Shown: in pieces, positions 1-64,000 of the stretch | Layout: every line of letters starts with the position of its first letter | Position numbering within the stretch: position 1 is the first letter of the stretch | NCBI GenBank assembly: GCA_021324365.1 | Contig: JAJPJE010000048.1 | Span: 1 to 64,000, forward strand | Length of the DNA: 64,000 bases | Direction: 5' to 3' | Origin: Terriglobia bacterium | GTDB taxonomy: Bacteria > Acidobacteriota > Terriglobia > Terriglobales > Acidobacteriaceae | The notes under the pieces: model-generated | The model's database searches: none | What the model saw: only the letters and a program-made list of their open reading frames with translations | Told to the model about the DNA's origin: nothing | Program-made: the position numbers and the translations under genes

Positions 1-803
1 GTTCCGGTCGTTGCCGGCGCCGTGTAGGTAACGGTATTGCCGGTTCCCGAGATCGTGCCTCCGGTCGCCGTCCACGTCACCGCCGTGTTGCTCGTGTTGC
101 TCACTGTCGCAGTAAATGACGTGCTCGCATTCGGCGCAACGGAAACGTTGCTTGGGCCGATCACCACCGCTATGGCGGGCGGTGTTGTTGTTACTGTAAC
201 GGTCGCGCTCGCCGACTTTGTCGTATCAGCCACGCTCGTCGCTTTCACCGAATAGCTGCCTGCGGTACTTGGGGCCGTATACAGACCCGTACTGGAAACC
301 GTTCCCCCCGTCGCGCTCCACGTCACACTCGAGTTGGAACTGCCCGTCACCGTAGCCGTAAACTGCTGCGTTCCACCTATCTGGAGCGCAACTGAAGTTG
401 GATTGAGCGAAACTGATCCCGCTGGTGCTGTCGTGCTTGCTGTTACCGTGGCGGAAGCCGACTTAGTGGTATCGGCGACGCTCGTTGCCGTTACGGTATA
501 AGTACCGGCGGCATTGGGAGCTGTAAATAGTCCAGAACTCGAGACCGTTCCCGCAGTGGCAGACCAGGTGACCGATGTATTGGCGGAACCCGATACGGTT
601 GCCGTGAATTGCTGAGTCGCACCAGTCTGCACCGTAGCGGAGGCTGGATTAATCGAAACCGACACCGTTTGTGTTGCAGTAGTAGCCGTCGTCGCAGAAC
701 TGGCGGCTGTGACACCGCCGCACCCGACGTTTGAGACCCAAATTAATAGCACCAAACAAAGTGTGCCTGCCGTGGTCGCGAAAGCTCTAGATGATCTTTG
801 CAT
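1..803 (-). CDS. Ig-like repeat lipoprotein, C-terminus cut by window edge
   Basis: An open frame runs on the minus strand from an ATG at 803 to the left edge, giving at least 267 residues. The N-terminus has basic residues, a hydrophobic stretch (LCLVLLIWV) and a Cys at residue 28 in the context NVGC, which fits a lipoprotein signal, so surface or outer-membrane anchoring is inferred. The rest is Ser/Thr/Ala/Val-rich with repeated units ending in TQQFTATV and TWSATAGTVSSSGLFTAP, typical of bacterial Ig-like (Big_2) repeats used as stalks in surface proteins. No catalytic domain is visible in the part present. The next gene upstream on the same strand is over 400 bp away, so it is probably transcribed alone. 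Confidence 0.75.
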   Translation of the reverse strand, partial: MQRSSRAFATTAGTLCLVLLIWVSNVGCGGVTAASSATTATTATQTVSVSINPASATVQTGATQQFTATVSGSANTSVTWSATAGTVSSSGLFTAPNAAGTYTVTATSVADTTKSASATVTASTTAPAGSVSLNPTSVALQIGGTQQFTATVTGSSNSSVTWSATGGTVSSTGLYTAPSTAGSYSVKATSVADTTKSASATVTVTTTPPAIAVVIGPSNVSVAPNASTSFTATVSNTSNTAVTWTATGGTISGTGNTVTYTAPATTG

Positions 804-1225
804 GTCTTGTGTTCTCAGACTTCGGAGACACTAAACCGGCGGCTGACCTCGGTGCAGATGTCGGAGGTGGTTGTGAAACGGTCCGTTTGGACGAAGGGGT
901 AATCAGACTGAAGTAATGGTTATGACTGCAAACTGTACATGTGCTCAACAAGCGCTCCCAGACCTTCTATGTATGTCTCTGAAAAAACGCTGAATTAGCG
1001 CCAGAATAGACACGGACAAAGAAGAGCTAAAAAACCAGCCACTTAGAATTGCATTACCTAGACCAAAAGGTAAGCTGCTGAGAACAGGGAGTTTGCACTT
1101 TAGTGCAATGGCAGGTAGCAGGAAATAATTACATGGTTAGTAGCTGATTTTCGCACACTTCGGCTCAGAAGGCCGAAAGCGCGCTTCGCTCGCACGAACA
1201 CTTATGAGCCATGCGCAATTAAGCT
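804..1225. other. Intergenic region, 422 bp
   Basis: No convincing gene. Two perfect small inverted repeats are visible: TTGCAC-TTTA-GTGCAA near 1093-1108 and TTCGGC-7 nt-GCCGAA at 1159-1177. Neither is followed by a T-run on the minus strand, so they are not clear intrinsic terminators for the gene ending at 1226. I found no convincing promoter for the gene starting at 803. Confidence 0.5.
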
Positions 1226-4200
1226 CTACTGAAATGCTACATCCACCCAGTAGTTCGAGGACAAATAGGACGAATTCGGGAAGGTGCTCGTCGAGCCATA
1301 CGAATAGACCCCGTTAGCTCCGCCCACGCCGTTTTGAATCGCATGCAGTGGTGGATCGTCAACACCAGCGGCCCCAAAGAAGTTCTGGTCCAGCGAGTAA
1401 TGCCCCGCAGTGACGTGGTAAGAAGCGACGTAGACGGTGTTCGCCGCAATTGAAACCGGCGTAACGAAGTTCACCTGCTGCCATCCCGAAGCCGTTTCGT
1501 TTGACGAGGTCGCGCTGGCCAGCAGAGTACCCGAACTGGTCCAGAGATTCACAACATGCGGTCCGACATTGGCCGCACTTTTGTAGAAGCGGATGCCAAT
1601 TATCTGACCGCTCACGTCGGACTTAAACGAGACGCCCAACTCAACGCTTGAGTCCGCACCGGCATCAACGGTACCCGGCACGCTCGAACTAGTAAAGATC
1701 GTGACTTGGGCATTTATGACTAAACTGTACTGAATCGTGGCTGAATGTTGTGGAACCGCGCTATCGGCTACCTGAACCGTAAATGAGAAAGTCCCGGCGA
1801 CTGTCGGCGTGCCGCTAAGTATTCCTCCAGAGGAAAGCGTCAGTCCGCTCGGTAGCGTGCCGCTGACTAACGTCCAACTGTACGGTGGAACACCGCCCGA
1901 AGCTGAAAGCGTGGTGGAGTAGGAGCCATTCACGATTCCGGTTGGCAGAGTCGCCGTGGTAATGCCGAGCACACCAACCTGTCCAGTCAACGTTGTGCCA
2001 CCAGCGATCGAATTGAGGCTGGCCGTAATAGTTGAACTACCCGCAGCCAAAACACTGACCAGGCCAGAAGAAGTAATTGTCGCCACGCTCGTGTTCGACG
2101 ACGCCCATGCAACCTGGGAAGTTATATCGCGTGACGAACCGTCGCTGTAGGTGCCGGTGGCTACGAACTGCTGGTCAGTTCCAACCGCGACAGTAGGATT
2201 TGCCGGTGTGACTGTAATCGAGTCCAGCGCCGGTGATACTGCAAATGCGACATCTACCCAGTAATTCGTAGACCTATACGACGAGCTTGGAAAGACGCTG
2301 GTCGAACCATACCCAAACAGGCCATCCGCGCCACTTACGCCGTCTTGAAGGGCGTGCAAGGGGTAATTGTCAACTCCGCTGCTGGCAAAATAGTTCTGAT
2401 CCGCAGCATAGTGCCCAACACCGCTGTGATACGAGGCAACGTAAACGGTATTCGCGGCTATGGAAACGGGAGCAGAGAAGTTCACCTGCTGCCATCCGGA
2501 CGCGGTTTCATTGCTCGAAGTCGCACTTGCAACCAGGCTCCCTGAATTGGTCCAAAGGTTCACGACATGAGGACCAGTATTCGCAGCACTCTTGTAAAAC
2601 CTGATACCGACAATGGTGCCAGCCACATCAGACTTGAATCTCATTCCAAGTTCCACCGAACTGTCTGGTCCGGTGTCGGAAACAGTGGGAGTTGCTGTAG
2701 AGGGCCACACAGTAAATGAGGATGGAGTTGTGGCTACACTGATAGTGAACTGTGCGGTCGCAGTTAGTTTGGGAGTGCTGCTGTCGTCGACTTGGATGCT
2801 AAATGTATAGCTCCCTGGAACAGTTGGTGTACCGGAGATCTGCCCCTGAGACGACAAACTCAATCCTGCTGGGAAACTTCCATTGACGATGGACCAGTTG
2901 TAGGAAGGAATACCTCCGGAAGCGGAGAGAGTAGCTGAATACGGCAGGCTCGCTGTCGCCGTTGGTAAAGACGACGATGAGATCGTCAGTGGCAGCACTT
3001 TCGTAGTTAGAGTGGTTGCGCTGTTGAGAGACGACTGTGTCGCCGTGATCGTGGATGTTCCGCCACTCAATGCGGAAGCGACTCCACTAGCATTGATTGT
3101 TGCGACTGAAGCATTAGAAGAGGACCAAGTAACCTGATTTGTGATGTTTAACTCGGACCCGTCGCTGTAAATCCCAGTCGCGGTAAATTGCTGGCTGGTT
3201 CCCACACCCATTGTGGGATTTGTCGGACTGACTGAAATCGAGTACAGGCTCGCCGGAGTCGCCAAGACCAAATCTACCCAGTAATTCGTGGACTTGTAGG
3301 AGGAGTTCGGGAACGTACTGGTCGAACCATATGCGAACACTCCGTCACCGCCAGAGACGCCATCCTGCAGAGCATGAAGGGGAGGAGCGTCCACTCCGGT
3401 GGCGGCAAAATAACCTTGATCCGCCGCATAGTGCCCCCCCGTTGTGTGGTACGAGGCGATGTAAATTGTGTTCGCGGTAATCGTGACAGGCGTCGAGAAA
3501 TTTACCTGCTGCCAACCGGATGCGGTCTCATTCGTGAAGGTAGCAGTCGCAAGAAGACTGCCGCTGCTCGACCAGAGATTACCTACGTGTGTGCCCGTAT
3601 TAGCCGCGCTCTTATAGAAGCGGATACCTCTAATGGTCGCATTGATATCTGATTTGAATCGAACTCCAAGTTCGACTGGCGAGTCCGCCCCCGCATCAGC
3701 AACAGCGGGAACGGCTGTAGCGGCCCAGATCGACCAAACAGACTGCGTGGTCCCAACCGAGACGCTGAATTGCTTTGTGGCCGTCTGAGTCGGAGAACCG
3801 CCGTCGCTTACTTGCAAGACAAAGGTGAAGGTCCCGACTGTCGTAGGCTGCCCTGTGATCTGTCCGGATGACGAAAGCGTCAGCCCTGGAGGCAGCGTGC
3901 TACCGCTTGCGATTGACCATGAGTACGGCGCAGTTCCACCTACCGCGAACAGTGCAGACGAGTAACTGGAGTTCAGATAGCCGCCGGGCAACGACGCCGT
4001 TGTGATCGAGAGTGAGCCGAGTTGTACAGACAAGCTTGTGCTTCCGTTGAGCGATCCCGAACTGGCCTGAATGACGGTGCTGCCTGCAGCAATAGCGGAC
4101 GCCAAGCCAGACGTCGCGATTGTCGCCACCCCGGTGTTTGAAGAAGACCATGACGCCTGCGCCGTGATGTCTGCCGTCGATCCATCGGCGTAGGTGCCGG

Positions 4201-6667
4201 TCGCTACGAACTGCTGCGTCGTTCCTGGAGCGAGACTCTTCCCAGCAGGTGTAACCGCAATGGAAGTCAGGGCGCCTGCCGACTTGAATGCGACATCTAC
4301 CCAATAATTACTGGCGTTAAAACTGGATGTCGGGAAAACGCTGCTAGATCCGTATCCAAACACGCCATTCGATCCGCTGACTCCATCCTGCAAAGCATGA
4401 AGCGGAGGATTATCAACACCAGAACTGCCGAAGTAACCGTTGTCGTCAGCATAGTGACCCGTTGTGGTGTGGTACGACGCGACATAAACAGTATTAGCAG
4501 AGACTGTGACGGGGGCAGAAAAATTAGCCTGCTGCCATCCGGAGGCCGTCTCGTTAGAAAAAGTTGCGGTGGCTAGCAGCGTTCCGGAATTCGACCACAG
4601 ATTGCCGACATGGGTACCAGTATTCCCACTACTCTTGTAAAAGCGGATCCCGAGAATCTTGCCGCTAAAGTCTGCTTTGAACTTTACGCCCAGTTCTACT
4701 GGACTATCAGGACCCGCATCAGGAACGCTTGGAGTGGCATCAGGATTCCAAATGGTGTTGAAGGCGGGTGCCGGCACGTTCAAAACGATGCCACCCGAAG
4801 GGGTTTCGATGTTTCCGCTGTCGTCGACTGCCCGACTGCGGATGTTTACTGTTCCTGAACCCCAAACAGGCCATGTATAAGTCCAACTGCTTCTTCCACT
4901 AGCTCTATGCCATGTCAAACCACCGTCTGTCGAAATCTCAACTCCGGCAACAACGCCACCAACGTCCGAAGCCGTACCCTGAATGGTGATGACAGTGTAA
5001 TTCTGAACCGTAGAACCGTTCACAGGGGATGTGATGACTGAGGTCGGCGGAGTGGTATCGCTCGAAGCGGAAGCCTGAATTAAACCAGCCTGCAAGGTTG
5101 CTGGCTGAACACCCATATCGGCAAATAGGTTAACCGTCGCTTGCTGGATATTTACGTCTGAAGCAGACCCGCTTCCGTCATGAGTGTCGTCGAGTCCCCA
5201 GGACCACTGAATGGTGCCTGCGCCGAAAACCAGAGCTCCGCTAGCCGCACGGTACAAAGACAAATGATGAGTCGCCGTTCCGGCGCCGTAGTTCCCGCCG
5301 TAATCGAGAAGGTAATCATTGGTCAGCGTGTATGTGGATGTCGACAGGTCGAATAAACCTGCTGGACGAAAGCCGTTATCTTCTTCCGCGTCCCACTCAT
5401 ATCCCAGAGTACCTGCAGGAAGAGTCCATGTTTGTCCGCTTGTCTGGTTCGCAATCGCCGTGTTGCGCCAGAATCGCATCTTACCGTCGGCGGCGGGGAC
5501 AAGAATGGAGAGGTTCGTGTTGTCTGATCCGGGACCGTTTACGCGAAACAGCTGGCCGGTCAATGCATTCTCGGGCCTTCCACCATCAGCGGGCGGGCTC
5601 TTGCTCGGATCTCGCCATGTTCCGGTCCAGGTTGGGGGATCAAGTGGATCAGTAGCGGCGGTCGCGGTCGGATTCGACCATGGTCCGAGGGTCTCCTTGT
5701 AGCAAACGAGCGTGCGGTAGGCGGTGTTGGATCCGTCGATGCTGTTTTCCCACCGCGTCTTCCAGAAGAATTCGTTACCACTGAAGAAAGCTTCGTTCAC
5801 ACCGGCATCGCGCGCAGCCTCGATGTTGGCTCGCTTCGGACCGGAGACATATTCATCGTGACCCACAGAAAGGTAGACTCGATGGTTCTTGATTAACGAC
5901 CCAGATCGTGCCGCATCGATGCTGCTGAAATAGCTAACGTCATAGCCATTTGCTTCCAGCCACCGGATCATCGGGTATTCGGCGTAGAAGAATTGCGTTT
6001 CAGTTTCAATCGGAGCCAGTGGACGGTTATAGCTGACTTTGTAACCTCGATTGGTCAGATCGAAGCCCGTCGCTCCATACAAACTATGTCCGCCGTATCC
6101 GTTATAAGCCTGCCAACTCTCGTCTGAGGTTTGGAACAGCATTGCCGAATTACTGGAATCGTTACGCACCACGAACACAATCAGGCTGTCTCCACCATTG
6201 TCATCGCGTACCAGATGTGCGAGGTAAACGCCCGAGGTGGCATTTGAGGGAACCGCCCAGGATGCAGAGACTTTCCAGTTCCCGCAATCGTACAGTTGGG
6301 TCGATGTGTCTGTCAGGCACGATGGCTGACCTTGTGCAAGCGAGGCAGTCGGCGTAAACGTCGTTATCCGCCGGGCACCATTGCCCTGGTAGTAACCTAT
6401 ACGGTAAATCTCGACGTGGTAAGAACTCGCAGTCGTACTGATTTTGAAGCTGATCGTCTGCCCAACATTGACACTCATGTCGGTCGCGAAACCCTGAATG
6501 GAGGGGTCTCCCTCGCCCGAAACGTACCATTGGGATGAAGGATTACCGGGAAGGCAGTTCTCTGCCTCGATCGGGTTTGCCGGTTGAGAGCAACTTCCGA
6601 ACGCAACGGTCGTCAGAAATACAACCGCAATGCAAAGGCAGATTAATCTAACAAATTTATCTTGCAT
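1226..6667 (-). CDS. Giant secreted protein: N,N-dimethylformamidase-beta-like domain plus four DUF4082 modules
   Basis: 1813 residues. A signal peptide (about residues 1-24, ending VAFGS) is followed by a region of about 500 residues resembling the large C-terminal part of the N,N-dimethylformamidase beta subunit (motifs IYRIGYYQGNGAR, VGHDEYVSGPKR, FFSGNEFFWKTRWE). Next comes a bacterial Ig domain (TPPTSVITSPVNGS). The remainder alternates DUF4082 modules (VELGV.FK, GIRFYKS, TASGWQQ, YWVD), of which I count four, with Big_2-like and putative-Ig (LPAGLSLSS.G.ISGTP) domains. Enzyme activity is not established; a cell-surface or extracellular role is inferred. The protein at 39987-46910 is a close paralog over the N-terminal ~550 residues. 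A sigma-54-like element lies 55 bp upstream. Confidence 0.85.
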   Translation of the reverse strand: MQDKFVRLICLCIAVVFLTTVAFGSCSQPANPIEAENCLPGNPSSQWYVSGEGDPSIQGFATDMSVNVGQTISFKISTTASSYHVEIYRIGYYQGNGARRITTFTPTASLAQGQPSCLTDTSTQLYDCGNWKVSASWAVPSNATSGVYLAHLVRDDNGGDSLIVFVVRNDSSNSAMLFQTSDESWQAYNGYGGHSLYGATGFDLTNRGYKVSYNRPLAPIETETQFFYAEYPMIRWLEANGYDVSYFSSIDAARSGSLIKNHRVYLSVGHDEYVSGPKRANIEAARDAGVNEAFFSGNEFFWKTRWENSIDGSNTAYRTLVCYKETLGPWSNPTATAATDPLDPPTWTGTWRDPSKSPPADGGRPENALTGQLFRVNGPGSDNTNLSILVPAADGKMRFWRNTAIANQTSGQTWTLPAGTLGYEWDAEEDNGFRPAGLFDLSTSTYTLTNDYLLDYGGNYGAGTATHHLSLYRAASGALVFGAGTIQWSWGLDDTHDGSGSASDVNIQQATVNLFADMGVQPATLQAGLIQASASSDTTPPTSVITSPVNGSTVQNYTVITIQGTASDVGGVVAGVEISTDGGLTWHRASGRSSWTYTWPVWGSGTVNIRSRAVDDSGNIETPSGGIVLNVPAPAFNTIWNPDATPSVPDAGPDSPVELGVKFKADFSGKILGIRFYKSSGNTGTHVGNLWSNSGTLLATATFSNETASGWQQANFSAPVTVSANTVYVASYHTTTGHYADDNGYFGSSGVDNPPLHALQDGVSGSNGVFGYGSSSVFPTSSFNASNYWVDVAFKSAGALTSIAVTPAGKSLAPGTTQQFVATGTYADGSTADITAQASWSSSNTGVATIATSGLASAIAAGSTVIQASSGSLNGSTSLSVQLGSLSITTASLPGGYLNSSYSSALFAVGGTAPYSWSIASGSTLPPGLTLSSSGQITGQPTTVGTFTFVLQVSDGGSPTQTATKQFSVSVGTTQSVWSIWAATAVPAVADAGADSPVELGVRFKSDINATIRGIRFYKSAANTGTHVGNLWSSSGSLLATATFTNETASGWQQVNFSTPVTITANTIYIASYHTTGGHYAADQGYFAATGVDAPPLHALQDGVSGGDGVFAYGSTSTFPNSSYKSTNYWVDLVLATPASLYSISVSPTNPTMGVGTSQQFTATGIYSDGSELNITNQVTWSSSNASVATINASGVASALSGGTSTITATQSSLNSATTLTTKVLPLTISSSSLPTATASLPYSATLSASGGIPSYNWSIVNGSFPAGLSLSSQGQISGTPTVPGSYTFSIQVDDSSTPKLTATAQFTISVATTPSSFTVWPSTATPTVSDTGPDSSVELGMRFKSDVAGTIVGIRFYKSAANTGPHVVNLWTNSGSLVASATSSNETASGWQQVNFSAPVSIAANTVYVASYHSGVGHYAADQNYFASSGVDNYPLHALQDGVSGADGLFGYGSTSVFPSSSYRSTNYWVDVAFAVSPALDSITVTPANPTVAVGTDQQFVATGTYSDGSSRDITSQVAWASSNTSVATITSSGLVSVLAAGSSTITASLNSIAGGTTLTGQVGVLGITTATLPTGIVNGSYSTTLSASGGVPPYSWTLVSGTLPSGLTLSSGGILSGTPTVAGTFSFTVQVADSAVPQHSATIQYSLVINAQVTIFTSSSVPGTVDAGADSSVELGVSFKSDVSGQIIGIRFYKSAANVGPHVVNLWTSSGTLLASATSSNETASGWQQVNFVTPVSIAANTVYVASYHVTAGHYSLDQNFFGAAGVDDPPLHAIQNGVGGANGVYSYGSTSTFPNSSYLSSNYWVDVAFQ

Positions 6668-6721
6668 GCTTGCCGATTTCAGGGATGAACAGACTTATCC
6701 CCACTCACTTGTGTGTACAGG

Positions 6722-6738
6722 TGCAGGTTGGTTGCCAA
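6722..6738 (-). promoter_or_regulatory. Candidate sigma-54 promoter of the 1813-residue protein gene
   Basis: The minus strand reads TTGGCAACCAACCTGCA. The GG of -24 and the GC of -12 are exactly 12 nt apart, and it matches TGGCA and TGCA of the consensus (mismatch at the last C of TGGCAC and the first T of TTGC). The predicted start near 6711 gives a ~44 nt leader before the ATG at 6667. Confidence 0.45.
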
Positions 6739-6883
6739 AGATTGCGCCAGTGCCATGTAGTTAAGTGTTAATTTTCAGTTATTTACGCTGGCTAACCTTA
6801 GGTTGTGGAACAGTATGGTGCAAATAGTTGCAGCTCTTTCCCCATGCCAAAGTGTCCGGAGTTGGTGTGAAATAACAGCCCGG

Positions 6884-8158
6884 CTACTTAGTTGGACTTT
6901 TCGAACGCAAGCTGGAATCGCCAATTGCACACGGCCGGGCGATGGTATTCCAGGGCAGGTTCAACACCTCAGCCGTTGGCCTGGTTATGCCTCTTCGAAT
7001 TGCCGCAGTCTTGGTATCATCCGCGAATTTAAAGACCACACCAGCCTTGTCGATAACATCGTTCCACTCTCGGATCCTTCCTGCACTGTCACAGGCAGCC
7101 GGCCCAAGGACGGCAGGCACTGCGTATTTCACAGAAGGCTGACAAGAGTTCGGAGCCAGCCGCGACGAACCACAAATTGCACCGGGTGCCCAGACTGTGA
7201 TCCTGGTGCAATCGAGCCTGTTCGAATTGATGACGCAGAACGGCGAGTGCGCTGAGGAAACATAGTAAGAGGAGGGCGGACCAGCCGGATTCATTACGGA
7301 AGCGTTTCCTTCCAGATAGTAGCTGGTATGCTCGTTGCCCATTACGTCGAGGCTGTTGCGAGCGTGGTCTCCATCCTGGCCGTCAAGATAGTTGTTTGCT
7401 ATGTTGCCGTAATTTCTTGTTATCCCATCATCCGCAGCGGTAATGCCGTAAAGGAACTTTGAGGATACGTTGTACTGGACATCCGCAACGATACCAAAAT
7501 CACGAATTGGGCCAGTCGAACAGCAGCCGTATCCTGCACCAATCAGTGGCACCCGGGAATCATTCCCGTTGCAGCCGTAAAACAGGTTGTGATGATCGCT
7601 AATATGGAAGGAGCCGAATGCGATCAATTGACATCCAGAGTTGGTATTGTTACCAATGATCGACCAGGACAACGTGTAGTCGTGAACATTGGTCGTCGCC
7701 AGATCTTCATCTCCAGAGCCAAGCATTTCCACATGATCAATAACGATGTCGTGGATTGGCCCTGACGCACCGAACGTCTCTATGTCTTTGTCATTGCAAT
7801 CTCGAAGGCGAAGGCCCTGGATGATCACATTCGACGAATGCACCAGCAGGCATGAACTGGAACCACCACCGGTGAGTGTTATTCCCGGAGGCGGTGCAGA
7901 AAAACCATCTATCGTTGTATTCGCCGGAACGTTGAAGGACCCGTTTATTGCTCCAGCCACATCGAAAATCACATGGTTGCCCGAAGAAGAAAGCGCCTCC
8001 GTCAGCGAACCCTTCCCTGTTGCCTTCAGGTTCTTGACATGTACAACGTGGGTTCCGCCAGTTGCCTTCGAACCATAACCCTGGAATGGGGTGAACGGCA
8101 GAGACTGCGCAAACAATTGTCCGGTCGAGAAGAGGAGAATCGCGAAGATCTTGCGCAT
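6884..8158 (-). CDS. Secreted pectate-lyase-like right-handed beta-helix protein
   Basis: 424 residues with a signal peptide (MRKIFAILLFSTGQLFAQ). The body resembles the polysaccharide lyase family 1 fold: a GYGSKATGGTHVVHVKNL opening, a GSLTEAL segment, an ANTTIDGFSAPPPGITLTGGG ladder, then NVIIQGLRLRDCNDKD and HDIVIDHVEM, where pectate lyases carry calcium-binding acidic residues, and FHISDHHNLFYGCNGNDSRVPL. A pectate or related uronan lyase, or a non-catalytic beta-helix, is possible; the exact substrate cannot be read from sequence. The gene begins 8 nt after the stop of the upstream glycosyltransferase, so it is the last gene of the glycan-export operon and may trim or modify the exported polymer. 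Confidence 0.75.
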   Translation of the reverse strand: MRKIFAILLFSTGQLFAQSLPFTPFQGYGSKATGGTHVVHVKNLKATGKGSLTEALSSSGNHVIFDVAGAINGSFNVPANTTIDGFSAPPPGITLTGGGSSSCLLVHSSNVIIQGLRLRDCNDKDIETFGASGPIHDIVIDHVEMLGSGDEDLATTNVHDYTLSWSIIGNNTNSGCQLIAFGSFHISDHHNLFYGCNGNDSRVPLIGAGYGCCSTGPIRDFGIVADVQYNVSSKFLYGITAADDGITRNYGNIANNYLDGQDGDHARNSLDVMGNEHTSYYLEGNASVMNPAGPPSSYYVSSAHSPFCVINSNRLDCTRITVWAPGAICGSSRLAPNSCQPSVKYAVPAVLGPAACDSAGRIREWNDVIDKAGVVFKFADDTKTAAIRRGITRPTAEVLNLPWNTIARPCAIGDSSLRSKSPTK

Positions 8159-8166
8159 GGCTCTGA

Positions 8167-9120
8167 TCAGCGGGAACTGTGAACCTGGGTGCTAAAAAGG
8201 CGCCGTTTTGTATCACTCATTGAGTTGATCATTGCGGTCGGCATGAAGCTCAAAATCCAATACGGAAGAGATCGCCAGTTTCGCCAATCGCATTTCATCG
8301 CCTCAGCGAACTGCTCGCGAGCATCACGGAACTGTTGTTTCTTGAAGTAACCATATCCAAGGTTCCAGCGGTACTGTGCGGACTTGTGGTTTAGTAATTT
8401 CTTTTCCGATCTGTCCAGAGCTAATGTCGAGTTAGCTTTCTCAAGTGCTCGGAGAGCATAGGTCGAAATGCGCTCGGCATTTGCGGTCATGTTGTGCGAG
8501 CCTTCTCTCCTGAAAATCAAGGGCTCCGGGACAACTTCAATTTCCCAGTTGGAAGCGAGCCTTAGCCAGAAATCGAGGTCTTCAACGGCGCGAAAAGATT
8601 CATCGAAACCGCCGACTTTATCGAGGCAGTCGCGCACGATTAGGACAGTAGAAGGCAAAATGAAGTTGTGCTCAATTAGTTGGCTGCGCACTCGTCCTCG
8701 TGGCAACTTAGTCCCATATCGGAATTGTGCGAGAAACGACTCTTCTGGATCGCCGCTCTCGTACACTACTGTCGCGTCGCAGTAGACCATTGCCGCCCGG
8801 GGGGAGGTAGCTAAAATCTTGAGCTGCTTTTCAAGCTTTTCAGGGACCCACCAATCATCGTCGTCGAGCAGAGCGATGTATTTTCCTTGTGCTATTTTGA
8901 TACCACTATTACGCGCCGCTGGCAGGCCGCGGTTCTCCTGATGAAGATATCGAACCAGCGATCCGTATTTTTTCACTTTTTCGGCCGTACTATCTGTTGA
9001 TCCGTCATCTACAACGACAATCTCGTAATCCTTAAACGTCTGTGCCAGAACGCTGTCGATCGCCCTCTTCACGAATCGTTCGCTGTTGTAGCACGGAATA
9101 ATGACCGAAATGAGAGTCAT
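8167..9120 (-). CDS. Family 2 glycosyltransferase with C-terminal TPR-like region
   Basis: I place the start at the ATG at 9120 (protein begins MTLISVIIPCYNSERF) because it overlaps the stop of the upstream gene as ATGA; a longer frame upstream has no family-2 character. 317 residues. GT-A fold features: VSVIIPCYN strand, VVVDDGSTDST nucleotide-binding motif, ALLDDDDWW (DXD-like metal site) and later RAVEDLDFWLRLA (acceptor/base region). The last ~90 residues (YRWNLGYGYFKKQQFRDAREQFAEAMK) look like a TPR. It probably adds one sugar to the glycan exported by the adjacent ABC transporter; donor and linkage are unknown. Confidence 0.88.
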   Translation of the reverse strand: MTLISVIIPCYNSERFVKRAIDSVLAQTFKDYEIVVVDDGSTDSTAEKVKKYGSLVRYLHQENRGLPAARNSGIKIAQGKYIALLDDDDWWVPEKLEKQLKILATSPRAAMVYCDATVVYESGDPEESFLAQFRYGTKLPRGRVRSQLIEHNFILPSTVLIVRDCLDKVGGFDESFRAVEDLDFWLRLASNWEIEVVPEPLIFRREGSHNMTANAERISTYALRALEKANSTLALDRSEKKLLNHKSAQYRWNLGYGYFKKQQFRDAREQFAEAMKCDWRNWRSLPYWILSFMPTAMINSMSDTKRRLFSTQVHSSR

Positions 9121-10271
9121 AAGTTTGTGACGTCCCGTTCGCGGTGATTCGCTCGAGTTCCGTTGGAACTGAACGCACGAATGGAGGTGACGAAGCTGCG
9201 AGCGATTCTGATGCAAGGTTCGGAAAATGCCAGAAGAGTTTTTACCCATATTTTGGGCGAAATCGGACGCGACCGCAGAGCGAGAATATACATCGACCTA
9301 GCATTCGCTAGTTCGTCGCGCACGAAGAATCTATCGCCAGCAAGCACCAATGCACGATTGCGAATACGTGCCCGTGTTTTTGAATCAAGAGAGAAGTCGG
9401 AGACCTTCTGACTAAACTCTTGCATCGTAATTTGAGCATTCGTTCCACGGACTCTGGCTACTGACAGGTACTGTCCGAGTTGAATCCCTATCTGATCCTG
9501 GAGGACCGCCATCACATTCGTTGCGTTGATACGCTCCGCCTCTTTGTAGATCCGGTACGGCACGGCGATGTCGTCATCTATGCATGCACGGATGTTCTCG
9601 CGAGAGAGAGTACTCGTCATAGCTAAATTGTGCTTCCTGTACTCCACCATGGGTTCGGCGAAATACGCGACATCATGATGGAGCGCAAAAAGGCACCAAA
9701 GAAACCAGTCGCCAGCATAGGGCAAGTCGAGTGGAAAAACGCCAAGTGACTGGTAACATCCTCTTCGGACCATGCCAGCAGCAGCTGGAACGCCATTCGT
9801 CTTCGCCAGGCTCCCTATAAGGAACATCTTGCCGCTGAAGATTCTGTCTTCGACAGCATGGACCGAATAAGCCTCAATCTCCGCAAGCTGCCCATCAACT
9901 ACGGAATATGATGAACAAAAGGCGTATCCCACTTCTGGATGTTCATCGAGAACCCTCAAGTAGCGTTCGAGCGCGTACGGCTTCGAAATCTTGTCGTCTG
10001 CCGAGATCAGCCAAACGTACTCACCGCGCGAGAGTTCTATCCCCTTGTTGTAATTCTTCAGGTGCCCAAGGTTCGGATTGTTACGGATGTAGCGAATCCG
10101 AGGATCACTGAACGACGCAACGACCTCGCCGGTGTTGTCTGGCGAGCAATCATCCATGACCAGGATTTCGAAATCTTTGTAACTCTGCGAAAGAATCGAT
10201 TCGAGGCACTCGCCCAGATAGTGAGCCAGTTTATAGCACGGAATTACAAATGAGACTTTTGGGTTTGGCAT
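9117..10271 (-). CDS. Family 2 glycosyltransferase
   Basis: 384 residues. N-terminal GT-A domain with FVIPCYKLAHYLGECLES, VMDDCSPDNT and WLISADDKIS (DD metal site). A GDWFLWCLFALH segment follows at the usual acceptor position. The C-terminal third is helical with a TPR-like stretch (DRFFVRDELANARSMYILALRS), as in its downstream neighbour. It follows the ABC transporter ATPase gene by 33 bp and overlaps the next glycosyltransferase by 4 bp, so the three are likely co-transcribed. The sugar specificity is not readable. Confidence 0.88.
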   Translation of the reverse strand: MPNPKVSFVIPCYKLAHYLGECLESILSQSYKDFEILVMDDCSPDNTGEVVASFSDPRIRYIRNNPNLGHLKNYNKGIELSRGEYVWLISADDKISKPYALERYLRVLDEHPEVGYAFCSSYSVVDGQLAEIEAYSVHAVEDRIFSGKMFLIGSLAKTNGVPAAAGMVRRGCYQSLGVFPLDLPYAGDWFLWCLFALHHDVAYFAEPMVEYRKHNLAMTSTLSRENIRACIDDDIAVPYRIYKEAERINATNVMAVLQDQIGIQLGQYLSVARVRGTNAQITMQEFSQKVSDFSLDSKTRARIRNRALVLAGDRFFVRDELANARSMYILALRSRPISPKIWVKTLLAFSEPCIRIARSFVTSIRAFSSNGTRANHRERDVTNL

Positions 10272-10304
10272 CAGATTACTCGCCCGCTGCTTCTTCTGCG
10301 CAAA

Positions 10305-11531
10305 TCAGCGAGTTGCCGGCTGCAGCGACTCCACATCTCTTTCGCTAGACGTCAACGTGATCTTGGGATCCAAATAGATCGACCCGCTCGACTTGCCATT
10401 GCCGGTCATCACAACCTGCTTGAGATTCGTATTCGAATAGAGGAACTGTTGATCAAATGTATCTGTCACTGCGAATCCTAACCGGAAAATTCCTCCCTGC
10501 AGGTTTAGGTTGAGATCAAAGTCAACTTCCACACGCTCACCGGGAGCGAGATTCAGCATTCCGGTGTCGTGCTGCCCGCTCGTCGAAAGAAACAGTCGCT
10601 CCCCTTCCTGGCTATGAACGTAAAACGCCACGTGTGCATCTTTGATTTCAGCAGTTGCCTCGATCACCACCGAAAAACGTGCGCGTTCACCTGGTTCAAA
10701 TACCTCGCGCCCGTTTCCACCACTGTCTTTCAATACCGAGGAAACCACTCGCACGGCTTTTCCCTCGCCATCTTCCTCATAAAATGAGTAATACTTCCCG
10801 ATCGCGGTCCGAACATCGCCCTGGTAAACCGGCTCGCCGTATTTCAAAAGCAGAGCGGATTTGCAGAGACTGCTCACAGCTGCCAGGTTGTGGGAAACAA
10901 AGATCAGGGTTGTGCCATCCTCGGTGAACTGTTTCATCCTGGTGTAGCACTTTTCCTGGAAGTGATAGTCTCCCACACTCAGCACTTCGTCCACGATCAG
11001 CACTTCAGGCTCGATGTGTGCCGCGATCGCAAATCCAAGACGGGCGTTCATCCCTGACGAATATCGTTTAACCGGTGTATCCAGAAAATCTGAGAGACCG
11101 GAAAAATCCACGATGGCGTCGAACTTGCGATCGATTTCCGCTTTCTTCATACCGAGAATCGTGCCATTCAAGTACACGTTTTCGCGACCTGATAGATCAG
11201 GATGAAATCCGGCACCCAGTTCAATCAGACATCCGGAGCGTCCATTCACCCGCACCACGCCCTTTTCCGGTCGCAGGATGCCGCTTAGCAGCTTCAGAAT
11301 CGTGCTCTTCCCGGAACCGTTCGGGCCGATGATTCCAATCGAGTCGCCTCGGCGCAAATCAAAGGTGACATCATTTAAAGCCCAGAATTCCTGGGGCTTC
11401 AGCGAAGCCAGACCTTCACGCGAGAACAGCCTGCGCGTGGCGGCTGGAATCAGATCGCGCAAAGAATCGTAGCGCTCTCCTCTGCGGAATTTCTTCCATA
11501 CGTGCTCGAATTCGACTGCGTATTCGCTCAT
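10305..11531 (-). CDS. wzt: ABC glycan exporter ATPase, Wzt type
   Basis: 408 residues. ABC ATPase domain: Walker A GPNGSGKST (residues 69-77), signature YSSGM (157-161), Walker B VLIVDE (177-182) and H-loop His214. The C-terminal ~150 residues form an extra beta-rich domain (VVSSVLKDSGGNGREVFEPGERARFSV...), which matches the Wzt C-terminal domain that recognises the non-reducing end modification of O-antigen-type chains. It pairs with the permease gene immediately upstream (3 nt gap). Together they would move an undecaprenyl-linked polysaccharide across the inner membrane in the ABC-dependent pathway. Confidence 0.93.
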   Translation of the reverse strand: MSEYAVEFEHVWKKFRRGERYDSLRDLIPAATRRLFSREGLASLKPQEFWALNDVTFDLRRGDSIGIIGPNGSGKSTILKLLSGILRPEKGVVRVNGRSGCLIELGAGFHPDLSGRENVYLNGTILGMKKAEIDRKFDAIVDFSGLSDFLDTPVKRYSSGMNARLGFAIAAHIEPEVLIVDEVLSVGDYHFQEKCYTRMKQFTEDGTTLIFVSHNLAAVSSLCKSALLLKYGEPVYQGDVRTAIGKYYSFYEEDGEGKAVRVVSSVLKDSGGNGREVFEPGERARFSVVIEATAEIKDAHVAFYVHSQEGERLFLSTSGQHDTGMLNLAPGERVEVDFDLNLNLQGGIFRLGFAVTDTFDQQFLYSNTNLKQVVMTGNGKSSGSIYLDPKITLTSSERDVESLQPATR

Positions 11532-11534
11532 CTG

Positions 11535-12317
11535 TCAGATCTCTTGTGCAAACAGTGGCTCTGCCTTCTTAAAAGTGCTCCATGCGATCAGCAAAAGGCC
11601 GAACGCCCACACCGCAGCGTAGCTCAACCAGAAAGCACTCGGCGGGCGATGCAAAACCACGACATTCTCGATCGATTCCATCAGTGCACCCATCGGGTTG
11701 ATCAGCAACAAAGGGGCCCACTTCCCGAAACTGCGCGCGCTGAACAAGACGGGAGTGAAAAGAATTCCGTAAGTGAACAGGACATCTACGATGTACTTCA
11801 CATCACGAAAAAAAAGATTGGCGCATGCGAGCATGACCGTGAAGCCGATCGTAAGCACCAACAGGATAAGAATAATCATCGGTACCCAGACGAGCTGTAC
11901 TGAAAGTCCTGCTCTTCCAATGAGCATGAGTGCAGTAAGGAAGGAGCCCGCGATAAGAAAATCGAAGAAGTTTGCGAAAACGCTCGAAAGCGGTAAAACC
12001 TCGCGCGGAAAGTAGATCTTGGTCACAAGATTCATGTTGGAGACAAGCGAATTCGACCCAAACTTCACAGCCCCAGCAAAGAAAGACCACATTACGGCCT
12101 TGACTGAGACCGAAATCAGGTCCGAGAGGCCCAGATGAGTATGGCTTGCAATGGCATAAGCCTCCTTCATAAGCATGCCGGCACCGACAATTAATACCGG
12201 CATCAGCAACGCCCATAAGAATCCCATGATGGATTGCTTGTACCGAATACGGATTTCCTTCCGTGTCAGCATGTACAGCAAATCGCGTTGGTTTAACAGC
12301 AGGTTAATACTCTTCAT
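11535..12317 (-). CDS. wzm: ABC glycan exporter permease, Wzm type
   Basis: 260 residues of ABC-2 type: N-terminal LLYMLTRKEIRIRYKQSIMGFLWALLMPVL, typical of polysaccharide export permeases, and about six membrane segments. The mid-protein segment YFPREVLPLSSVFANFFDFLIAG is a family hallmark. First gene of the 12317-to-6884 operon; a 414 bp gap separates it from the next gene upstream, so its own promoter is expected there. It forms the transmembrane channel with the Wzt-type ATPase. Confidence 0.93.
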   Translation of the reverse strand: MKSINLLLNQRDLLYMLTRKEIRIRYKQSIMGFLWALLMPVLIVGAGMLMKEAYAIASHTHLGLSDLISVSVKAVMWSFFAGAVKFGSNSLVSNMNLVTKIYFPREVLPLSSVFANFFDFLIAGSFLTALMLIGRAGLSVQLVWVPMIILILLVLTIGFTVMLACANLFFRDVKYIVDVLFTYGILFTPVLFSARSFGKWAPLLLINPMGALMESIENVVVLHRPPSAFWLSYAAVWAFGLLLIAWSTFKKAEPLFAQEI

Positions 12318-12731
12318 CTTTCATCCATTCACAACCTTCGCGCCAATGACCCCTAAACGTCTGAGGCCGCCACCCTTGTCCCTGACCTGCTTCCGGCGCG
12401 ACAATTCGGAATTCTATTCCTCTGATGTTGCGTTCTCTTGTCGACACGACGCCACTATTAACACTTTAGTAATTAAATAACCCATGGAGCGAAAGCGCCA
12501 GTTGCCCTATGAATACAGCACGCCGGCTGCCAAGTGCCCGAAGAAAGTCGACTGCCCGGAGAATGATCTTCGATTTCCCTTGCCGAACCGGACAGTCCTA
12601 TATACCTGTAAAACAGGCACTTATGCTTATCGTTACTCGAGACGATGAAAGCTCCCTGGTCAAGAAGTACGTCCTAGTGCCGAAACCGCAAAACTTTGCA
12701 GCTTTTAGGAAAGCTGTTTACCAAATTGCTG
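12318..12731. other. Intergenic region with degraded coding sequence and regulatory signals
   Basis: 414 bp between two minus-strand genes. It holds a possible receiver-domain remnant on the plus strand (see 12629-12739), a sigma-54-like element on the minus strand (12517-12533), and a 7-bp perfect hairpin at 12699-12716 (CAGCTTT-TAGG-AAAGCTG) just after the stop of the glycosyltransferase ending at 12732. The hairpin is not followed by a good T-run on the minus strand, so termination there is uncertain. Confidence 0.5.
12517..12533 (-). promoter_or_regulatory. Candidate sigma-54 promoter upstream of wzm
   Basis: The minus strand reads TTGGCAGCCGGCGTGCT: TGGCA at -24 and TGC at -12 with correct 12-nt spacing, but G replaces the first T of TTGC. 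The predicted start near 12506 leaves a ~190 nt leader to the wzm ATG, which is long. Moderate to weak candidate. Confidence 0.3.
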
Positions 12732-12739
12732 TCAGCGGC
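12629..12739 (+). pseudogene. Possible decayed response-regulator receiver fragment
   Basis: The plus-strand frame at 12629-12739 encodes IVTRDDESSLVKKY followed by VLVPKPQNFAAF and RKAVYQIAVSG. This resembles the end of Rcp1-like receiver domains (T-S-x..E..L..SY, V.KP..F..F..AVRQ), but about seven residues between the SY and KP elements are missing, and no DD or phosphoacceptor Asp part exists upstream. The fragment runs into the 3' end of the opposite-strand glycosyltransferase. It may be a remnant left by rearrangement; chance resemblance cannot be excluded. Confidence 0.3.
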
Positions 12740-13592
12740 CAAGTACGCGCCGGCGCATCTCGAGCAAGAGTATCTTGAAAGCCCGGTCATAGAATGGCGA
12801 AGGCCACTCCCGGAAGCCGCGAACTGCAAGCCGCAAGGTGTTATTGAAATCCCCCTTTTCGCGATACTTGACTGCAACCATTGAGTATCGGACCGAACGC
12901 ATGCGGCGCGCTGCGAGGACACGAGCTAATCCGCGCAGATGAGAGGTTCCCGCCGCGACGATGGCCTCCATGCTACGCAGATGAATGTCGGGATTGGAAC
13001 TCATGCTGTTCCCCAACACACGATATCTGAGCAGGCGCTCCGGAACACCGACGAACTTGCAGATGTTCGATAACCTCAGCCACATCTCCCAGTCTTCGCC
13101 GGCGGGCATACTCCTGTTGAATCCGCCTACCCGGAGAAAAGCATCCCGCTTCGCGAGCACGGAGGACGGATCGATGAAATTGTGATGCCGCAGCGTCTTT
13201 ATGGCGTCGTTGCCGAAGAAACACTCAGGGTGTTCGGTGTGACCATCTGGGAAAAATCGTGTGGCGGCACAATAGCAAAACTCCTCGTCACGAATCGCAG
13301 AAACCTGGCGCTCGAGTTTCGTTGGCAGCCAAACATCGTCGGCATCGAGCAGTGCAATCCAATCACCGGTCGCGACCTCAATGCCCTTATTCCGCGCAGC
13401 CGACAGACCAGCGTTGTCTTGAAAAACGTACCGCACGGGAAACTGCGAAACCACTTCTTTGGTGTCATCTTTCGACCCGTCGTCCACCACAATAACTTCC
13501 CATGGTTTGAATGTCTGAGCGAGAGCGGAACTTATGCTTTCAGGAAGCCACTGCGCATGGTTGTAGGTAGGAATGACAACCGATATCTTCAT
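12732..13592 (-). CDS. Family 2 glycosyltransferase
   Basis: 286 residues. Starts MKISVVIPTYNHAQWL; nucleotide-sugar motifs VIVVDDGSKDDT and ALLDADDVW, and MPAGEDWEMWLRLS (ED acceptor-site motif). The C-terminus is basic and ends EMRRRVLGR. It lies 25 bp after the O-antigen-ligase-like gene and is the last gene of the operon that starts with the amidotransferase at 18052. It probably adds one residue of the repeat unit; donor unknown. Confidence 0.9.
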   Translation of the reverse strand: MKISVVIPTYNHAQWLPESISSALAQTFKPWEVIVVDDGSKDDTKEVVSQFPVRYVFQDNAGLSAARNKGIEVATGDWIALLDADDVWLPTKLERQVSAIRDEEFCYCAATRFFPDGHTEHPECFFGNDAIKTLRHHNFIDPSSVLAKRDAFLRVGGFNRSMPAGEDWEMWLRLSNICKFVGVPERLLRYRVLGNSMSSNPDIHLRSMEAIVAAGTSHLRGLARVLAARRMRSVRYSMVAVKYREKGDFNNTLRLAVRGFREWPSPFYDRAFKILLLEMRRRVLGR

Positions 13593-13617
13593 ATTGTTTC
13601 GCGATCAGAGTTGCACT

Positions 13618-14973
13618 TTAGGTTGAAAGAGGACTCCCGACAAGTTCACTGCTTTTGGTAATTACACTGCTCGGTTTCGCAGGTTCAACGGCCTCGCTCA
13701 GATTCTCTGCAAAGCCCCGTATCATCACAGCCATAGTCACGAATACATATACGATTTCGCGATGGGCTAAACCCGTCGTAAAACCTTGCACTGTAACGGC
13801 GAGGACACAGCAAAATACTCCTAACGATGCTGCCTGGAGCAACGCCGCTGTTTGGCCATGACTTGCCAGGGAGACTTTTCTGGCGCGCACGGAGGCGTAA
13901 AGTCCGGTCAAGAGAATAGCAACATAAAGGAGCAGCGCCGGTATTCCGATCTCGCAACTCACCTGAAGGTATGCGTTGTGCGGAGTATTCGGCGCATACA
14001 GAACGAAATTGTCCGGCCCGATGCCAAAGACAGGGTGTTGTGGAATTAAGTCTAATGCGATATTCCAGAGCTGCAGCCGATCCATGGCTGATGCATCTTC
14101 TTGGTAAGTGCTCACTGTGCTAAGTCGGCTCCAATAGCTTTCAGGTGCAACCACGGCCGCTACCGAAAGCAACAATACCAGCGCAACAGCGGCCTTTAAC
14201 TTCTGCTTGCTCAACACCCAAAGGACTAACATGCCGAGACCTAGCGCGATAGATGCTCCGCGAGAATTCGCCTTAAAGAAGACGTAGCCCGCACCCGACG
14301 TCACCAACAACAAAAGGATTCGCTGCCAGGTCTTTTTGTAAAAAGACATCATGGTGATGCTCAGAAAAATCGTCAGCACCATGAACAAAGCCAGGTAGTT
14401 CGAGTTGCCAAAAACGGTACCACCCTTCGCTATCGCCGCACGCTCATATTCCTGACCGGCGATGTGCTCCACGATACTGCTCGGATTTCTGAGAGCACGG
14501 ATGGCAACATAAGCACCTGAAAACAGCATGGCGTTTAAATATCCGCGTAGTTGCTTCGGTGTCTTCACCAACATTAGCGACATTACGCAAAAGCACATTA
14601 ATGTGGAGAAATCATCGAGTCGATTCTTAGACAGTTCGGTCCAGTGAAGAATGCCTGAGACTAGCATCAAGGCATAGAACAAAAGTATGATTCGCAGCTT
14701 CTTCAGCGCGGCAAAAAAATCAGGCATCGATCCTGCCAGGCGAAACAGCAGCCCGACCGAAACGGCCAGGGTGAACACCATCGGAATATGCAGAGGCTCA
14801 ACGTTGGGTCGATCGTCCTGCGGTCTGCCGAAGTTCAGGAAGAGCAACATGAGGACGCCAAGATATGGTGAGATTGTCGCGGCAATCGCACCTCCAATTT
14901 CGCCAATTAAGACAACTATGATTCGAAATGGCATCCCGAATACCTTGAATCTCTTGCCGTTTACACTTTCCAT
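13618..14973 (-). CDS. O-antigen ligase/polymerase-like membrane protein (exosortase-system type)
   Basis: 451 residues, about 10-12 membrane segments. The N-terminal FLNFGRPQDDRPN segment resembles the motif of the O-glycosylation-ligase family associated with exosortase A. A large loop carries the WaaL/Wzy landmark FGIGPDNFVLYAPNTPHNAYLQVSCEIGIPAL, where the His in PHNAYL is the conserved residue. Function could be polymerisation of repeat units or transfer of glycan to protein or lipid; family knowledge does not separate these. It overlaps the GT4 gene upstream by 13 bp, implying coupling. Confidence 0.85.
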   Translation of the reverse strand: MESVNGKRFKVFGMPFRIIVVLIGEIGGAIAATISPYLGVLMLLFLNFGRPQDDRPNVEPLHIPMVFTLAVSVGLLFRLAGSMPDFFAALKKLRIILLFYALMLVSGILHWTELSKNRLDDFSTLMCFCVMSLMLVKTPKQLRGYLNAMLFSGAYVAIRALRNPSSIVEHIAGQEYERAAIAKGGTVFGNSNYLALFMVLTIFLSITMMSFYKKTWQRILLLLVTSGAGYVFFKANSRGASIALGLGMLVLWVLSKQKLKAAVALVLLLSVAAVVAPESYWSRLSTVSTYQEDASAMDRLQLWNIALDLIPQHPVFGIGPDNFVLYAPNTPHNAYLQVSCEIGIPALLLYVAILLTGLYASVRARKVSLASHGQTAALLQAASLGVFCCVLAVTVQGFTTGLAHREIVYVFVTMAVMIRGFAENLSEAVEPAKPSSVITKSSELVGSPLST

Positions 14974-16175
14974 CCCAGGCTACTGTTTACCGTGCTCAAG
15001 GTGTGCCTTGAGTAAAGTAAGTCGTAGCTGGAAACCATTTGGCCTATGCTGAATTGCGAGACCGCCCTGGCACGTGCCGCTGAACCGAGCCTTTTCCGCA
15101 TTTCTGGCTGCCGATACATCTCCGCCATTTTGGCCGCGAGGCTCTCGGCTTCACAGTAGTTGAGTACTACGCCTTCCTTTTCGGGTTCGAAGACTTCCCG
15201 GTGGGAGGGAAGATCTGCACAAATGATCGGAAGCCCCGTTGACATGGCTTCAAGAACGACATTCGACATTCCCTCTGATTTCGACGGCAGCACAAAAAGA
15301 TCAAGGCAGGCCATGAAGACCTCCGATTGACTTCGGTAACCTAGGAAATGAGTTCGATCAGCGATTCCAAGTTCTTCCGCGATCCGAAGCAACTGTGGTC
15401 TTTCCGGACCATCGCCTAATAGAGCGATATGGATGTCAGGAATCGCCTTGGCTAGAACCCCTAATGCGCCCACGAATACGCGGAAATTTTTCAGCTCGTC
15501 TAATCTTCCCACTCCGCCGGCAAGAAAGACATTGCTTGGCAATCCGAACTCTTTTCGGCACCGTTCTCTGTCGGCACGGGGATGGAACCGGTCACTATCA
15601 ACTCCGTTAGGAATACATTGCACTTTTTCCCTTCGAATGCCGTACTGTATCCATTCCTCAGCGAGCGCCTGGCTGACGGTGACAATCCGTTCTACAAGTT
15701 GTCCCAATACGACCTTCAATACACGCTTTGGCCTACTATCGCCCTCCACCTCACCGATGTTCTTGCCGTGTTCTCCGTGGACGATGGGAATTCCAGTCAA
15801 CTTCGCCGCAATGACTGCATACAAGAATGTTCCCCAATTATGTGAATGCACCAGATCGACGCGGTTCTGCCGGAAAATACGGGCGAGCCGCACTACCAGG
15901 CTCCAATCAATGCCTCGGCCATTCTTGGGCACGGCTAAAAAGTTCGTGTTCGCTCGGCGGATCCGATTGGAAAACGTCTCCTCGGTATCAAGAGCACAGA
16001 TCGAAACCCGGTAGCGCTCGGCGGGCAGGCGGTTACACACATTGACAATGCCGTTCTCCATACCGCCTTCTGCACGTCCACGGCGAACAACGTGCATCAA
16101 ATGAATAGGCGGGCGGCACTGGATGTTTTCGGCTATCGCTCCGGCTTTGAAATCGTTTATCAGCTTTTCAACCAT
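14961..16175 (-). CDS. Family 4 glycosyltransferase
   Basis: 404 residues with a GT-B fold. An N-terminal acceptor domain (HLMHVVRRGRAEGGMENGIVNV, LVHSHNWGTFLYAV) precedes the C-terminal donor domain with FLAGGVGRLDELKNF and LFVLPSKSEGMSNVVLEAMSTGLP, the E-x7-E nucleotide-binding motif. It resembles the GT4 enzymes of exosortase-associated clusters. The start lies 2 nt after the stop of the amidotransferase gene, so translation is likely coupled. Confidence 0.9.
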   Translation of the reverse strand: MVEKLINDFKAGAIAENIQCRPPIHLMHVVRRGRAEGGMENGIVNVCNRLPAERYRVSICALDTEETFSNRIRRANTNFLAVPKNGRGIDWSLVVRLARIFRQNRVDLVHSHNWGTFLYAVIAAKLTGIPIVHGEHGKNIGEVEGDSRPKRVLKVVLGQLVERIVTVSQALAEEWIQYGIRREKVQCIPNGVDSDRFHPRADRERCRKEFGLPSNVFLAGGVGRLDELKNFRVFVGALGVLAKAIPDIHIALLGDGPERPQLLRIAEELGIADRTHFLGYRSQSEVFMACLDLFVLPSKSEGMSNVVLEAMSTGLPIICADLPSHREVFEPEKEGVVLNYCEAESLAAKMAEMYRQPEMRKRLGSAARARAVSQFSIGQMVSSYDLLYSRHTLSTVNSSLGWKV

Positions 16176-16177
16176 AG

Positions 16178-18052
16178 CTATCGAGAGAATTCTCTATGCC
16201 AGAGAAGAAAGCAGAGGACAGACCACAGCTTGCGATCCAAGCCGCCTGCTACGCCCTTTACATGACGATCAAGAAGGCTCTGACAATAGTCGAGCCGGAT
16301 AATATGGCCAGCATCGCTGCAGGAAATAGTCTCACGAGCAAAATCTTTTAGATCTTCGCGAAACCACTTCGAGATGGGCAAAACAAATCCCTGCTTCCGG
16401 CGATTCAGAATATCCGCAGGTAAGATACGGCGCGCTGCTCTTTTAAGGATTCTCTTGCCTTCTCTACTGGTCCATTTCCATTCTCTGGGAAGGCTGGCTG
16501 CGAACTCGGCAATTCGGAAGTCAAGCAGTGGTGCACGCATCTCAATCGAGTTCGCCATCGACATCCGATCAACTTTTACCAGGATATCGCCGGGAAGGTA
16601 GGTCTCGTAGTCGACGTGATTGAGTATGGCACTGTCCTCGCCGGTGGCTCGGAAGTAAGCAAACGAATCTCTAATTTGAAAGCCGCGTTCGCGCGGTGAA
16701 ATGTAGCGAGCGAAGTCTTGTGTATACAACTCCTCAAGCTCAGCTTCTGTAAATATACTGCGTGAGTTGAACCATGCCGCTTCTACCGGAATCTCTGCTT
16801 CGGATACGAACCGTTTCAGCTTCCTACCAATATGGCCGCCACGGCCGTTCAGTTTTCTCGCCGTTCTCCGGATGACCGAGCGGAGCGGAGCAGGCACAGC
16901 ACGGTACTCTTTTGCATAGGCATGATACCGGTATGATTTGTAGCCGCCAAACACCTCATCTCCGCCATCGCCGCTCAGAGCCATCGTCACGTGCTGCCTG
17001 GCCATCTCGGATACCAAATACGTAGGAACCGCGGAGGCATCGGCAAATGGTTCGCCAAAATGAAGTATCAGTTTACGAATGAGTTCGATTGCGTTGTGAG
17101 GACGTGCCAGGATGTGGTGATGTTCTGTTCGGAATAACTTTGCAACCTGAGCCGCATATCGCGACTCATCCAGTTCTTTGTCCGAGAATCCAACTGTGAA
17201 TGTCTGAACGGGACGGTCCATCAGTTGGCTCATTAATCCGACCACAAGGCTGGAGTCAACTCCACCGCTCAAGAGCGCACCAAACGGAACATCGCTATAC
17301 AGCCGGATTCTCACTGAATCCTTTAGCAAGGACAGCAACTCCTCAGCAGCTTCCTCTTCCCTGCGCATTTCTGACGGCCTTGGTTGTAGCCTCCAATATG
17401 GGCCGATTCTGACCGTACCAGCTTTCCACAACAGAAAGTGCCCTGGGGGAAGTTGCTTCACCTTCTTGAATATGGTCCTAGGGGGGGGGGTGTAACCAAG
17501 TGCAAAGTAATTGTCTAGTGCGACTTCGTCGATTTCCCTGCTGATTTGCGGATGTTCCAACAGACTTGCCATTTCTGAGCTAAAGACAATGCGTCCGTCA
17601 GTCAGACAATAATAAAGGGGCTTTTTGCCTGCGCGGTCTCTAGCTAGCAACAGAATCTGTTCGCGGCGATCCCAAATTGCCAAGGCGAACATCCCGTTCA
17701 ACCTAGCCAATCCTTCCGGACCGTATTGCTCGTATGTATGAATTACAGTCTCAGTGTCCGAGTGCGTAGCAAAACGGTGGCCAGCTGTAACTAATTTATC
17801 CCGGAGATCGCGATAGTTGTAAATCTCTCCATTGAAAACAATCGCAATGTTGCCGTCCTCATTGAACATAGGCTGCTGCCCGCCTTTGAGGTCAATGATG
17901 GCAAGACGTCGCATTGCCAGCCCAGTCGATCGATGTATCCATTCACCGCCTTCATCCGGACCGCGGTGCCACAATCTGGCATTCATCCGTGAGAGCAGTG
18001 ATGGGTCGATTGCAACGTCTTGTCGGTCAACAATTCCGCAGATGCCACACAT
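16178..18052 (-). CDS. asnB: Asparagine-synthase-like amidotransferase (exosortase-associated type)
   Basis: 624 residues. Starts MCGICGIVD, giving Cys2 as the glutaminase nucleophile; the N-terminal Ntn domain has LWHRGPDEGG, LAMRRLAIIDL and FNGEIYNY. The synthetase domain carries the PP-loop LLSGGVDSSL and ALSGDGGDEVFGGY. AsnB-like proteins are common in exosortase A loci, where they are thought to amidate a sugar carboxyl group rather than aspartate; here that is inferred from neighbours. First gene of a four-gene operon, with a plausible ribosome site (GGATAAGAG). A run of ten C on the coding strand (17481-17490) encodes Pro-Pro-Pro in the GYTPPPRTIF motif and is a possible slippage site. 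Confidence 0.9.
   Translation of the reverse strand: MCGICGIVDRQDVAIDPSLLSRMNARLWHRGPDEGGEWIHRSTGLAMRRLAIIDLKGGQQPMFNEDGNIAIVFNGEIYNYRDLRDKLVTAGHRFATHSDTETVIHTYEQYGPEGLARLNGMFALAIWDRREQILLLARDRAGKKPLYYCLTDGRIVFSSEMASLLEHPQISREIDEVALDNYFALGYTPPPRTIFKKVKQLPPGHFLLWKAGTVRIGPYWRLQPRPSEMRREEEAAEELLSLLKDSVRIRLYSDVPFGALLSGGVDSSLVVGLMSQLMDRPVQTFTVGFSDKELDESRYAAQVAKLFRTEHHHILARPHNAIELIRKLILHFGEPFADASAVPTYLVSEMARQHVTMALSGDGGDEVFGGYKSYRYHAYAKEYRAVPAPLRSVIRRTARKLNGRGGHIGRKLKRFVSEAEIPVEAAWFNSRSIFTEAELEELYTQDFARYISPRERGFQIRDSFAYFRATGEDSAILNHVDYETYLPGDILVKVDRMSMANSIEMRAPLLDFRIAEFAASLPREWKWTSREGKRILKRAARRILPADILNRRKQGFVLPISKWFREDLKDFARETISCSDAGHIIRLDYCQSLLDRHVKGVAGGLDRKLWSVLCFLLWHREFSR
17481..17490 (-). repeat. 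Homopolymer tract C10 inside the amidotransferase gene
   Basis: Ten consecutive G on the plus strand (C on the coding strand) lie in frame and encode three prolines near residue 190. Loss or gain of one base would truncate the protein before the synthetase domain. Confidence 0.8.
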
Positions 18053-18076
18053 TCTCTTATCCGCCGTTTATATAAT

Positions 18077-18123
18077 TTGCGAGTGTCTGCACCATCACCT
18101 TATACTGCGAGTATTTCACTCGC
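18077..18123 (+). promoter_or_regulatory. Sigma-70-like promoter and GCGAGT repeats between divergent genes
   Basis: On the plus strand, TTGCGA (18077-18082), an 18-nt spacer and TATACT (18101-18106) form a plausible -35/-10 pair for the glycosyltransferase starting at 18191. A perfect inverted repeat, GCGAGT-ATTTC-ACTCGC (18107-18123), sits at the expected start site, and another direct GCGAGT copy overlaps the -35 (18079-18084). This arrangement could be an operator; no regulator is assigned. Confidence 0.4.
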
Positions 18124-18190
18124 GAGGATCGCGCTCTACTGCTTTTGCGAAAAGAACTACAGGTACGAACTTCCTTAGGCGTGCACTAGA

Positions 18191-19405
18191 ATGCGCATCC
18201 TAACTTTTACCAGCCTCTTTCCCGATCGGTCCCGACCGAATTTCGGCATTTTCGTTTATCAACGCATGGCTCATGTGGCACGACGCCCTAATACATCCGT
18301 AACGGTTGTTGCTCCCGTGCCGTACGTACCATCTTGGGTTCCCGGTAACAAAGCAAGGCAATATCGAGCCGTAGCTAGCAAGGAAATGTTTGGAGACTTG
18401 GTCATCTACCATCCCCGGTACCCACTCCTTCCAAAGGCCAGCATGCCGTTGCATGGCCTTTTAATGTTCCTGGGCGCATTTTCAATAGTGCGTAAGCTGA
18501 CCAGTGAACAGGATTTTGACTGTATTGACTCTCATTTCATCTATCCGGATGGGTTCGCAGCTGCCCTCTTTGGTAAAACGCTCCGAATCCCAACCGTTGC
18601 TTCCGCACGCGGCACCGACATCAACTTGTATCCTTCGATTAAACTCATCCGGCCACTATTGAAATGGACCCTTAAAAATACGGACGGACTGATCGGCGTT
18701 TGTAAGGCATTGAGCCAAGAAATGGTCGCTTGCGGTGCCAAGGCCGATCGAGTCAAGACGATAGGCAACGGAGTCGATATAAACCGCTTTCGTCCTGTTG
18801 AACAGAGAGCGGCACGGAAAGCTCTCGACATTCCGCAAACTGGTCCAGTAGTTCTGGCGGTCGGTTCTTTAGTCCCGGTCAAAGGCTATCCTCTCTTAAT
18901 AGCTGCTATCGCTGATCTGAAGAAACGTGGGCTTGCAGTCCACCTTTACGTTGCTGGCGACGGCCCATGCCGCTCGAAACTTGAAAACATCATCGGTTCT
19001 CTCGGCTTGCAGCACGACATAACACTCCTCGGAAACGTCCCCAACGACCAGTTGAACATCTGGTACAGCGCTGCCGACGTGAGCTGTCTCTGTAGTTCTC
19101 GGGAGGGCTGGGCCAATGTCCTCCTCGAGTCCATGGCTTGCGGCACACCAGTCGTTGCAACGCGAATCTGGGGCACACCAGAAGTTGTCGTTTCCGATGA
19201 GCTTGGCCTCTTGGTCGACCTGAACACGCACGCCATTGCAGATGGTCTACAAGCCGCTTTGAACCGCTCATGGAACCGTGACCGAATCTCCGGCTTTGCA
19301 CGCCAGAAGTCCTGGGACACAGTGGCGGAGGAGGTCGAGCAATGGTTACGTGACATCAGCAGTCGCTCGGAATACAAACGGACAACCATCACGCCTAGGA
19401 AATGA
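18191..19405 (+). CDS. Family 4 glycosyltransferase
   Basis: 404 residues, GT-B fold. N-terminus MRILTFTSLFPDRSRPNFGIFVYQRM is typical of exosortase-cluster GT4 enzymes; VASARGTDINLYP follows. Donor domain: VVLAVGSLVPVKGYPLLI, LYVAGDGPCRSKL and VSCLCSSREGWANVLLESMACGTPVV with the E-x7-E pair. It is the only plus-strand gene between 6.6 and 30.9 kb. Its last 11 bp overlap the end of the convergent glycosyltransferase at 19395. The acceptor and sugar are unknown. Confidence 0.92.
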   Translation: MRILTFTSLFPDRSRPNFGIFVYQRMAHVARRPNTSVTVVAPVPYVPSWVPGNKARQYRAVASKEMFGDLVIYHPRYPLLPKASMPLHGLLMFLGAFSIVRKLTSEQDFDCIDSHFIYPDGFAAALFGKTLRIPTVASARGTDINLYPSIKLIRPLLKWTLKNTDGLIGVCKALSQEMVACGAKADRVKTIGNGVDINRFRPVEQRAARKALDIPQTGPVVLAVGSLVPVKGYPLLIAAIADLKKRGLAVHLYVAGDGPCRSKLENIIGSLGLQHDITLLGNVPNDQLNIWYSAADVSCLCSSREGWANVLLESMACGTPVVATRIWGTPEVVVSDELGLLVDLNTHAIADGLQAALNRSWNRDRISGFARQKSWDTVAEEVEQWLRDISSRSEYKRTTITPRK

Positions 19406-20741
19406 TGGAACTCGATACGGCAGTGCAAAGTTCTCTCGGCTCTTCTTTTGTTGTTACCATTAACCTAGCGAATTTTTCCGCCAGCCTCGGACGCTCGTAG
19501 CTTCGTATAGCCTCCTGATTTCGGCGCCCTGTGGAACGAACTTCCCCGGTCGCCAAACCTTTCAGAAGGCTCACTATTTGGGATTGATCCGCAGGATCGA
19601 TACACCAACCTGCTCCTGTCTCCTCGATTGTCTTACAAACCTCGCCTCCCGTGGGTGCCAGAGCTACAATTGGTTTCCCCGACGCGAGATACTCATAAAT
19701 CTTTCCGGTCGCAAAATTCGGATCATGCATTACGAGTAGCAGGAAATCCGTCTCCTCCATATACCTCAGGGCGTCCGATTGCTTTACGTACCCCATCAAT
19801 CTCAATCGCGAGTCCGATTGCAGAAGCTCTCGCTGATCATCCGCGACACGCCCTACAAAGCGTGTTTCGATCCTCGAGCGCACATCTTCAGGAAGACTCG
19901 CCAGCGCATCGAGGTAGGGTTTGGGCGAAGTCGTGGCGTATACAGTGCCAATGTACGACACCACGACCTTCGATCCGCCGTGAGGGCGGGCCTTGAATGT
20001 CTCAAAGACCTTAGGGTCGTAGCCGTTGGGAATGTGAACAAACTTACTTTCAGGCTGATCAGGGTAGCGTGCCTTCATTTCGTTTACGACGCCCTGTGTG
20101 ATGGAAACCACTTTATCTGACAACTCCACAGTGTGGCGTTCAATCATCTCGGCACGTTTGCGAATCGCATCGGAGCTATGAAAGCTGAATGTGGAGAGAA
20201 AGAATCTCAGCCACTCATCTCTGAAATCGCTGATTAACTGAATATCTCGGCACTTCTTCTTTATCGCGTTGCCGATTAGAAATGCAGAGAAAGGAGGCGC
20301 CGTTACGATTACCGACCGGATGTCATGGCGTTTCGCAATGCTGATTGCCCGCCGGGTCGCGAGCGGCACCCACAGGACCTCGGGGTCGGGACACAGCAAC
20401 CTCCTCAACAGGTTCGAAAGGAACGAAGCGTTGCCGACGGTATTGGCCTCGGCACCGGCAGCCTGATTTCTTTGTGACTTCCTTCTAGAAAACAGCTTCC
20501 CTACTGCCTTTCGTGTCCAGTTCGGAGGCGCTGGAGTCCAGCAGCGATGCACTACAACGTTTGACGAAACCTGCGCCAACAACGTCGAATCAGGCACCGG
20601 AGAAGGCGGGTTACTTGGTGTCAGCACATGCAGTTCGCAATTGTACGACGGCAAGTACTTTGCCAAGCTAAGGGCGCGCTGCACAGCAATACCTCCTGCC
20701 GGCGGGAACCAATATGAGATCAGGAGAACTTTTCGCTTCAT
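19395..20741 (-). CDS. Family 4-like glycosyltransferase
   Basis: 448 residues. Starts MKRKVLLISYWFPPAGGIAVQRALSL, the opening of GT4 sugar transferases; a GT-B C-terminal domain has VVVSYIGTVYATTSPKPYLDAL, DFLLLVMHDPNFATGKIYEYLASGKPIVAL (E-x-Y-LA-GKP donor site). The start overlaps the deacetylase stop as ATGA. It is the last gene of the long EPS operon and overlaps the convergent gene by 11 bp. Confidence 0.88.
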   Translation of the reverse strand: MKRKVLLISYWFPPAGGIAVQRALSLAKYLPSYNCELHVLTPSNPPSPVPDSTLLAQVSSNVVVHRCWTPAPPNWTRKAVGKLFSRRKSQRNQAAGAEANTVGNASFLSNLLRRLLCPDPEVLWVPLATRRAISIAKRHDIRSVIVTAPPFSAFLIGNAIKKKCRDIQLISDFRDEWLRFFLSTFSFHSSDAIRKRAEMIERHTVELSDKVVSITQGVVNEMKARYPDQPESKFVHIPNGYDPKVFETFKARPHGGSKVVVSYIGTVYATTSPKPYLDALASLPEDVRSRIETRFVGRVADDQRELLQSDSRLRLMGYVKQSDALRYMEETDFLLLVMHDPNFATGKIYEYLASGKPIVALAPTGGEVCKTIEETGAGWCIDPADQSQIVSLLKGLATGEVRSTGRRNQEAIRSYERPRLAEKFARLMVTTKEEPRELCTAVSSSIIS

Positions 20742-21541
20742 CGTGACAGTCGCAGCCTAATGTGTTTCAGAGCTTCGTAATGTCTTATGCCAAGTACCTT
20801 CTTCGCCACTTTTGCCAGCCCGCGTTGCGCACTCATTCGGTTAACTGAAAACAGCTTACGCTGGCTCAGATCCGCAAAAGTCGATATGCTCGTGGAGTGC
20901 ATGATCGCAATACGAGGTATTATTTGCCCTTGGGCTGCCAGTGCCGGTTCCGAATTACAGAGCGCCTCATAGCCAGCGGCAAGACCTTCTCGATATACTC
21001 TTTCGTCGGCAAACCCGCCGGGAATGGCGAAGTATCTTACTTCTGTGCCCAACCCGCTCTGCAGGAATTCTTTGGAAATCACGAACTCTCTCCGCAGGTC
21101 GTCGTTGCTGAGATCAGTCAGAGCTCGATGGTGAAGGCCATGAGACTGCACCGACATGCCAGCTGCCTGCAAGCTGTTCAACTGTCTCCAATCCAAGAAG
21201 CCGGGTTTTCCGACATTCGACGTGGTAACAAAGAATTCAGCACGCATTCGAAACGACTCTAAGACGGGGAGTACAACAGAAAAGTTTGATTCGTGCCCAT
21301 CATCAAAGGTCAGAACCACTGATTTCTCTGGTGATTCGCCGTTCAGAAAGTCTTTGAGTAGTACGGTCTGAAATCCGTTCACCGCAAGATATTCCATTTG
21401 CTGCCGAAATTGGCTTCTTAGAAGGGAATACCACCGATCCGAAGGAGCTTGCGCTTGCCATTCCTTCCGATCGACGAAAACCCCGTGATAGGTCAGAACC
21501 AGCATTGAGTTTCGCTGAGAATCCCTGGATGTCGAGCTCAT
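20738..21541 (-). CDS. Polysaccharide deacetylase (carbohydrate esterase 4 type)
   Basis: I choose the ATG at 21541 (protein MSSTSRDSQRNSM...), since it overlaps the upstream stop as ATGA; a longer frame to 21646 would run 109 bp into the upstream gene. 267 residues. NodB-type motif 1 TFDDG (78-82) supplies the catalytic and metal Asp, motif 2 SHGLHH (His134 and His138) the metal ligands, and an RYFAIPGG stretch marks motif 3. No signal peptide is visible, so the enzyme may act in the cytoplasm on lipid-linked intermediates, as proposed for exosortase-associated deacetylases. It would remove N- or O-acetyl groups from the glycan. Confidence 0.9.
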   Translation of the reverse strand: MSSTSRDSQRNSMLVLTYHGVFVDRKEWQAQAPSDRWYSLLRSQFRQQMEYLAVNGFQTVLLKDFLNGESPEKSVVLTFDDGHESNFSVVLPVLESFRMRAEFFVTTSNVGKPGFLDWRQLNSLQAAGMSVQSHGLHHRALTDLSNDDLRREFVISKEFLQSGLGTEVRYFAIPGGFADERVYREGLAAGYEALCNSEPALAAQGQIIPRIAIMHSTSISTFADLSQRKLFSVNRMSAQRGLAKVAKKVLGIRHYEALKHIRLRLSR

Positions 21542-22749
21542 TGGGAATTCCTCGCGGACGAGATATTCACTCCCGTGGCGTCGAATCTCTGCTGCCCGAA
21601 GTCCCCTCCGTCGGAAAAAGGAATCGTGCTTGGTTGTGCGGACCACAACCTGGTCGGCGACCGTTTATGTCTCAGAAAACTGATCAACGCGGCTGCAGCC
21701 GCCGCATTAAGCAGACAGAAACTCGCGGCTGCCGAGATCACGCGTCCTCGGTGCCATCCCGCTAAACCGATAAAGGCTAATGCATAGAAAACAGCCTGAG
21801 CCATTGCAAACGCTCGATACAGGTTCTCATTCCACGCTGCCAGCGATGCGATAAACAGAACAGCTAACAGAAAAGGAATGGCGAGGCGAAGCAACTTATG
21901 GCTGACGAACCGGAACCACAGCCGATTCGAGCTACTCAACAGCCACGGAGCTAATTGGAGTAATTGATAGTTGCCAGCCAGGGTGCGCACCTTACGTTGA
22001 AACTCCCCTTTGCCGGGTTTGGGCTCCTCGTCCCAGGCCCTTGCTGCTGGTTCAAACACAACGCGATAGCCGCCACGTGATATTGCCATGGGAATGTAAA
22101 CGTCATCCAGCAATGTCCCGGCCGGTATTTCTGGAACCAGCGACCTTCTCGCTGCATACAGCGCACCCGTTGCACCGACCACAGATCCGCTTGCTGCTTC
22201 AAGTTTGCGAATCAACTTTTCAAGCCGCCAATATAGCGAGACTCCGCTCTCTGCAGCTCCTTCAGATCGCGACCGAAACAACAATTCTCCACTCACGCAT
22301 CCAACTTCAGGGTCGCCGAAGTTCGAGACCAGAGCACGTAATGCTGAGCGCTCGATCTCCTGCCTCACATCTGTGAAAAGCAGGATTTCGCCTTTCGCAA
22401 ACGGAATTGCCGCCCTGAGTGCAGCTGCCTTGCCCTCACTGGAAGTACGAAAAAGAGCTTTAATCCCAGTGGAAGCCCGTAGCAATTCATTTGTATCGTC
22501 AGTCGATCCGTCGGACACGACGACGATCTCGACCCGGGCCGATGGATAATCGAGTTCTTTGAGATTTCTCAGCTTATTGGCCAATCGCGTCGATTCGTTT
22601 CGAACCGCCATCACGATTGAGACAGTTGGCTCTATAGTTGTTTTTGCGACAGGCTTTCGCCGCAACTTCGAGATCAGCCAAAGCAGGAGCGGGTATCCCA
22701 AATAGGCGTAAATGATCAGGGCGAATGATGCCCAAAACGCATAGCTCAT
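21538..22749 (-). CDS. Membrane family 2 glycosyltransferase
   Basis: 403 residues. One N-terminal membrane segment (FWASFALIIYAYLGYPLLLWLI), a GT-A domain with VSIVMAVRNE, IVVVSDGSTDDT, LLFTDVRQEI (DXR-type metal site) and DDVYIPMAI, then three C-terminal membrane helices. A GEFQRKVRTLAGNYQLL segment replaces the QxxRW motif of processive synthases, so it probably makes single-step transfers or a short polymer. Its start overlaps the end of the sugar transferase gene by 4 bp and its end overlaps the deacetylase. Confidence 0.9.
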   Translation of the reverse strand: MSYAFWASFALIIYAYLGYPLLLWLISKLRRKPVAKTTIEPTVSIVMAVRNESTRLANKLRNLKELDYPSARVEIVVVSDGSTDDTNELLRASTGIKALFRTSSEGKAAALRAAIPFAKGEILLFTDVRQEIERSALRALVSNFGDPEVGCVSGELLFRSRSEGAAESGVSLYWRLEKLIRKLEAASGSVVGATGALYAARRSLVPEIPAGTLLDDVYIPMAISRGGYRVVFEPAARAWDEEPKPGKGEFQRKVRTLAGNYQLLQLAPWLLSSSNRLWFRFVSHKLLRLAIPFLLAVLFIASLAAWNENLYRAFAMAQAVFYALAFIGLAGWHRGRVISAAASFCLLNAAAAAALISFLRHKRSPTRLWSAQPSTIPFSDGGDFGQQRFDATGVNISSARNSQ

Positions 22750-24122
22750 TGAGCACCACGCCTAAGGATGACAGTCTTGATAGTTTCGAAGACAATCCAG
22801 AGATCAAGCGCTACCGACATGTGCTTGATGTAGTACAGATCATATTGAAGCTTTTGCTTGGTCTCTTCCAGTGATGCGCCGTATTGATATTTGACCTGAG
22901 CCCAACCAGTTAATCCCGGACGCACAATGTGACGCAAATGATAGTAGGGGATTTGCTCCTCCAACCACTGAACGAATTCAGGGCGCTCGGGACGCGGCCC
23001 AACAAAGGCCATGTCACCCTTTAAGACGTTCCACAGCTGTGGGATCTCATCGAGGCGAGTTTTGCGCATAAGTCGTCCGACTACCGTAACGCGTGGATCG
23101 TTCCTGCCCGCCCAAACGGCTCCGGTCTTTGACTCTGCGTCTGCTCGCATCGTGCGGAACTTGTAGACTGTAAATACTTCTCCTTTGCGGCCGACGCGAG
23201 TCTGTCTAAAAAAAGTGGGGCCAGGCGATGTTAGTTTAATCGCGAGAGCCAGAATTGGAATGAACGGAAGGCATAACACGAGGCCAGTTAGCGAAATCAC
23301 GATTGAAAGGATGCGCCGCGTGATCATGAATCCGGTGCTCACGCGGAACCCTTCCGAGTAAATCAATGCGCTTGGATACAATCCCTCGGTTTCGAGTTTC
23401 CCTGTCATTTTTTCAAAAATGCTGTTGGCGTCTTCGATCTTCACACCTTCTAGACGAAGGTCCAGCAGTTCGCGTATCGGGATTGTTCCGCGCCGATCTG
23501 TGATTGCGACCACTACCCGGTCAACATTTCTTTTCTGAGCCAATGTGCGCAGATTGTTGCCGATCAACTCTCGATCGAGACTCTTGTCCCCCGTCGTGCC
23601 GGCCCACCCGACAATGTCCATACCCATGTCTGTCCGCTCACGGATCATCTTCACAAGGTTTTCGGCACGATGGCCAGCTCCGATGACGTAGACCCGCTCT
23701 CTTAGTTGTGGAAGCCTGATGATCCAACCAAACAAGGCCCTCCAAAGAAGAAGCGCACCAGTAAGAAAGACTGTTCCTGTTAAGTAGACGCCTCGCTGAA
23801 TCTCGAAATGCGGATAGACAAAGGTTGCCGCGGCCAGAAAGAAGCAGAGAAATCCAAGAACAAGTAACAGCCGGAAGTAGGTTTCACCACTCGAATTCAC
23901 TTGTGCGGGCGCATATAGATCGAAATAATGCGACGCAATGATAACGACCAAAGTCACTACCAGAATTTTGCCCAGGCCATATTCATAATTGAGAACCAGA
24001 TAGGAGTCCGAGCCAAGGCGCAACAATGTTGCGAGAAGAAAAGAAGCACAGACAATTAGAGCTTCGCAGGCTAGAAGCACCAGCGTTCGCAGTGGGTAGT
24101 ACACGTGAAACAACCGTACCAT
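22746..24122 (-). CDS. Polyprenyl-phosphate sugar-1-phosphate transferase (initiating enzyme)
   Basis: 458 residues. Four or five N-terminal membrane helices, a CoA-binding-like middle domain (RVYVIGAGHRAENLVKMI) and the C-terminal bacterial sugar transferase domain: TRVGRKGEVFTVYKFRTM, MRKTRLDEIPQLWNVLKGDM, FVGPRPERPEF and RPGLTGWAQV. It matches the long WcaJ/EpsB-like form found with exosortase A. It starts the repeat unit by moving a hexose-1-phosphate from a nucleotide sugar to undecaprenyl phosphate. The gene begins 14 bp after the tyrosine kinase gene. Confidence 0.93.
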   Translation of the reverse strand: MVRLFHVYYPLRTLVLLACEALIVCASFLLATLLRLGSDSYLVLNYEYGLGKILVVTLVVIIASHYFDLYAPAQVNSSGETYFRLLLVLGFLCFFLAAATFVYPHFEIQRGVYLTGTVFLTGALLLWRALFGWIIRLPQLRERVYVIGAGHRAENLVKMIRERTDMGMDIVGWAGTTGDKSLDRELIGNNLRTLAQKRNVDRVVVAITDRRGTIPIRELLDLRLEGVKIEDANSIFEKMTGKLETEGLYPSALIYSEGFRVSTGFMITRRILSIVISLTGLVLCLPFIPILALAIKLTSPGPTFFRQTRVGRKGEVFTVYKFRTMRADAESKTGAVWAGRNDPRVTVVGRLMRKTRLDEIPQLWNVLKGDMAFVGPRPERPEFVQWLEEQIPYYHLRHIVRPGLTGWAQVKYQYGASLEETKQKLQYDLYYIKHMSVALDLWIVFETIKTVILRRGAQ

Positions 24123-24136
24123 CGCTTTTCTCTTCT

Positions 24137-25069
24137 CTACGAATTCTGCTCGAAAGTTCGATTTCGGCCGTACGAATAGTAGTAAGACGATTCGGCCGGG
24201 GATTCTTTGCTGCGGTTCAAAACAACCCCCAAAATAGGGATGTTCTTAAATTCCTGTCGCGCCTTTTGAGCTATCGTCACAGGCGTAGTATCAGCCTGAA
24301 GCACCAGGAGGACTCCGTCACACGCCGATGCAACTAAAGTAGCGTCGCTTACCGGAACGACTGGCGAAGAATCAACAATGATCCAATGAAACAGATTTCG
24401 CATATTTTCCAGTAGAGCTTTTAACCTTCCATTGGCTATTAACTCCGACGGATTCGAGACTGCTTTTCCGCCAGGGATAAAAAACAGGTTGTCCAGCGGT
24501 CCGCGCTGAACCACAGATTCTTGATTCAAACTGCCAGAGAGATAATCCACCAGGCCAGGCGCTTCAGCGGCGCCGAGAGATTGATGCATATGTGGTTTAC
24601 GAACGTCTGCGTCGATCAGCAGCACTCGACGACCGTGCTGACGAACGAGCGCCTGCGCCAGATTGGTTGAGACAAACGTCTTTCCCTCGCCGGGCAAGGC
24701 GCTCGCCACCATTATCGTTCGCAGGGATTTTGTCTTCTCCTTGAGTTGATATAGGCGCGAACGCAGAGTGCGGAACTCTTCCATCCCCGGATCGTAGTGT
24801 CGGCTCCGATCCATAAACAACATTCGCTTCAGATCGGGTTTCCACTCTTGCTGCGGGAGTGCAGTTAAGAACCCATCATCGACGTCTCCGGGTTCTGAAA
24901 CGGACTGGGAATCTGCCTTTAATGAGCGATCGTCTTCCGAGACCCTCGGGCCCGATGACGCGAACTCACTCCTGGATTCCTCCACCCTCAAAGCAGGAGC
25001 ACTAACAGCAGCAACTCCGTTTTCACGTTCTTCTTCAGCGCGTTTCAATGCCTCGTGTATTCGGCTCAT
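24137..25069 (-). CDS. Bacterial tyrosine autokinase (exosortase-associated)
   Basis: 310 residues. N-terminal SRIHEALKRAEEE is characteristic of the exosortase-linked family. The BY-kinase domain has Walker A LPGEGKT (125-131), A' VLLIDAD (149-155) and Walker B WIIVDSS (Asp233). The C-terminus has a tyrosine cluster (SSYYYSYGRN), the autophosphorylation site of BY-kinases. It lacks its own membrane part and would be activated by the Wzz-type protein encoded two genes upstream. It overlaps the ATPase gene by 4 bp. Confidence 0.92.
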   Translation of the reverse strand: MSRIHEALKRAEEERENGVAAVSAPALRVEESRSEFASSGPRVSEDDRSLKADSQSVSEPGDVDDGFLTALPQQEWKPDLKRMLFMDRSRHYDPGMEEFRTLRSRLYQLKEKTKSLRTIMVASALPGEGKTFVSTNLAQALVRQHGRRVLLIDADVRKPHMHQSLGAAEAPGLVDYLSGSLNQESVVQRGPLDNLFFIPGGKAVSNPSELIANGRLKALLENMRNLFHWIIVDSSPVVPVSDATLVASACDGVLLVLQADTTPVTIAQKARQEFKNIPILGVVLNRSKESPAESSYYYSYGRNRTFEQNS

Positions 25070-26025
25070 AGCTTTTTTCCCGCAGCGACATCAGTTGTCT
25101 CCTCTGTGCTCCGCACAGCGTCGCGAAGAGAAGATAGAATTCGTATCGCTTCGATAAGCCCCAAGTTTTCGCCCTTTCCAGAATTGGTCACAGGCATATC
25201 CGTGATCGGAGGAATCTCGTGCAGTTCAAATTCTCTCGCTACCTCTTCAATAACTTCCGGGAGTATAGGACGTTTCTGATCAGCAAATGCACTGATGAGT
25301 GAATGCTCGCAAAGCAGATTGATCACTCTAGGTATGCCCTGTGAATACTTAAAAATCACCTCAGTGGCTTCTGCCGAGAATATGGGAGTTCCATTTGCGC
25401 CTGCGATTTTCAATCGCTGGTCGATGTACGCACCGGTTTCATCGGCGGTTAGCGCACGCGTCCTACATCGCAAGGTGATCCTTTGGCGTAGTTGCCGTAG
25501 CTCCGGAAGCTTAAGTTTGTGCTCAAGTTCCGGCTGCCCTGAGAGCACGATCTGAAGCAGTTTCTCGGTCGAGGTCTCTAAGTTCGTTAATAACCGAATT
25601 TCCTCCAGCATTTCCGCCGAGAGATTCTGCGCTTCGTCTACGATCAGTACGGCAGCTTCGCGGCCCCGATACCTGTCCAGCAACCATTGATTTAACTTCA
25701 ACAGGCACTGCCCTTTGTCTTTGGGGCGATACGGGATGCCGAAATCGGCAAACATGAATTCAAAAAACTCCATGACCTGCAAACGAGGATTAAAAAGAAA
25801 TGCGCTGCTTACACGCTGAGTCTTGAGCCATTCCAGCAGCTTGTTGAGTAACGTCGTCTTTCCGGTGCCCACTTCCCCCGTAAGCAACATGAACCCCTTG
25901 CGGTTCTGCACTCCATAGGCAAGACATGCGAGCGCTTCACGGGTGTGTTGCGTTACGAAAAGAAACCGGGGGTCCGGGTTCACGTTGAACGGATTTGCTT
26001 TCAATCCGAAGTAGCTCTTATACAT
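25066..26025 (-). CDS. ExeA-like AAA ATPase (exosortase-associated)
   Basis: 319 residues. Starts MYKSYFGLKANPFNVNPDPRFLF, the opening of ExeA/GspA-like ATPases. Walker A is LTGEVGTGKTTLL (about 49-61), Walker B VLIVDEAQNLS, and RQRITLRCRTRALT provides the arginine region. Proteins of this type sit between chain-length and kinase genes in exosortase A loci; their exact job in export is unknown. It overlaps the kinase gene by 4 bp and starts 6 bp after the Wzz gene. Confidence 0.9.
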   Translation of the reverse strand: MYKSYFGLKANPFNVNPDPRFLFVTQHTREALACLAYGVQNRKGFMLLTGEVGTGKTTLLNKLLEWLKTQRVSSAFLFNPRLQVMEFFEFMFADFGIPYRPKDKGQCLLKLNQWLLDRYRGREAAVLIVDEAQNLSAEMLEEIRLLTNLETSTEKLLQIVLSGQPELEHKLKLPELRQLRQRITLRCRTRALTADETGAYIDQRLKIAGANGTPIFSAEATEVIFKYSQGIPRVINLLCEHSLISAFADQKRPILPEVIEEVAREFELHEIPPITDMPVTNSGKGENLGLIEAIRILSSLRDAVRSTEETTDVAAGKKL

Positions 26026-26031
26026 GGATCC

Positions 26032-27555
26032 TCATGCAATACTCGTTAACTGCTTGTCTCGCTTCGGGCCGGAAACTCCGTTGCCATTCTTTCGTACCTC
26101 ATCAACCGAAGGAACGCGCGTCAAAACGGGTAGTTCGAGGTAAAACGTGACATCGTTCTCGTTGCGAATGAGCTTCTGCTTCGTCTCCAGCAGGAAGGCG
26201 AGACCACATCCAAGAAGCAGTCCGCCAAAGAAACCGCCGGCAGCGAACATCGGTCTATTGGGAAATGTCGGCCTTTCCGGCAAGTTTGGAGGATCGAGAA
26301 CGGTGAATTGTTCACCCTGCTGGCGCTTCTCGAGATCCGTCGCCATCTCAGACTCGTTCTGCTTCCGCAAAAGATCGTTATAGAACTGCAACGCAGTCTC
26401 GTGATCGCGAGTTATCTGCTTGTACTGCTCCTCAACAACGGGACTTAGCTGTACTCGAGCTTGGTAGACGTTAATCTGAGACTGGATACGAGCTTGTTCA
26501 GCCTGCTTGTTCTGTATCGACTGCTCAATTCCTCTTAACTGAGCACGCAGTTGCTGGATTTGACTAGGTTCCGGGCCGGAACCCTTGATCTTATCCACCG
26601 TGGTTGCAGGCTTGCCTGTCGCAGTCCCTTGCTCAGCAATTCGACTTTTCACCCGCTCAATATCCTGCTTCAGTCGGATAACATCTGGATGTGTGTCGGT
26701 GTATTTCGACTCAAGTGCCGACAACTGTGCTTGCTCTGTAGCCAACTGCTGATCAAGCGTTTCCGGATTTGCGGCCACGCTCCGGTTGTCCTGCAACGCA
26801 CGCCAGCTCTGAAGCTGCTGGCTCAGGACTGATTCCGTATAAGTGCGATTCTGCTCTAACTGACTAAGAGCCTGTGTATTGGAGTCCAGCTGCGAGTTAA
26901 GCGACGCTAACATGTTGAAGTTAGTCTGCTCTTGTCCGGGCAACTGTCCCATGTACTTGCGTTTGAAATCCGCCAGCTTCTGATCCTGCTCGTCGAGCTT
27001 TTGTTTGGCATCGTCTAGTTGGCTGCCAATGAAATCCGTTGTGCCTTGGGCCCTTTGCTCTCTTATCTTGAGGTTCTCCGCCAAGAACATCGACGTAATC
27101 TCGCCGCAAACTTGTTGCGCCAGGTGCGGTGTGGAAGCCGTAAAGCTGACATAGAAACCTGGAAGTCCTCCCCCTCCAAAATCAGCTCGAACCGGACTGA
27201 CGGATATAGCTTTTCGCATCAACTCGACTTTGTCCTCCATCGAGAGGTTCTTCTTATCGCCAAACAAGCCGAACATTTCGATGATTGGTTGCAGTCTGGT
27301 TCTGCTGAGAATCTGCTCCTTCATCGTTGCAAGCCGTTCATCCAAGACTTCTGTGATTACAGGCCTGACCAGGGAGTCGGGCACTTTCTGCTGCTCGACA
27401 AGGACTAGTGTCTGAGATGTGTACCGAGTCGGTAATACCCGCGACACGCCGTAGGCGATCGTGACGCCGAGTGCCGCCGGTATCAACAGCCACCATATTC
27501 GGCGCCGCACCATTTGCAGATAGTCTTCGAAGGTGAGTTCGCGTTGCGGTAACAT
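26032..27555 (-). CDS. Wzz-type chain-length determinant (exosortase-associated)
   Basis: 507 residues. A membrane helix near 18-37 (RIWWLLIPAALGVTIAYGV) opens a large periplasmic part with long coiled-coil helices (residues ~190-410, many Gln/Lys/Glu heptads such as QLDDAKQKLDEQDQKLADF). A PERPTFPNRP proline segment precedes the second helix (GGFFGGLLLGCGLAFLLET), as in Wzz proteins. It would form the ring that sets polymer length and engages the tyrosine kinase and outer-membrane export protein. Confidence 0.92.
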   Translation of the reverse strand: MLPQRELTFEDYLQMVRRRIWWLLIPAALGVTIAYGVSRVLPTRYTSQTLVLVEQQKVPDSLVRPVITEVLDERLATMKEQILSRTRLQPIIEMFGLFGDKKNLSMEDKVELMRKAISVSPVRADFGGGGLPGFYVSFTASTPHLAQQVCGEITSMFLAENLKIREQRAQGTTDFIGSQLDDAKQKLDEQDQKLADFKRKYMGQLPGQEQTNFNMLASLNSQLDSNTQALSQLEQNRTYTESVLSQQLQSWRALQDNRSVAANPETLDQQLATEQAQLSALESKYTDTHPDVIRLKQDIERVKSRIAEQGTATGKPATTVDKIKGSGPEPSQIQQLRAQLRGIEQSIQNKQAEQARIQSQINVYQARVQLSPVVEEQYKQITRDHETALQFYNDLLRKQNESEMATDLEKRQQGEQFTVLDPPNLPERPTFPNRPMFAAGGFFGGLLLGCGLAFLLETKQKLIRNENDVTFYLELPVLTRVPSVDEVRKNGNGVSGPKRDKQLTSIA

Positions 27556-27590
27556 GCACTAACCCTTTCCCTGTACCCTGAGAAATAACG

Positions 27591-28955
27591 CTATTCCAAT
27601 GGAATCGGACGAAAGCTCCAGTTAAAAGCGACGCCAGCGATTTGCCTATTCAGATCGCCACAAGCTAATCCGACGCAGTTGTCCGAGACTTGCCTCTGGT
27701 AGTTGTAGTTTAGTGTTAGTCCTGCGTAACGACCGAGCGACCGGTGTACATTAGCGCCGACGAATAGACCTTGATAAATCTGCGAGGTATTGGTCAGATC
27801 AGAGTTTCGCGAATACCCAAAAATTCCGGTGGCTGACCATGTAGTCCCCAAAGGCCTCGAAACTGACACTTGGGCTGTACTCGTCGTGGCACCGTACAAA
27901 ACCCCTGCGCCAGCCGTGGTACCAGTGAAATAAGAAATCGAAACCGAAGTTCTCGCGCGCTGGTAGTCGAGCGATGCGCTTCCGTTATAAGTAATCTGGT
28001 TCGCAGCTTTGGTTAGCCCACCAGAATTGATGAATTGTGGTCCTCCGGATGCCTGAAATGACATCCGGCCGCCGATCTTTCGGCCATAGCTAAGCTGCAG
28101 ACCTTGTGAATGAAACTGAGAGTTGAAGTTGTCATAACGAAATAGCGAGTAGTTATAACTAATTCCAATCGAGTCTTTGCTCGTCAAGCCGTAGTTATAA
28201 CCGCTAGTCCCAGTTATCTCGTTGTAGTCATATAGACTGAAGTCTTGAAATCGTTCTATACCGTAGATCGCACTCGCTGTCCATGTGCTGCGCCGTGATA
28301 AGTCATATGCGACCTGGCCCATAACAGTGTTGCCGTACTGTGCGCCATAAGGATTTAAGATCGACTGATTCGGAGCGTACTGAGGCTTGATAACCGCATC
28401 AGGCACCTGTTCCGGGATGGGCAACAGAAAACCACCACCCATCAACGAGTTTGGTGTGTACGTGAAGGCATCGGCACCAGTCAGATTCCAGCGTCCAATC
28501 TGGAAATTTTGGGAAAAGCTGAGGTTCTGTGAAGTAGAAAAAGCCGGCTGGCTGGTCGAATAATGCACGACACTGCCTGAGTACGCCAGCGCCGTCTGTG
28601 ACGTTTGCAGTTGCCTCTGAAGCGCAAGTGATCCGCCAGCGATCGTAAGGCTTTCGAATGCAGTGCCTGTTCCGGCGATCACGCCCGGGTTGGAATCCCA
28701 GCCTTCCGAAGCGAAAAGTGAAACCGACATCTGCTTATGCCCTGAAATTCCCAACGAGAAGGGTTGCGCGCCAGTCAAAGGTCGCGTATCCGCTGCAATG
28801 GTTGCGGTGGCATCCGCTCCAGTAACGTTCGGATTGGCAGCTGTCGAATACAACGGTGCATCCGGTTTCGCCGGACTTTCAGGATCCTGCGCCATTCCCA
28901 GCAATGCTGGTATTGCCAGCAGCCCCACGCAGGCAAGAGAATTTCTAAATCTCAT
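27591..28955 (-). CDS. Outer-membrane beta-barrel protein of the EPS/exosortase cluster
   Basis: 454 residues. Signal peptide (MRFRNSLACVGLLAIPALLGMA) followed by ~16 amphipathic strands with alternating aromatic residues (SIGISYNYSLFRY, TSVSISYFTGTT, GLTLNYNYQRQVS), ending in the aromatic-rich FNWSFRPIPLE. Its position between Wzz and the export protein matches the outer-membrane proteins of exosortase A loci. It may form part of the export pore or anchor the polymer; this is inference. It starts 9 bp after the stop of the export-protein gene. Confidence 0.82.
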   Translation of the reverse strand: MRFRNSLACVGLLAIPALLGMAQDPESPAKPDAPLYSTAANPNVTGADATATIAADTRPLTGAQPFSLGISGHKQMSVSLFASEGWDSNPGVIAGTGTAFESLTIAGGSLALQRQLQTSQTALAYSGSVVHYSTSQPAFSTSQNLSFSQNFQIGRWNLTGADAFTYTPNSLMGGGFLLPIPEQVPDAVIKPQYAPNQSILNPYGAQYGNTVMGQVAYDLSRRSTWTASAIYGIERFQDFSLYDYNEITGTSGYNYGLTSKDSIGISYNYSLFRYDNFNSQFHSQGLQLSYGRKIGGRMSFQASGGPQFINSGGLTKAANQITYNGSASLDYQRARTSVSISYFTGTTAGAGVLYGATTSTAQVSVSRPLGTTWSATGIFGYSRNSDLTNTSQIYQGLFVGANVHRSLGRYAGLTLNYNYQRQVSDNCVGLACGDLNRQIAGVAFNWSFRPIPLE

Positions 28956-28964
28956 CGTTCACTC

Positions 28965-29585
28965 CTACGGGACCACAATCGTGTCACCGGGCTTGAGAAC
29001 GATGTTCTGATTCGTATTTTTGCCTTTGATGACATCTTTGTAGTTAAACGCAAGCTTGCTCTGCGTGCCATTTTCAGTTCGCAACATGTAGATCTTTGTT
29101 GTCTTTGCATAAGGGCTAGGTCCGCCCGCGCTCGTCAATGCCTGGAGAATTGTCATGTTCGGAACGAGCGGAAATGCACCGGGCCGGGAAACTTCACCGA
29201 TGATATACACGCGGCGGCTGTTGACGGCCGTGACTGTCACAGTCACCTGAGGTTCCGTAAGGAACTGCTTCAGCTTTTCTGTGATCTGAGACCTCAGCTG
29301 CATGGGTGTCAGGCCGGCAGCTTGGATATCGTTTAGTAACGGTAGTGAAACCTTTCCATCAGGACGGACAGGAACCGACGCAGATACTTCCGGCTCCTTC
29401 CAAACATTTATGTTCAGTACGTCTTCCGGTCCGATAACGTAAGTTTCGTCGTTGACAGAGCTCGAAGCCGCCTCCGGCTTTTGCGGAGTCTGCCCCTTAT
29501 CTTCTGATACCGCAGTACTGGACAATGCCAGGCATAGCGCTATGAGTACCGAACTAGTTATTTTGCAAAATGTTGATGACTTCAC
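28965..29585 (-). CDS. Polysaccharide export protein (Wza/OPX type)
   Basis: I choose the GTG at 29585: it overlaps the stop of the upstream regulator as GTGA, has AGGAGG just before it, and puts a signal peptide (SSVLIALCLALSSTAVS) at the N-terminus; a longer frame to 29693 would lack a signal. 206 residues. Poly-export domain (DETYVIGPEDVLNINVWKEPEVS, VRPDGKVSLPLLNDIQAAGLT) and one SLBB domain (RRVYIIGEVSRPGAFPL), ending LKPGDTIVVP. It has no lipobox Cys and lacks the C-terminal helix of Wza, as in short OPX proteins that need a partner barrel, here likely the neighbour at 27591. Confidence 0.92.
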   Translation of the reverse strand: MKSSTFCKITSSVLIALCLALSSTAVSEDKGQTPQKPEAASSSVNDETYVIGPEDVLNINVWKEPEVSASVPVRPDGKVSLPLLNDIQAAGLTPMQLRSQITEKLKQFLTEPQVTVTVTAVNSRRVYIIGEVSRPGAFPLVPNMTILQALTSAGGPSPYAKTTKIYMLRTENGTQSKLAFNYKDVIKGKNTNQNIVLKPGDTIVVP

Positions 29586-30568
29586 GACTCCTCCTGCATT
29601 GTTTGCGTACCGTCCACTCCGATCTGCTTCATCTTGTACAGAAGGGCTTTGTAGCTGATACGTAACTCTTGCGCTGCGCGTTTCCGATTCCATTGTGTTT
29701 TCGTGAGGACCTTTAATATCAAATCCTTTTCTGCGGCACGAGATGCTGCACGCGAAACATCTTTCAGTGATAGTCTCTGCACTCTGCCGGACTTGGATCT
29801 GTTGGCCCGCTGCTTGGACTTCAGAGCCGCAAGCGCGACACGCTCATTGCCGATCGCCGCAATTGTTCTGGCTGCATCTTCCAACTCACGCAAATTGCCG
29901 GGCCAGCCGTACTCAGTCAGCGCCTGCATAGCGCCTTCACTTAGCAACTGCTTCTCGCGACTCAGCAAGATTGCGTATTTTGCGAGGAGGGTTTCCATTA
30001 ATGCCGGAATCTCCTCGCGCCGGTGTCGCAGCGGCGGGATACGGAGGCAAAGACTACTGACGCGACAATAAAGGTCTTCGCGGAAACGGCCGAATCGAAC
30101 GTCCTGGTCAAGATTATGATCAGACAAAAAGATCAAACGAGGACGCCTCGACGAGCAATCAGTCCCGTGAGGAGAAATAATCAGGTCTTGCAGTGCTGAC
30201 TGGCAGGAAGGGTCGAGGTCGGCGATTTCCCGGAGCACCAGGGTTTTTATTTCAGACGATGTTGGATCATCTTCCAGGATCTGATATTCCGGTGCCGCCA
30301 AGTAAACCAGTTCGGCAGCACTCAACTTTGCGCAATCCAGTTCGCTAAACTGCTCTGGTCGGCCACCAGACAACTGGTGAACACGACGTGCAAGTTCGCG
30401 CTTACCAACCCCAGGTTCGCCCAGAATCAAGAGTGGCAGATGCGTGTCTGCCACAACATCCAAAACGCGGCTTATCGCCTGCATCGCGACGCCCTGTTGC
30501 GGTAAAGGCTGCGCCAATTCCATCGGAAATTGGCCGTCGTTCGATGCTGCCATTGCGTTAGTAACCAT
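29582..30568 (-). CDS. Degenerate sigma-54-type AAA regulator with Fis helix, first gene of the EPS operon
   Basis: 328 residues. Walker A GEPGVGKR (50-57) is intact. The sigma-54 contact loop (GAFTGA) is absent: between SELDCAKLSAAEL and the Walker B region there is only APEYQILEDDPTSSEIK. Walker B reads LVLREIADL, with Arg113 where activators have the Mg-binding Asp. The arginine-finger region (GRFREDLYCRV) and the PPLRHRREEIPAL segment remain. The C-terminus carries a Fis-type helix-turn-helix (WNRKRAAQELRISYKALLYKMKQ) nearly the same as in the activators at 34969 and 37864. It can probably bind DNA but not remodel sigma-54 holoenzyme. A repressor, competitor or hetero-oligomer partner is possible. 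A strong -24/-12 promoter precedes it. Confidence 0.88.
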   Translation of the reverse strand: MVTNAMAASNDGQFPMELAQPLPQQGVAMQAISRVLDVVADTHLPLLILGEPGVGKRELARRVHQLSGGRPEQFSELDCAKLSAAELVYLAAPEYQILEDDPTSSEIKTLVLREIADLDPSCQSALQDLIISPHGTDCSSRRPRLIFLSDHNLDQDVRFGRFREDLYCRVSSLCLRIPPLRHRREEIPALMETLLAKYAILLSREKQLLSEGAMQALTEYGWPGNLRELEDAARTIAAIGNERVALAALKSKQRANRSKSGRVQRLSLKDVSRAASRAAEKDLILKVLTKTQWNRKRAAQELRISYKALLYKMKQIGVDGTQTMQEES

Positions 30569-30606
30569 TCACTAGTGTCCGTGATTTGCGAATACTGTCC
30601 GGTACT

Positions 30607-30623
30607 TGCAAGGAGCATGCCAA
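30607..30623 (-). promoter_or_regulatory. Sigma-54 promoter of the EPS operon
   Basis: The minus strand reads TTGGCATGCTCCTTGCA. It matches the -24/-12 consensus (YTGGCACGRNNNTTGCW) at all core positions except C to T after TGGCA; GG and GC are 12 nt apart. The predicted start near 30596 leaves ~28 nt to the ATG at 30568. No comparable match was found elsewhere in this intergenic region. Confidence 0.75.
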
Positions 30624-30685
30624 GCCTTGGCGGCAGAGCTGCGAACTTCCAACTGCTTGTGAGTCAGGCACTTCGGGTACAAACG

Positions 30686-30702
30686 CAGGCTCGACAAATG
30701 CA
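30686..30702 (+). promoter_or_regulatory. Weak candidate sigma-54 promoter toward the exosortase gene
   Basis: CAGGCTCGACAAATGCA keeps GGC, the C before the spacer and TGCA with the correct 12-nt spacing, but lacks the T before GG, the A of TGGCAC and the first T of TTGC. It would give a leader of about 250 nt to the exosortase start, which makes it doubtful. Confidence 0.25.
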
Positions 30703-30959
30703 ATTAAGGGGTGGAAGAAACCAAACAGAAGGACTGCCATGAGAAATGTTTTTCCCACGTCATGGCTTTGCGATCGAAATGCGATCTCTGTAAACTACTG
30801 ACTTGCAAGATGATTATGGCCACCCAATTCAGCACGAGACGTGTCCTATAAGCTGGACAAATAACATTGAGAGAGTGGTAAAGTTTTTCCCTTTTTTCAG
30901 GGCTGTATCAAATTCCAGCTTGCCCGGAACCTACTGAAATCTAAGCAGCTTGTTGTCTC

Positions 30960-31946
30960 ATGGGGATGGTAGTCGAATTGCACAATCCTCAAGTGCCAAA
31001 CGCTAGAGCCCTGCCTAGCCGAAAACCGATGGATTCAACGATACAAGCTACCGAGCAGAATACAGTTCGAGCTACTCGTCTCTCCCCCGACCGAGGATCG
31101 TTATCTTGGCAGTTGATCTCGCTTCTGGTGGCGACCGCAGTTCTATATCACTCAGTGTTGTTTCATTTGGCGGTCCAATGGTGGAGCGATCCAAACTTCT
31201 CCCATGGCGCATTCGTTCCGTTCTTCTCTGCTTTTCTCGTATGGCGCAAGCGCGAGCAGTTGCGTGACATTCCTCAGAATCCCTCGTGGTCTGGATTGAT
31301 CTTCCTGATCGCAGGACTGGCGATGCTTACACTGGGGACATTTGGGGCGGAACTGTTCCTTAGTCGCTTTTCGATACTGCTGGTTATTGCGGGAATCTGT
31401 ATTTATTGTGCTGGATGGAAACTGTTTCGCGCTGTGCTTTTCCCTTGGGCTTTGCTGGTCTTAATGATTCCAATTCCGGCAATCATCTTCAACCAAATCA
31501 CTTTTCCCCTTCAGATTTTATCTTCGAAACTCGCTAGCGCGCTTTTACCGCTTTGCAACGTTCCGGTTCTGCGGGAAGGCAATGTCATTAATCTACCTTC
31601 CATTCCTCTTGAAGTTGCCGAGGCGTGCAGTGGCATTCGCTCGCTTATGAGTCTCACGACAATGGCTATCATTTACGGCACACTTGCAGATAACAATGTT
31701 GTTCGGAAAATCCTTCTGGCATTAGCGGCAATACCGATTGCAGTTGCGGCAAATGCTTTTCGGATATTTGGTACTGGGCTTCTGGTTCAATACTGGGATC
31801 CTGACAAGGCGCTGGGATTCTTTCATGAGTTCTCCGGTTGGGTAATCTTCATCTTTTCTCTCATGCTTCTATTGTCGGCCCACAAACTGTTGATCGCGTT
31901 CTCGAGAAAGTCTCCGCAGGCGGTTGCGACGGGAGTGATCGCATGA
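30960..31946 (+). CDS. xrtA: Exosortase (EpsH/XrtA type)
   Basis: 328 residues, about eight membrane helices. The catalytic triad of the family is visible: Cys223 in EVAEACSGIRS, Arg268 in ANAFRIFG and His289 in GFFHEFSGW. The early WWSDPNFSHGAFVPFFSAFLVW segment and MIPIPAIIFNQITFPLQ are family landmarks. It is thought to act as a transpeptidase-like enzyme cleaving at the PEP motif of PEP-CTERM proteins at the inner membrane. The start is uncertain: ATGs at 30960, 30966 and 31029 all fit, and none has a strong ribosome site. It overlaps EpsI by 4 bp. One candidate substrate is encoded at 39494. Confidence 0.95.
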   Translation: MGMVVELHNPQVPNARALPSRKPMDSTIQATEQNTVRATRLSPDRGSLSWQLISLLVATAVLYHSVLFHLAVQWWSDPNFSHGAFVPFFSAFLVWRKREQLRDIPQNPSWSGLIFLIAGLAMLTLGTFGAELFLSRFSILLVIAGICIYCAGWKLFRAVLFPWALLVLMIPIPAIIFNQITFPLQILSSKLASALLPLCNVPVLREGNVINLPSIPLEVAEACSGIRSLMSLTTMAIIYGTLADNNVVRKILLALAAIPIAVAANAFRIFGTGLLVQYWDPDKALGFFHEFSGWVIFIFSLMLLLSAHKLLIAFSRKSPQAVATGVIA

Positions 31947-32599
31947 ACAGGACGAAGCCATTGATTCGTTTCTCGATTCCGATCCTGCTAATGTTAGGTG
32001 CGGGCGTTCTGATTCAAACTCGCGCCTCTCAGGAGAATCTCCCCAAATCTCAGCCACTATCCTTTTTCCCGCTTGAACTCGGAGTCTGGCGCGGACGAGA
32101 TATCCAGTTGCAGCAGAGTGTTCTTGACTTACTCGGTCCAGGGCAGTTTCTTTCTCGCATCTACGTAAATTCGAGTTCTGCTAATAGCCCCTACATAGAT
32201 TTATTCATCGGCTACTTCCCATCCCAAAAAACCGGGAACACTGCTCACAGTCCCAGGAATTGCCTCCCGGGTTCCGGTTGGTACTTCGCAGATATCCGCC
32301 GACAGGAGATATCGCTCGCTGGACGCACCCTTAGCGTGAACCGAGCCATCATCCAAAAAGGAACAGATCGGCAACTGATGTATTACTGGTACCAGTCTCA
32401 TGGAAGAACAGTAGCAAGTGAATACGCGGCAAAGTACTACCTGATCGCGGACGCGATTCGCCTTAACCGAACCGACGGATCGATCGTTCGTGTCATTACT
32501 CCGATTGAAAACACTGAAGAAGTGCGTACGGCTGATGCGCGAGCCACTCAATTTTTAGGCGGCGTTGTGCCCGAACTGCCGTATTTCATTCCTAATTGA
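31943..32599 (+). CDS. epsI: EpsI family protein
   Basis: 218 residues. The start at 31943 is chosen because its ATG overlaps the exosortase stop (ATGA). One N-terminal membrane helix (LIRFSIPILLMLGAGVLI) then a periplasmic domain with FPLELGVWRGRDI, LFIGYFPSQKTGNTAHSPRNCLPGSGW (conserved His and Cys) and LMYYWYQSHGRTVASEY. EpsI is the standard partner of exosortases and in some species is fused to them; a role in substrate processing is inferred. It is followed after 56 bp by the PrsT-type gene. Confidence 0.93.
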   Translation: MNRTKPLIRFSIPILLMLGAGVLIQTRASQENLPKSQPLSFFPLELGVWRGRDIQLQQSVLDLLGPGQFLSRIYVNSSSANSPYIDLFIGYFPSQKTGNTAHSPRNCLPGSGWYFADIRRQEISLAGRTLSVNRAIIQKGTDRQLMYYWYQSHGRTVASEYAAKYYLIADAIRLNRTDGSIVRVITPIENTEEVRTADARATQFLGGVVPELPYFIPN

Positions 32600-32655
32600 G
32601 CTTTGGTATTTGAGGTTGTTGACGAATAGGTTACCCAGATTCAGGAAGGGATAAT

Positions 32656-34932
32656 ATGAAATCGTGCCGCCACTTTTTTAGCGCCTTCGCGATCCTGCTG
32701 GTAATAGCTGTCACCGCAGGCTGCTCTAAGGATCCTAACGTCAAAAAACAGAAATATCTTGAGAGTGGCGAGAAGTACTTCGCAGCCCAAAAGTACCGTG
32801 AAGCGGTGATTCAGTTCTCAAATGCGATCCAAACCGATCCGAATTTCGCTGAGGCGCATTATCAGCTTGCGAGGGCATACTTAAGACTAGGAAACTGGAA
32901 GAACGGGTACGCGGAACTCTCACGTACGGTTGAGTTGCAACCGGACAACGTGAAGGCGCGATTGGATCTCGGCAACTTTCTTTTAGCAGCGCATCAGATT
33001 AACGATGCCGCCAACTCGTCCAACATCGCATTACAAAAAGATCCTGAAAATCCTGACGTGCTTGCCTTGGCGGCAAACGTCGAGGCAGCAAAACAAGATA
33101 ATGCCGCTGCAGTCGATTACATTCAAAAAGCAATCCAACTCGCGCCAAATCGTGATGATTTGTATGCGAATCGCGCGCTGTTTGAACTGCATTTAGGACG
33201 GAATGCCGATGCAGAGGCCAGCCTAAAGAAAGCCATCGAGGTCGCACCCAAATCTGCTCACAATTATGTAAATTTAGCTTCTTTTTATCAGCAGCAGAAG
33301 AACTTTGCTGCCGCACAACAGACGTTTCAGTCAGCTCTTCAGATTGATCCCAAGAACGTGCCTGCGATAATCGGCTTCACTAAGTTTTATCTTTCGCAGG
33401 GCAAGCGGTCTGAAGCCGAAAAGGTTGTACTCGATGGGAAGAGCGCTCTTGGCAACGATCCGAGTGGATATCGTCTGGCCGCTGATTTCTATCTCGGGAC
33501 TGGGGACTTCGGCAAAGCCACCGAACAATATGCCGCTTTATACCAGTTGCGGCCCAAAGATCTAGATGCCAAGAAGGCATACATCGAATTGTTGCTTCAG
33601 CAAGGAAGAGTGGACCAAGCACAGAAATTGACCGACGAAATCCTCAAAGACAACACCAAAGACAGCCTTGCGAATATCTATGAGGCGGACCTTGAGTTAA
33701 GAGCGGGAAAAACTGCGGATTCCATTACACGTCTCCAACGTGTCATTAAGGATGAACCTGACAATGCCAGGGCCCACTTCCTGCTCGGCGTTGCACTTGA
33801 CCGCAACGGTAACCTTGATCAAGCAGAAAAAGAGTGGAGAGAAGCCGTTCGCCTCAATCCGAACATGATCACCGGATATGAAGCGCTCGCTCGGCTAGCT
33901 CTCCGGACAGCGAACACGGATCTGTTAGCAACTTCCGCCGAACAAATCATCCGATTGCATCCACAAGACGCAAGTGGCTATCTCTTGCGAGCTGCTGCAG
34001 AGAGTAGCCAGAAACAAAGCGAGAGAGCCGACGCTGACATTCAAAAAGCAATCGCTCTCGCTCCTCAATCGAGCGCGGGGTACATAACTCTTGCGAAGCT
34101 CCGCCTCTCGCAGCGCAAGTTTTCGGATGCTCGTACCAATTTTCAACTTGCGCTTGATCGTGACCCATCTTCATCCGAAGCCGTTGCTGGAATCGCACAG
34201 CTCTACGTGGCACAAAAGCAGATTCCGCAGGCAATCCAGTTTCTGGAAGCGCAGATCGCGAAATCCCCGAACAATAGCGCCTTTCATTACATCCTCGGAG
34301 CTCTGCAACTTCAAGAACGCGACATCACGGCTGCCAGCTCTTCATTTCAAAAAGCCGTTGACATGGATAACAGTAATTTTCCTGCTCTGTTCCAACTCGG
34401 TCGATTAGATCTGGCGCAAGGTGACTTCGATAAAGCATCTCAGCAATGGAACACATGGGTGCAAAAAGACAGCAAGAACCCTACTCCGTACTGGCTGCTC
34501 GGACGCCTTGAGGATTCCAAAAACAATTGGCAACAAGCACAGGACTATTACCGAAAAGCTCTTCAACTGAAGTCTGATTTCGCGCCTGCCGCAAATGACT
34601 TGGCGTATTCTATGTTGCTTCACGGGGGAGATCCTGATGTCGCACTCTCTCTTGCGCAGGCGGCGCGAAGAGCATTGCCGGACTCTCCAAACTCCGCTGA
34701 CACTCTGGCACTGGCGTACATGCAAAAAAAGGTATACGCAAGTGCGGTGGATCTATTGCAGGACGCCATTAAGAAATCCCCTGCAAATGCAACTTACGAA
34801 TATCATTTGGGACTTGCGTACCAACAAATCGGAAATTCAGTCGAAGCCCGGAAGCACCTCACGAAAGCGCTAACCGTGGATCCGAAGTTCCCGCAAGCGG
34901 CCGACGCAAGAAAGACCCTGCAGCAACTCTGA
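32656..34932 (+). CDS. prsT: PrsT-type TPR lipoprotein of the PEP-CTERM system
   Basis: 758 residues. Signal with lipobox-like VTAGC (Cys23), then about 20 tetratricopeptide repeats through the whole length (YFAAQKYREAVIQFSNAIQTDPNFAEAHYQLARAYLRLGNW; last unit AYQQIGNSVEARKHLTKALTVDPKFP). Length and layout match the TPR lipoprotein found with exosortase A. It is probably a periplasmic or outer-membrane scaffold for export or sorting. Ribosome site GGAAGGGAT precedes the ATG. The 3' end lies in a perfect 10-bp stem that acts as terminator. Confidence 0.92.
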   Translation: MKSCRHFFSAFAILLVIAVTAGCSKDPNVKKQKYLESGEKYFAAQKYREAVIQFSNAIQTDPNFAEAHYQLARAYLRLGNWKNGYAELSRTVELQPDNVKARLDLGNFLLAAHQINDAANSSNIALQKDPENPDVLALAANVEAAKQDNAAAVDYIQKAIQLAPNRDDLYANRALFELHLGRNADAEASLKKAIEVAPKSAHNYVNLASFYQQQKNFAAAQQTFQSALQIDPKNVPAIIGFTKFYLSQGKRSEAEKVVLDGKSALGNDPSGYRLAADFYLGTGDFGKATEQYAALYQLRPKDLDAKKAYIELLLQQGRVDQAQKLTDEILKDNTKDSLANIYEADLELRAGKTADSITRLQRVIKDEPDNARAHFLLGVALDRNGNLDQAEKEWREAVRLNPNMITGYEALARLALRTANTDLLATSAEQIIRLHPQDASGYLLRAAAESSQKQSERADADIQKAIALAPQSSAGYITLAKLRLSQRKFSDARTNFQLALDRDPSSSEAVAGIAQLYVAQKQIPQAIQFLEAQIAKSPNNSAFHYILGALQLQERDITAASSSFQKAVDMDNSNFPALFQLGRLDLAQGDFDKASQQWNTWVQKDSKNPTPYWLLGRLEDSKNNWQQAQDYYRKALQLKSDFAPAANDLAYSMLLHGGDPDVALSLAQAARRALPDSPNSADTLALAYMQKKVYASAVDLLQDAIKKSPANATYEYHLGLAYQQIGNSVEARKHLTKALTVDPKFPQAADARKTLQQL

Positions 34933-34943
34933 CAGGGTCTTTG
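34911..34943 (+). terminator. Terminator overlapping the prsT stop codon
   Basis: AAAGACCCTG (34911-34920) and CAGGGTCTTT (34933-34942) pair perfectly over 10 bp around a 12-nt loop that contains the TGA stop codon (34930-34932). The stem ends in TCTTT. It sits between convergent genes and could work in both directions. Confidence 0.65.
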
Positions 34944-34968
34944 TACCTTGAGATGGAATATAAGTAGA

Positions 34969-36021
34969 CTACTCCGAAGCTTCTAAATCGGAAGAAATCT
35001 GTTTGGAATGCGAACTGGGCAGGCCGGCTTCGCGAATTTTGTATAGCAATGCTCTATAACTGATGCCTAACGCTCGCGCTGCTTTCTTTCGATTCCAGTT
35101 ATTTGCTTCCAGCACACGCACGATTAACTTCCTCTCGAGCTCATGGACTGCTTGCCGAGTGATCTTCTTCAGAGAAACTGGGCCGTCCAACGGGAGTTCC
35201 AGATCGAGCGTGTCAGGACGTCTGGCGCTCATTTCGCCCAAGATCGCTTCCTCCGAGCCAAGAATCACGTAGCGGCGCATCAGGTTCTCGAGTTCGCGAA
35301 CATTGCCGGGCCAATGGTAACGCTGCATCTGCTGCAGCAGCGAAAGCGACAGCATAGGCGTATTACAGTTGTACTTGTCGTTATAGATTTCCAGGAAGTA
35401 TTCGACAAGAGAAGCGATATCCATCGTGCGTTCCCGCAACGGAGGAACATGCACGTTCACTACGTTAATTCGATAGAACAGATCTTGGCGGAACCGCCCG
35501 GTATCTACTTCTTTCTCCAACACCCGATTGGTGGCGCAGACGACTCTGGCTTCCACCTTCTTGTCGTCCTGCGCTCCGATTCGGCAAAACTGGCCATCCT
35601 GCAGCAACTGCAGCAGTTTGGATTGCAGCCCCATATCCATTTCGGAAATCTCATCAAGAAACAGAGTTCCCCGGTGCGCAAGCTCTACTCGTCCGGGCTT
35701 CGAACCGAGAGCGCCGGTAAAAGCACCCTTTTCATAACCAAATAGTTCGCTTTCGAGCAGTGTGCCCGGGATTGCCGGGCAGTTCACCTTTACGAAGGGG
35801 CCGGATTCCCACGGCGACAATCGATGAATTAGTCGCGCGATGATGTCTTTGCCGGTGCCACTTTCACCTTGGATGAGTACCGGTACGTTCGCGGCGGCAA
35901 TCTTCTCGATCCTCGTCCGGATCGCGATCATACGGTGGGAACGCCCGAATATCACAGCCTCGGGAGGCATACTGCCGTGATTGCGGGCTAAGGTCGTGTT
36001 TGTGGCCGGACTGGCTGCCAT
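34969..36021 (-). CDS. Sigma-54-dependent activator without receiver domain
   Basis: 350 residues. A short N-terminus (~25 residues) replaces any sensory domain. AAA domain: Walker A GESGTGKD (52-59), GAFTGA (99-104), Walker B FLDEISEMD (Asp123-Glu124), VVCATNRVLEKEV, GRFRQDLFYRINVVNVHVPPLRER. The C-terminal Fis-type helix is NNWNRKKAARALGISYRALLYKIREAG. It should be a constitutively active or partner-controlled enhancer-binding protein, similar to PspF in layout. It faces prsT and is followed upstream by PilZ and two-component genes. A weak sigma-54-like element lies in front of it. Confidence 0.92.
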   Translation of the reverse strand: MAASPATNTTLARNHGSMPPEAVIFGRSHRMIAIRTRIEKIAAANVPVLIQGESGTGKDIIARLIHRLSPWESGPFVKVNCPAIPGTLLESELFGYEKGAFTGALGSKPGRVELAHRGTLFLDEISEMDMGLQSKLLQLLQDGQFCRIGAQDDKKVEARVVCATNRVLEKEVDTGRFRQDLFYRINVVNVHVPPLRERTMDIASLVEYFLEIYNDKYNCNTPMLSLSLLQQMQRYHWPGNVRELENLMRRYVILGSEEAILGEMSARRPDTLDLELPLDGPVSLKKITRQAVHELERKLIVRVLEANNWNRKKAARALGISYRALLYKIREAGLPSSHSKQISSDLEASE

Positions 36022-36066
36022 TTGATTACCTGGAAAACGAGTTCAATTTCGGGCAGAGTTATTTAT

Positions 36067-36082
36067 TGCAGCTTATCAGCCA
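36067..36082 (-). promoter_or_regulatory. Weak candidate sigma-54 promoter of the receiver-less activator
   Basis: The minus strand reads TGGCTGATAAGCTGCA. GG and GC are 12 nt apart and TGGC and TGCA are kept, but three other consensus positions differ. The predicted start near 36055 leaves ~34 nt to the ATG. Confidence 0.3.
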
Positions 36083-36245
36083 TTCCCCGTTAATTCGCGT
36101 CGTTCCGAAAGGTAGCGCAATATTACTTGTACGGCGGACGGAACTCATTATTTCTCAGTGAGTTCGCAATCGAAGACTCCGGAACCAGCAGATTTCACCT
36201 TGTCACAGAGTGACTCGACAGCTTGCACGAAGGTAACATCATGGA

Positions 36246-36261
36246 GTGAAAACACTTTCAC
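36246..36261. promoter_or_regulatory. Perfect palindrome GTGAAA-ACAC-TTTCAC
   Basis: Isolated inverted repeat in the 283 bp stretch between the activator start and the PilZ gene end, about 165 bp upstream of the activator's predicted -24 element. That distance suits an enhancer or operator, but no second copy was found. The rest of the stretch shows no gene. Confidence 0.25.
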
Positions 36262-36304
36262 ACTTGAGAAAGAGTTGTTCACTTTGAGCGCTAAATTAAA
36301 GATG

Positions 36305-36649
36305 TCAGGCTTGAATAGGACGAGTGAAGCGAAGGCCCAATAGATGGTATCTCTCGCCGTGGGTGATCCGAACTAACTTCGCCTTCAGGCTTCGGACTGA
36401 TTGATTCGAGAATGCATCTGCAGGAAGCGGCGCGACCGGTATTTCTAACGACAACCCCGCCGACTTCGGCAGACTTCTCCGTGTTGCAAGGAGAATTCCT
36501 CCGGCGCTGATGTTCAGTGCAGTTGCGAACTCCAAGAACTCCTTGCCATTCTCGTCAACACCTCTAACGAAAACCGGAATGGATAAAGGAAGCCGCTGGT
36601 GTCTTCTGCGTTCCGCAACTTTCTTGGCCGCTGTAGACGCTGTAGACAT
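36305..36649 (-). CDS. PilZ domain protein, predicted c-di-GMP receptor
   Basis: 114 residues from the ATG at 36649, preceded by AGGGA; a longer frame has no such site. A single PilZ domain: ERRRHQRLPL holds the RxxxR motif and NISAGG the (D/N)xSxxG motif, so both c-di-GMP binding elements are present. LLGLRFTRP closes the barrel. No other domain is attached, so it probably acts through protein contact. Its place between two sigma-54 regulators suggests c-di-GMP input to polysaccharide control, which is inference. Confidence 0.85.
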   Translation of the reverse strand: MSTASTAAKKVAERRRHQRLPLSIPVFVRGVDENGKEFLEFATALNISAGGILLATRRSLPKSAGLSLEIPVAPLPADAFSNQSVRSLKAKLVRITHGERYHLLGLRFTRPIQA

Positions 36650-36823
36650 TGTCCCTACCTTGCCGGCGCACACTAATGACCAAAGTCTCTCGACGCGGAA
36701 TCCCACAGCAGAAAAAATTACTAAGCCGAATTCCTACTAACGTTTACGCAGAATTTGTAGGCTTGACAACCAGAAAAGCAAAATCGAACCTGGTTGGTAA
36801 ATTAAGCAATCTTTTGCGCCCTA

Positions 36824-36839
36824 TGGGAACTTCCTTGCA
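36824..36839 (+). promoter_or_regulatory. Candidate sigma-54 promoter of the kinase/regulator pair
   Basis: TGGGAACTTCCTTGCA on the plus strand keeps TGG, the A of -24 and a full TTGCA, with GG and GC 12 nt apart. The predicted start near 36850 gives a ~76 nt leader to the ATG at 36926. Confidence 0.5.
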
Positions 36840-36846
36840 ATTCGCC

Positions 36847-36875
36847 TTGACACACCTACTTACCTTTCATAACAT
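36847..36875 (+). promoter_or_regulatory. Sigma-70-like promoter of the kinase/regulator pair
   Basis: A perfect -35 TTGACA (36847-36852), a 17-nt spacer and TAACAT (36870-36875) as -10. It lies just downstream of the sigma-54 candidate, so the two could provide basal and induced expression. Confidence 0.5.
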
Positions 36876-36925
36876 TCACTTGCGAGTAAAGCTCCAGCAC
36901 TGAATTTGCTTCCTCCCCCCGGTTA

Positions 36926-37867
36926 ATGTATCTCGGCATGCCTAAGTCATCAGCCACCGCCCCTGCTCGTGCTCAAGAAGGGTCTCCTAGCGCCGATGTC
37001 GGGTCGGAGCTCCTTCAGGAGGCGATTTTTCCGCTGCTGCCAGCCCCTGCAGAGCTGAAGACTGCCTATATTGAGCTGCGAAATCAGTATCAGCGATGCG
37101 CGGCTGCTTTGGCGACTGCTGCCCACGATTTGCGAACACCACTGGCTGTGATTTCCGGCTACCTTGAGCTCTTGGTAACAGGCAAACTGGGCACCGTTAA
37201 TGAAAAGCAGCAGCGTGTGTTGCAGGATATGCAGGTCAGTAGCAACCGTCTGCAACGACTGGTAAATGACTTTCTCACCTTTTCGTCGCTGGAAACGGGC
37301 GCGGTTACCATACGGAATCAGGATCCGCAGGACATGAATGCATGTCTGCAGGAACTAAGCGGCTTTTGGCTGCCGCGGTTTCAAGAAAAAGGCGTGGCAT
37401 TCTATTTCCTATCAAATCCTAATCTCGAAGCTTTTCCGTTCGACTATGATCGCATCCAGCGGGTCATCTCGAATCTGCTTGAGAACGCGTTAAAATTCAC
37501 TCCTTGTGGCGGAACCGTTTGGCTTCATGCGGAACCGCAATTGTGGGAACGGCGAAATTCTCACAAATCTGAGGACGGAGTGCAGGAGAGACGCAAGCGT
37601 AATCTGCTCGTGCCGAATGCAGTTCGCGTAAGCGTTGCCGATACTGGCCCGGGCATTGCTCCTGAGTATCACCAGGAAATATTCGGCGACTTCTTTCAGG
37701 TTCCAGATGGCCGCACTAGTGACGACGAAGGCATGGGACTGGGGCTCGCCATTGCCCGAAGGCTAGTCCAGGCTCACGGTGGCAAGATTTGGGTCGAGAG
37801 CGAACCAAATTGCGGCTGTAAGTTTTCGTTCCTTCTACCTATAAAACCTATAAAGAAGTCCCAGTGA
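36926..37867 (+). CDS. Soluble sensor histidine kinase
   Basis: 313 residues, no membrane segment and no recognisable sensory domain in the first ~45 residues. HisKA: TAAHDLRTPLAVISGYLELL with phosphoacceptor His67. HATPase: NLLENALKF (Asn183-Asn187 region), DTGPGIA (from 239) and GMGLGLAIARR. It overlaps the response regulator gene (GTGA), so the two form a pair. It differs from the large membrane PrsK kinases usually seen with PEP-CTERM systems. The signal must come through a partner protein or cytoplasmic cue. The start is not certain; an ATG four codons later is possible. Confidence 0.88.
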   Translation: MYLGMPKSSATAPARAQEGSPSADVGSELLQEAIFPLLPAPAELKTAYIELRNQYQRCAAALATAAHDLRTPLAVISGYLELLVTGKLGTVNEKQQRVLQDMQVSSNRLQRLVNDFLTFSSLETGAVTIRNQDPQDMNACLQELSGFWLPRFQEKGVAFYFLSNPNLEAFPFDYDRIQRVISNLLENALKFTPCGGTVWLHAEPQLWERRNSHKSEDGVQERRKRNLLVPNAVRVSVADTGPGIAPEYHQEIFGDFFQVPDGRTSDDEGMGLGLAIARRLVQAHGGKIWVESEPNCGCKFSFLLPIKPIKKSQ

Positions 37868-39282
37868 GAGCACAAGACGTCATGTCAAAATCTGCCTTCA
37901 TCCTAATCGTCGATGACGAACCCACGATGTCGAGGTATCTTCGCACCCTCCTTGAAGTAGAAGGGTACCGCGTTGAAGCGGTTAGCAACGGGCAGGAAGC
38001 GATTGATCGACTGACTCATGCTCCACTCCCGGAATTAGTTCTTCTCGATGTCCTCATGCCGGTGATGGATGGCTTGCAGACACTGGAACATATTCGTTCG
38101 GTACATCCGCAGCTGAAGGTAATTATGCTTTCTTGCGTGAGTGATACGCGGAAAGTTGTCCAGGCAATCAGGATGGGAGCGCACGATTATCTTACCAAGC
38201 CGTTTCAAAAGGCCGATTTAGAAGCTGTAATCGAGCAGTGCATCGGCGATCGCACTGGCCACACTGTCCATCACGCACACGGAGAAATTGAAGATTTAGG
38301 TGACGATGTATTCTTCGTTGCCGCCAGCCCTGCAATGCGCAAGATCCGTTCCCAGGCGAAGCTGGTTGCTAATGTCGATATTCCCGTGCTTCTTCTGGGC
38401 GAGAGCGGCACCGGCAAGGAAGTGATGGCGCGCCTGGTTCACCGCTACTCTCCCCGAGCGCACCGCACGTTTCTCAAGGTGAATTGCGCTGCCGTTCCGG
38501 CTGACCTGTTGGAAAGTGAATTGTTCGGATATGAGCCAGGCGCTTTCACTGGCGCTACTCATTCCAAGCCTGGGAAGTTTGAGCTTTGCAACAAGGGAAC
38601 GATTCTTCTGGATGAAATTGGCGAAATGCCACCGCAGTTACAAGCCAAACTGCTTCATGTCTTACAGGATCAGCAGTTCTCAAGGCTTGGCAGCCGTAAC
38701 GTCATCAAGGTCGATGTGAGGATACTTGCCGCAACCAACATCGATATTCCAACGGCGATCGCAGAAAAGAAGCTTCGAGAAGATCTCTATTATCGGCTAA
38801 ACGGATTCTCCATCAATTTACCGCCCCTCCGGGAACGTCGCGAAGAAATCGGTCTTCTTCTCCGTCACTTCATGGCACAAGTCGCGGAACGATATGGTCG
38901 TCCGGCAGCCCCGATCTCGCAGCACCTGTTGGAGGCTTGCGAACGATACCCATGGCCAGGAAATTTGCGTGAGCTTGGCAATTTCGTGAAACGCTATCTC
39001 ATTCTTGGTGATGAAGAGATGGCGATCCACGAACTGCAAGTCAATGGTGGCGAAAAATCCGCTACAACTCCTTCAAGCGGTCCGGCTGCACCTTCCGATG
39101 GGCTGAAGTCTATTGTACGAAACGTAAAAGACGAGGCTGAAATTGAAGCAATCTCCAAAGCGCTCGAACAAACGAATTGGAACCGCAAAAAGGCTGCTGC
39201 AATTTTGAAAATCAGTTACAAGGCGCTCCTCTACAAAATTCGCCAGTATGACATCCAGCGAGTGGGAACAACTGTTCCCTAG
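37864..39282 (+). CDS. NtrC-type response regulator (PrsR-like)
   Basis: 472 residues from the GTG at 37864 (overlapping the kinase stop) or 466 from the ATG at 37882. Receiver: FILIVDDEP, phosphoacceptor Asp62 in LLDVLMP, Lys112 in LTKPF. AAA domain: Walker A GESGTGKE (179-186), GAFTGA (226-231), LLDEIGEMP (Asp250-Glu251). C-terminal Fis helix TNWNRKKAAAILKISYKALLYKIRQ. It fits the sigma-54 regulator of exosortase/EPS genes (PrsR role). A short hairpin, GGGAAC-AACT-GTTCCC, lies at 39264-39279, just before the stop codon. Confidence 0.92.
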   Translation: MRAQDVMSKSAFILIVDDEPTMSRYLRTLLEVEGYRVEAVSNGQEAIDRLTHAPLPELVLLDVLMPVMDGLQTLEHIRSVHPQLKVIMLSCVSDTRKVVQAIRMGAHDYLTKPFQKADLEAVIEQCIGDRTGHTVHHAHGEIEDLGDDVFFVAASPAMRKIRSQAKLVANVDIPVLLLGESGTGKEVMARLVHRYSPRAHRTFLKVNCAAVPADLLESELFGYEPGAFTGATHSKPGKFELCNKGTILLDEIGEMPPQLQAKLLHVLQDQQFSRLGSRNVIKVDVRILAATNIDIPTAIAEKKLREDLYYRLNGFSINLPPLRERREEIGLLLRHFMAQVAERYGRPAAPISQHLLEACERYPWPGNLRELGNFVKRYLILGDEEMAIHELQVNGGEKSATTPSSGPAAPSDGLKSIVRNVKDEAEIEAISKALEQTNWNRKKAAAILKISYKALLYKIRQYDIQRVGTTVP

Positions 39283-39417
39283 CTCTTCATAGCTCTATTC
39301 GTTACATTTGGCTCGCATTTACCGGATATTTGCCCCTCAGTGACATTGGCGAATGCAAGCTTTTGCAGTTACGACAGCCATGAATCGCCGGGAAGTCCCG
39401 TATTTTCAACGATAGTT

Positions 39418-39434
39418 TCGGCACAGCAATTGCA
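39418..39434 (+). promoter_or_regulatory. Sigma-54 promoter of the small PEP-CTERM gene
   Basis: TCGGCACAGCAATTGCA: GGCAC at -24 and TTGCA at -12, GG and GC 12 nt apart; only the T before GG differs in the core. The predicted start near 39445 leaves ~49 nt to the ATG at 39494. A perfect palindrome CGGGAAGTCCCG lies just upstream (39389-39400). Confidence 0.7.
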
Positions 39435-39493
39435 TAACTTCGGGTAGTCGCGTTTTCCAGCCAATGTGGAAGGCGGGAAACGCGAGGCTCGAT

Positions 39494-39658
39494 ATGCATT
39501 CACTCTTTATTTCGGTGACCTCAGCGCTGCAGTTGGGACTTCTGCATTCGGTTCAGTTACTCGAAAACGTGCAGCTATCTGAGCCCGGCATGCTGGTCCT
39601 TCTGGGTACCGTCCTCCTCGGTATCGGCTCGTTTGGCCGTCGCAAGCTCCCTCAGTAA
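39494..39658 (+). CDS. 54-residue PEP-CTERM peptide, predicted exosortase substrate
   Basis: Start ATG at 39494 follows GCGAGG at a proper distance; an upstream ATG at 39464 adds ten residues without signal character. The peptide has a hydrophobic N-terminus (MHSLFISVTSALQLGLLHS), a ~10-residue linker, then the tripartite sorting signal: SEPG, a hydrophobic helix (MLVLLGTVLLGIGSFG) and a basic tail (RRKLPQ). PEP-CTERM consensus is P-E-P; here Ser replaces the first Pro, a known variant. Almost no mature domain would remain after cleavage. It lies 211 bp after the PrsR-like gene, under its own sigma-54 promoter. It could be a carrier, a processing signal or a priming substrate of the exosortase. 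Confidence 0.75.
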   Translation: MHSLFISVTSALQLGLLHSVQLLENVQLSEPGMLVLLGTVLLGIGSFGRRKLPQ

Positions 39659-39986
39659 GAATCACTTTTCCCTGGGCTACGCTGGTACCCTTGGTTGCGT
39701 ATACCTTGGCTGATTTCGTTGGTCTCTTGAGCACACCTTTTCGCTAAAACGAAAAAACTTTGCAGCTTTTCCAGGTTCCAGTCAGCATTTTTCCCGCTAA
39801 ACCATAGACAACAAGCTGTCACGTGGATTGGCCACAATCCAGAATTGGAAGTCGAACTGCACAGAATGTCGGCAACTCACGTGTGGGGAAAAACTCGCTT
39901 TCGGAGTGTTTCCCTGGTGGACGTCGCCTGATCCTGAGTGTCGACGAAAACCGGACGACCACTCCCGCTCGAGATCTGAGGAATTC
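39659..39986. other. Intergenic region, 328 bp
   Basis: No gene seen. It holds one weak sigma-54-like element (39845-39861). A GG/TTGC pair at 39684-39698 has 13-nt spacing and is rejected. Confidence 0.5.
39845..39861 (+). promoter_or_regulatory. Weak candidate sigma-54 promoter of the 2307-residue protein gene
   Basis: TTGGAAGTCGAACTGCA has GG and GC 12 nt apart and a -12 CTGCA, as in the paralog's candidate at 6722-6738, but the -24 part is TGGAAG. The predicted start near 39872 gives a leader of ~115 nt. Confidence 0.3.
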
Positions 39987-42900
39987 ATGGTACGAAAGAC
40001 GTTTTGTTTTTTATTCTTCGTTCTCTCTTTAACTACAGCAGCGTTCGCTACTTGTTCCGCACCGCAGAACGCGATTGAAGCCGAAAACTGTCTGCCTGGA
40101 AACCCGCCGAGTCAGTGGTACCCGGGGGTGATCGACACCACGATTCAGGGCTTTGCGACGAGTATGAGTGTCAACGCCGGCCAGACGATTTCATTCAAGG
40201 TGAGCACAACGGCGAGTTCTTACCACATTGAGATCTATCGGATTGGGTACTACCAGGGCAATGGCGCTCGATTGATTACCACCTTCACGCCTACGGCTTC
40301 CCTGGCACAGAATCAGCCTGCTTGCGTCACAGATGCAACTTCTCGACTTTACGACTGCGGCAATTGGAAAGTGTCCGCTTCCTGGGCTGTTCCGTCTACC
40401 GCAACATCTGGCGTCTATTTGGCCTGGTTAGTTCGCGATGATACTGGCGGCGACAGTTATATACCCTTCGTCGTTCGCAACGACACGAGCACTTCCGCGG
40501 TCCTGTTTCAGACAGCAGATGAAAGCTGGCAGGCTTACAACGGCTACGGTGGACACAGTTTATACGGCCCTGCTACGGGATTTGATCTGACCAACCGCGG
40601 TTACAAAGTCAGTTACAACCGGCCGCTCTCGCCCATCGAAACTGAAACGCAATTCTTCTACGCAGAGTACCCGATGGTGCGCTGGCTGGAGGCAAATGGT
40701 TACGACGTCACTTACTTCAGCAGCGTCGATGCAGCGCAGTCTGGCTCTTTAATCAAGAACCATCAACTCTACCTTTCTGTTGGACACGACGAATACGTCT
40801 CCGGCCCGAAGCGGACTAACATCGAGGCTGCACTTGCCGCAGGCGTAAACCTCGCCTTTTTCAGTGGCAATGAATTTTTCTGGAAGACTCGATGGGAAAA
40901 CAGTATTGACGGGTCGAACACGCCGTATAGGACGTTGGTTTGTTACAAGGAGACGCTTGGGCCAACATCAAATCCGCCGGCCACCGCAATGGTGGATCCA
41001 CTCGATCCGCCGACGTGGACCGGCACTTGGCGCGATCCCAGCAAGAGCCCGCCCGCAGACGGAGGACGCCCAGAGAACGCGTTGACGGGTCAGTTGTTCC
41101 GAGTGAACGGGCCCGGTAGCGATAACACGAATCTTGCGATTAAAGTTCCCGCCGCTGAAGGGAAATTGCGGTTCTGGCGAAATACGGCAGTTGCGGCACA
41201 AAGCGCGAACCAGACTTGGACATTGCCCGCCGGAACGTTAGGATATGAGTGGGACACAGAAGAAGATAATGGATCTCGTCCTGCCGGCCTCTTTGATCTT
41301 TCAACTGCGACCTACGCGCTCACAACTGATTATCTTCAAGACTATGGTGGCCTCTATGGTGCAGGCACAGCGACGCACCACATGTCACTTTATCGTGCTC
41401 CGAGCGGTGCATTAGCTTTCGGAGCGGGCACGGTGCAATGGTCATGGGGATTGGACGCTAACCATGACGGCGGTGGCCCCGGGACCGACGTAAACATGCA
41501 GCAGGCGACTGTGAACCTGTTTGCTGATATGGGAATTCAGCCGGCCACCCTGCAACCAGGTTTATCTCTTGCCACCAAATCGACCGACACGACTCCTCCG
41601 TCTTCCTTCATTACTTCGCCAGCGAATGGCGCCGCCGTGCAGGCCGGAACGGTAGTGAATGTGACCGGAACCGCGTCTGATACAGGTGGAGGCATCGTTG
41701 CCGGAGTGGAAGTCTCTACCGATAGTGGAGCCACATGGCATCCCGCTTCCGGACTCAACAGTTGGAATTACACGTACACTGCAAACAAGGCCGGAACGTT
41801 TTCGATAATGAGTCGCGCGGTTGACGATAGCGCGAATCTGGAGACTCCATCGGCTGGCGTCTCGATTGGTGTGCTTGGAGTTACCTCGCTTTCTCTGACA
41901 TCTTCGAACCTTTCCGGCGGGGCCTCGACTCAGGGCACCGTAACTCTGAGTGCGCCCGCAGGCACAAACGGTGCAGTCGTGAGTTTGTCGAGCAGTAACA
42001 GTGCGGTTGCGTCTGTGCCTGCGTCGGTAACCGTCCCAGCTGGCAGCGCAAGCACCACTTTCACGGTTAGTACGAGTCCAGTCGGGATCAGTAATTCAGT
42101 CACGCTCTCCGCGACTTATGCCACGACCGTGACGACATCGTTGACGATCAATCCGGTATTTCCCCCGGTGCCTGGCAACCTCGATCTGGATGCCAATGTT
42201 TCCAACGACCAGTCCGCCTCGTCCTCGACGATTGTCAGCAAAACTTTCTCCACAACTGTCGGGAATGAACTTGTACTGGCGATGATCTCCAGCGATGCCC
42301 TGAACTCCAATATGACAGTGTCTAGCGTGGCAGGAGCCGGCCTGACTTGGACGCTTGCGGTACGCACCAATGCACAAGGGGGCACGGCGGAAATATGGAA
42401 GGCATTTGCACCCAACCCGCTGAGCAACGTCTCCGTTACAGCAACTTTCTCCCAGACCTCACCCGGTGCTTCCATCACCATAATGAGTTTCGCTGGCGTG
42501 GACGCGAGCAACAATGGAGCATCTGCCGTAGGGGCGACTGCGAGTGGAAGTGCGGCTTCGGGCGCTCCAAAGGCCTCGCTGACCACCACACGAAACGGAT
42601 CCTGGGTACTCGGTGTAGGTACGGATTACGACAATGCGGTCGCCAGAACAGTCGGACCAGGTCAGATATTGGTGCACCAAGCGTTCTCGACGACTGGCGA
42701 TACTTTCTGGACGCAGATCCAAAGCCTCGCAACCCCGGCAAGCGGAACCAGCGTCACGATCAACGACACTGCTCCGACTGCTGATAGTTACAATCTCGCA
42801 ATCCTCGAAGTAAAACCACCCCTCGTAGGCAACTTCAGCATCTCTGGAACGATTTCTCCTGTTGCGGCGGGTTCCGGCGCAAGTGTGTCACTGACGGGAA

Positions 42901-45900
42901 CTGTTAATCAGACCGTTACTGCGGACACCCAGGGCAATTACACCTTCACGGCTCTACCCACTGGTTCGTACACGGTAACCCCGTCGCAGCCGTCGTACGT
43001 ATTTTCACCGGCGTCTCAATCAGTGACCATCAGCTCAGCAAGTGCCAGCGGAGTCAACTTCACGGGATCAACAACTTATTCGCTATCCGGGTCGATCACT
43101 CCATCGACGGCGGGTAGTGGGGCCAGTGTGTCTGTAACAGGACCGACCACTGCGACGGTAACGGCCAACAGTTCAGGCACTTTCACCTTCCCCTCACTGC
43201 CGAATGGTACGTACACAGTCACACCAAGTAAGAATGGGTTCACGTTCACTCCAGCTTCTCAGAACGCAACGATTAATAACGGTAACCTGACCGGCGTTAA
43301 CTTCACCGGGCAATCGATACCGGTTGTAAACGTGACTGTCGATGCCGCCGTGTCTAACGACAGCACCACAAGCAGTACGTCGATCACCAGTTCCCCGTTC
43401 TCGACTACTGCTGGAAGCGAACTGTTACTTGCGTTTATCGGTACGGACGCATTGTCGCCGAACATGACTGTTTCCAGCGTTACTGGTGGTGGCCTTACCT
43501 GGACACTCGTGGTACGCAGCAATGCTCAGGGTGGAAGCTCAGAGATCTGGCGAGCATTTGCCACGGCGCCACTCTCGAATGCCACTGTCAGCGCTAACTT
43601 CTCGCAAACCGCCCCTGACGCCACGATTACGGTGATGAGCTTCACTGGCGTGGACAGCACCGGAACGAACGGATCGGGAGCAATTGGAGCGAATCTGGCA
43701 ACCAACGCCAAATCCGGTGCTCCCACGATCACGCTCACGACGACCCGTAACAATTCTCTTGTGATCGGCGTCGGGAATGACTATGACAACGCGATTAATC
43801 GCACCGTCGGAACGAACCAGACCATGGTTCACCAATTCCTCGCGACCGGCGCAGGCGACACCTACTGGGTGCAGCGTCAAAATGCTGCTACGCCATCCAG
43901 CGGAACGGCGGTACGCATCAACGATACCGCTCCGACTGGCGACAGTTACAACCTGGCAGCAGTTGAGATCCTTCCACCCATAACTGGCCCTTACAGCATC
44001 ACGGGAACCATCAGCCCAACGACGGGTGGCAGCGGTGCTGCGGTCACGCTGAGTGGATCCGCCAGTGCCGTGACGAGCGCTGACAGCTCCGGCAACTATT
44101 CCTTTGCTTCGCTCCCGAATGGATCGTATACCGTGACTCCGTCGCTCAGCGGATACGTATATACGCCGGGCAACCAGCCCGTCACGATCAGCGGCGCGAG
44201 CGTAACAGGCGTTAACTTCACCGTCGCTCCCTTGTCTACGATCTTATCGGTCGCACCGGCCGCACTTGTGTTCACTGGTAATCAAGGTGGCTCGAATCCC
44301 AATGCAGGCACGATCAGCATCACTAATGCCGGAAACGGCGCTTTAAGTTACACAACCAGCAGCGATAGCGCGTGGCTGACCGCCTCACCCGCGACGGGAA
44401 CCGCACCGCAGCAGTTGCAAATCTCTGCGAACACAAGTGGCCTTGCAATAGGCACGTATACAGGGCACATCACAATCACGGCCAGCGGCGCACAGAACTC
44501 TCCGACAACCGTGACGGTGGTTCTCAATGTCGTGATGGCGACCGACTGGTTGATGGTTGATCATGATCCGGCGCGCACCGGGTATTCTCCGGACGAAACG
44601 GCTCTTTCCGGGTCAACAGTACCGAACCTTCAACTCAACTGGTCAACCGTCGTCGACGGATCGGTAACGACTCAGCCGCTGTACGCTCATTCGGTTCAGG
44701 TGAATGGCGCGACTCACGACATCGTGATGGTCGGTACTGCCGGAAATTCTCTCTATGCTCTGGACGCTGTCAGCGGCGCGGTTTTGTGGAAGCGCAACTT
44801 CGGTCCGAGCACGCCGAACAACTGGGCCATTCCAGACGGCTTCGGTATTGAAGCTCCTCCAGTGATTGACCGCGTGACGGGACGCGTCTATACCGTTCCA
44901 ACCGATGGCACTTTCCACGTTCTCAATCTGAACGACGGAACCGATGTCTATACTGCACTCACGTTGATCGCGAATCCAGCCACTAACTCGGTCTGGGGCG
45001 GCCTGAATAAGAATGGCAACAGCGTCTACGTCGCAACTGGAAGTAACGGTGGCGACGTCGCACCTTGGCGAGGTCAGGTATACAAGGTCGATGTCACTGC
45101 TGCACCAACACTGACCGGCAACTTTGTCGTCGTTCCCGGAATTGCTGCGCCAAATGGCGGCGGCGGTATCTGGGGCTATGGTGGCGTTTCGACAGATCAG
45201 GCCACAGGAAATGTCTATGCCGCAACAGCGTACGATTCCACTGTTCTCGGCAACGGCAATGAAACGACGCTCCCGTATTCGAACAGCGTCATTGCGCTCA
45301 ACTCTGGTCTGAGCCTGCTCGGGTATTTCCAGGGGCCGGCTCCGGGCACAATCCCGTGTAGTGGTGCACCTTGCGATCTTGATTTCGCCTCGACTCCAAC
45401 CATCTTTCAACCTGCCGGTTGCTCGACCATGGTGGCTGGAGGCAGCAAGAATGGAAATCTCTATCTGTTCCGTACTACCGATCTTGCTGTGAGTGGACAG
45501 CCTCTCCAAATCCTGAATCTCAATGTGCCGAATGACTCTCTGGGAAGCGGAGGTGTTGGCGGCGTTCCTGCATGGGATGCGCCGGACAACATGTTGTTTA
45601 TCACCGATGCAGGTCCCGGTGTCGCAGGTGTGTCGGCCGGCATCGTTGCGTTAAACGTAACAGCTTCATGTACATTGCAGGTTGCATGGAGTAAGCCTCT
45701 AAGCGGCAGTGATTTTCCAAACTCCACGCCGACGGTCGCCAACGGCGTCGTCTACGTTGGTGAAGGTAATACAGGAAAAATCCATGCGTTCAATACTCTG
45801 ACGGGAGCTGAATTGTGGGCGAGCGGAAGCAATTACGGGGCTAAGTCCACTTTCGGCGCTCCAACCGTTACCGGCGGTCACCTCTACGCCGGATCATGGA

Positions 45901-46910
45901 CCAGTTACTCCGGAGGTGGCATTGTCGGCGCCTTCGGACTGCCCGCGGCAACTCCGATCCTCTCGCTCTCGTCACAGAGCCTCTCATTCAGCGGCACGGT
46001 GGGAGGAACGAATCCTGCAAGTCAAACCGTCAACATCACGAATACCGGAAACGGTACTCTGTCCTACACAACGACTAGCGACAGCGCGTGGTTGACAGCA
46101 TCGCCCTCAAGCGGCACGGCGCCGCAGGCACTTCAGGTTTCGGTCTCAAATACTGGGCTGACTGCCGGAACCTACACTGGTCACATCACCGTGACTGCAA
46201 CGGGCGCTCAAAATTCTCCCGCTACGATTACGGTTACTTTCACCCTGACTACTGCGACTTCTGGGCTTGCCATTGATGCCAACGTAGCGAAAGACAATAC
46301 CAGCGCCGCAGCATCAATCACCTCACCAGCTTTTTCGACGGCATCTTCGAACGAACTGCTGCTCGCTCTGATCGCGACCGACGGTATCAAGTCGAATATG
46401 ACGGTAAGCAGCGTTACCGGTGGAGGCCTGACGTGGACTCTGGTGCTACGCACAAACGCGCAGGGAGGAACCTCCGAGATTTGGCGGGCGTTCGCGCCTT
46501 CAACGCTGAGCAACGTAACAGTGACAGCGAACCTTTCTCAGACCGTGATCTCTACGATGACAGTGCTGTCAATTTCCGGCGTTGATACCACCGGAAGTGG
46601 CAGCGGCGCGATTGGGGCTACTGCAACGGCGAACAAGGCATCTGGAGCGCCGACTGCTTCGCTGACAACGACTCGTAACAACTCTCTCGTGCTTGGCGTG
46701 GGCAACGACTACAACAATGCAATCTCTCACACCCCCGGCACAGGACAGGCACTCATACACCAGTTGCTGGCTACGAGTACCGGCGACACGTACTGGATGC
46801 AACGTCAGAACGCCACAACTCCGCTAAGCGGAACTTCTGTGACGATCAACGATACAGCGCCGACTGGAGATAGCTACAACTTGAGCATCGTAGAAGTACG
46901 AACGCCATAA
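39987..46910 (+). CDS. Giant secreted protein: N,N-dimethylformamidase-beta-like domain, PQQ-like propeller and repeats
   Basis: The start at 39987 follows GAGGAATTC and gives a signal peptide (MVRKTFCFLFFVLSLTTAAFA); 2307 residues. Order: dimethylformamidase-beta-like region (~25-500), nearly the same as in the protein at 1226-6667; bacterial Ig; three copies of a ~170-residue module (e.g. LDLDANVSNDQSASSS ... NMTVSSVAGAGLTWTLAVR ... ASGAPKASLTTTRNGSWVLGVG); carboxypeptidase-regulatory-like Ig repeats (ISGTISPVAAGSGASVSLTG, three copies); two BACON-like domains (TSSDSAWLTASPATGTAPQ); and a PQQ-type beta-propeller (WLMVDHDPARTGYSP, SLYALDAVSGAVLWKRNFG). No DUF4082 module and no PEP-CTERM tail are present. 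Role unknown; extracellular enzyme or adhesin. Confidence 0.85.
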   Translation: MVRKTFCFLFFVLSLTTAAFATCSAPQNAIEAENCLPGNPPSQWYPGVIDTTIQGFATSMSVNAGQTISFKVSTTASSYHIEIYRIGYYQGNGARLITTFTPTASLAQNQPACVTDATSRLYDCGNWKVSASWAVPSTATSGVYLAWLVRDDTGGDSYIPFVVRNDTSTSAVLFQTADESWQAYNGYGGHSLYGPATGFDLTNRGYKVSYNRPLSPIETETQFFYAEYPMVRWLEANGYDVTYFSSVDAAQSGSLIKNHQLYLSVGHDEYVSGPKRTNIEAALAAGVNLAFFSGNEFFWKTRWENSIDGSNTPYRTLVCYKETLGPTSNPPATAMVDPLDPPTWTGTWRDPSKSPPADGGRPENALTGQLFRVNGPGSDNTNLAIKVPAAEGKLRFWRNTAVAAQSANQTWTLPAGTLGYEWDTEEDNGSRPAGLFDLSTATYALTTDYLQDYGGLYGAGTATHHMSLYRAPSGALAFGAGTVQWSWGLDANHDGGGPGTDVNMQQATVNLFADMGIQPATLQPGLSLATKSTDTTPPSSFITSPANGAAVQAGTVVNVTGTASDTGGGIVAGVEVSTDSGATWHPASGLNSWNYTYTANKAGTFSIMSRAVDDSANLETPSAGVSIGVLGVTSLSLTSSNLSGGASTQGTVTLSAPAGTNGAVVSLSSSNSAVASVPASVTVPAGSASTTFTVSTSPVGISNSVTLSATYATTVTTSLTINPVFPPVPGNLDLDANVSNDQSASSSTIVSKTFSTTVGNELVLAMISSDALNSNMTVSSVAGAGLTWTLAVRTNAQGGTAEIWKAFAPNPLSNVSVTATFSQTSPGASITIMSFAGVDASNNGASAVGATASGSAASGAPKASLTTTRNGSWVLGVGTDYDNAVARTVGPGQILVHQAFSTTGDTFWTQIQSLATPASGTSVTINDTAPTADSYNLAILEVKPPLVGNFSISGTISPVAAGSGASVSLTGTVNQTVTADTQGNYTFTALPTGSYTVTPSQPSYVFSPASQSVTISSASASGVNFTGSTTYSLSGSITPSTAGSGASVSVTGPTTATVTANSSGTFTFPSLPNGTYTVTPSKNGFTFTPASQNATINNGNLTGVNFTGQSIPVVNVTVDAAVSNDSTTSSTSITSSPFSTTAGSELLLAFIGTDALSPNMTVSSVTGGGLTWTLVVRSNAQGGSSEIWRAFATAPLSNATVSANFSQTAPDATITVMSFTGVDSTGTNGSGAIGANLATNAKSGAPTITLTTTRNNSLVIGVGNDYDNAINRTVGTNQTMVHQFLATGAGDTYWVQRQNAATPSSGTAVRINDTAPTGDSYNLAAVEILPPITGPYSITGTISPTTGGSGAAVTLSGSASAVTSADSSGNYSFASLPNGSYTVTPSLSGYVYTPGNQPVTISGASVTGVNFTVAPLSTILSVAPAALVFTGNQGGSNPNAGTISITNAGNGALSYTTSSDSAWLTASPATGTAPQQLQISANTSGLAIGTYTGHITITASGAQNSPTTVTVVLNVVMATDWLMVDHDPARTGYSPDETALSGSTVPNLQLNWSTVVDGSVTTQPLYAHSVQVNGATHDIVMVGTAGNSLYALDAVSGAVLWKRNFGPSTPNNWAIPDGFGIEAPPVIDRVTGRVYTVPTDGTFHVLNLNDGTDVYTALTLIANPATNSVWGGLNKNGNSVYVATGSNGGDVAPWRGQVYKVDVTAAPTLTGNFVVVPGIAAPNGGGGIWGYGGVSTDQATGNVYAATAYDSTVLGNGNETTLPYSNSVIALNSGLSLLGYFQGPAPGTIPCSGAPCDLDFASTPTIFQPAGCSTMVAGGSKNGNLYLFRTTDLAVSGQPLQILNLNVPNDSLGSGGVGGVPAWDAPDNMLFITDAGPGVAGVSAGIVALNVTASCTLQVAWSKPLSGSDFPNSTPTVANGVVYVGEGNTGKIHAFNTLTGAELWASGSNYGAKSTFGAPTVTGGHLYAGSWTSYSGGGIVGAFGLPAATPILSLSSQSLSFSGTVGGTNPASQTVNITNTGNGTLSYTTTSDSAWLTASPSSGTAPQALQVSVSNTGLTAGTYTGHITVTATGAQNSPATITVTFTLTTATSGLAIDANVAKDNTSAAASITSPAFSTASSNELLLALIATDGIKSNMTVSSVTGGGLTWTLVLRTNAQGGTSEIWRAFAPSTLSNVTVTANLSQTVISTMTVLSISGVDTTGSGSGAIGATATANKASGAPTASLTTTRNNSLVLGVGNDYNNAISHTPGTGQALIHQLLATSTGDTYWMQRQNATTPLSGTSVTINDTAPTGDSYNLSIVEVRTP

Positions 46911-46927
46911 TCAAGCATCGCAAGTGT

Positions 46928-46953
46928 GCCAGGCGAGATCATTCTCGCCTGGC
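46928..46953 (+). terminator. Strong hairpin after the 2307-residue protein gene
   Basis: GCCAGGCGAGA and TCTCGCCTGGC pair perfectly over 11 bp around TCAT, 17 nt after the stop. No clean T-run follows, so it may be a weak intrinsic terminator or an RNA-end protector. Confidence 0.6.
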
Positions 46954-47335
46954 TCAAACCTTTCAAAATCCCTCACACCTTTGGTGCCATTCTGCCCTGC
47001 TGTCTAGTGCTGGGAAGCTTTCTATCCTTTAGCTGTAAGACTTTGACCATTCCAGCTGGAACGTTAGGCCGCGATTGGGCTCCACAAGTACCGCCTTCCT
47101 TGTGACGCATCACTCGTCGTGGTGACAATGTGCCATTGTGGGCGCCACAGGCTCTAGTACTTCCACACACAGCCTCTCCGCCGACGCGCTTCTAGTCTCT
47201 CCACGTCACCTTTCTGGAATTTCGCGTGCGCTTTTCAGCAACGGAACCCGAGTTCCGGAGTGGTAGACGTGTGCACCGCCCTAAATGAGACCGTTTCACC
47301 CTCTTTTTATAGTCGCGCTGTCGGGAGATCGATTT
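46954..47335. other. Intergenic region, ~380 bp, with a structured segment
   Basis: No gene seen. At 47120-47147 GTGG, a perfect stem ACAATG-TGC-CATTGT and CCAC pair in nested order, which could be part of a structured leader of the next gene. TATAGT at 47308-47313 has no good -35. No convincing sigma-54 site. Confidence 0.45.
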
Positions 47336-50300
47336 ATGAACCGTTCATTTGTTTTCATTCTTTCTTGTGCTGTCGGAGTGTCTGTTTCGTTGTTTGCACA
47401 GAATCCGGAGCCTGCCAATTGGTCCGCCGGTGACATGCATGTTCACCGCAGCTGCGGAGGAGCTCCGCAGGCAATCTCGACCATCCACGACAAGATGAAT
47501 GACCAGAATCTAGCGGCATTGAGTCTTCTTGCTGACGTGGGCAACGGAGAAGTTCAGGACCCGGCACAAGATCTTCCGCGCGTTAATGGATTCGACGACC
47601 CCATCTCCACCTCTGGCCGAATCGTGCATTGGGACGCTGAGTGGCATTGGGATGCAACTTATTCTCAGTATCCTCACCAGGCATTGGGAGGACATGTGCT
47701 CGCTCTCGGGCTAAACGAGGCTCACCAGATCTGGCAGGAATATACGTATCCCATCTTCCAGTGGGCGCACTCGCAAAACGCGATCGCGGGTTTTGCGCAC
47801 ATGCAGTACTTGGACAACGGCATTCCGCAGTCGTTGACTTGCTGCACTCCCGTTGAATATCCGGTGGAAATTGCGCTGGGCGCATCCGATTTCATCTCGG
47901 AGGATGTGAACGGCAGCGACACAGCCATTCAAGCCTATTACCGCTTGCTCAATAGCGGATTCCGCCCAGGCTTTGCGGCCGGTACCGACTACCCTTGCAA
48001 TGACGGCACAACCATTGGTGCGCCGCTGACCTACGCTCGCATCGCGAACGGACAGATGAACTACCGCAACTGGATCGACGCTATCTCAAACGGCCGGACA
48101 GTTGTATCCCTGAATGGTCATAGCGAGTTTCTCGATTTAGCTGTAAACGGCACCGCCCGTCCCGGTGATGAAATTCGTCTTGCGGGCAGTGGAAACGTGT
48201 CGATTTCAGTTCAATGGAATGCCACCAAGGATCTGAGCGGAACCATCGAGTTGGTGTCGAACGGAGTAGTGGTCGCGAGCAAACAGGCTTCTGTCAGCCC
48301 AAGTTCTTCAGCGACGTTGACAGCCACAGTCAGTTTTCCTAAAAGCGGATGGATCGCAGCTCGGCGGATGGGTAGCAACGGACACGCCGTGCATACAGCC
48401 GCTGTGTTCGTGATTGTGAATAATGCCCCAATTCGCGTGAATACTACTGACCCTCAGTTCTATATCGACTGGATCAACAGTCTTCTTACCCGCACATCAC
48501 CGGGCGGTGACTGGAATTGGTACTTCCCGACCAGCCTGAGCGCTGCGCAAGGCCGTTACGTCGCAGCGCGCACACTGTATCAGCAGATTCTGAAAGAGGC
48601 TCAAGGCACCGCTCCCGCTCTGTCCTCTATAACCGTGAGTGCAGCGAACCAGACGATTTCTTCCGGAAGCACCCAGCAACTCGTGGCAACCGCCATCTAT
48701 TCCGACGGCAGCACGGCGAACATCAGCAGTCAGGTGACCTGGTCTTCTTCCAATGCGAATGTTGCTTCAATCAACCTTCGCGGACTCGCGGCAGCAGCGA
48801 ACAGCGGAACAACAATCATCTCAGCGACACAGTCAGGCGTAACTGGCAGTACCACGCTCAATGTTCAGACCGTTCCACTTACAATCACCACGCAATCGCC
48901 CGCCACTGGCACCGTAGGTGTTGCCTATTCGATGGCGCTAGCTGCTTCGGGAGGCACTCCTCCATATACGTGGGCTGTGGCCAGCGGATCGCTTCCGTCA
49001 GGTTTATCTCTGAACAATGGAACTGGAACGATTTCCGGAACGCCCAGCGTACCAGGCACTTTCAATTTCAATATCGAGGTGGTCGACTCTGCAACACCTG
49101 CGCAAACAACTGTGAAGACGCTCACAATCACGATTGCAGCAACTGGCGCGTGCCCTTGCACTATCTGGAGCAGTACGACGACTCCATCTGTTCCCGATGC
49201 TGGGCCCGATGCTCCAGTGGAACTTGGAGTATCTTTCCGAGCCGACACCGATGGCTACATCACCGCCATCCGCTTCTACAAAGGAGCAGGTAATACAGGG
49301 ACTCACGTCGCGAATCTTTGGAATTCGAGCGGTGCATTGCTTGCGACCGCGACTTTTGCGAATGAAACTTCCACCGGATGGCAACAAGTCGGGTTTGCGA
49401 GTCCGGTTCTTATCAAAGCGAACACGGTCTACACCGCCTCGTACCACACCAACGTCGGTCATTACGCTGACGATCAGTATTATTTTGGAAACGGGGTCGA
49501 TCGTGCACCACTGCACGCGGCGGCCGATGGTGTCAGTGGTGCCAACGGAGTGTATGCGTATGGATCTTCGAGTGCTTTCCCCGATCAAGGGTGGCACTCT
49601 TCCAATTATTGGGTTGATGTCGTGTTCACCCCCGCCGGTCCTGATACCACAGCGCCCAACGTTAGCTCCGTATCGCCCGCGGCGGGGGCAACAGGTGTTG
49701 GTACGAACGGGTTGGTGCTGGCCAATTTCAGCGAAGCGCTGGACGCCACAACCGTTAACAACAATTCGTTTCAGCTGCTCGATTCAACCGGAGCGCCCAT
49801 TGTCGCGACAGTCACTTACGATGCAAGCGTCAGCACAGCAAAACTACAAACTTCATCTCCTCTCCCCTACTCGTCTACGTACACCGCAGTGATCAAAGGC
49901 GGAGCTATCAAGGATCTTGCGGGAAACGTGTTGTTGACTGACTATAGGTGGTCATTCACCACTGCAGCGGCGCCGGTACCTCCCCCGAACGACGGGCCAG
50001 GCGGTCCGATTCTGATCGTCTCATCAACATCAAATCCATTTAGCCGTTACTACCCAGAGATTCTTCGCGCAGAGGGTCTCAACGAATTCACCGCGATGGA
50101 CATCTCATTGGTCTCCAGTTCAACGTTGGCGAACTACGATGTGGTGATCCTTGGAGAATTCCCGCTGACATCATCGCAAGTCAGCATATTCAGCAGTTGG
50201 GTTGCAAGCGGAGGCAATCTTATCGCTATGCGACCCGATAAGCAGCTCGCCAACCTTCTTGGCGTAACCTATGGCAATGCGACTCTCGACGATGCGTATC

Positions 50301-53300
50301 TGCTGTTGAACACCAGCTCGGGCCCCGCAAGCGGTCTCGTCAATCAGACAATTCAATTTCATGGAACCGCGGACTTGTACTCTCTGAATGGTGCTACGAG
50401 CCTGGCGACACTCTTCTCCAATGCAAATACCTCTACGGCCAAACCGGCGGTCACGCTGAATCAGGTCGGACTAGGCAAGGCTGCCGCGTTCACTTACGAC
50501 TTAGCTCGTTCAGTCGTATATACGAGGCAGGGGAACCCCGCATGGGCTGGACAGGCACGCGATGGGCAATCCGGTCCAATGAGGAGCGATGACTTGTTCT
50601 TTGGAGACGCATCCTTCGACTCTCAAAATGATTATGTCGACCTCACCAAGGTCGCGATTCCCCAGGCTGATGAGCAGCAACGCTTGCTGGCAAATCTGAT
50701 ATTGCAGATGAACCAGAGCAAGCGCCCCCTTCCGCGGTTCTGGTATTTCCCTCGCGGACTGAAGGCAGTAGTGGTTATGACCGGGGATGACCACGGCGAA
50801 CTCTATCGCGGGGGCGCAACAGCCGATCGTTTCGACTATTACGCTTCCGTCAGTCCCTCCGGCTGTTCTGTCGCCGATTGGCAATGCGTGCGAGCAACGG
50901 CTTATCTGTTAGCTCCGAATGTAGCGAATAATCCGCTGACGAATGCTCAAGCGGCTGAGTACGCGGCCGACGGCTTTGAGATCGGCGTGCACGTGGATTC
51001 GGTGCCAGACTGCGTCGATTGGACTCCGTCTGAATTGGCTTCCGACTACAGTACGCAGATAGCTTCATTCGCAGCGAAGTACCCCAGCCTGACTCCGGCT
51101 AAAACTCACCGCATGCACTGTGTGAGCTGGAGCGACTATGACTCGCAGCCACAGGTCGAACTGCAGAATGGCATCCGGCTCGACACAACCTACTATTATT
51201 GGCCTGACGCCTGGGTGAATGATCGTCCCGGCATGTTTACCGGATCAGGCATGCCGATGCGTTTAACGAAACGCGATGGCACTCTGCTCGACATCTATCA
51301 GGCCGCAACACAAATGACTGATGAGTCGGGGCAGAGCTATCCGATGAACGTTGAAACATTGCTCAACAATGCTCTGGGATCGACCGGCTACTACGGGGCA
51401 TTTACCACAAACATGCACAACGACTCGGCTTCGTCAGATGGGGCTGAAGCCATTATCGAATCTGCTCAGGCTCGCGGAGTTCCGGTGATTTCCGCGGCGC
51501 AATTGCTCACGTGGCTTGATGGACGTAATGGCTCTTCCTTCTCGTCTCTGACGTGGAGTGGCAATACCCTAAGCTTTTCTATCCAGATCGCCTCGGGTGC
51601 CAATGGGCTCCAGGCAATGCTACCAATCACTGCATCTTCTGGCGTTCTCAGCAATCTCACTTTGAGTGGAAGCCCGGTTCCTTACAGTTCACAAACGATC
51701 AAGGGCATCTCATACGCGGTATTTACGGCGGCGGCAGGAACATACGCTGCGACGTACGCGGGCACGGTGCCAGTCTCCATTACATCGGTTGTCATGAATC
51801 CCTCGACTGTCGTTGGCGGTAGGAGTTCTACGGGAACCATTACCCTGACCGGTCCTGCCCCGGCTGGAGGTGCGATGGTCGCCTTATCTACCAACGACGT
51901 CGTTGCGAGCTCATTGCCACAGGCTGCGATCACAGTGCCGCAGGGATCTACGACCGCAACCTTCCTGGTTAATGCAAATATCGTCTCCTCAACGACAAAT
52001 GTCATTATTTCCGCGTCCTACGGTGGTGCTAATGCCAGCACATTGCTGACGATTACGCCTCTGCCCGCTGTCGCTTCAGTTTCTCTAAGCCCCACAACGT
52101 TGCTAGGAGGACAGGCTTCGACGGGAACCGTCACCATCACGCAAGCAGCTGGAGTTGGCGGCACAGTAGTGAATCTCTCCAGCGGAAACACCAGTGTCGT
52201 GACGGTACCGGGGAGTGTCACCGTGCAACCGGGCAGCACTAGTGCTACATTCGCCGCGGGTACGTATTCGGTCGCGAACCAAACTGCAGTTTCCATTTCA
52301 GCTTCGCTCAACTCGAGTAGCCAGACAGCCGTGCTTACCGTTAATCCTCCGCCACCTGTCGTGATTACCACACAGCAATTACCAGCTGGAATGGTCAGCA
52401 ATGCGTATTCGACAACGCTATCTGCGTCTGGAGGAACAGCGCCTTACGTGTGGACAATCTCCAGTGGATCGCTTCCGAGCGGCCTGTCACTCGGAAACAC
52501 CAGCGGTGTAATCTCGGGAACGCCAGCCGCGGCTGGAACGTTCGCATTTACCTTGAAAGCAATCGATTCCGCAACGCCTCCTCAAACGGCTTCCCAAGCG
52601 CTGAGCATATCGATTACCGCTCCGGGAGTTTGCCCGTGCTCCATCTGGTCGACAAGTACCGCACCGATCACAGCAGACTCTGGTCCTGATTCTGCGGTTG
52701 AGCTCGGCGTCAATTTCCGGGCAGATGCGGATGGCTACATTACTGGGATTCGCTTCTACAAAGGATCCGGCAATACCGGTACTCACGTGGGAAATTTGTG
52801 GAGTTCCAGCGGCGCACTCCTTGCAACCGCTACTTTCGCAAATGAGTCAGCCACCGGATGGCAGCAAGTGAATTTTTCCAGCCCTGTTGCGATCTCAGCT
52901 AATACCGTCTATGTCGCGTCGTATCACACCAGTGCTGGGCATTACGCTGACGATCAAAACTTCTTTGTCAGCCCAATCGACAAATCCCCGCTGCATGCGC
53001 TTGCGGACGGAGCAGGCACTCCCAACGGGGTCTTCGCCTACGGTTCCACCAGCAGCTTCCCCAATCAGAGCTGGCACGCTTCCAATTATTGGGTGGACGT
53101 CATCTTTGTACCGGGTCCTCCTCCAGCCGTGACTATCGCATCGGTGACTCTGACTCCAACTTCGGTGCTAGGTGGAACATCCTCCACGGGCACAGTCACT
53201 CTTACCGGAGCTGCACCGGCGGGCGGGATCACCCTGTCGCTTGCCAGCGATAATGCTTCCGTTGCGACGGCTCCTTCCAGCATCATCGTGGCTGCGAACT

Positions 53301-53698
53301 CAAGCACCGCAACCTTCACAGTTACAACAGTTCCGGTTGCCGCAAACGCTACTGCGACGATTACTGCCAGTTACGGTTCTGCGACGAAAACGGCGACGCT
53401 TACGGTGACGTCACCTTCTCTATCTTCTCTTACATTGAATCCCACCCGGGTAAAAGCTGGCACGTCGTCGACAGGAACAGCCACACTCAGCGGGCCCGCT
53501 CCACCCGGGGGAATCGTTCTAGCCGTATCGCGAACCGGCTCCAACGCTATCGTTCCAGCGAGCGTCACCGTACCCCCTGCAAGCAAGACTGCCACTTTCA
53601 GCATAGGTACCGCTACGACAACAATTACGTTGCGGTCGACAATCTCGGCAACTTACAAAACCGTCGCCAGGTCAGCGACGCTTACCATCTCACCATAA
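47336..53698 (+). CDS. Giant secreted multidomain protein: PHP-type metal domain, NodB-like deacetylase domain, DUF4082 and Ig modules
   Basis: The ATG at 47336 follows GGGAG and gives a signal peptide (MNRSFVFILSCAVGVSVSLFAQ); 2120 residues. The N-terminal ~400 residues look like a CehA/PHP-type metallohydrolase (WSAGDMHVHRSCGG, HWDAEWHWD, GTDYPCNDG). Then Big_2, putative-Ig and DUF4082 (~49140-49625), an SbsA-type Ig (AGATGVGTNGLVLANFSEAL), an amidotransferase-like alpha/beta segment (GPILIVSSTSNPFSRYYPEILRAEG), and a deacetylase-like domain (~50730-51500: VVVMTGDDHGELYRGG, DGFEIGVHVDS, KTHRMHCVSWSDYD). Ig repeats, a second DUF4082 (~52630-53105) and more Ig units follow. Linking two metal-enzyme domains in one secreted chain suggests polysaccharide or cell-wall processing; this is inference. 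Confidence 0.82.
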   Translation: MNRSFVFILSCAVGVSVSLFAQNPEPANWSAGDMHVHRSCGGAPQAISTIHDKMNDQNLAALSLLADVGNGEVQDPAQDLPRVNGFDDPISTSGRIVHWDAEWHWDATYSQYPHQALGGHVLALGLNEAHQIWQEYTYPIFQWAHSQNAIAGFAHMQYLDNGIPQSLTCCTPVEYPVEIALGASDFISEDVNGSDTAIQAYYRLLNSGFRPGFAAGTDYPCNDGTTIGAPLTYARIANGQMNYRNWIDAISNGRTVVSLNGHSEFLDLAVNGTARPGDEIRLAGSGNVSISVQWNATKDLSGTIELVSNGVVVASKQASVSPSSSATLTATVSFPKSGWIAARRMGSNGHAVHTAAVFVIVNNAPIRVNTTDPQFYIDWINSLLTRTSPGGDWNWYFPTSLSAAQGRYVAARTLYQQILKEAQGTAPALSSITVSAANQTISSGSTQQLVATAIYSDGSTANISSQVTWSSSNANVASINLRGLAAAANSGTTIISATQSGVTGSTTLNVQTVPLTITTQSPATGTVGVAYSMALAASGGTPPYTWAVASGSLPSGLSLNNGTGTISGTPSVPGTFNFNIEVVDSATPAQTTVKTLTITIAATGACPCTIWSSTTTPSVPDAGPDAPVELGVSFRADTDGYITAIRFYKGAGNTGTHVANLWNSSGALLATATFANETSTGWQQVGFASPVLIKANTVYTASYHTNVGHYADDQYYFGNGVDRAPLHAAADGVSGANGVYAYGSSSAFPDQGWHSSNYWVDVVFTPAGPDTTAPNVSSVSPAAGATGVGTNGLVLANFSEALDATTVNNNSFQLLDSTGAPIVATVTYDASVSTAKLQTSSPLPYSSTYTAVIKGGAIKDLAGNVLLTDYRWSFTTAAAPVPPPNDGPGGPILIVSSTSNPFSRYYPEILRAEGLNEFTAMDISLVSSSTLANYDVVILGEFPLTSSQVSIFSSWVASGGNLIAMRPDKQLANLLGVTYGNATLDDAYLLLNTSSGPASGLVNQTIQFHGTADLYSLNGATSLATLFSNANTSTAKPAVTLNQVGLGKAAAFTYDLARSVVYTRQGNPAWAGQARDGQSGPMRSDDLFFGDASFDSQNDYVDLTKVAIPQADEQQRLLANLILQMNQSKRPLPRFWYFPRGLKAVVVMTGDDHGELYRGGATADRFDYYASVSPSGCSVADWQCVRATAYLLAPNVANNPLTNAQAAEYAADGFEIGVHVDSVPDCVDWTPSELASDYSTQIASFAAKYPSLTPAKTHRMHCVSWSDYDSQPQVELQNGIRLDTTYYYWPDAWVNDRPGMFTGSGMPMRLTKRDGTLLDIYQAATQMTDESGQSYPMNVETLLNNALGSTGYYGAFTTNMHNDSASSDGAEAIIESAQARGVPVISAAQLLTWLDGRNGSSFSSLTWSGNTLSFSIQIASGANGLQAMLPITASSGVLSNLTLSGSPVPYSSQTIKGISYAVFTAAAGTYAATYAGTVPVSITSVVMNPSTVVGGRSSTGTITLTGPAPAGGAMVALSTNDVVASSLPQAAITVPQGSTTATFLVNANIVSSTTNVIISASYGGANASTLLTITPLPAVASVSLSPTTLLGGQASTGTVTITQAAGVGGTVVNLSSGNTSVVTVPGSVTVQPGSTSATFAAGTYSVANQTAVSISASLNSSSQTAVLTVNPPPPVVITTQQLPAGMVSNAYSTTLSASGGTAPYVWTISSGSLPSGLSLGNTSGVISGTPAAAGTFAFTLKAIDSATPPQTASQALSISITAPGVCPCSIWSTSTAPITADSGPDSAVELGVNFRADADGYITGIRFYKGSGNTGTHVGNLWSSSGALLATATFANESATGWQQVNFSSPVAISANTVYVASYHTSAGHYADDQNFFVSPIDKSPLHALADGAGTPNGVFAYGSTSSFPNQSWHASNYWVDVIFVPGPPPAVTIASVTLTPTSVLGGTSSTGTVTLTGAAPAGGITLSLASDNASVATAPSSIIVAANSSTATFTVTTVPVAANATATITASYGSATKTATLTVTSPSLSSLTLNPTRVKAGTSSTGTATLSGPAPPGGIVLAVSRTGSNAIVPASVTVPPASKTATFSIGTATTTITLRSTISATYKTVARSATLTISP

Positions 53699-53918
53699 GC
53701 AGACGCAGCCGCCATGTATCGTTCTGCGATTTGCCATACGTACTCAGGATACCGAGGTTCTGGAGGAGTCCTCTGGATCGAACGGATTCTCGGCAGTTGT
53801 GGATCGCGCTGGATGTAAACGTTTGTGTCATTGCCGTGCGTGGAACGCCGCAGGTACCATCGCTTGGAACGCATGAGCATTGTTGATCACACGGTGAACA
53901 GGCTGTATCGCATCTGCC
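53699..53918. other. Convergent intergenic region, no gene called
   Basis: 220 bp between convergent genes. A 75-codon minus frame (53653-53880) has no family resemblance I recognise and enters the end of the giant gene; I do not call it. No clear terminator is visible. Confidence 0.4.
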
Positions 53919-54464
53919 TCACGCGAGTTCTACATCCGCCATGGCGACTTCCACCAACACCGAACGCATGATGAGGTCAATCGAGATAACGACGCGAAAC
54001 GAATCCTCTTTTTTTCGCTCGAGAATCCCTTCCAAGCCGCGCAGCGGACCGCCTTTGATTCGCACCCTGCGCCCAACCTTCAGATACGGATGGGGTTCGG
54101 CGTGCAAGCTCGCCGACAAGCCGCAACGAAGAGTCTCAATTTCTTGTTCAGGAAGCGCAGCGGGCTGTCCTTGAAAGGACACCAGGTTCGCCACCCCGGG
54201 GATTTCCAGTACCTGCAGGCGATCTTTCAGGGGCAGATGCACGAAGATGTATCCCGGGAACAATGGCAGATCCACTCTTGCCACCCGGTCTTTCCATCGG
54301 TGCTGTGCCTTGTATAACGGCAAAAAACTCTGCAAGCCTTTGCCGGAAAGTTGCTCGGCAACTTTCTTCTCGTGGCGTGACTTCGTTCGAGCCGCGTACC
54401 ACCGCGGCTCCAAATAGTTGCCGGGAATTTCGGGGACTATGATGCCATTTGTGGATGGTGTCAT
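53919..54464 (-). CDS. UpxY/RfaH-type NusG paralog (transcription antiterminator)
   Basis: 181 residues. NGN domain: PRWYAARTKSRHEKKVAEQLSGKGLQSFLPLYKAQHRWKDR, LPLFPGYIFVHLPLKDRLQVLEIPGV. C-terminal KOW domain: LKVGRRVRIKGGPLRGLEGILERKKEDSFRVVISIDLI. Specialised NusG paralogs of this type usually sit at the start of capsule or EPS operons and let RNA polymerase read through long operons. Here it stands alone: downstream on its strand nothing is encoded for 220 bp and then the convergent gene begins. It may act in trans on the long EPS operon at 19-30 kb. Confidence 0.9.
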   Translation of the reverse strand: MTPSTNGIIVPEIPGNYLEPRWYAARTKSRHEKKVAEQLSGKGLQSFLPLYKAQHRWKDRVARVDLPLFPGYIFVHLPLKDRLQVLEIPGVANLVSFQGQPAALPEQEIETLRCGLSASLHAEPHPYLKVGRRVRIKGGPLRGLEGILERKKEDSFRVVISIDLIMRSVLVEVAMADVELA

Positions 54465-54585
54465 GGCCGCAAAGGGTCAAATGCTGGCTTACTCAAAAGG
54501 ACCCTGATTCTACCATGATCAATACCGCGCTCCGACGATACAAAGGCGACCTGTAACTCAGATCGTCACCACGTCCGCAGCTTCG

Positions 54586-56739
54586 CTATGCGTAGATTGC
54601 CGCGATTTCGTAATCCTGAACGCTCGGAATCGTGAATTCAATTGCGCTTCCTGTTCTTTTGAACGGAATATCCATTTCCGATCGTAGTAATTGCACGCGC
54701 ATGAGCTTCGTATTCGCTGGTACTTCGAATGTCACCCGCTGCTTGCCGATAGGATAAAACTCCCGTACCCACCCTTTATGGGTATTCGGATTCGTGTAGT
54801 TCAGCAGATGCAACGCGAACCCTGGTTCCGTTTTCCAGGCAAAGGCCTCGACTAATCCATCACCCTCGACTGTGACTGGCTGGTCTGCGTGCGAAACCCA
54901 GCGGATCGTATTCCGCAGCAACCGGCTCAGGTCCGTATGCCCGGAGATCCACATCGTTCGCTCGATGTCGCAGGGAAAGAACGCCAATCGGCTCTTTCCT
55001 TTTTCTTGTAGCACGACGGCGGGTTGATCCGTGTGAGGCGTTGGCGGATACGCTAACTCCGGCGGATAGGCGACGAATCCTGGCACCACGGTCATTACTG
55101 GTTTGTCTACCGGAGCCAAAGGCACGCGATGCTCCGCGCCCGGCAACCAGTTCGTATCCGTAAATCCAGCCAGGATCTGGTGCCCTCGCTCGATGCGCGC
55201 GTAATAGCCGTTACCAACCGTACCGATAATGTCTCCCGCTCTGTGAATCCCAAATACTTCGGCTAGTCCGTAGTTCTCTCTGCGGCGATTGTTCTCGTCA
55301 TACATGCTGGTTTCGAATGTCGCCAGCAACGAGCCGCCGGCACTTACGTACGCTCGCAACTGCTCGCACTGCGCGTCGCTCAGTAACGCCACATTTGGCA
55401 GGATCAGCGCCGTGTACCGCTTCAGTGCCTCCGGATCAAGCCGGTCCTCATGGACGAAGTCGAACAGGAACCTTCCTTCGAGCAGCGCGTAATACATTCC
55501 GTTCAGGAACTGCTGCATGGTGGCGCCGGGCGGCGCCTTATAAAAATGATGCGAGCGTTGGCCCATTACGACGGCGATTTTGGCAATCGTGTTCTTGTTG
55601 ATGAAGTGAGCGTCGTGTTTCGCGGTCCAATCGAAATACTCGCGACTCGGCTTCAACCAGCGCCGGTCTTCTCCCATGCCGTTTTCGGCGCCAATGAAGT
55701 GGTAGTAGGGAACCATCCCGCTTGCAATGGTCTGGTTAAACCACATCTGCGCTTCCTGCGGCGACTTCGCTGCATTCCGCCACCTTACCGGACCCGTCGA
55801 CCAGACGCCGGTAATGTTGGTCGACATCTTGCCGTTCTGCACTGCCTGACAAACCCTGCCCTGCAGCGCAGCCAACCAGATTGGCGCTTCTTCGCCGCCG
55901 CGACCCTGGTTATCGCCCTGGAACCACTCGCAAATCCTGCCGAGGCGATCCAGGTTCACACTCGCCCGCGCACCCCCACCCGAATTGGCGAAGAAGATAT
56001 TGGAAGGCTTCTTCTCTTTCGCGATCGTGTCATACATCTTCCACAGATACTCCACCCGATCGTTGAACTTGTCCCAGTACGCCGGCGTACCTGAAGGTGG
56101 GAGTTCCCTGCAGTTCGCGCAATAGCAGACCGGCAAGGATCCCAGGGGCGGCCAACCATTCGTATAAATCGCATCGATGTCATAGAGCGAGTTTACCTCG
56201 CGCATGATTGCGGGAATGTAATCTGTCATATAGGCGGAAAACATGCACGTCCAGAACAGTCGTGGCTCTTCCCTGCTGGGTTTGGGATTGCCCTGCGCGT
56301 CGCGCTCGAACCACTCCGGATGAGCCGCCAACGCGTCGTCCCAGTTAAGGTCCGGACTCATTCGCGCCACCACCCTGAGCCCACGCTTCTTTGCCTCGGC
56401 ACAGCACTCGCCAAAGAAGTCTCGATTTCCGAGATACTTCCCTTTTCGATGAAACGGAACTTTCGTCTGATAGAACGCGAGAATTCCAGTGACACTCACA
56501 AAGACAGCGCCCACTTTCGCACTCGCCCAGTAGTCCGCCCACTCCTGCACGTTCATGGCGACTGGGTCGTGCTCGGTCATATTCAACTGGCCCACGCGGC
56601 GGATCCGCTTTTGCCAACCCATTTCATCGCTATTCGCTTGAGACGATTGCTCGATACTTACGGCTTCGGCTGCTCGCATCAGTCGTGCAGCAAATGGAAG
56701 ACTGCCCGCGGCTTTCAACAACGTTCGGCGATTGATCAT
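54586..56739 (-). CDS. Tat-exported putative glycoside hydrolase
   Basis: 717 residues. Twin-arginine signal (MINRRTLLKAAGSLPFAARLMRAAEA). A TIM-barrel-like N-terminal half with VGAVFVSVTGILAFYQTKVPFHRKG, AKKRGLRVVARMSPDLNWDDALAAHPEWF and YDIDAIYTNGWPP resembles hypothetical glycosyl hydrolase families near GH29/GH42 (GHL6-like). The middle (EALKRYTALILPNVALLSDAQCEQLRAYVSAGGSLLATFETS) resembles the beta-galactosidase trimerisation domain, and a beta-rich C-terminus follows. The substrate is unknown. Not clearly part of the EPS operon; about 90 bp separate it from the efflux operon, so independent transcription is likely. Confidence 0.75.
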   Translation of the reverse strand: MINRRTLLKAAGSLPFAARLMRAAEAVSIEQSSQANSDEMGWQKRIRRVGQLNMTEHDPVAMNVQEWADYWASAKVGAVFVSVTGILAFYQTKVPFHRKGKYLGNRDFFGECCAEAKKRGLRVVARMSPDLNWDDALAAHPEWFERDAQGNPKPSREEPRLFWTCMFSAYMTDYIPAIMREVNSLYDIDAIYTNGWPPLGSLPVCYCANCRELPPSGTPAYWDKFNDRVEYLWKMYDTIAKEKKPSNIFFANSGGGARASVNLDRLGRICEWFQGDNQGRGGEEAPIWLAALQGRVCQAVQNGKMSTNITGVWSTGPVRWRNAAKSPQEAQMWFNQTIASGMVPYYHFIGAENGMGEDRRWLKPSREYFDWTAKHDAHFINKNTIAKIAVVMGQRSHHFYKAPPGATMQQFLNGMYYALLEGRFLFDFVHEDRLDPEALKRYTALILPNVALLSDAQCEQLRAYVSAGGSLLATFETSMYDENNRRRENYGLAEVFGIHRAGDIIGTVGNGYYARIERGHQILAGFTDTNWLPGAEHRVPLAPVDKPVMTVVPGFVAYPPELAYPPTPHTDQPAVVLQEKGKSRLAFFPCDIERTMWISGHTDLSRLLRNTIRWVSHADQPVTVEGDGLVEAFAWKTEPGFALHLLNYTNPNTHKGWVREFYPIGKQRVTFEVPANTKLMRVQLLRSEMDIPFKRTGSAIEFTIPSVQDYEIAAIYA

Positions 56740-56828
56740 GCTGGAGGATCCGTCAGTTTGAGAAGAAACGATTTAGTCGTGGCAAGATGATACATGAGCG
56801 TCACGATCTCGCCCACCGGTGCGCCTTC

Positions 56829-58337
56829 TTAGTGCTGCATTTTGTAATCAGCCGATGGCGCCTTCTGCGAAACCTGAGAAGGTGTTGGTAATTGAGAGAG
56901 ATCCCATCCACCGCCAAGCGCTTCGATCAGGCTGACGGCGGAGACCATCTGCTCGATCTGCAGTGTCACCAGCGTCTGTTCGTCGGAAAAGACGGTGTTC
57001 TGCGCGGTGAGTACATTCAGGTACGGATCGATGCCGGTCTGATATCGAGCGGTTGAAAGATTCAGATACTCTTGGGCGGATGTGAGAGCTTCGCGTTCGC
57101 GCTGAATTTGCTGTGAATAGATTCTTACGGCCGCAAGATAGTCTTCCACCTGCTCGAAAGCGACGAGCACGGTTTGACGGTACAGAGCCAGATGGCTGTT
57201 GTATGTCGCGGTGTACTGATGCAGTTCAGCTCGATATAACCCGCCATTGAAGACAGTCTGCGAAATCGAGGGGCCGATTGACCAGAATCGACTGGGCCAG
57301 GTGAACCAATTTGCGAAGGTTGAACTCTGAAATCCGCCGGCGGCCGACAACGTGACATTCGGGAAAAAGGCACCGTATCCGATACCAATGATGGCATTAT
57401 CCTGTGCCAGCGTGCGCTCCGCTGCAGCGACATCAGGTCGTCGCTGCAGCAATTGCCCTGGTACGCCGACAGGGATAGGAGGCGGAGCCGTAAGCAGCGG
57501 CTTCACCGGCATCTTGAAATCGCTCGGGATTTTTCCAAGCAGCACAGCAATGGCGTGCTCATATTGTGCGCGAGCAACCCCAACGCTGATCGCTGCCGAC
57601 TGCGCACTCTGCAACGTAGTCTTTGCCTCAACGACAGAGATGTAGTCATCGATGCCAGTCTCGTAAAGTGCCTGGGTCAGTGAGAGCGTCTTTTCGTCGG
57701 CAGCGACCAGATTGTTCAAGACTTCCTGCAGCGCGTCCTGGCCGCGGATCTCGAAAAAATACTGCGCTAGTGCTGCCTGTTCTATGAGTTTCTCCTGTTC
57801 GAGATCGGCGGCACTGACCTGCGCTCCGTATTGGTATTCACGCACGAGATTGCGAATCTTTCCGAAAAAGTCGGGCACCCACGCTACATCCAGAGGTGCT
57901 GTCATCGATGTGAACGTTCTTCCGGTATTTGCCTGCGTCGAATTCGTCAGTGAACCGGACGACTTGGTTCGCGTCCAGGCAGGGTTTGCCGTCACTGTGG
58001 GCCAGTACTGCGCGTGAGCCTCCGCCACCAGGGCACGAGCAGCCATCAAGTTCTGAAAGTACTCTTTGATGTTCTGATTATTGATGTTGAGTTCTTCTTC
58101 GAGCGCATTCAGTTCCGGATCCTTGAATATCTCCCACCACTTGCCCTTTAGCATTGCTTCCTGCGGAGTCGCTACCTTCCAACCCTCGGTGTCCTGAAAG
58201 TTCACGGACGACTCCTTGTAATTTGGCGCGGCAACGGTCGGCGGCGCGGGCGGATGGTATTTGGGCCCCATGTTGCAGCCACAAAGCACCAATAATGCAG
58301 CGCCGATCAGATGGCGAATTCTCACTTGGTGTCGCAT
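56829..58337 (-). CDS. RND efflux outer-membrane lipoprotein (NodT/OprM family)
   Basis: 502 residues. Lipoprotein signal (LIGAALLVLCGCNMGPKYHPP, Cys in LCGC). Two outer-membrane-efflux repeats: LNALEEELNINNQNIKEYFQNLMAARALVAEAHAQYWP and VPGQLLQRRPDVAAAERTLAQDNAIIGIGYGAFFPNVTLSA, where LLQRRPDVAAAE is the family hallmark. It would form the TolC-like exit duct for the two permeases encoded just upstream (12 bp gap). Confidence 0.93.
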   Translation of the reverse strand: MRHQVRIRHLIGAALLVLCGCNMGPKYHPPAPPTVAAPNYKESSVNFQDTEGWKVATPQEAMLKGKWWEIFKDPELNALEEELNINNQNIKEYFQNLMAARALVAEAHAQYWPTVTANPAWTRTKSSGSLTNSTQANTGRTFTSMTAPLDVAWVPDFFGKIRNLVREYQYGAQVSAADLEQEKLIEQAALAQYFFEIRGQDALQEVLNNLVAADEKTLSLTQALYETGIDDYISVVEAKTTLQSAQSAAISVGVARAQYEHAIAVLLGKIPSDFKMPVKPLLTAPPPIPVGVPGQLLQRRPDVAAAERTLAQDNAIIGIGYGAFFPNVTLSAAGGFQSSTFANWFTWPSRFWSIGPSISQTVFNGGLYRAELHQYTATYNSHLALYRQTVLVAFEQVEDYLAAVRIYSQQIQREREALTSAQEYLNLSTARYQTGIDPYLNVLTAQNTVFSDEQTLVTLQIEQMVSAVSLIEALGGGWDLSQLPTPSQVSQKAPSADYKMQH

Positions 58338-58349
58338 ACATTCATCTTC

Positions 58350-61300
58350 CTAAACTGCAGGCGCCTCCGATTGCGGATTAAAGGTGTCACGCTCTTTTCC
58401 AAGTATCCTCAGGCGCAGACGGTCCAGCGCCAAATACACGACTGGAGTTGAATACAGCGTGATGAGTTGGCTGAGCAGCAGGCCGCCGACGATCGTAATT
58501 CCGAGCGGACGGCGCAGTTCCGATCCTGTGCCGGTACCGAGGGCGAGCGGTAACGCTCCAAACATCGCAGCCATGGTCGTCATTAGAATCGGCCTAAAAC
58601 GCAGCATACATGCTTCGAAGATCGCGTCCGATGTGCTTTTCCCTTCCGTCCGTTCAGCCATCAGCGCAAAGTCGATCATCATAATGGCATTCTTCTTCAC
58701 GATTCCGATCAGCAAGACGATGCCAATGATTGAAATGACATTCAGATCCATGTGAAACAACATGAGCGCAAGCATCGCGCCGACACTGGCTGACGGCAGC
58801 GTAGAAATAATCGTGATCGGGTGTACCAGGCTTTCGTACAGGATTCCCAGCACGATATAGACAGCCAGTAGCGCGGTTGCAATCAGAATGGGCTCGGTCG
58901 AGAGTGACTGCTGGTACGCCTGGAGTGTGCCCGAGAAGAAGCCGCGGACTGTCGGCGGAAGCCCGAGTCGCTCCTCCATCTGCTGGACGGCGTGGGCTGC
59001 ATCGCTCATCGATAACCCTGGGGCGAGGTTGAAAGAAACGGTGACCGACGGGAAGAGCCCGGTATGGTTGACCTGCAGCGGTGTCGTCCCGGTCTGGTGC
59101 GTGGTCACCGTCGCGAGGGGAGCCATAACGTTCGTGCTTACCAAGCCGGTCCCCAATCCCGGGCCAGTTGATTTCACATAGATTTCCTTCAGCCCCTCGG
59201 GTGATTGCCAGTACTCCGGCGCGACTTCCAGCACAACATAGTATTGATTCAGTTCCGTGTAGATGACCGACACTTGCGATTGGCCAAACGCGCTGTACAA
59301 GAGTGAATCGAGGGATTGCGAGGTCTGGCCCAGGCGCGCGGCGGTGTTCCGGTCGTATTTCACCAGCTCCCGCAAGCCGCCATTCTGTTGGTCGGAATTG
59401 ACCTCCTGCAGTCCGGGCAGTTTGCGCATATTCTGAAAGAGAATTAGGCCCCAGTGCGCCAAGTCCTCCACGTTGTCAGACTGTATCGTGTACTGATACA
59501 ACGCATTGCTCATTCTTCCGCCAATGCGCAGGTCCTGCACCGGCTGAAAGAACACGGACGCGATCGGCAGCCGGGCAATCTTGGGCCGAATGCGGTTGAT
59601 GACCTCCATGGCGTTGACTTTGCGCTCGTCCAGGGGCTTCAACGCAATGTAGATGAAGCCGCCGTTGGTCGATCCACGCCCGCCTGTGTAGGCGTTCACA
59701 TGCGCGACCGCGGGATCAGCCTTAATGATCTGCACCATCTGCAGGATCGAGAAATTGGTGAAAGTGAACGAGGCGTCCTGCGGCCCTTGAACTCCGCCAA
59801 CAATCGCACCAGTATCCTGTTGCGGGAAGAAGCCTTTGGGGATGACGACCATCACCACGACGTTCAGAGCAATCGTCAGCGCCAAAAGGATCAGCATGAG
59901 CGCTGGGTTCTCCAACACCCACGTTAAGGAATGCCGATAGACCGAGAGCATGCCGTTGAAAAACTTCTCGCTCATTCGATAAAAGCGATTGTGCTGTTCT
60001 TCCCTGACCCGCTGTTTCAAAAAGTGAGCGCACATGGTCGGCGTGGTGGTTAAGGAAATCACCATGGAAACCAGTATTGCCGCGGAAAGTGTAACCGCGA
60101 ATTCGCGGAAGAGCCGACCGACGATGCCGCCCATCATTAAAATGGGGATGAATACCGCGATCAATGAAATGCTGATGGAAAACACGGTGAAGCCAATTTC
60201 TTGCGCTCCCTTCAATGCCGCTTCAAACGGGCCCATCCCTGCTTCCAAGTGTCGCGTGATGTTTTCCATCACGACAATCGCATCATCAACGACGAACCCC
60301 GTGGAAATCGTGAGAGCCATCAGCGATAAGTTATCGAGACTGAATCCAAACAAGTACATCGCCGCGAAGGTCCCGATCAGCGAAACGGGAACGGCAACCG
60401 TGGGAATGATGGTTGCTCGCGGGCTGCGCAAAAAGATGAACACCACCAGGACCACGAGGCAAATAGAAATGATGAGCGTGCGTTCTACATCATTCACAGA
60501 AGCTCGGATGGTTGTCGTACGATCGAGAACGATGGTGAAGTTGATGCCCTGGGGCATATCCGCACGGAGCGACGGCAATGCGTCTCGGATCCGTTGCACC
60601 GTGCCGATAATGTTCGCGCCGGGCTGCCGAAAGATGATGACCGTAATCGATCGTCGTCCATCCGAATAACCGGCGGTCCGCAGGTCCTGAGTTGAATCAA
60701 CTACCGTGGCAACATCCGACAGCCGAACTGCCGTGCCATTGTGATAGCCCACGACCAGTGGCCTGTAGTCCTTGGCGGTTGCAATCTGGTCGTTCGTGAT
60801 GATGTCTTCTGTGACCTGATCGTTGGCCAGTTGCCCGCGGGGTTGATGTGAATTCTGAGTACTGAGCAGGGATCGAATGCTGGGGAGTGTAATTCCGTAG
60901 CTCTGCAGCTTTTTCGGCATCAGTTCTACGCGAACCGCCGGCGTTGCGCCTCCGGCAACAATCACCTGCCCGACCCCGTCAATTTGAGAGAGTTTCTGTT
61001 CGAGAATCGTTGACGCGAGGTCGTAAACCTTGGGGACGTCATATTTATCCGAAGTGAGGCTTAGGATCATGATTGGCGCATCGGCAGGGTTGACCTTGCG
61101 ATAAGTAGGGTTTTGCGGAAGATTGGCAGGCAGATAAGTACGCGCAGCATTAATGGCAGCCTGAACGTCGCGCGCTGCGCCATCGATGTCGCGGCTAAGG
61201 TCGAACTGCAAGCTGATCGAAGTATTCCCGAGCGAACTCGAGGACGTCATTTCCGATACGCCGGCGATGTGCCCGAATTGGCGTTCCAGCGGAGTCGCAA

Positions 61301-61487
61301 CTGAAGAAGCCATGATCTCGGCGCTCGCGCCGGGCAAGCCAGCGTTCACAGAAATGCTTGGAAAATCCACCTGCGGAAGGGGTGCGACCGGCAATACGGT
61401 AAACGCGATTGCGCCCGCGATCGCTACCGCGATCGTAAGAAGCGTGGTTGCTACCGGGCGGTGGATGAATGGCGTCGAGATGCTCAC
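58350..61487 (-). CDS. RND multidrug efflux permease (MdtC-like)
   Basis: 1045 residues, full length for the HAE1/MdtBC group. Twelve membrane helices in two halves; starts MSISTPFIHRPVATTLLTIAVAIAGAIAFTVLPVAPLPQVDFP. GFVVDDAIVVMENITRHLE holds the proton-relay Asp pair in helix 4, and KKNAIMMIDFALMAER the helix-10 Lys region. TEDIITNDQIATAKDYRPLVV and FRQPGANIIGTVQRIRDALP are MdtB/C-type porter motifs. It overlaps the next permease gene by 4 bp (ATGA), so a heteromeric MdtBC-type pump is likely. Drives proton-coupled export of small amphiphiles such as bile salts or antibiotics in known members. Confidence 0.95.
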   Translation of the reverse strand: MSISTPFIHRPVATTLLTIAVAIAGAIAFTVLPVAPLPQVDFPSISVNAGLPGASAEIMASSVATPLERQFGHIAGVSEMTSSSSLGNTSISLQFDLSRDIDGAARDVQAAINAARTYLPANLPQNPTYRKVNPADAPIMILSLTSDKYDVPKVYDLASTILEQKLSQIDGVGQVIVAGGATPAVRVELMPKKLQSYGITLPSIRSLLSTQNSHQPRGQLANDQVTEDIITNDQIATAKDYRPLVVGYHNGTAVRLSDVATVVDSTQDLRTAGYSDGRRSITVIIFRQPGANIIGTVQRIRDALPSLRADMPQGINFTIVLDRTTTIRASVNDVERTLIISICLVVLVVFIFLRSPRATIIPTVAVPVSLIGTFAAMYLFGFSLDNLSLMALTISTGFVVDDAIVVMENITRHLEAGMGPFEAALKGAQEIGFTVFSISISLIAVFIPILMMGGIVGRLFREFAVTLSAAILVSMVISLTTTPTMCAHFLKQRVREEQHNRFYRMSEKFFNGMLSVYRHSLTWVLENPALMLILLALTIALNVVVMVVIPKGFFPQQDTGAIVGGVQGPQDASFTFTNFSILQMVQIIKADPAVAHVNAYTGGRGSTNGGFIYIALKPLDERKVNAMEVINRIRPKIARLPIASVFFQPVQDLRIGGRMSNALYQYTIQSDNVEDLAHWGLILFQNMRKLPGLQEVNSDQQNGGLRELVKYDRNTAARLGQTSQSLDSLLYSAFGQSQVSVIYTELNQYYVVLEVAPEYWQSPEGLKEIYVKSTGPGLGTGLVSTNVMAPLATVTTHQTGTTPLQVNHTGLFPSVTVSFNLAPGLSMSDAAHAVQQMEERLGLPPTVRGFFSGTLQAYQQSLSTEPILIATALLAVYIVLGILYESLVHPITIISTLPSASVGAMLALMLFHMDLNVISIIGIVLLIGIVKKNAIMMIDFALMAERTEGKSTSDAIFEACMLRFRPILMTTMAAMFGALPLALGTGTGSELRRPLGITIVGGLLLSQLITLYSTPVVYLALDRLRLRILGKERDTFNPQSEAPAV

Positions 61488-64000
61488 GACCGCTCCGCAA
61501 CCGGCGCGTTAACGTCACCAGGCGCACGGTGACTAGCTTTTCTGCCGGTGAATCGCAAGGCCACCCGATCAAAGAATATGTAGATAACTGGCGTTGTATA
61601 AAGCGTCAGGATCTGGCTGACCAGCAAACCTCCCACCATCGCAATTCCCAGCGGCCGACGCAGTTCCGAACCGAGTCCACGGCCGAGGGCCAGCGGCAAT
61701 CCGCCAAGCAAGGCTGCCATCGTGGTCATCATGATGGGCCGGAATCGCAGCAGACTTGCTTCGTAGATCGCATCCACCGACTCTTTCCCCTGCTGGCGCT
61801 CCGCCTCCAGCGCGAAGTCCACGATCATGATTCCATTCTTCTTTACGATGCCGATGAGGAGGATGATTCCGATGATCGCGACAACGCTGAGATCCTGTCC
61901 ACAAATAATTAACGCCAGCAGCGCTCCTACTCCCGCCGATGGTAACGTTGAAAGAATCGTAATGGGATGTATAAAGCTCTCGTACAGCACTCCTAACACG
62001 ATGTAAACGGTGACCAGCGCAAACAAAATCAGCAGTGCTTCGTTCGACAACGAATTGCGGAATGAGGCAGCCGTTCCCTGAAAGTCGGCTTGCAGGCTGG
62101 CCGGAAAATGCATCTGCTGTGCGACTTTGTCGATCTCCGAAATTGCGTTTCCGAGCGAAGCACCGGGCGCCAGGTTGAACGACACCGTTACTGACGGAAA
62201 CTGTCCCTGATGATTGATGGTGAGTGCTTCGAGGGTGGGCCCCGCACGCGTAAAGGTCCCCAGAGGAACCGCATTCGGCGCTGTGGAACTGGTGACTGTG
62301 TTGGGAATCCCCGCAATGGGAGATAACGCGTTCGCGGGTGGCGTGAGCACAGCCGACGAAGGCGTATACAGGACCGAAGTGGTAAGCGCATTCGATCCGG
62401 CCGCGCTCGAACTCGAAGACGAAAACGAATTCACTGCACCCGGTCCCGTCGCTCCTGCCGATGCGTTCGACTGGATAAACAGATTGCCCAGGTTCGCCGG
62501 ATCCTGCTGCCACTGTGGCGCAGTTTCAAGAATCACGTGATACTGGTTCAGTTGCGTATACAACGTGTTGATCTGGCGCTGTCCGTACGCGTCATATAAC
62601 GTGCTGTCGATCGTCGAAGGCGCTATGCCCAGCCGCGAAGCGGTCACGCGATCGACCGCGAGATAAACTGCTCGTGCACCCGTCTGCTGATCCGTCGCAA
62701 CGTCCTCGAGATCTTTCAACTGCTTCAGCTTGGCGACAAAGCGGTTGCTCCAGTCATTCAGTTCATTTACGTCCGGATCTTCGAGCGTGTACTGATACAG
62801 CGTTCTTGTCACGCGGTCGTTTACAGTGATGTTCTGCACGGGTTGCATGTAAAGCGTGATCCCCTGCACCTTCTGCAGGCTCTTGCTCAATCGGCGGATC
62901 ACATTCGCGGCACTGATATTCCGCTGGTTTAGTGGTTTCAGGTTGATCGAAATTCTGCCGCTGTTCAGCGTCGTGTTGATGCCATCAGCTCCAATGAAGG
63001 ACGACAGGCTCTCCACAGCGGGATCTTGCAAGATGACGTTCGCCAGTTCCTGTTGCTTCTGTGTCATTGCCTTGAAAGAGATCGACTGAGGCGCCTGGCT
63101 GATTCCCTGGATCACGCCAGTGTCCTGCGTCGGGAAGAATCCCTTCGGGATCACGATGTAAAGAAAAACGGTAAGCACCAGCGTCGCGAGCGCGATAATC
63201 AACGTAATTCCCTGATGGCGCAGAACTACCCTCAGGGTACGCCCATAAAACTCGATCATGCGATCGAAAGCTGATTCTGTAATCCGATAAAAGCGCGTCT
63301 GCTGCGACTCGGGCTTATGCCGCAGGATGCGCGAGCACATCATCGGTGTCAGTGTCAGCGATACGACGGCGGAGATGATGATCGTGGTCGCGAGCGTGAC
63401 TGCAAATTCCCGGAAAAGCCTGCCCACCACATCGCGCATGAACAGCAGCGGAATGAGGACAGCAATCAGCGACACAGTCAGCGAAATAATCGTGAAGCCG
63501 ATCTGCTCCGCGCCCTTGAGCGCCGCGACTAAAGGCGCTTCACCTTCCTCCAGGAATCGCGAGATGTTCTCGATCATCACAATTGCGTCGTCGACCACGA
63601 AGCCGGTCGCGATGGTCAACGCCATCAGTGACAGGTTGTCGAGGCTGAATCCCAGAAGGTACATCACCATGAACGTGCCGATGAGCGAAAGCGGAACGGC
63701 CACGCTGGGAATGATCGTTGCATAGACGCTACGCAAGAATAGAAAGATCACCAGCACGACGAGGCCGATGGTCAGCATCAGTTCGAACTCGACATCGTCG
63801 ATTGACGCCTGAATGCTAGTGGTGAGGTCAGTCAGCGTAACAATCTTGATCGAAGCCGGAAGGTTCGCCTGCAGTTGCGGCAGAATCGTCTTGATCGCCT
63901 TGACGACATTGATGGTGTTCGCGCCCGGTTGGCGTTGGATGTTCAGAATCACCGACGCTTTCTCATTCATCCACGCAGCTTGCCGGTTGTTCTCCACCCC
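61484..64000 (-). CDS. RND multidrug efflux permease (MdtB-like), N-terminus cut by window edge
   Basis: The frame is open to the right edge; at least 838 residues, roughly 200-280 N-terminal residues missing. NNRQAAWMNEKASVILNIQRQPGANTINVV matches the MdtB/C porter domain. Helix-4 Asp pair in GFVVDDAIVMIENISRFLE and KKNGIMIVDFALEAERQ in helix 10. An unusual Ser/Ala-rich insert (SNASAGATGPGAVNSFSSSSSSAAGSN and on, ~62240-62490) sits where the funnel domain of the other half lies. A membrane-fusion-protein gene is expected further right. Confidence 0.93.
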   Translation of the reverse strand, partial: GVENNRQAAWMNEKASVILNIQRQPGANTINVVKAIKTILPQLQANLPASIKIVTLTDLTTSIQASIDDVEFELMLTIGLVVLVIFLFLRSVYATIIPSVAVPLSLIGTFMVMYLLGFSLDNLSLMALTIATGFVVDDAIVMIENISRFLEEGEAPLVAALKGAEQIGFTIISLTVSLIAVLIPLLFMRDVVGRLFREFAVTLATTIIISAVVSLTLTPMMCSRILRHKPESQQTRFYRITESAFDRMIEFYGRTLRVVLRHQGITLIIALATLVLTVFLYIVIPKGFFPTQDTGVIQGISQAPQSISFKAMTQKQQELANVILQDPAVESLSSFIGADGINTTLNSGRISINLKPLNQRNISAANVIRRLSKSLQKVQGITLYMQPVQNITVNDRVTRTLYQYTLEDPDVNELNDWSNRFVAKLKQLKDLEDVATDQQTGARAVYLAVDRVTASRLGIAPSTIDSTLYDAYGQRQINTLYTQLNQYHVILETAPQWQQDPANLGNLFIQSNASAGATGPGAVNSFSSSSSSAAGSNALTTSVLYTPSSAVLTPPANALSPIAGIPNTVTSSTAPNAVPLGTFTRAGPTLEALTINHQGQFPSVTVSFNLAPGASLGNAISEIDKVAQQMHFPASLQADFQGTAASFRNSLSNEALLILFALVTVYIVLGVLYESFIHPITILSTLPSAGVGALLALIICGQDLSVVAIIGIILLIGIVKKNGIMIVDFALEAERQQGKESVDAIYEASLLRFRPIMMTTMAALLGGLPLALGRGLGSELRRPLGIAMVGGLLVSQILTLYTTPVIYIFFDRVALRFTGRKASHRAPGDVNAPVAERS

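Follow-up and report, generated by a model that had tools for sequence, protein, structure and literature searches.

A very short PEP-CTERM reading frame with its own sigma-54 promoter element near an exosortase gene in a Terriglobia bacterium

Introduction

Can a reading frame of only 54 or 64 codons, ending in a PEP-CTERM-type tail and located near an exosortase gene, be a gene in its own right? The question is raised by a short ORF in the 64,000-nucleotide stretch of Terriglobia bacterium DNA analysed here (the window), which the initial annotation described from the sequence alone as a minimal PEP-CTERM peptide. The basic observation, a PEP-CTERM ORF of small size that lies close to an exosortase gene and has a sigma-54 promoter to itself, is confirmed; the promoter side of the evidence is stronger, and conservation and the export signal are weaker. 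The ORF is probably a real but unusually reduced exosortase substrate.

The fate of exosortase substrates is poorly known, and cutting and attachment could be followed most simply on a near-bodiless substrate. In the PEP-CTERM/exosortase system with a PrsK/PrsR sigma-54 regulon, an upstream motif is followed by a -24/-12 element at a mean distance of 63 nt; there, motif 1 comprises 17 nt ending in TTTACA and was found in Proteobacteria only (Haft, 2006; PMC1569441).

Results

Gene content of the locus

The surroundings of the short ORF begin with an activator gene and EpsE-type export genes on the minus strand, followed by the exosortase gene on the plus strand, an EpsI gene, a PrsT-like TPR gene, a second activator gene and a PilZ gene (both on the minus strand), genes for a histidine kinase and a response regulator, the short ORF itself and the genes of two very large proteins (Table 1). 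The order from exosortase to regulator is found again in several relatives. The exosortase lies where the initial annotation had placed it, 7.5 kb before the start of the short ORF, which in turn lies 211 nt past the regulator stop. An exosortase in the same genome, one of the marks of a PEP-CTERM protein, is present. Used as a query against its own genome (95% complete, 125 contigs), this exosortase returns a single match at E<=1e-20, which is the exosortase itself. Its relatives among the matches listed carry titles that are nearly all Terriglobia, Acidobacteria, Acidobacteriaceae or genera thereof, and most are MAGs; several loci of named Edaphobacter and Granulicella are among them. For the histidine kinase, the PrsK model is absent from the best 25 of 84 NCBIfam matches, and an Rfam search of positions 39200-40100 gave no match at E<=1.

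Seven loci of relatives (L140, L143, L144, L151, L163, L173 and L175) carry a PEP-CTERM gene of 193-265 aa flanked by the TPR gene and the second activator gene. A counterpart is absent from the window (34932-34969), and other loci with the same gene order are also without it.

Table 1. Coordinates of the features of the locus in the window.
Feature	Coordinates	Strand	Evidence or remarks
Exosortase	30960..31946	+	PF09721 E=1.4e-76; XrtA model 211 vs cut-off 208
EpsI-type protein after the exosortase	31838..32599	+	TIGR02914 139 vs cut-off 42.8; ORF taken from first TTG
Histidine kinase, likely partner of the regulator	36926..37867	+	HisKA and HATPase_c (Pfam)
Regulator, candidate activator of the promoter	37864..39282	+	Receiver, sigma-54 activator and Fis-type HTH domains (Pfam)
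Candidate activator (enhancer-binding protein) site TGCAAGCTTTTGCA	39354..39367	+	Dyad TGCA-N6-TGCA; core shared with upstream regions of PEP-CTERM genes
-24/-12 (sigma-54) promoter element CGGCACAGCAATTGCA	39419..39434	+	Score 15.3 of 16.2
Short ORF, longer reading, 64 aa	39464..39658	+	ATG 29 nt past the sigma-54 element; no evident Shine-Dalgarno
Short ORF, shorter reading, 54 aa	39494..39658	+	ATG 39494; Shine-Dalgarno-like AGG 6 nt upstream
PEP-CTERM-type tail of the short ORF	39575..39655	+	LSEPG, hydrophobic helix MLVLLGTVLLGIGSFG, GRRKLPQ
Very large protein directly 3' of the short ORF	39987-46910		DMFA2_C, Ig-like, BACON and other beta domains
Second very large protein	47285-53698		DUF4082, Ig-like

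Tail, N-terminus and codon use of the short ORF

The short ORF exists as claimed, in two possible readings, and has the layout of a PEP-CTERM protein: a C-terminal motif, a hydrophobic helix and a basic end. The start of the longer reading stands at the same distance from its promoter element as the starts of two PEP-CTERM genes elsewhere in the same genome, C84 (an ATG) and C72 (a TTG). The initial annotation spoke of a full sorting signal. The tail is significant with a model of acidobacterial tails (E=1.9e-4 among 41,639 ORFs of 151 sequences; the model was built from 29 tails of relatives, one of them bogus). It has lost the initial Pro of PEP, a residue that 97 of 124 longer control candidates have (a set that includes regex false positives). 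The match to TIGR02595 is borderline, at 15.9 bits against a cut-off of 16 and at 16.3 in the frame context of the genome search, and the Pfam model PF07589 gives 16.3, under its cut-off of 20.7. Furthermore, the tail has V where G stands in 70 of 79 readable tails, and it reaches 20.6 bits with a model of minimal proteins built without the window, which puts it at rank 87 of 102 rows; the long PEP-CTERM tails used as controls average 34.8 bits. When the short ORF is placed beside 1,068 ORFs found 3' of regulator orthologs, the acidobacterial tail model gives it E=3.8e-6, the next best being 1.2.

The signal-like N-terminus of the earlier description makes a weak export signal. On a simple hydropathy scale, used in place of a trained predictor, the best 12-residue stretch reaches 1.54, which is weakly hydrophobic; 18 minimal proteins span 2.07-3.18, all above the short ORF, and 12% of 92 long PEP-CTERM proteins are as low. 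No A-x-A cleavage motif is seen by eye. On this scale the short ORF falls short of the N-terminal export signal by which a PEP-CTERM protein is recognised. Its codon use, 0.127 bits per codon, stands at about the 30th percentile of real-gene stretches and is equalled by 8.6% of wrong-frame stop-free stretches; it is compatible with coding and constitutes weak evidence.

A sigma-54 element and a dyad shared with PEP-CTERM genes

Scored with a matrix for the sigma-54 consensus, CGGCACAGCAATTGCA is near-consensus, as had been claimed, and its layout is common to other PEP-CTERM genes. When the 250 nt upstream are shuffled by mononucleotides, none of 2000 rounds equals its score, which is the second highest of the window and the highest among the places of the genome where a dyad is combined with a sigma-54 site. 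The best sigma-54 element of the window, TGGCATGCTCCTTGCA (30607-30622, minus strand), lies 5' of the minus-strand activator and EpsE genes.

The dyad core TGCA-N6-TGCA, of which the window holds three occurrences, is found in the 300 nt that precede the gene in 28 of 92 cases of long PEP-CTERM genes, compared with 0.7% of random 300-nt stretches. Likewise, 25 of the 92 have an upstream sigma-54 score of at least 12.5, compared with 3% of random stretches. These enrichments are to be read with the composition of both sets in mind, the random stretches being mostly coding and the 92 genes coming from loci partly fetched by tail similarity, with several per genus, starts set by rule and genes of the own genome included. 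When the best-scoring site of each is taken, the distance from dyad to sigma-54 element is 74-78 nt in 17 of 30 cases, 63-67 nt in three and 53-54 nt in two, groups that would differ by about one helical turn. The 52 nt between TGCAAGCTTTTGCA and CGGCACAGCAATTGCA fall beside the 53-54 class. Because the core was noticed by comparing the window with relatives, its presence in the window is no independent prediction. The extended dyad, of the type TGTGCA-N6-TGCACA, was found by aligning the upstream regions of the minimal PEP-CTERM genes of relatives. TGCAAGCTTTTGCA agrees with it at 8 of 12 bases, in the core alone, a level reached by 55% of random stretches. The short ORF thus shares the dyad core, the sigma-54 element and the spacing of the regulon, and not the extended dyad. 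A stricter pattern of dyad plus sigma-54 site, which occurs in 53 of 150 relatives, does not list it.

Within the genome itself, dyad core plus sigma-54 site is found at 17 places (16 distinct dyads), compared with none for a reversed pattern, a control that is unmatched in composition here and in the 150 relatives. Besides the short ORF, the genome has nine PEP-CTERM genes over the cut-off, and four of them have such a place in front, with sigma-54 scores of 9.6 (C7), 11.8 (C55), 10.8 (C72) and 14.7 (C84), strong in one only. At C7 the sigma-54 scan puts the same element 162 nt before the frame, while the pattern search lists no ORF in reach. The geometry of the C84 gene (gap 53, ATG 29 nt on) is nearly that of the short ORF. 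Several of the remaining places fall inside other reading frames. Another one, at about 1841-1919 (minus strand) of C59 (locus L370), combines the core with a sigma-54 site of 13.8 before a secreted-looking protein of 180 aa with no evident PEP-CTERM tail, a possible further member of the regulon. The dyad-associated PEP-CTERM regulon in Acidobacteria/Terriglobales, together with the conserved minimal family described below, is the more solid part of these results.

The promoter might instead serve the gene of the downstream 2307-aa protein (ATG 39987), with the short ORF as a leader in its 5' region. No terminator-like site is found on the plus strand of 39200-40100, and the C59 place also precedes a protein without an evident tail. 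However, such a leader would span about 540 nt, yet the ORF begins 29 or 59 nt past the element, and if the ORF were just a leader, its PEP-CTERM tail would have to be put down to coincidence. We consider this arrangement unlikely.

Another candidate for the enhancer, the palindrome GGGAACAACTGTTCCC (GGGAACA-N2-TGTTCCC, 39264-39279), was dropped because it sits inside the 3' end of the regulator gene and because the window holds two matches with up to three mismatches, against 2.4 expected.

The neighbouring regulator

The short ORF had been placed directly downstream of a PrsR-like regulator. The position holds, and the label is loose: the regulator scores 369.7 with the PrsR model TIGR02915, under the cut-off of 502.6. 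Its score with the AtoC model is higher, at 396.8, and falls under the AtoC cut-off of 714. Strong orthologs of the regulator and sites of the stricter pattern co-occur (31 of 40 versus 16 of 50 genomes of the family; Fisher p=2e-5, uncorrected for relatedness). The orthologs were called by hand at 60% identity or more, or 70% or more over a part. The list omits two order-level genomes at 60%, which leaves the family count unaffected. The co-occurrence is an association only, the relatives being not independent. On this basis the neighbouring regulator is the foremost candidate for the activator, and the short ORF promoter would most likely be activated by this protein.

Conservation at the locus

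Conservation in relatives had been set beforehand as the test for refuting the ORF, and the outcome counts against it. In the 33 loci that extend 800 nt or more past the regulator, no tail ORF is found 3' of it (38 were examined, at least one genome being counted twice), and none of 35 loci with at least 60 nt has a sigma-54 score of 12.5 or a dyad core within 400 nt 3' of the regulator. A search with the whole short protein in 300 genomes of the family gave no whole-protein match among those listed at E<=0.1; the non-self ones look like PEP-CTERM-type C-termini. The sets searched hold the window's genome as the only one of its genus. The short ORF at its place is therefore lineage-specific, and unique among the usable loci.

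Could the tail and promoter be unrelated coincidences at a chance ORF? Curated cut-offs that are barely reached or missed, the weak codon evidence, the lack of conservation at this place and an extended dyad match no better than chance are all in keeping with such an origin. Chance would nevertheless have to supply a tail, a near-consensus sigma-54 site and a dyad core jointly, 7.5 kb from an exosortase gene, and we regard this as very improbable.

A conserved family of minimal PEP-CTERM proteins

Minimal PEP-CTERM proteins do form a conserved class in related genera. When 398 genomes of the family were searched, a query alignment that included the window ORF found short frames of 59-135 aa in at least 23 other genomes at E 3.3e-13 or better (loci L213, L216, L214, L277, L278, L279, L283, L335-L355 and L358). 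Among the matches listed, these short frames rank ahead of or among the first long proteins. The family occurs in five genera other than that of the window, with 18 of the 23 listed genomes in g29 and the rest in g6, g15, g92 and g99. In the 19 genomes parsed (the set omits G368, G224, G378 and G298), the proteins have 55-74 aa and often start with GTG or TTG, and in 16 an MFS gene lies upstream on the other strand. Sigma-54-like elements upstream score 9.1-16.0 (best in a set stretch), with only 4 of 19 reaching 12.5, and the dyad core is found upstream in 12 of 19, a count that includes one spurious G321 stretch. The stretch before the tail reads like A-P-A-V-V-R-S-S-V. In five of these proteins NCBIfam recognises the tail alone.

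The family shows that minimal PEP-CTERM genes can be under selection. pN/pS is 0.36 over nine members and 0.22 in the tail, the nine being those of the 19 with 56 aa and a V or L start, with G186 set aside. For the pair of genes from G014 and G117, dN is 0.175 and dS 1.69, the latter near saturation.

The short ORF resembles this family in consisting of a short N-terminus, a spacer and a tail, with a -24/-12-like element and a dyad core. In contrast, it matches in the tail only, has neither the strong signal peptide nor the MFS neighbour, and is located near an exosortase gene. The MFS gene of the family locus has no match in the genome of the window at E<=1e-20. An apparent membership at E=1.8e-18 was rejected: the value proves nothing of the sort because the window row stood in the query, and a model without the window matches the tail only. 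Thus, the minimal class is real and the short ORF is like it in architecture, with membership not shown by sequence.

The short ORF may alternatively be the remnant of a longer PEP-CTERM gene, of which promoter, start and tail survive and the body is lost; a peptide would perhaps still be made, and have no role. Decay remains a serious rival, if a somewhat improbable one, because the N-terminal export signal is weak, the tail is below average and the dyad matches in its core only. The lineage-specific position agrees with decay, and so does the absence from the window of the 193-265 aa PEP-CTERM gene of seven relatives. Shortening may happen, since the PEP-CTERM gene at the MFS locus is minimal in some genera and encodes about 210 aa in others. 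On the other hand, the frame is open, and no other dyad-plus-sigma-54 place of the genome equals the sigma-54 score of its promoter. Residues ahead of the tail are also unlike the pre-tail regions of the 124 longer candidates. Matches of 41-43% to long PEP-CTERM proteins of one genus (from residue 4 or 7 to 52) were considered as traces of a C-terminal remnant and set aside as unsupported, since 699 of 1000 shuffles score as high.

Discussion

Proposed explanation

The explanation preferred here, whose chances we judge to be evenly balanced, is that the short ORF represents a genuine PEP-CTERM gene, very short and lineage-specific, in a sigma-54 regulon of PEP-CTERM genes, and that its product is made, exported and cut. 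The computed basis for this consists of the tail, the promoter element, the dyad core, the enrichment at PEP-CTERM genes and the exosortase gene. From these we infer that an activator of the NtrC type, in all likelihood the product of the regulator gene immediately 5', would bind the dyad TGCA-N6-TGCA and loop to the sigma-54 polymerase at the -24/-12 element, with transcription starting near 39445. Translation would yield a product of 54-64 residues that may enter the membrane via its tail and an N-terminus of weak hydrophobicity. Cleavage of this product by the exosortase would then take place at LSEPG, and the remainder, of some 40 residues at most, would be free or linked to another molecule. 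The candidate roles that the initial annotation gave such a substrate are those of a glycan carrier, a primer for the export machine or a signal peptide.

Comparison with known systems

The window resembles the PrsK/PrsR system in its PEP-CTERM-type tail, its exosortase, its PrsT-like TPR gene, a nearby EpsI gene and an upstream motif followed by a -24/-12 element (Haft, 2006; PMC1569441). It differs in that the core is TGCA-N6-TGCA, the host belongs to the Acidobacteria and the regulator fails the PrsR model, and also in that the short ORF is far shorter than the other PEP-CTERM proteins seen in its genome. The sigma-54 element of the Proteobacterial regulon is thus present in the window, whereas the PrsR model and motif 1 find no counterpart; by eye, no TTTACA lies between 39283 and 39419.

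Another comparable case is Aquincola pepA, a PEP-CTERM gene transcribed from an RpoN-dependent sigma-54 promoter, which the short ORF resembles as a PEP-CTERM gene with such a promoter (PMC9850573). A literature search of open-licence papers found none on PEP-CTERM peptides of this size. The pepA product, going by its length, is reportedly not of the minimal kind.

The PExPT-CTERM protein (TIGR04200, 57 positions), a target of exosortase J, is likewise a very short exosortase target. Unlike this pair, the short ORF has another motif, with no match to TIGR04200 at E<=1, and the exosortase of the window scores 39.6 against an XrtJ cut-off of 200. A PExPT-CTERM protein of 64 aa stands beside an exosortase-like gene in L100.

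Implications

In a wider and more doubtful proposal, the exosortase substrates of Terriglobales would include some that consist of no more than an export signal, about 8-25 residues and a sorting tail. Sigma-54 promoters with an enhancer of the type TGTGCA-N6-TGCACA would allow them to be made when needed. The freed or transferred peptide would itself be the product, acting as a signal, an exopolysaccharide primer or a reporter of exosortase activity, and the short ORF would be an independent example beside the exosortase. With the dyad, a PEP-CTERM regulon outside Proteobacteria has a candidate activator site that is open to testing. The minimal family, with its frequent GTG or TTG starts, could easily escape annotation.

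Other short PEP-CTERM-like frames in relatives

Short frames of related appearance occur at other loci. In genome G070, a short PEP-CTERM ORF of 55-74 aa directly follows EpsI (L081 8514-8798, also L218 2795-3079), with an N-terminus that by eye is unlike the usual signal peptide. Frames of about 68-79 aa from ATG, which begin like a signal peptide and end in a tail of the PEGGS type, are found at L152 19213-19635, L164 15579-15830, L186 9760-9969 and L188 18723-18965; NCBIfam gave no match even at E<=10 for those of L164, L186 and L188. The PEGGS-tail protein of L188 adjoins a second exosortase-like gene.
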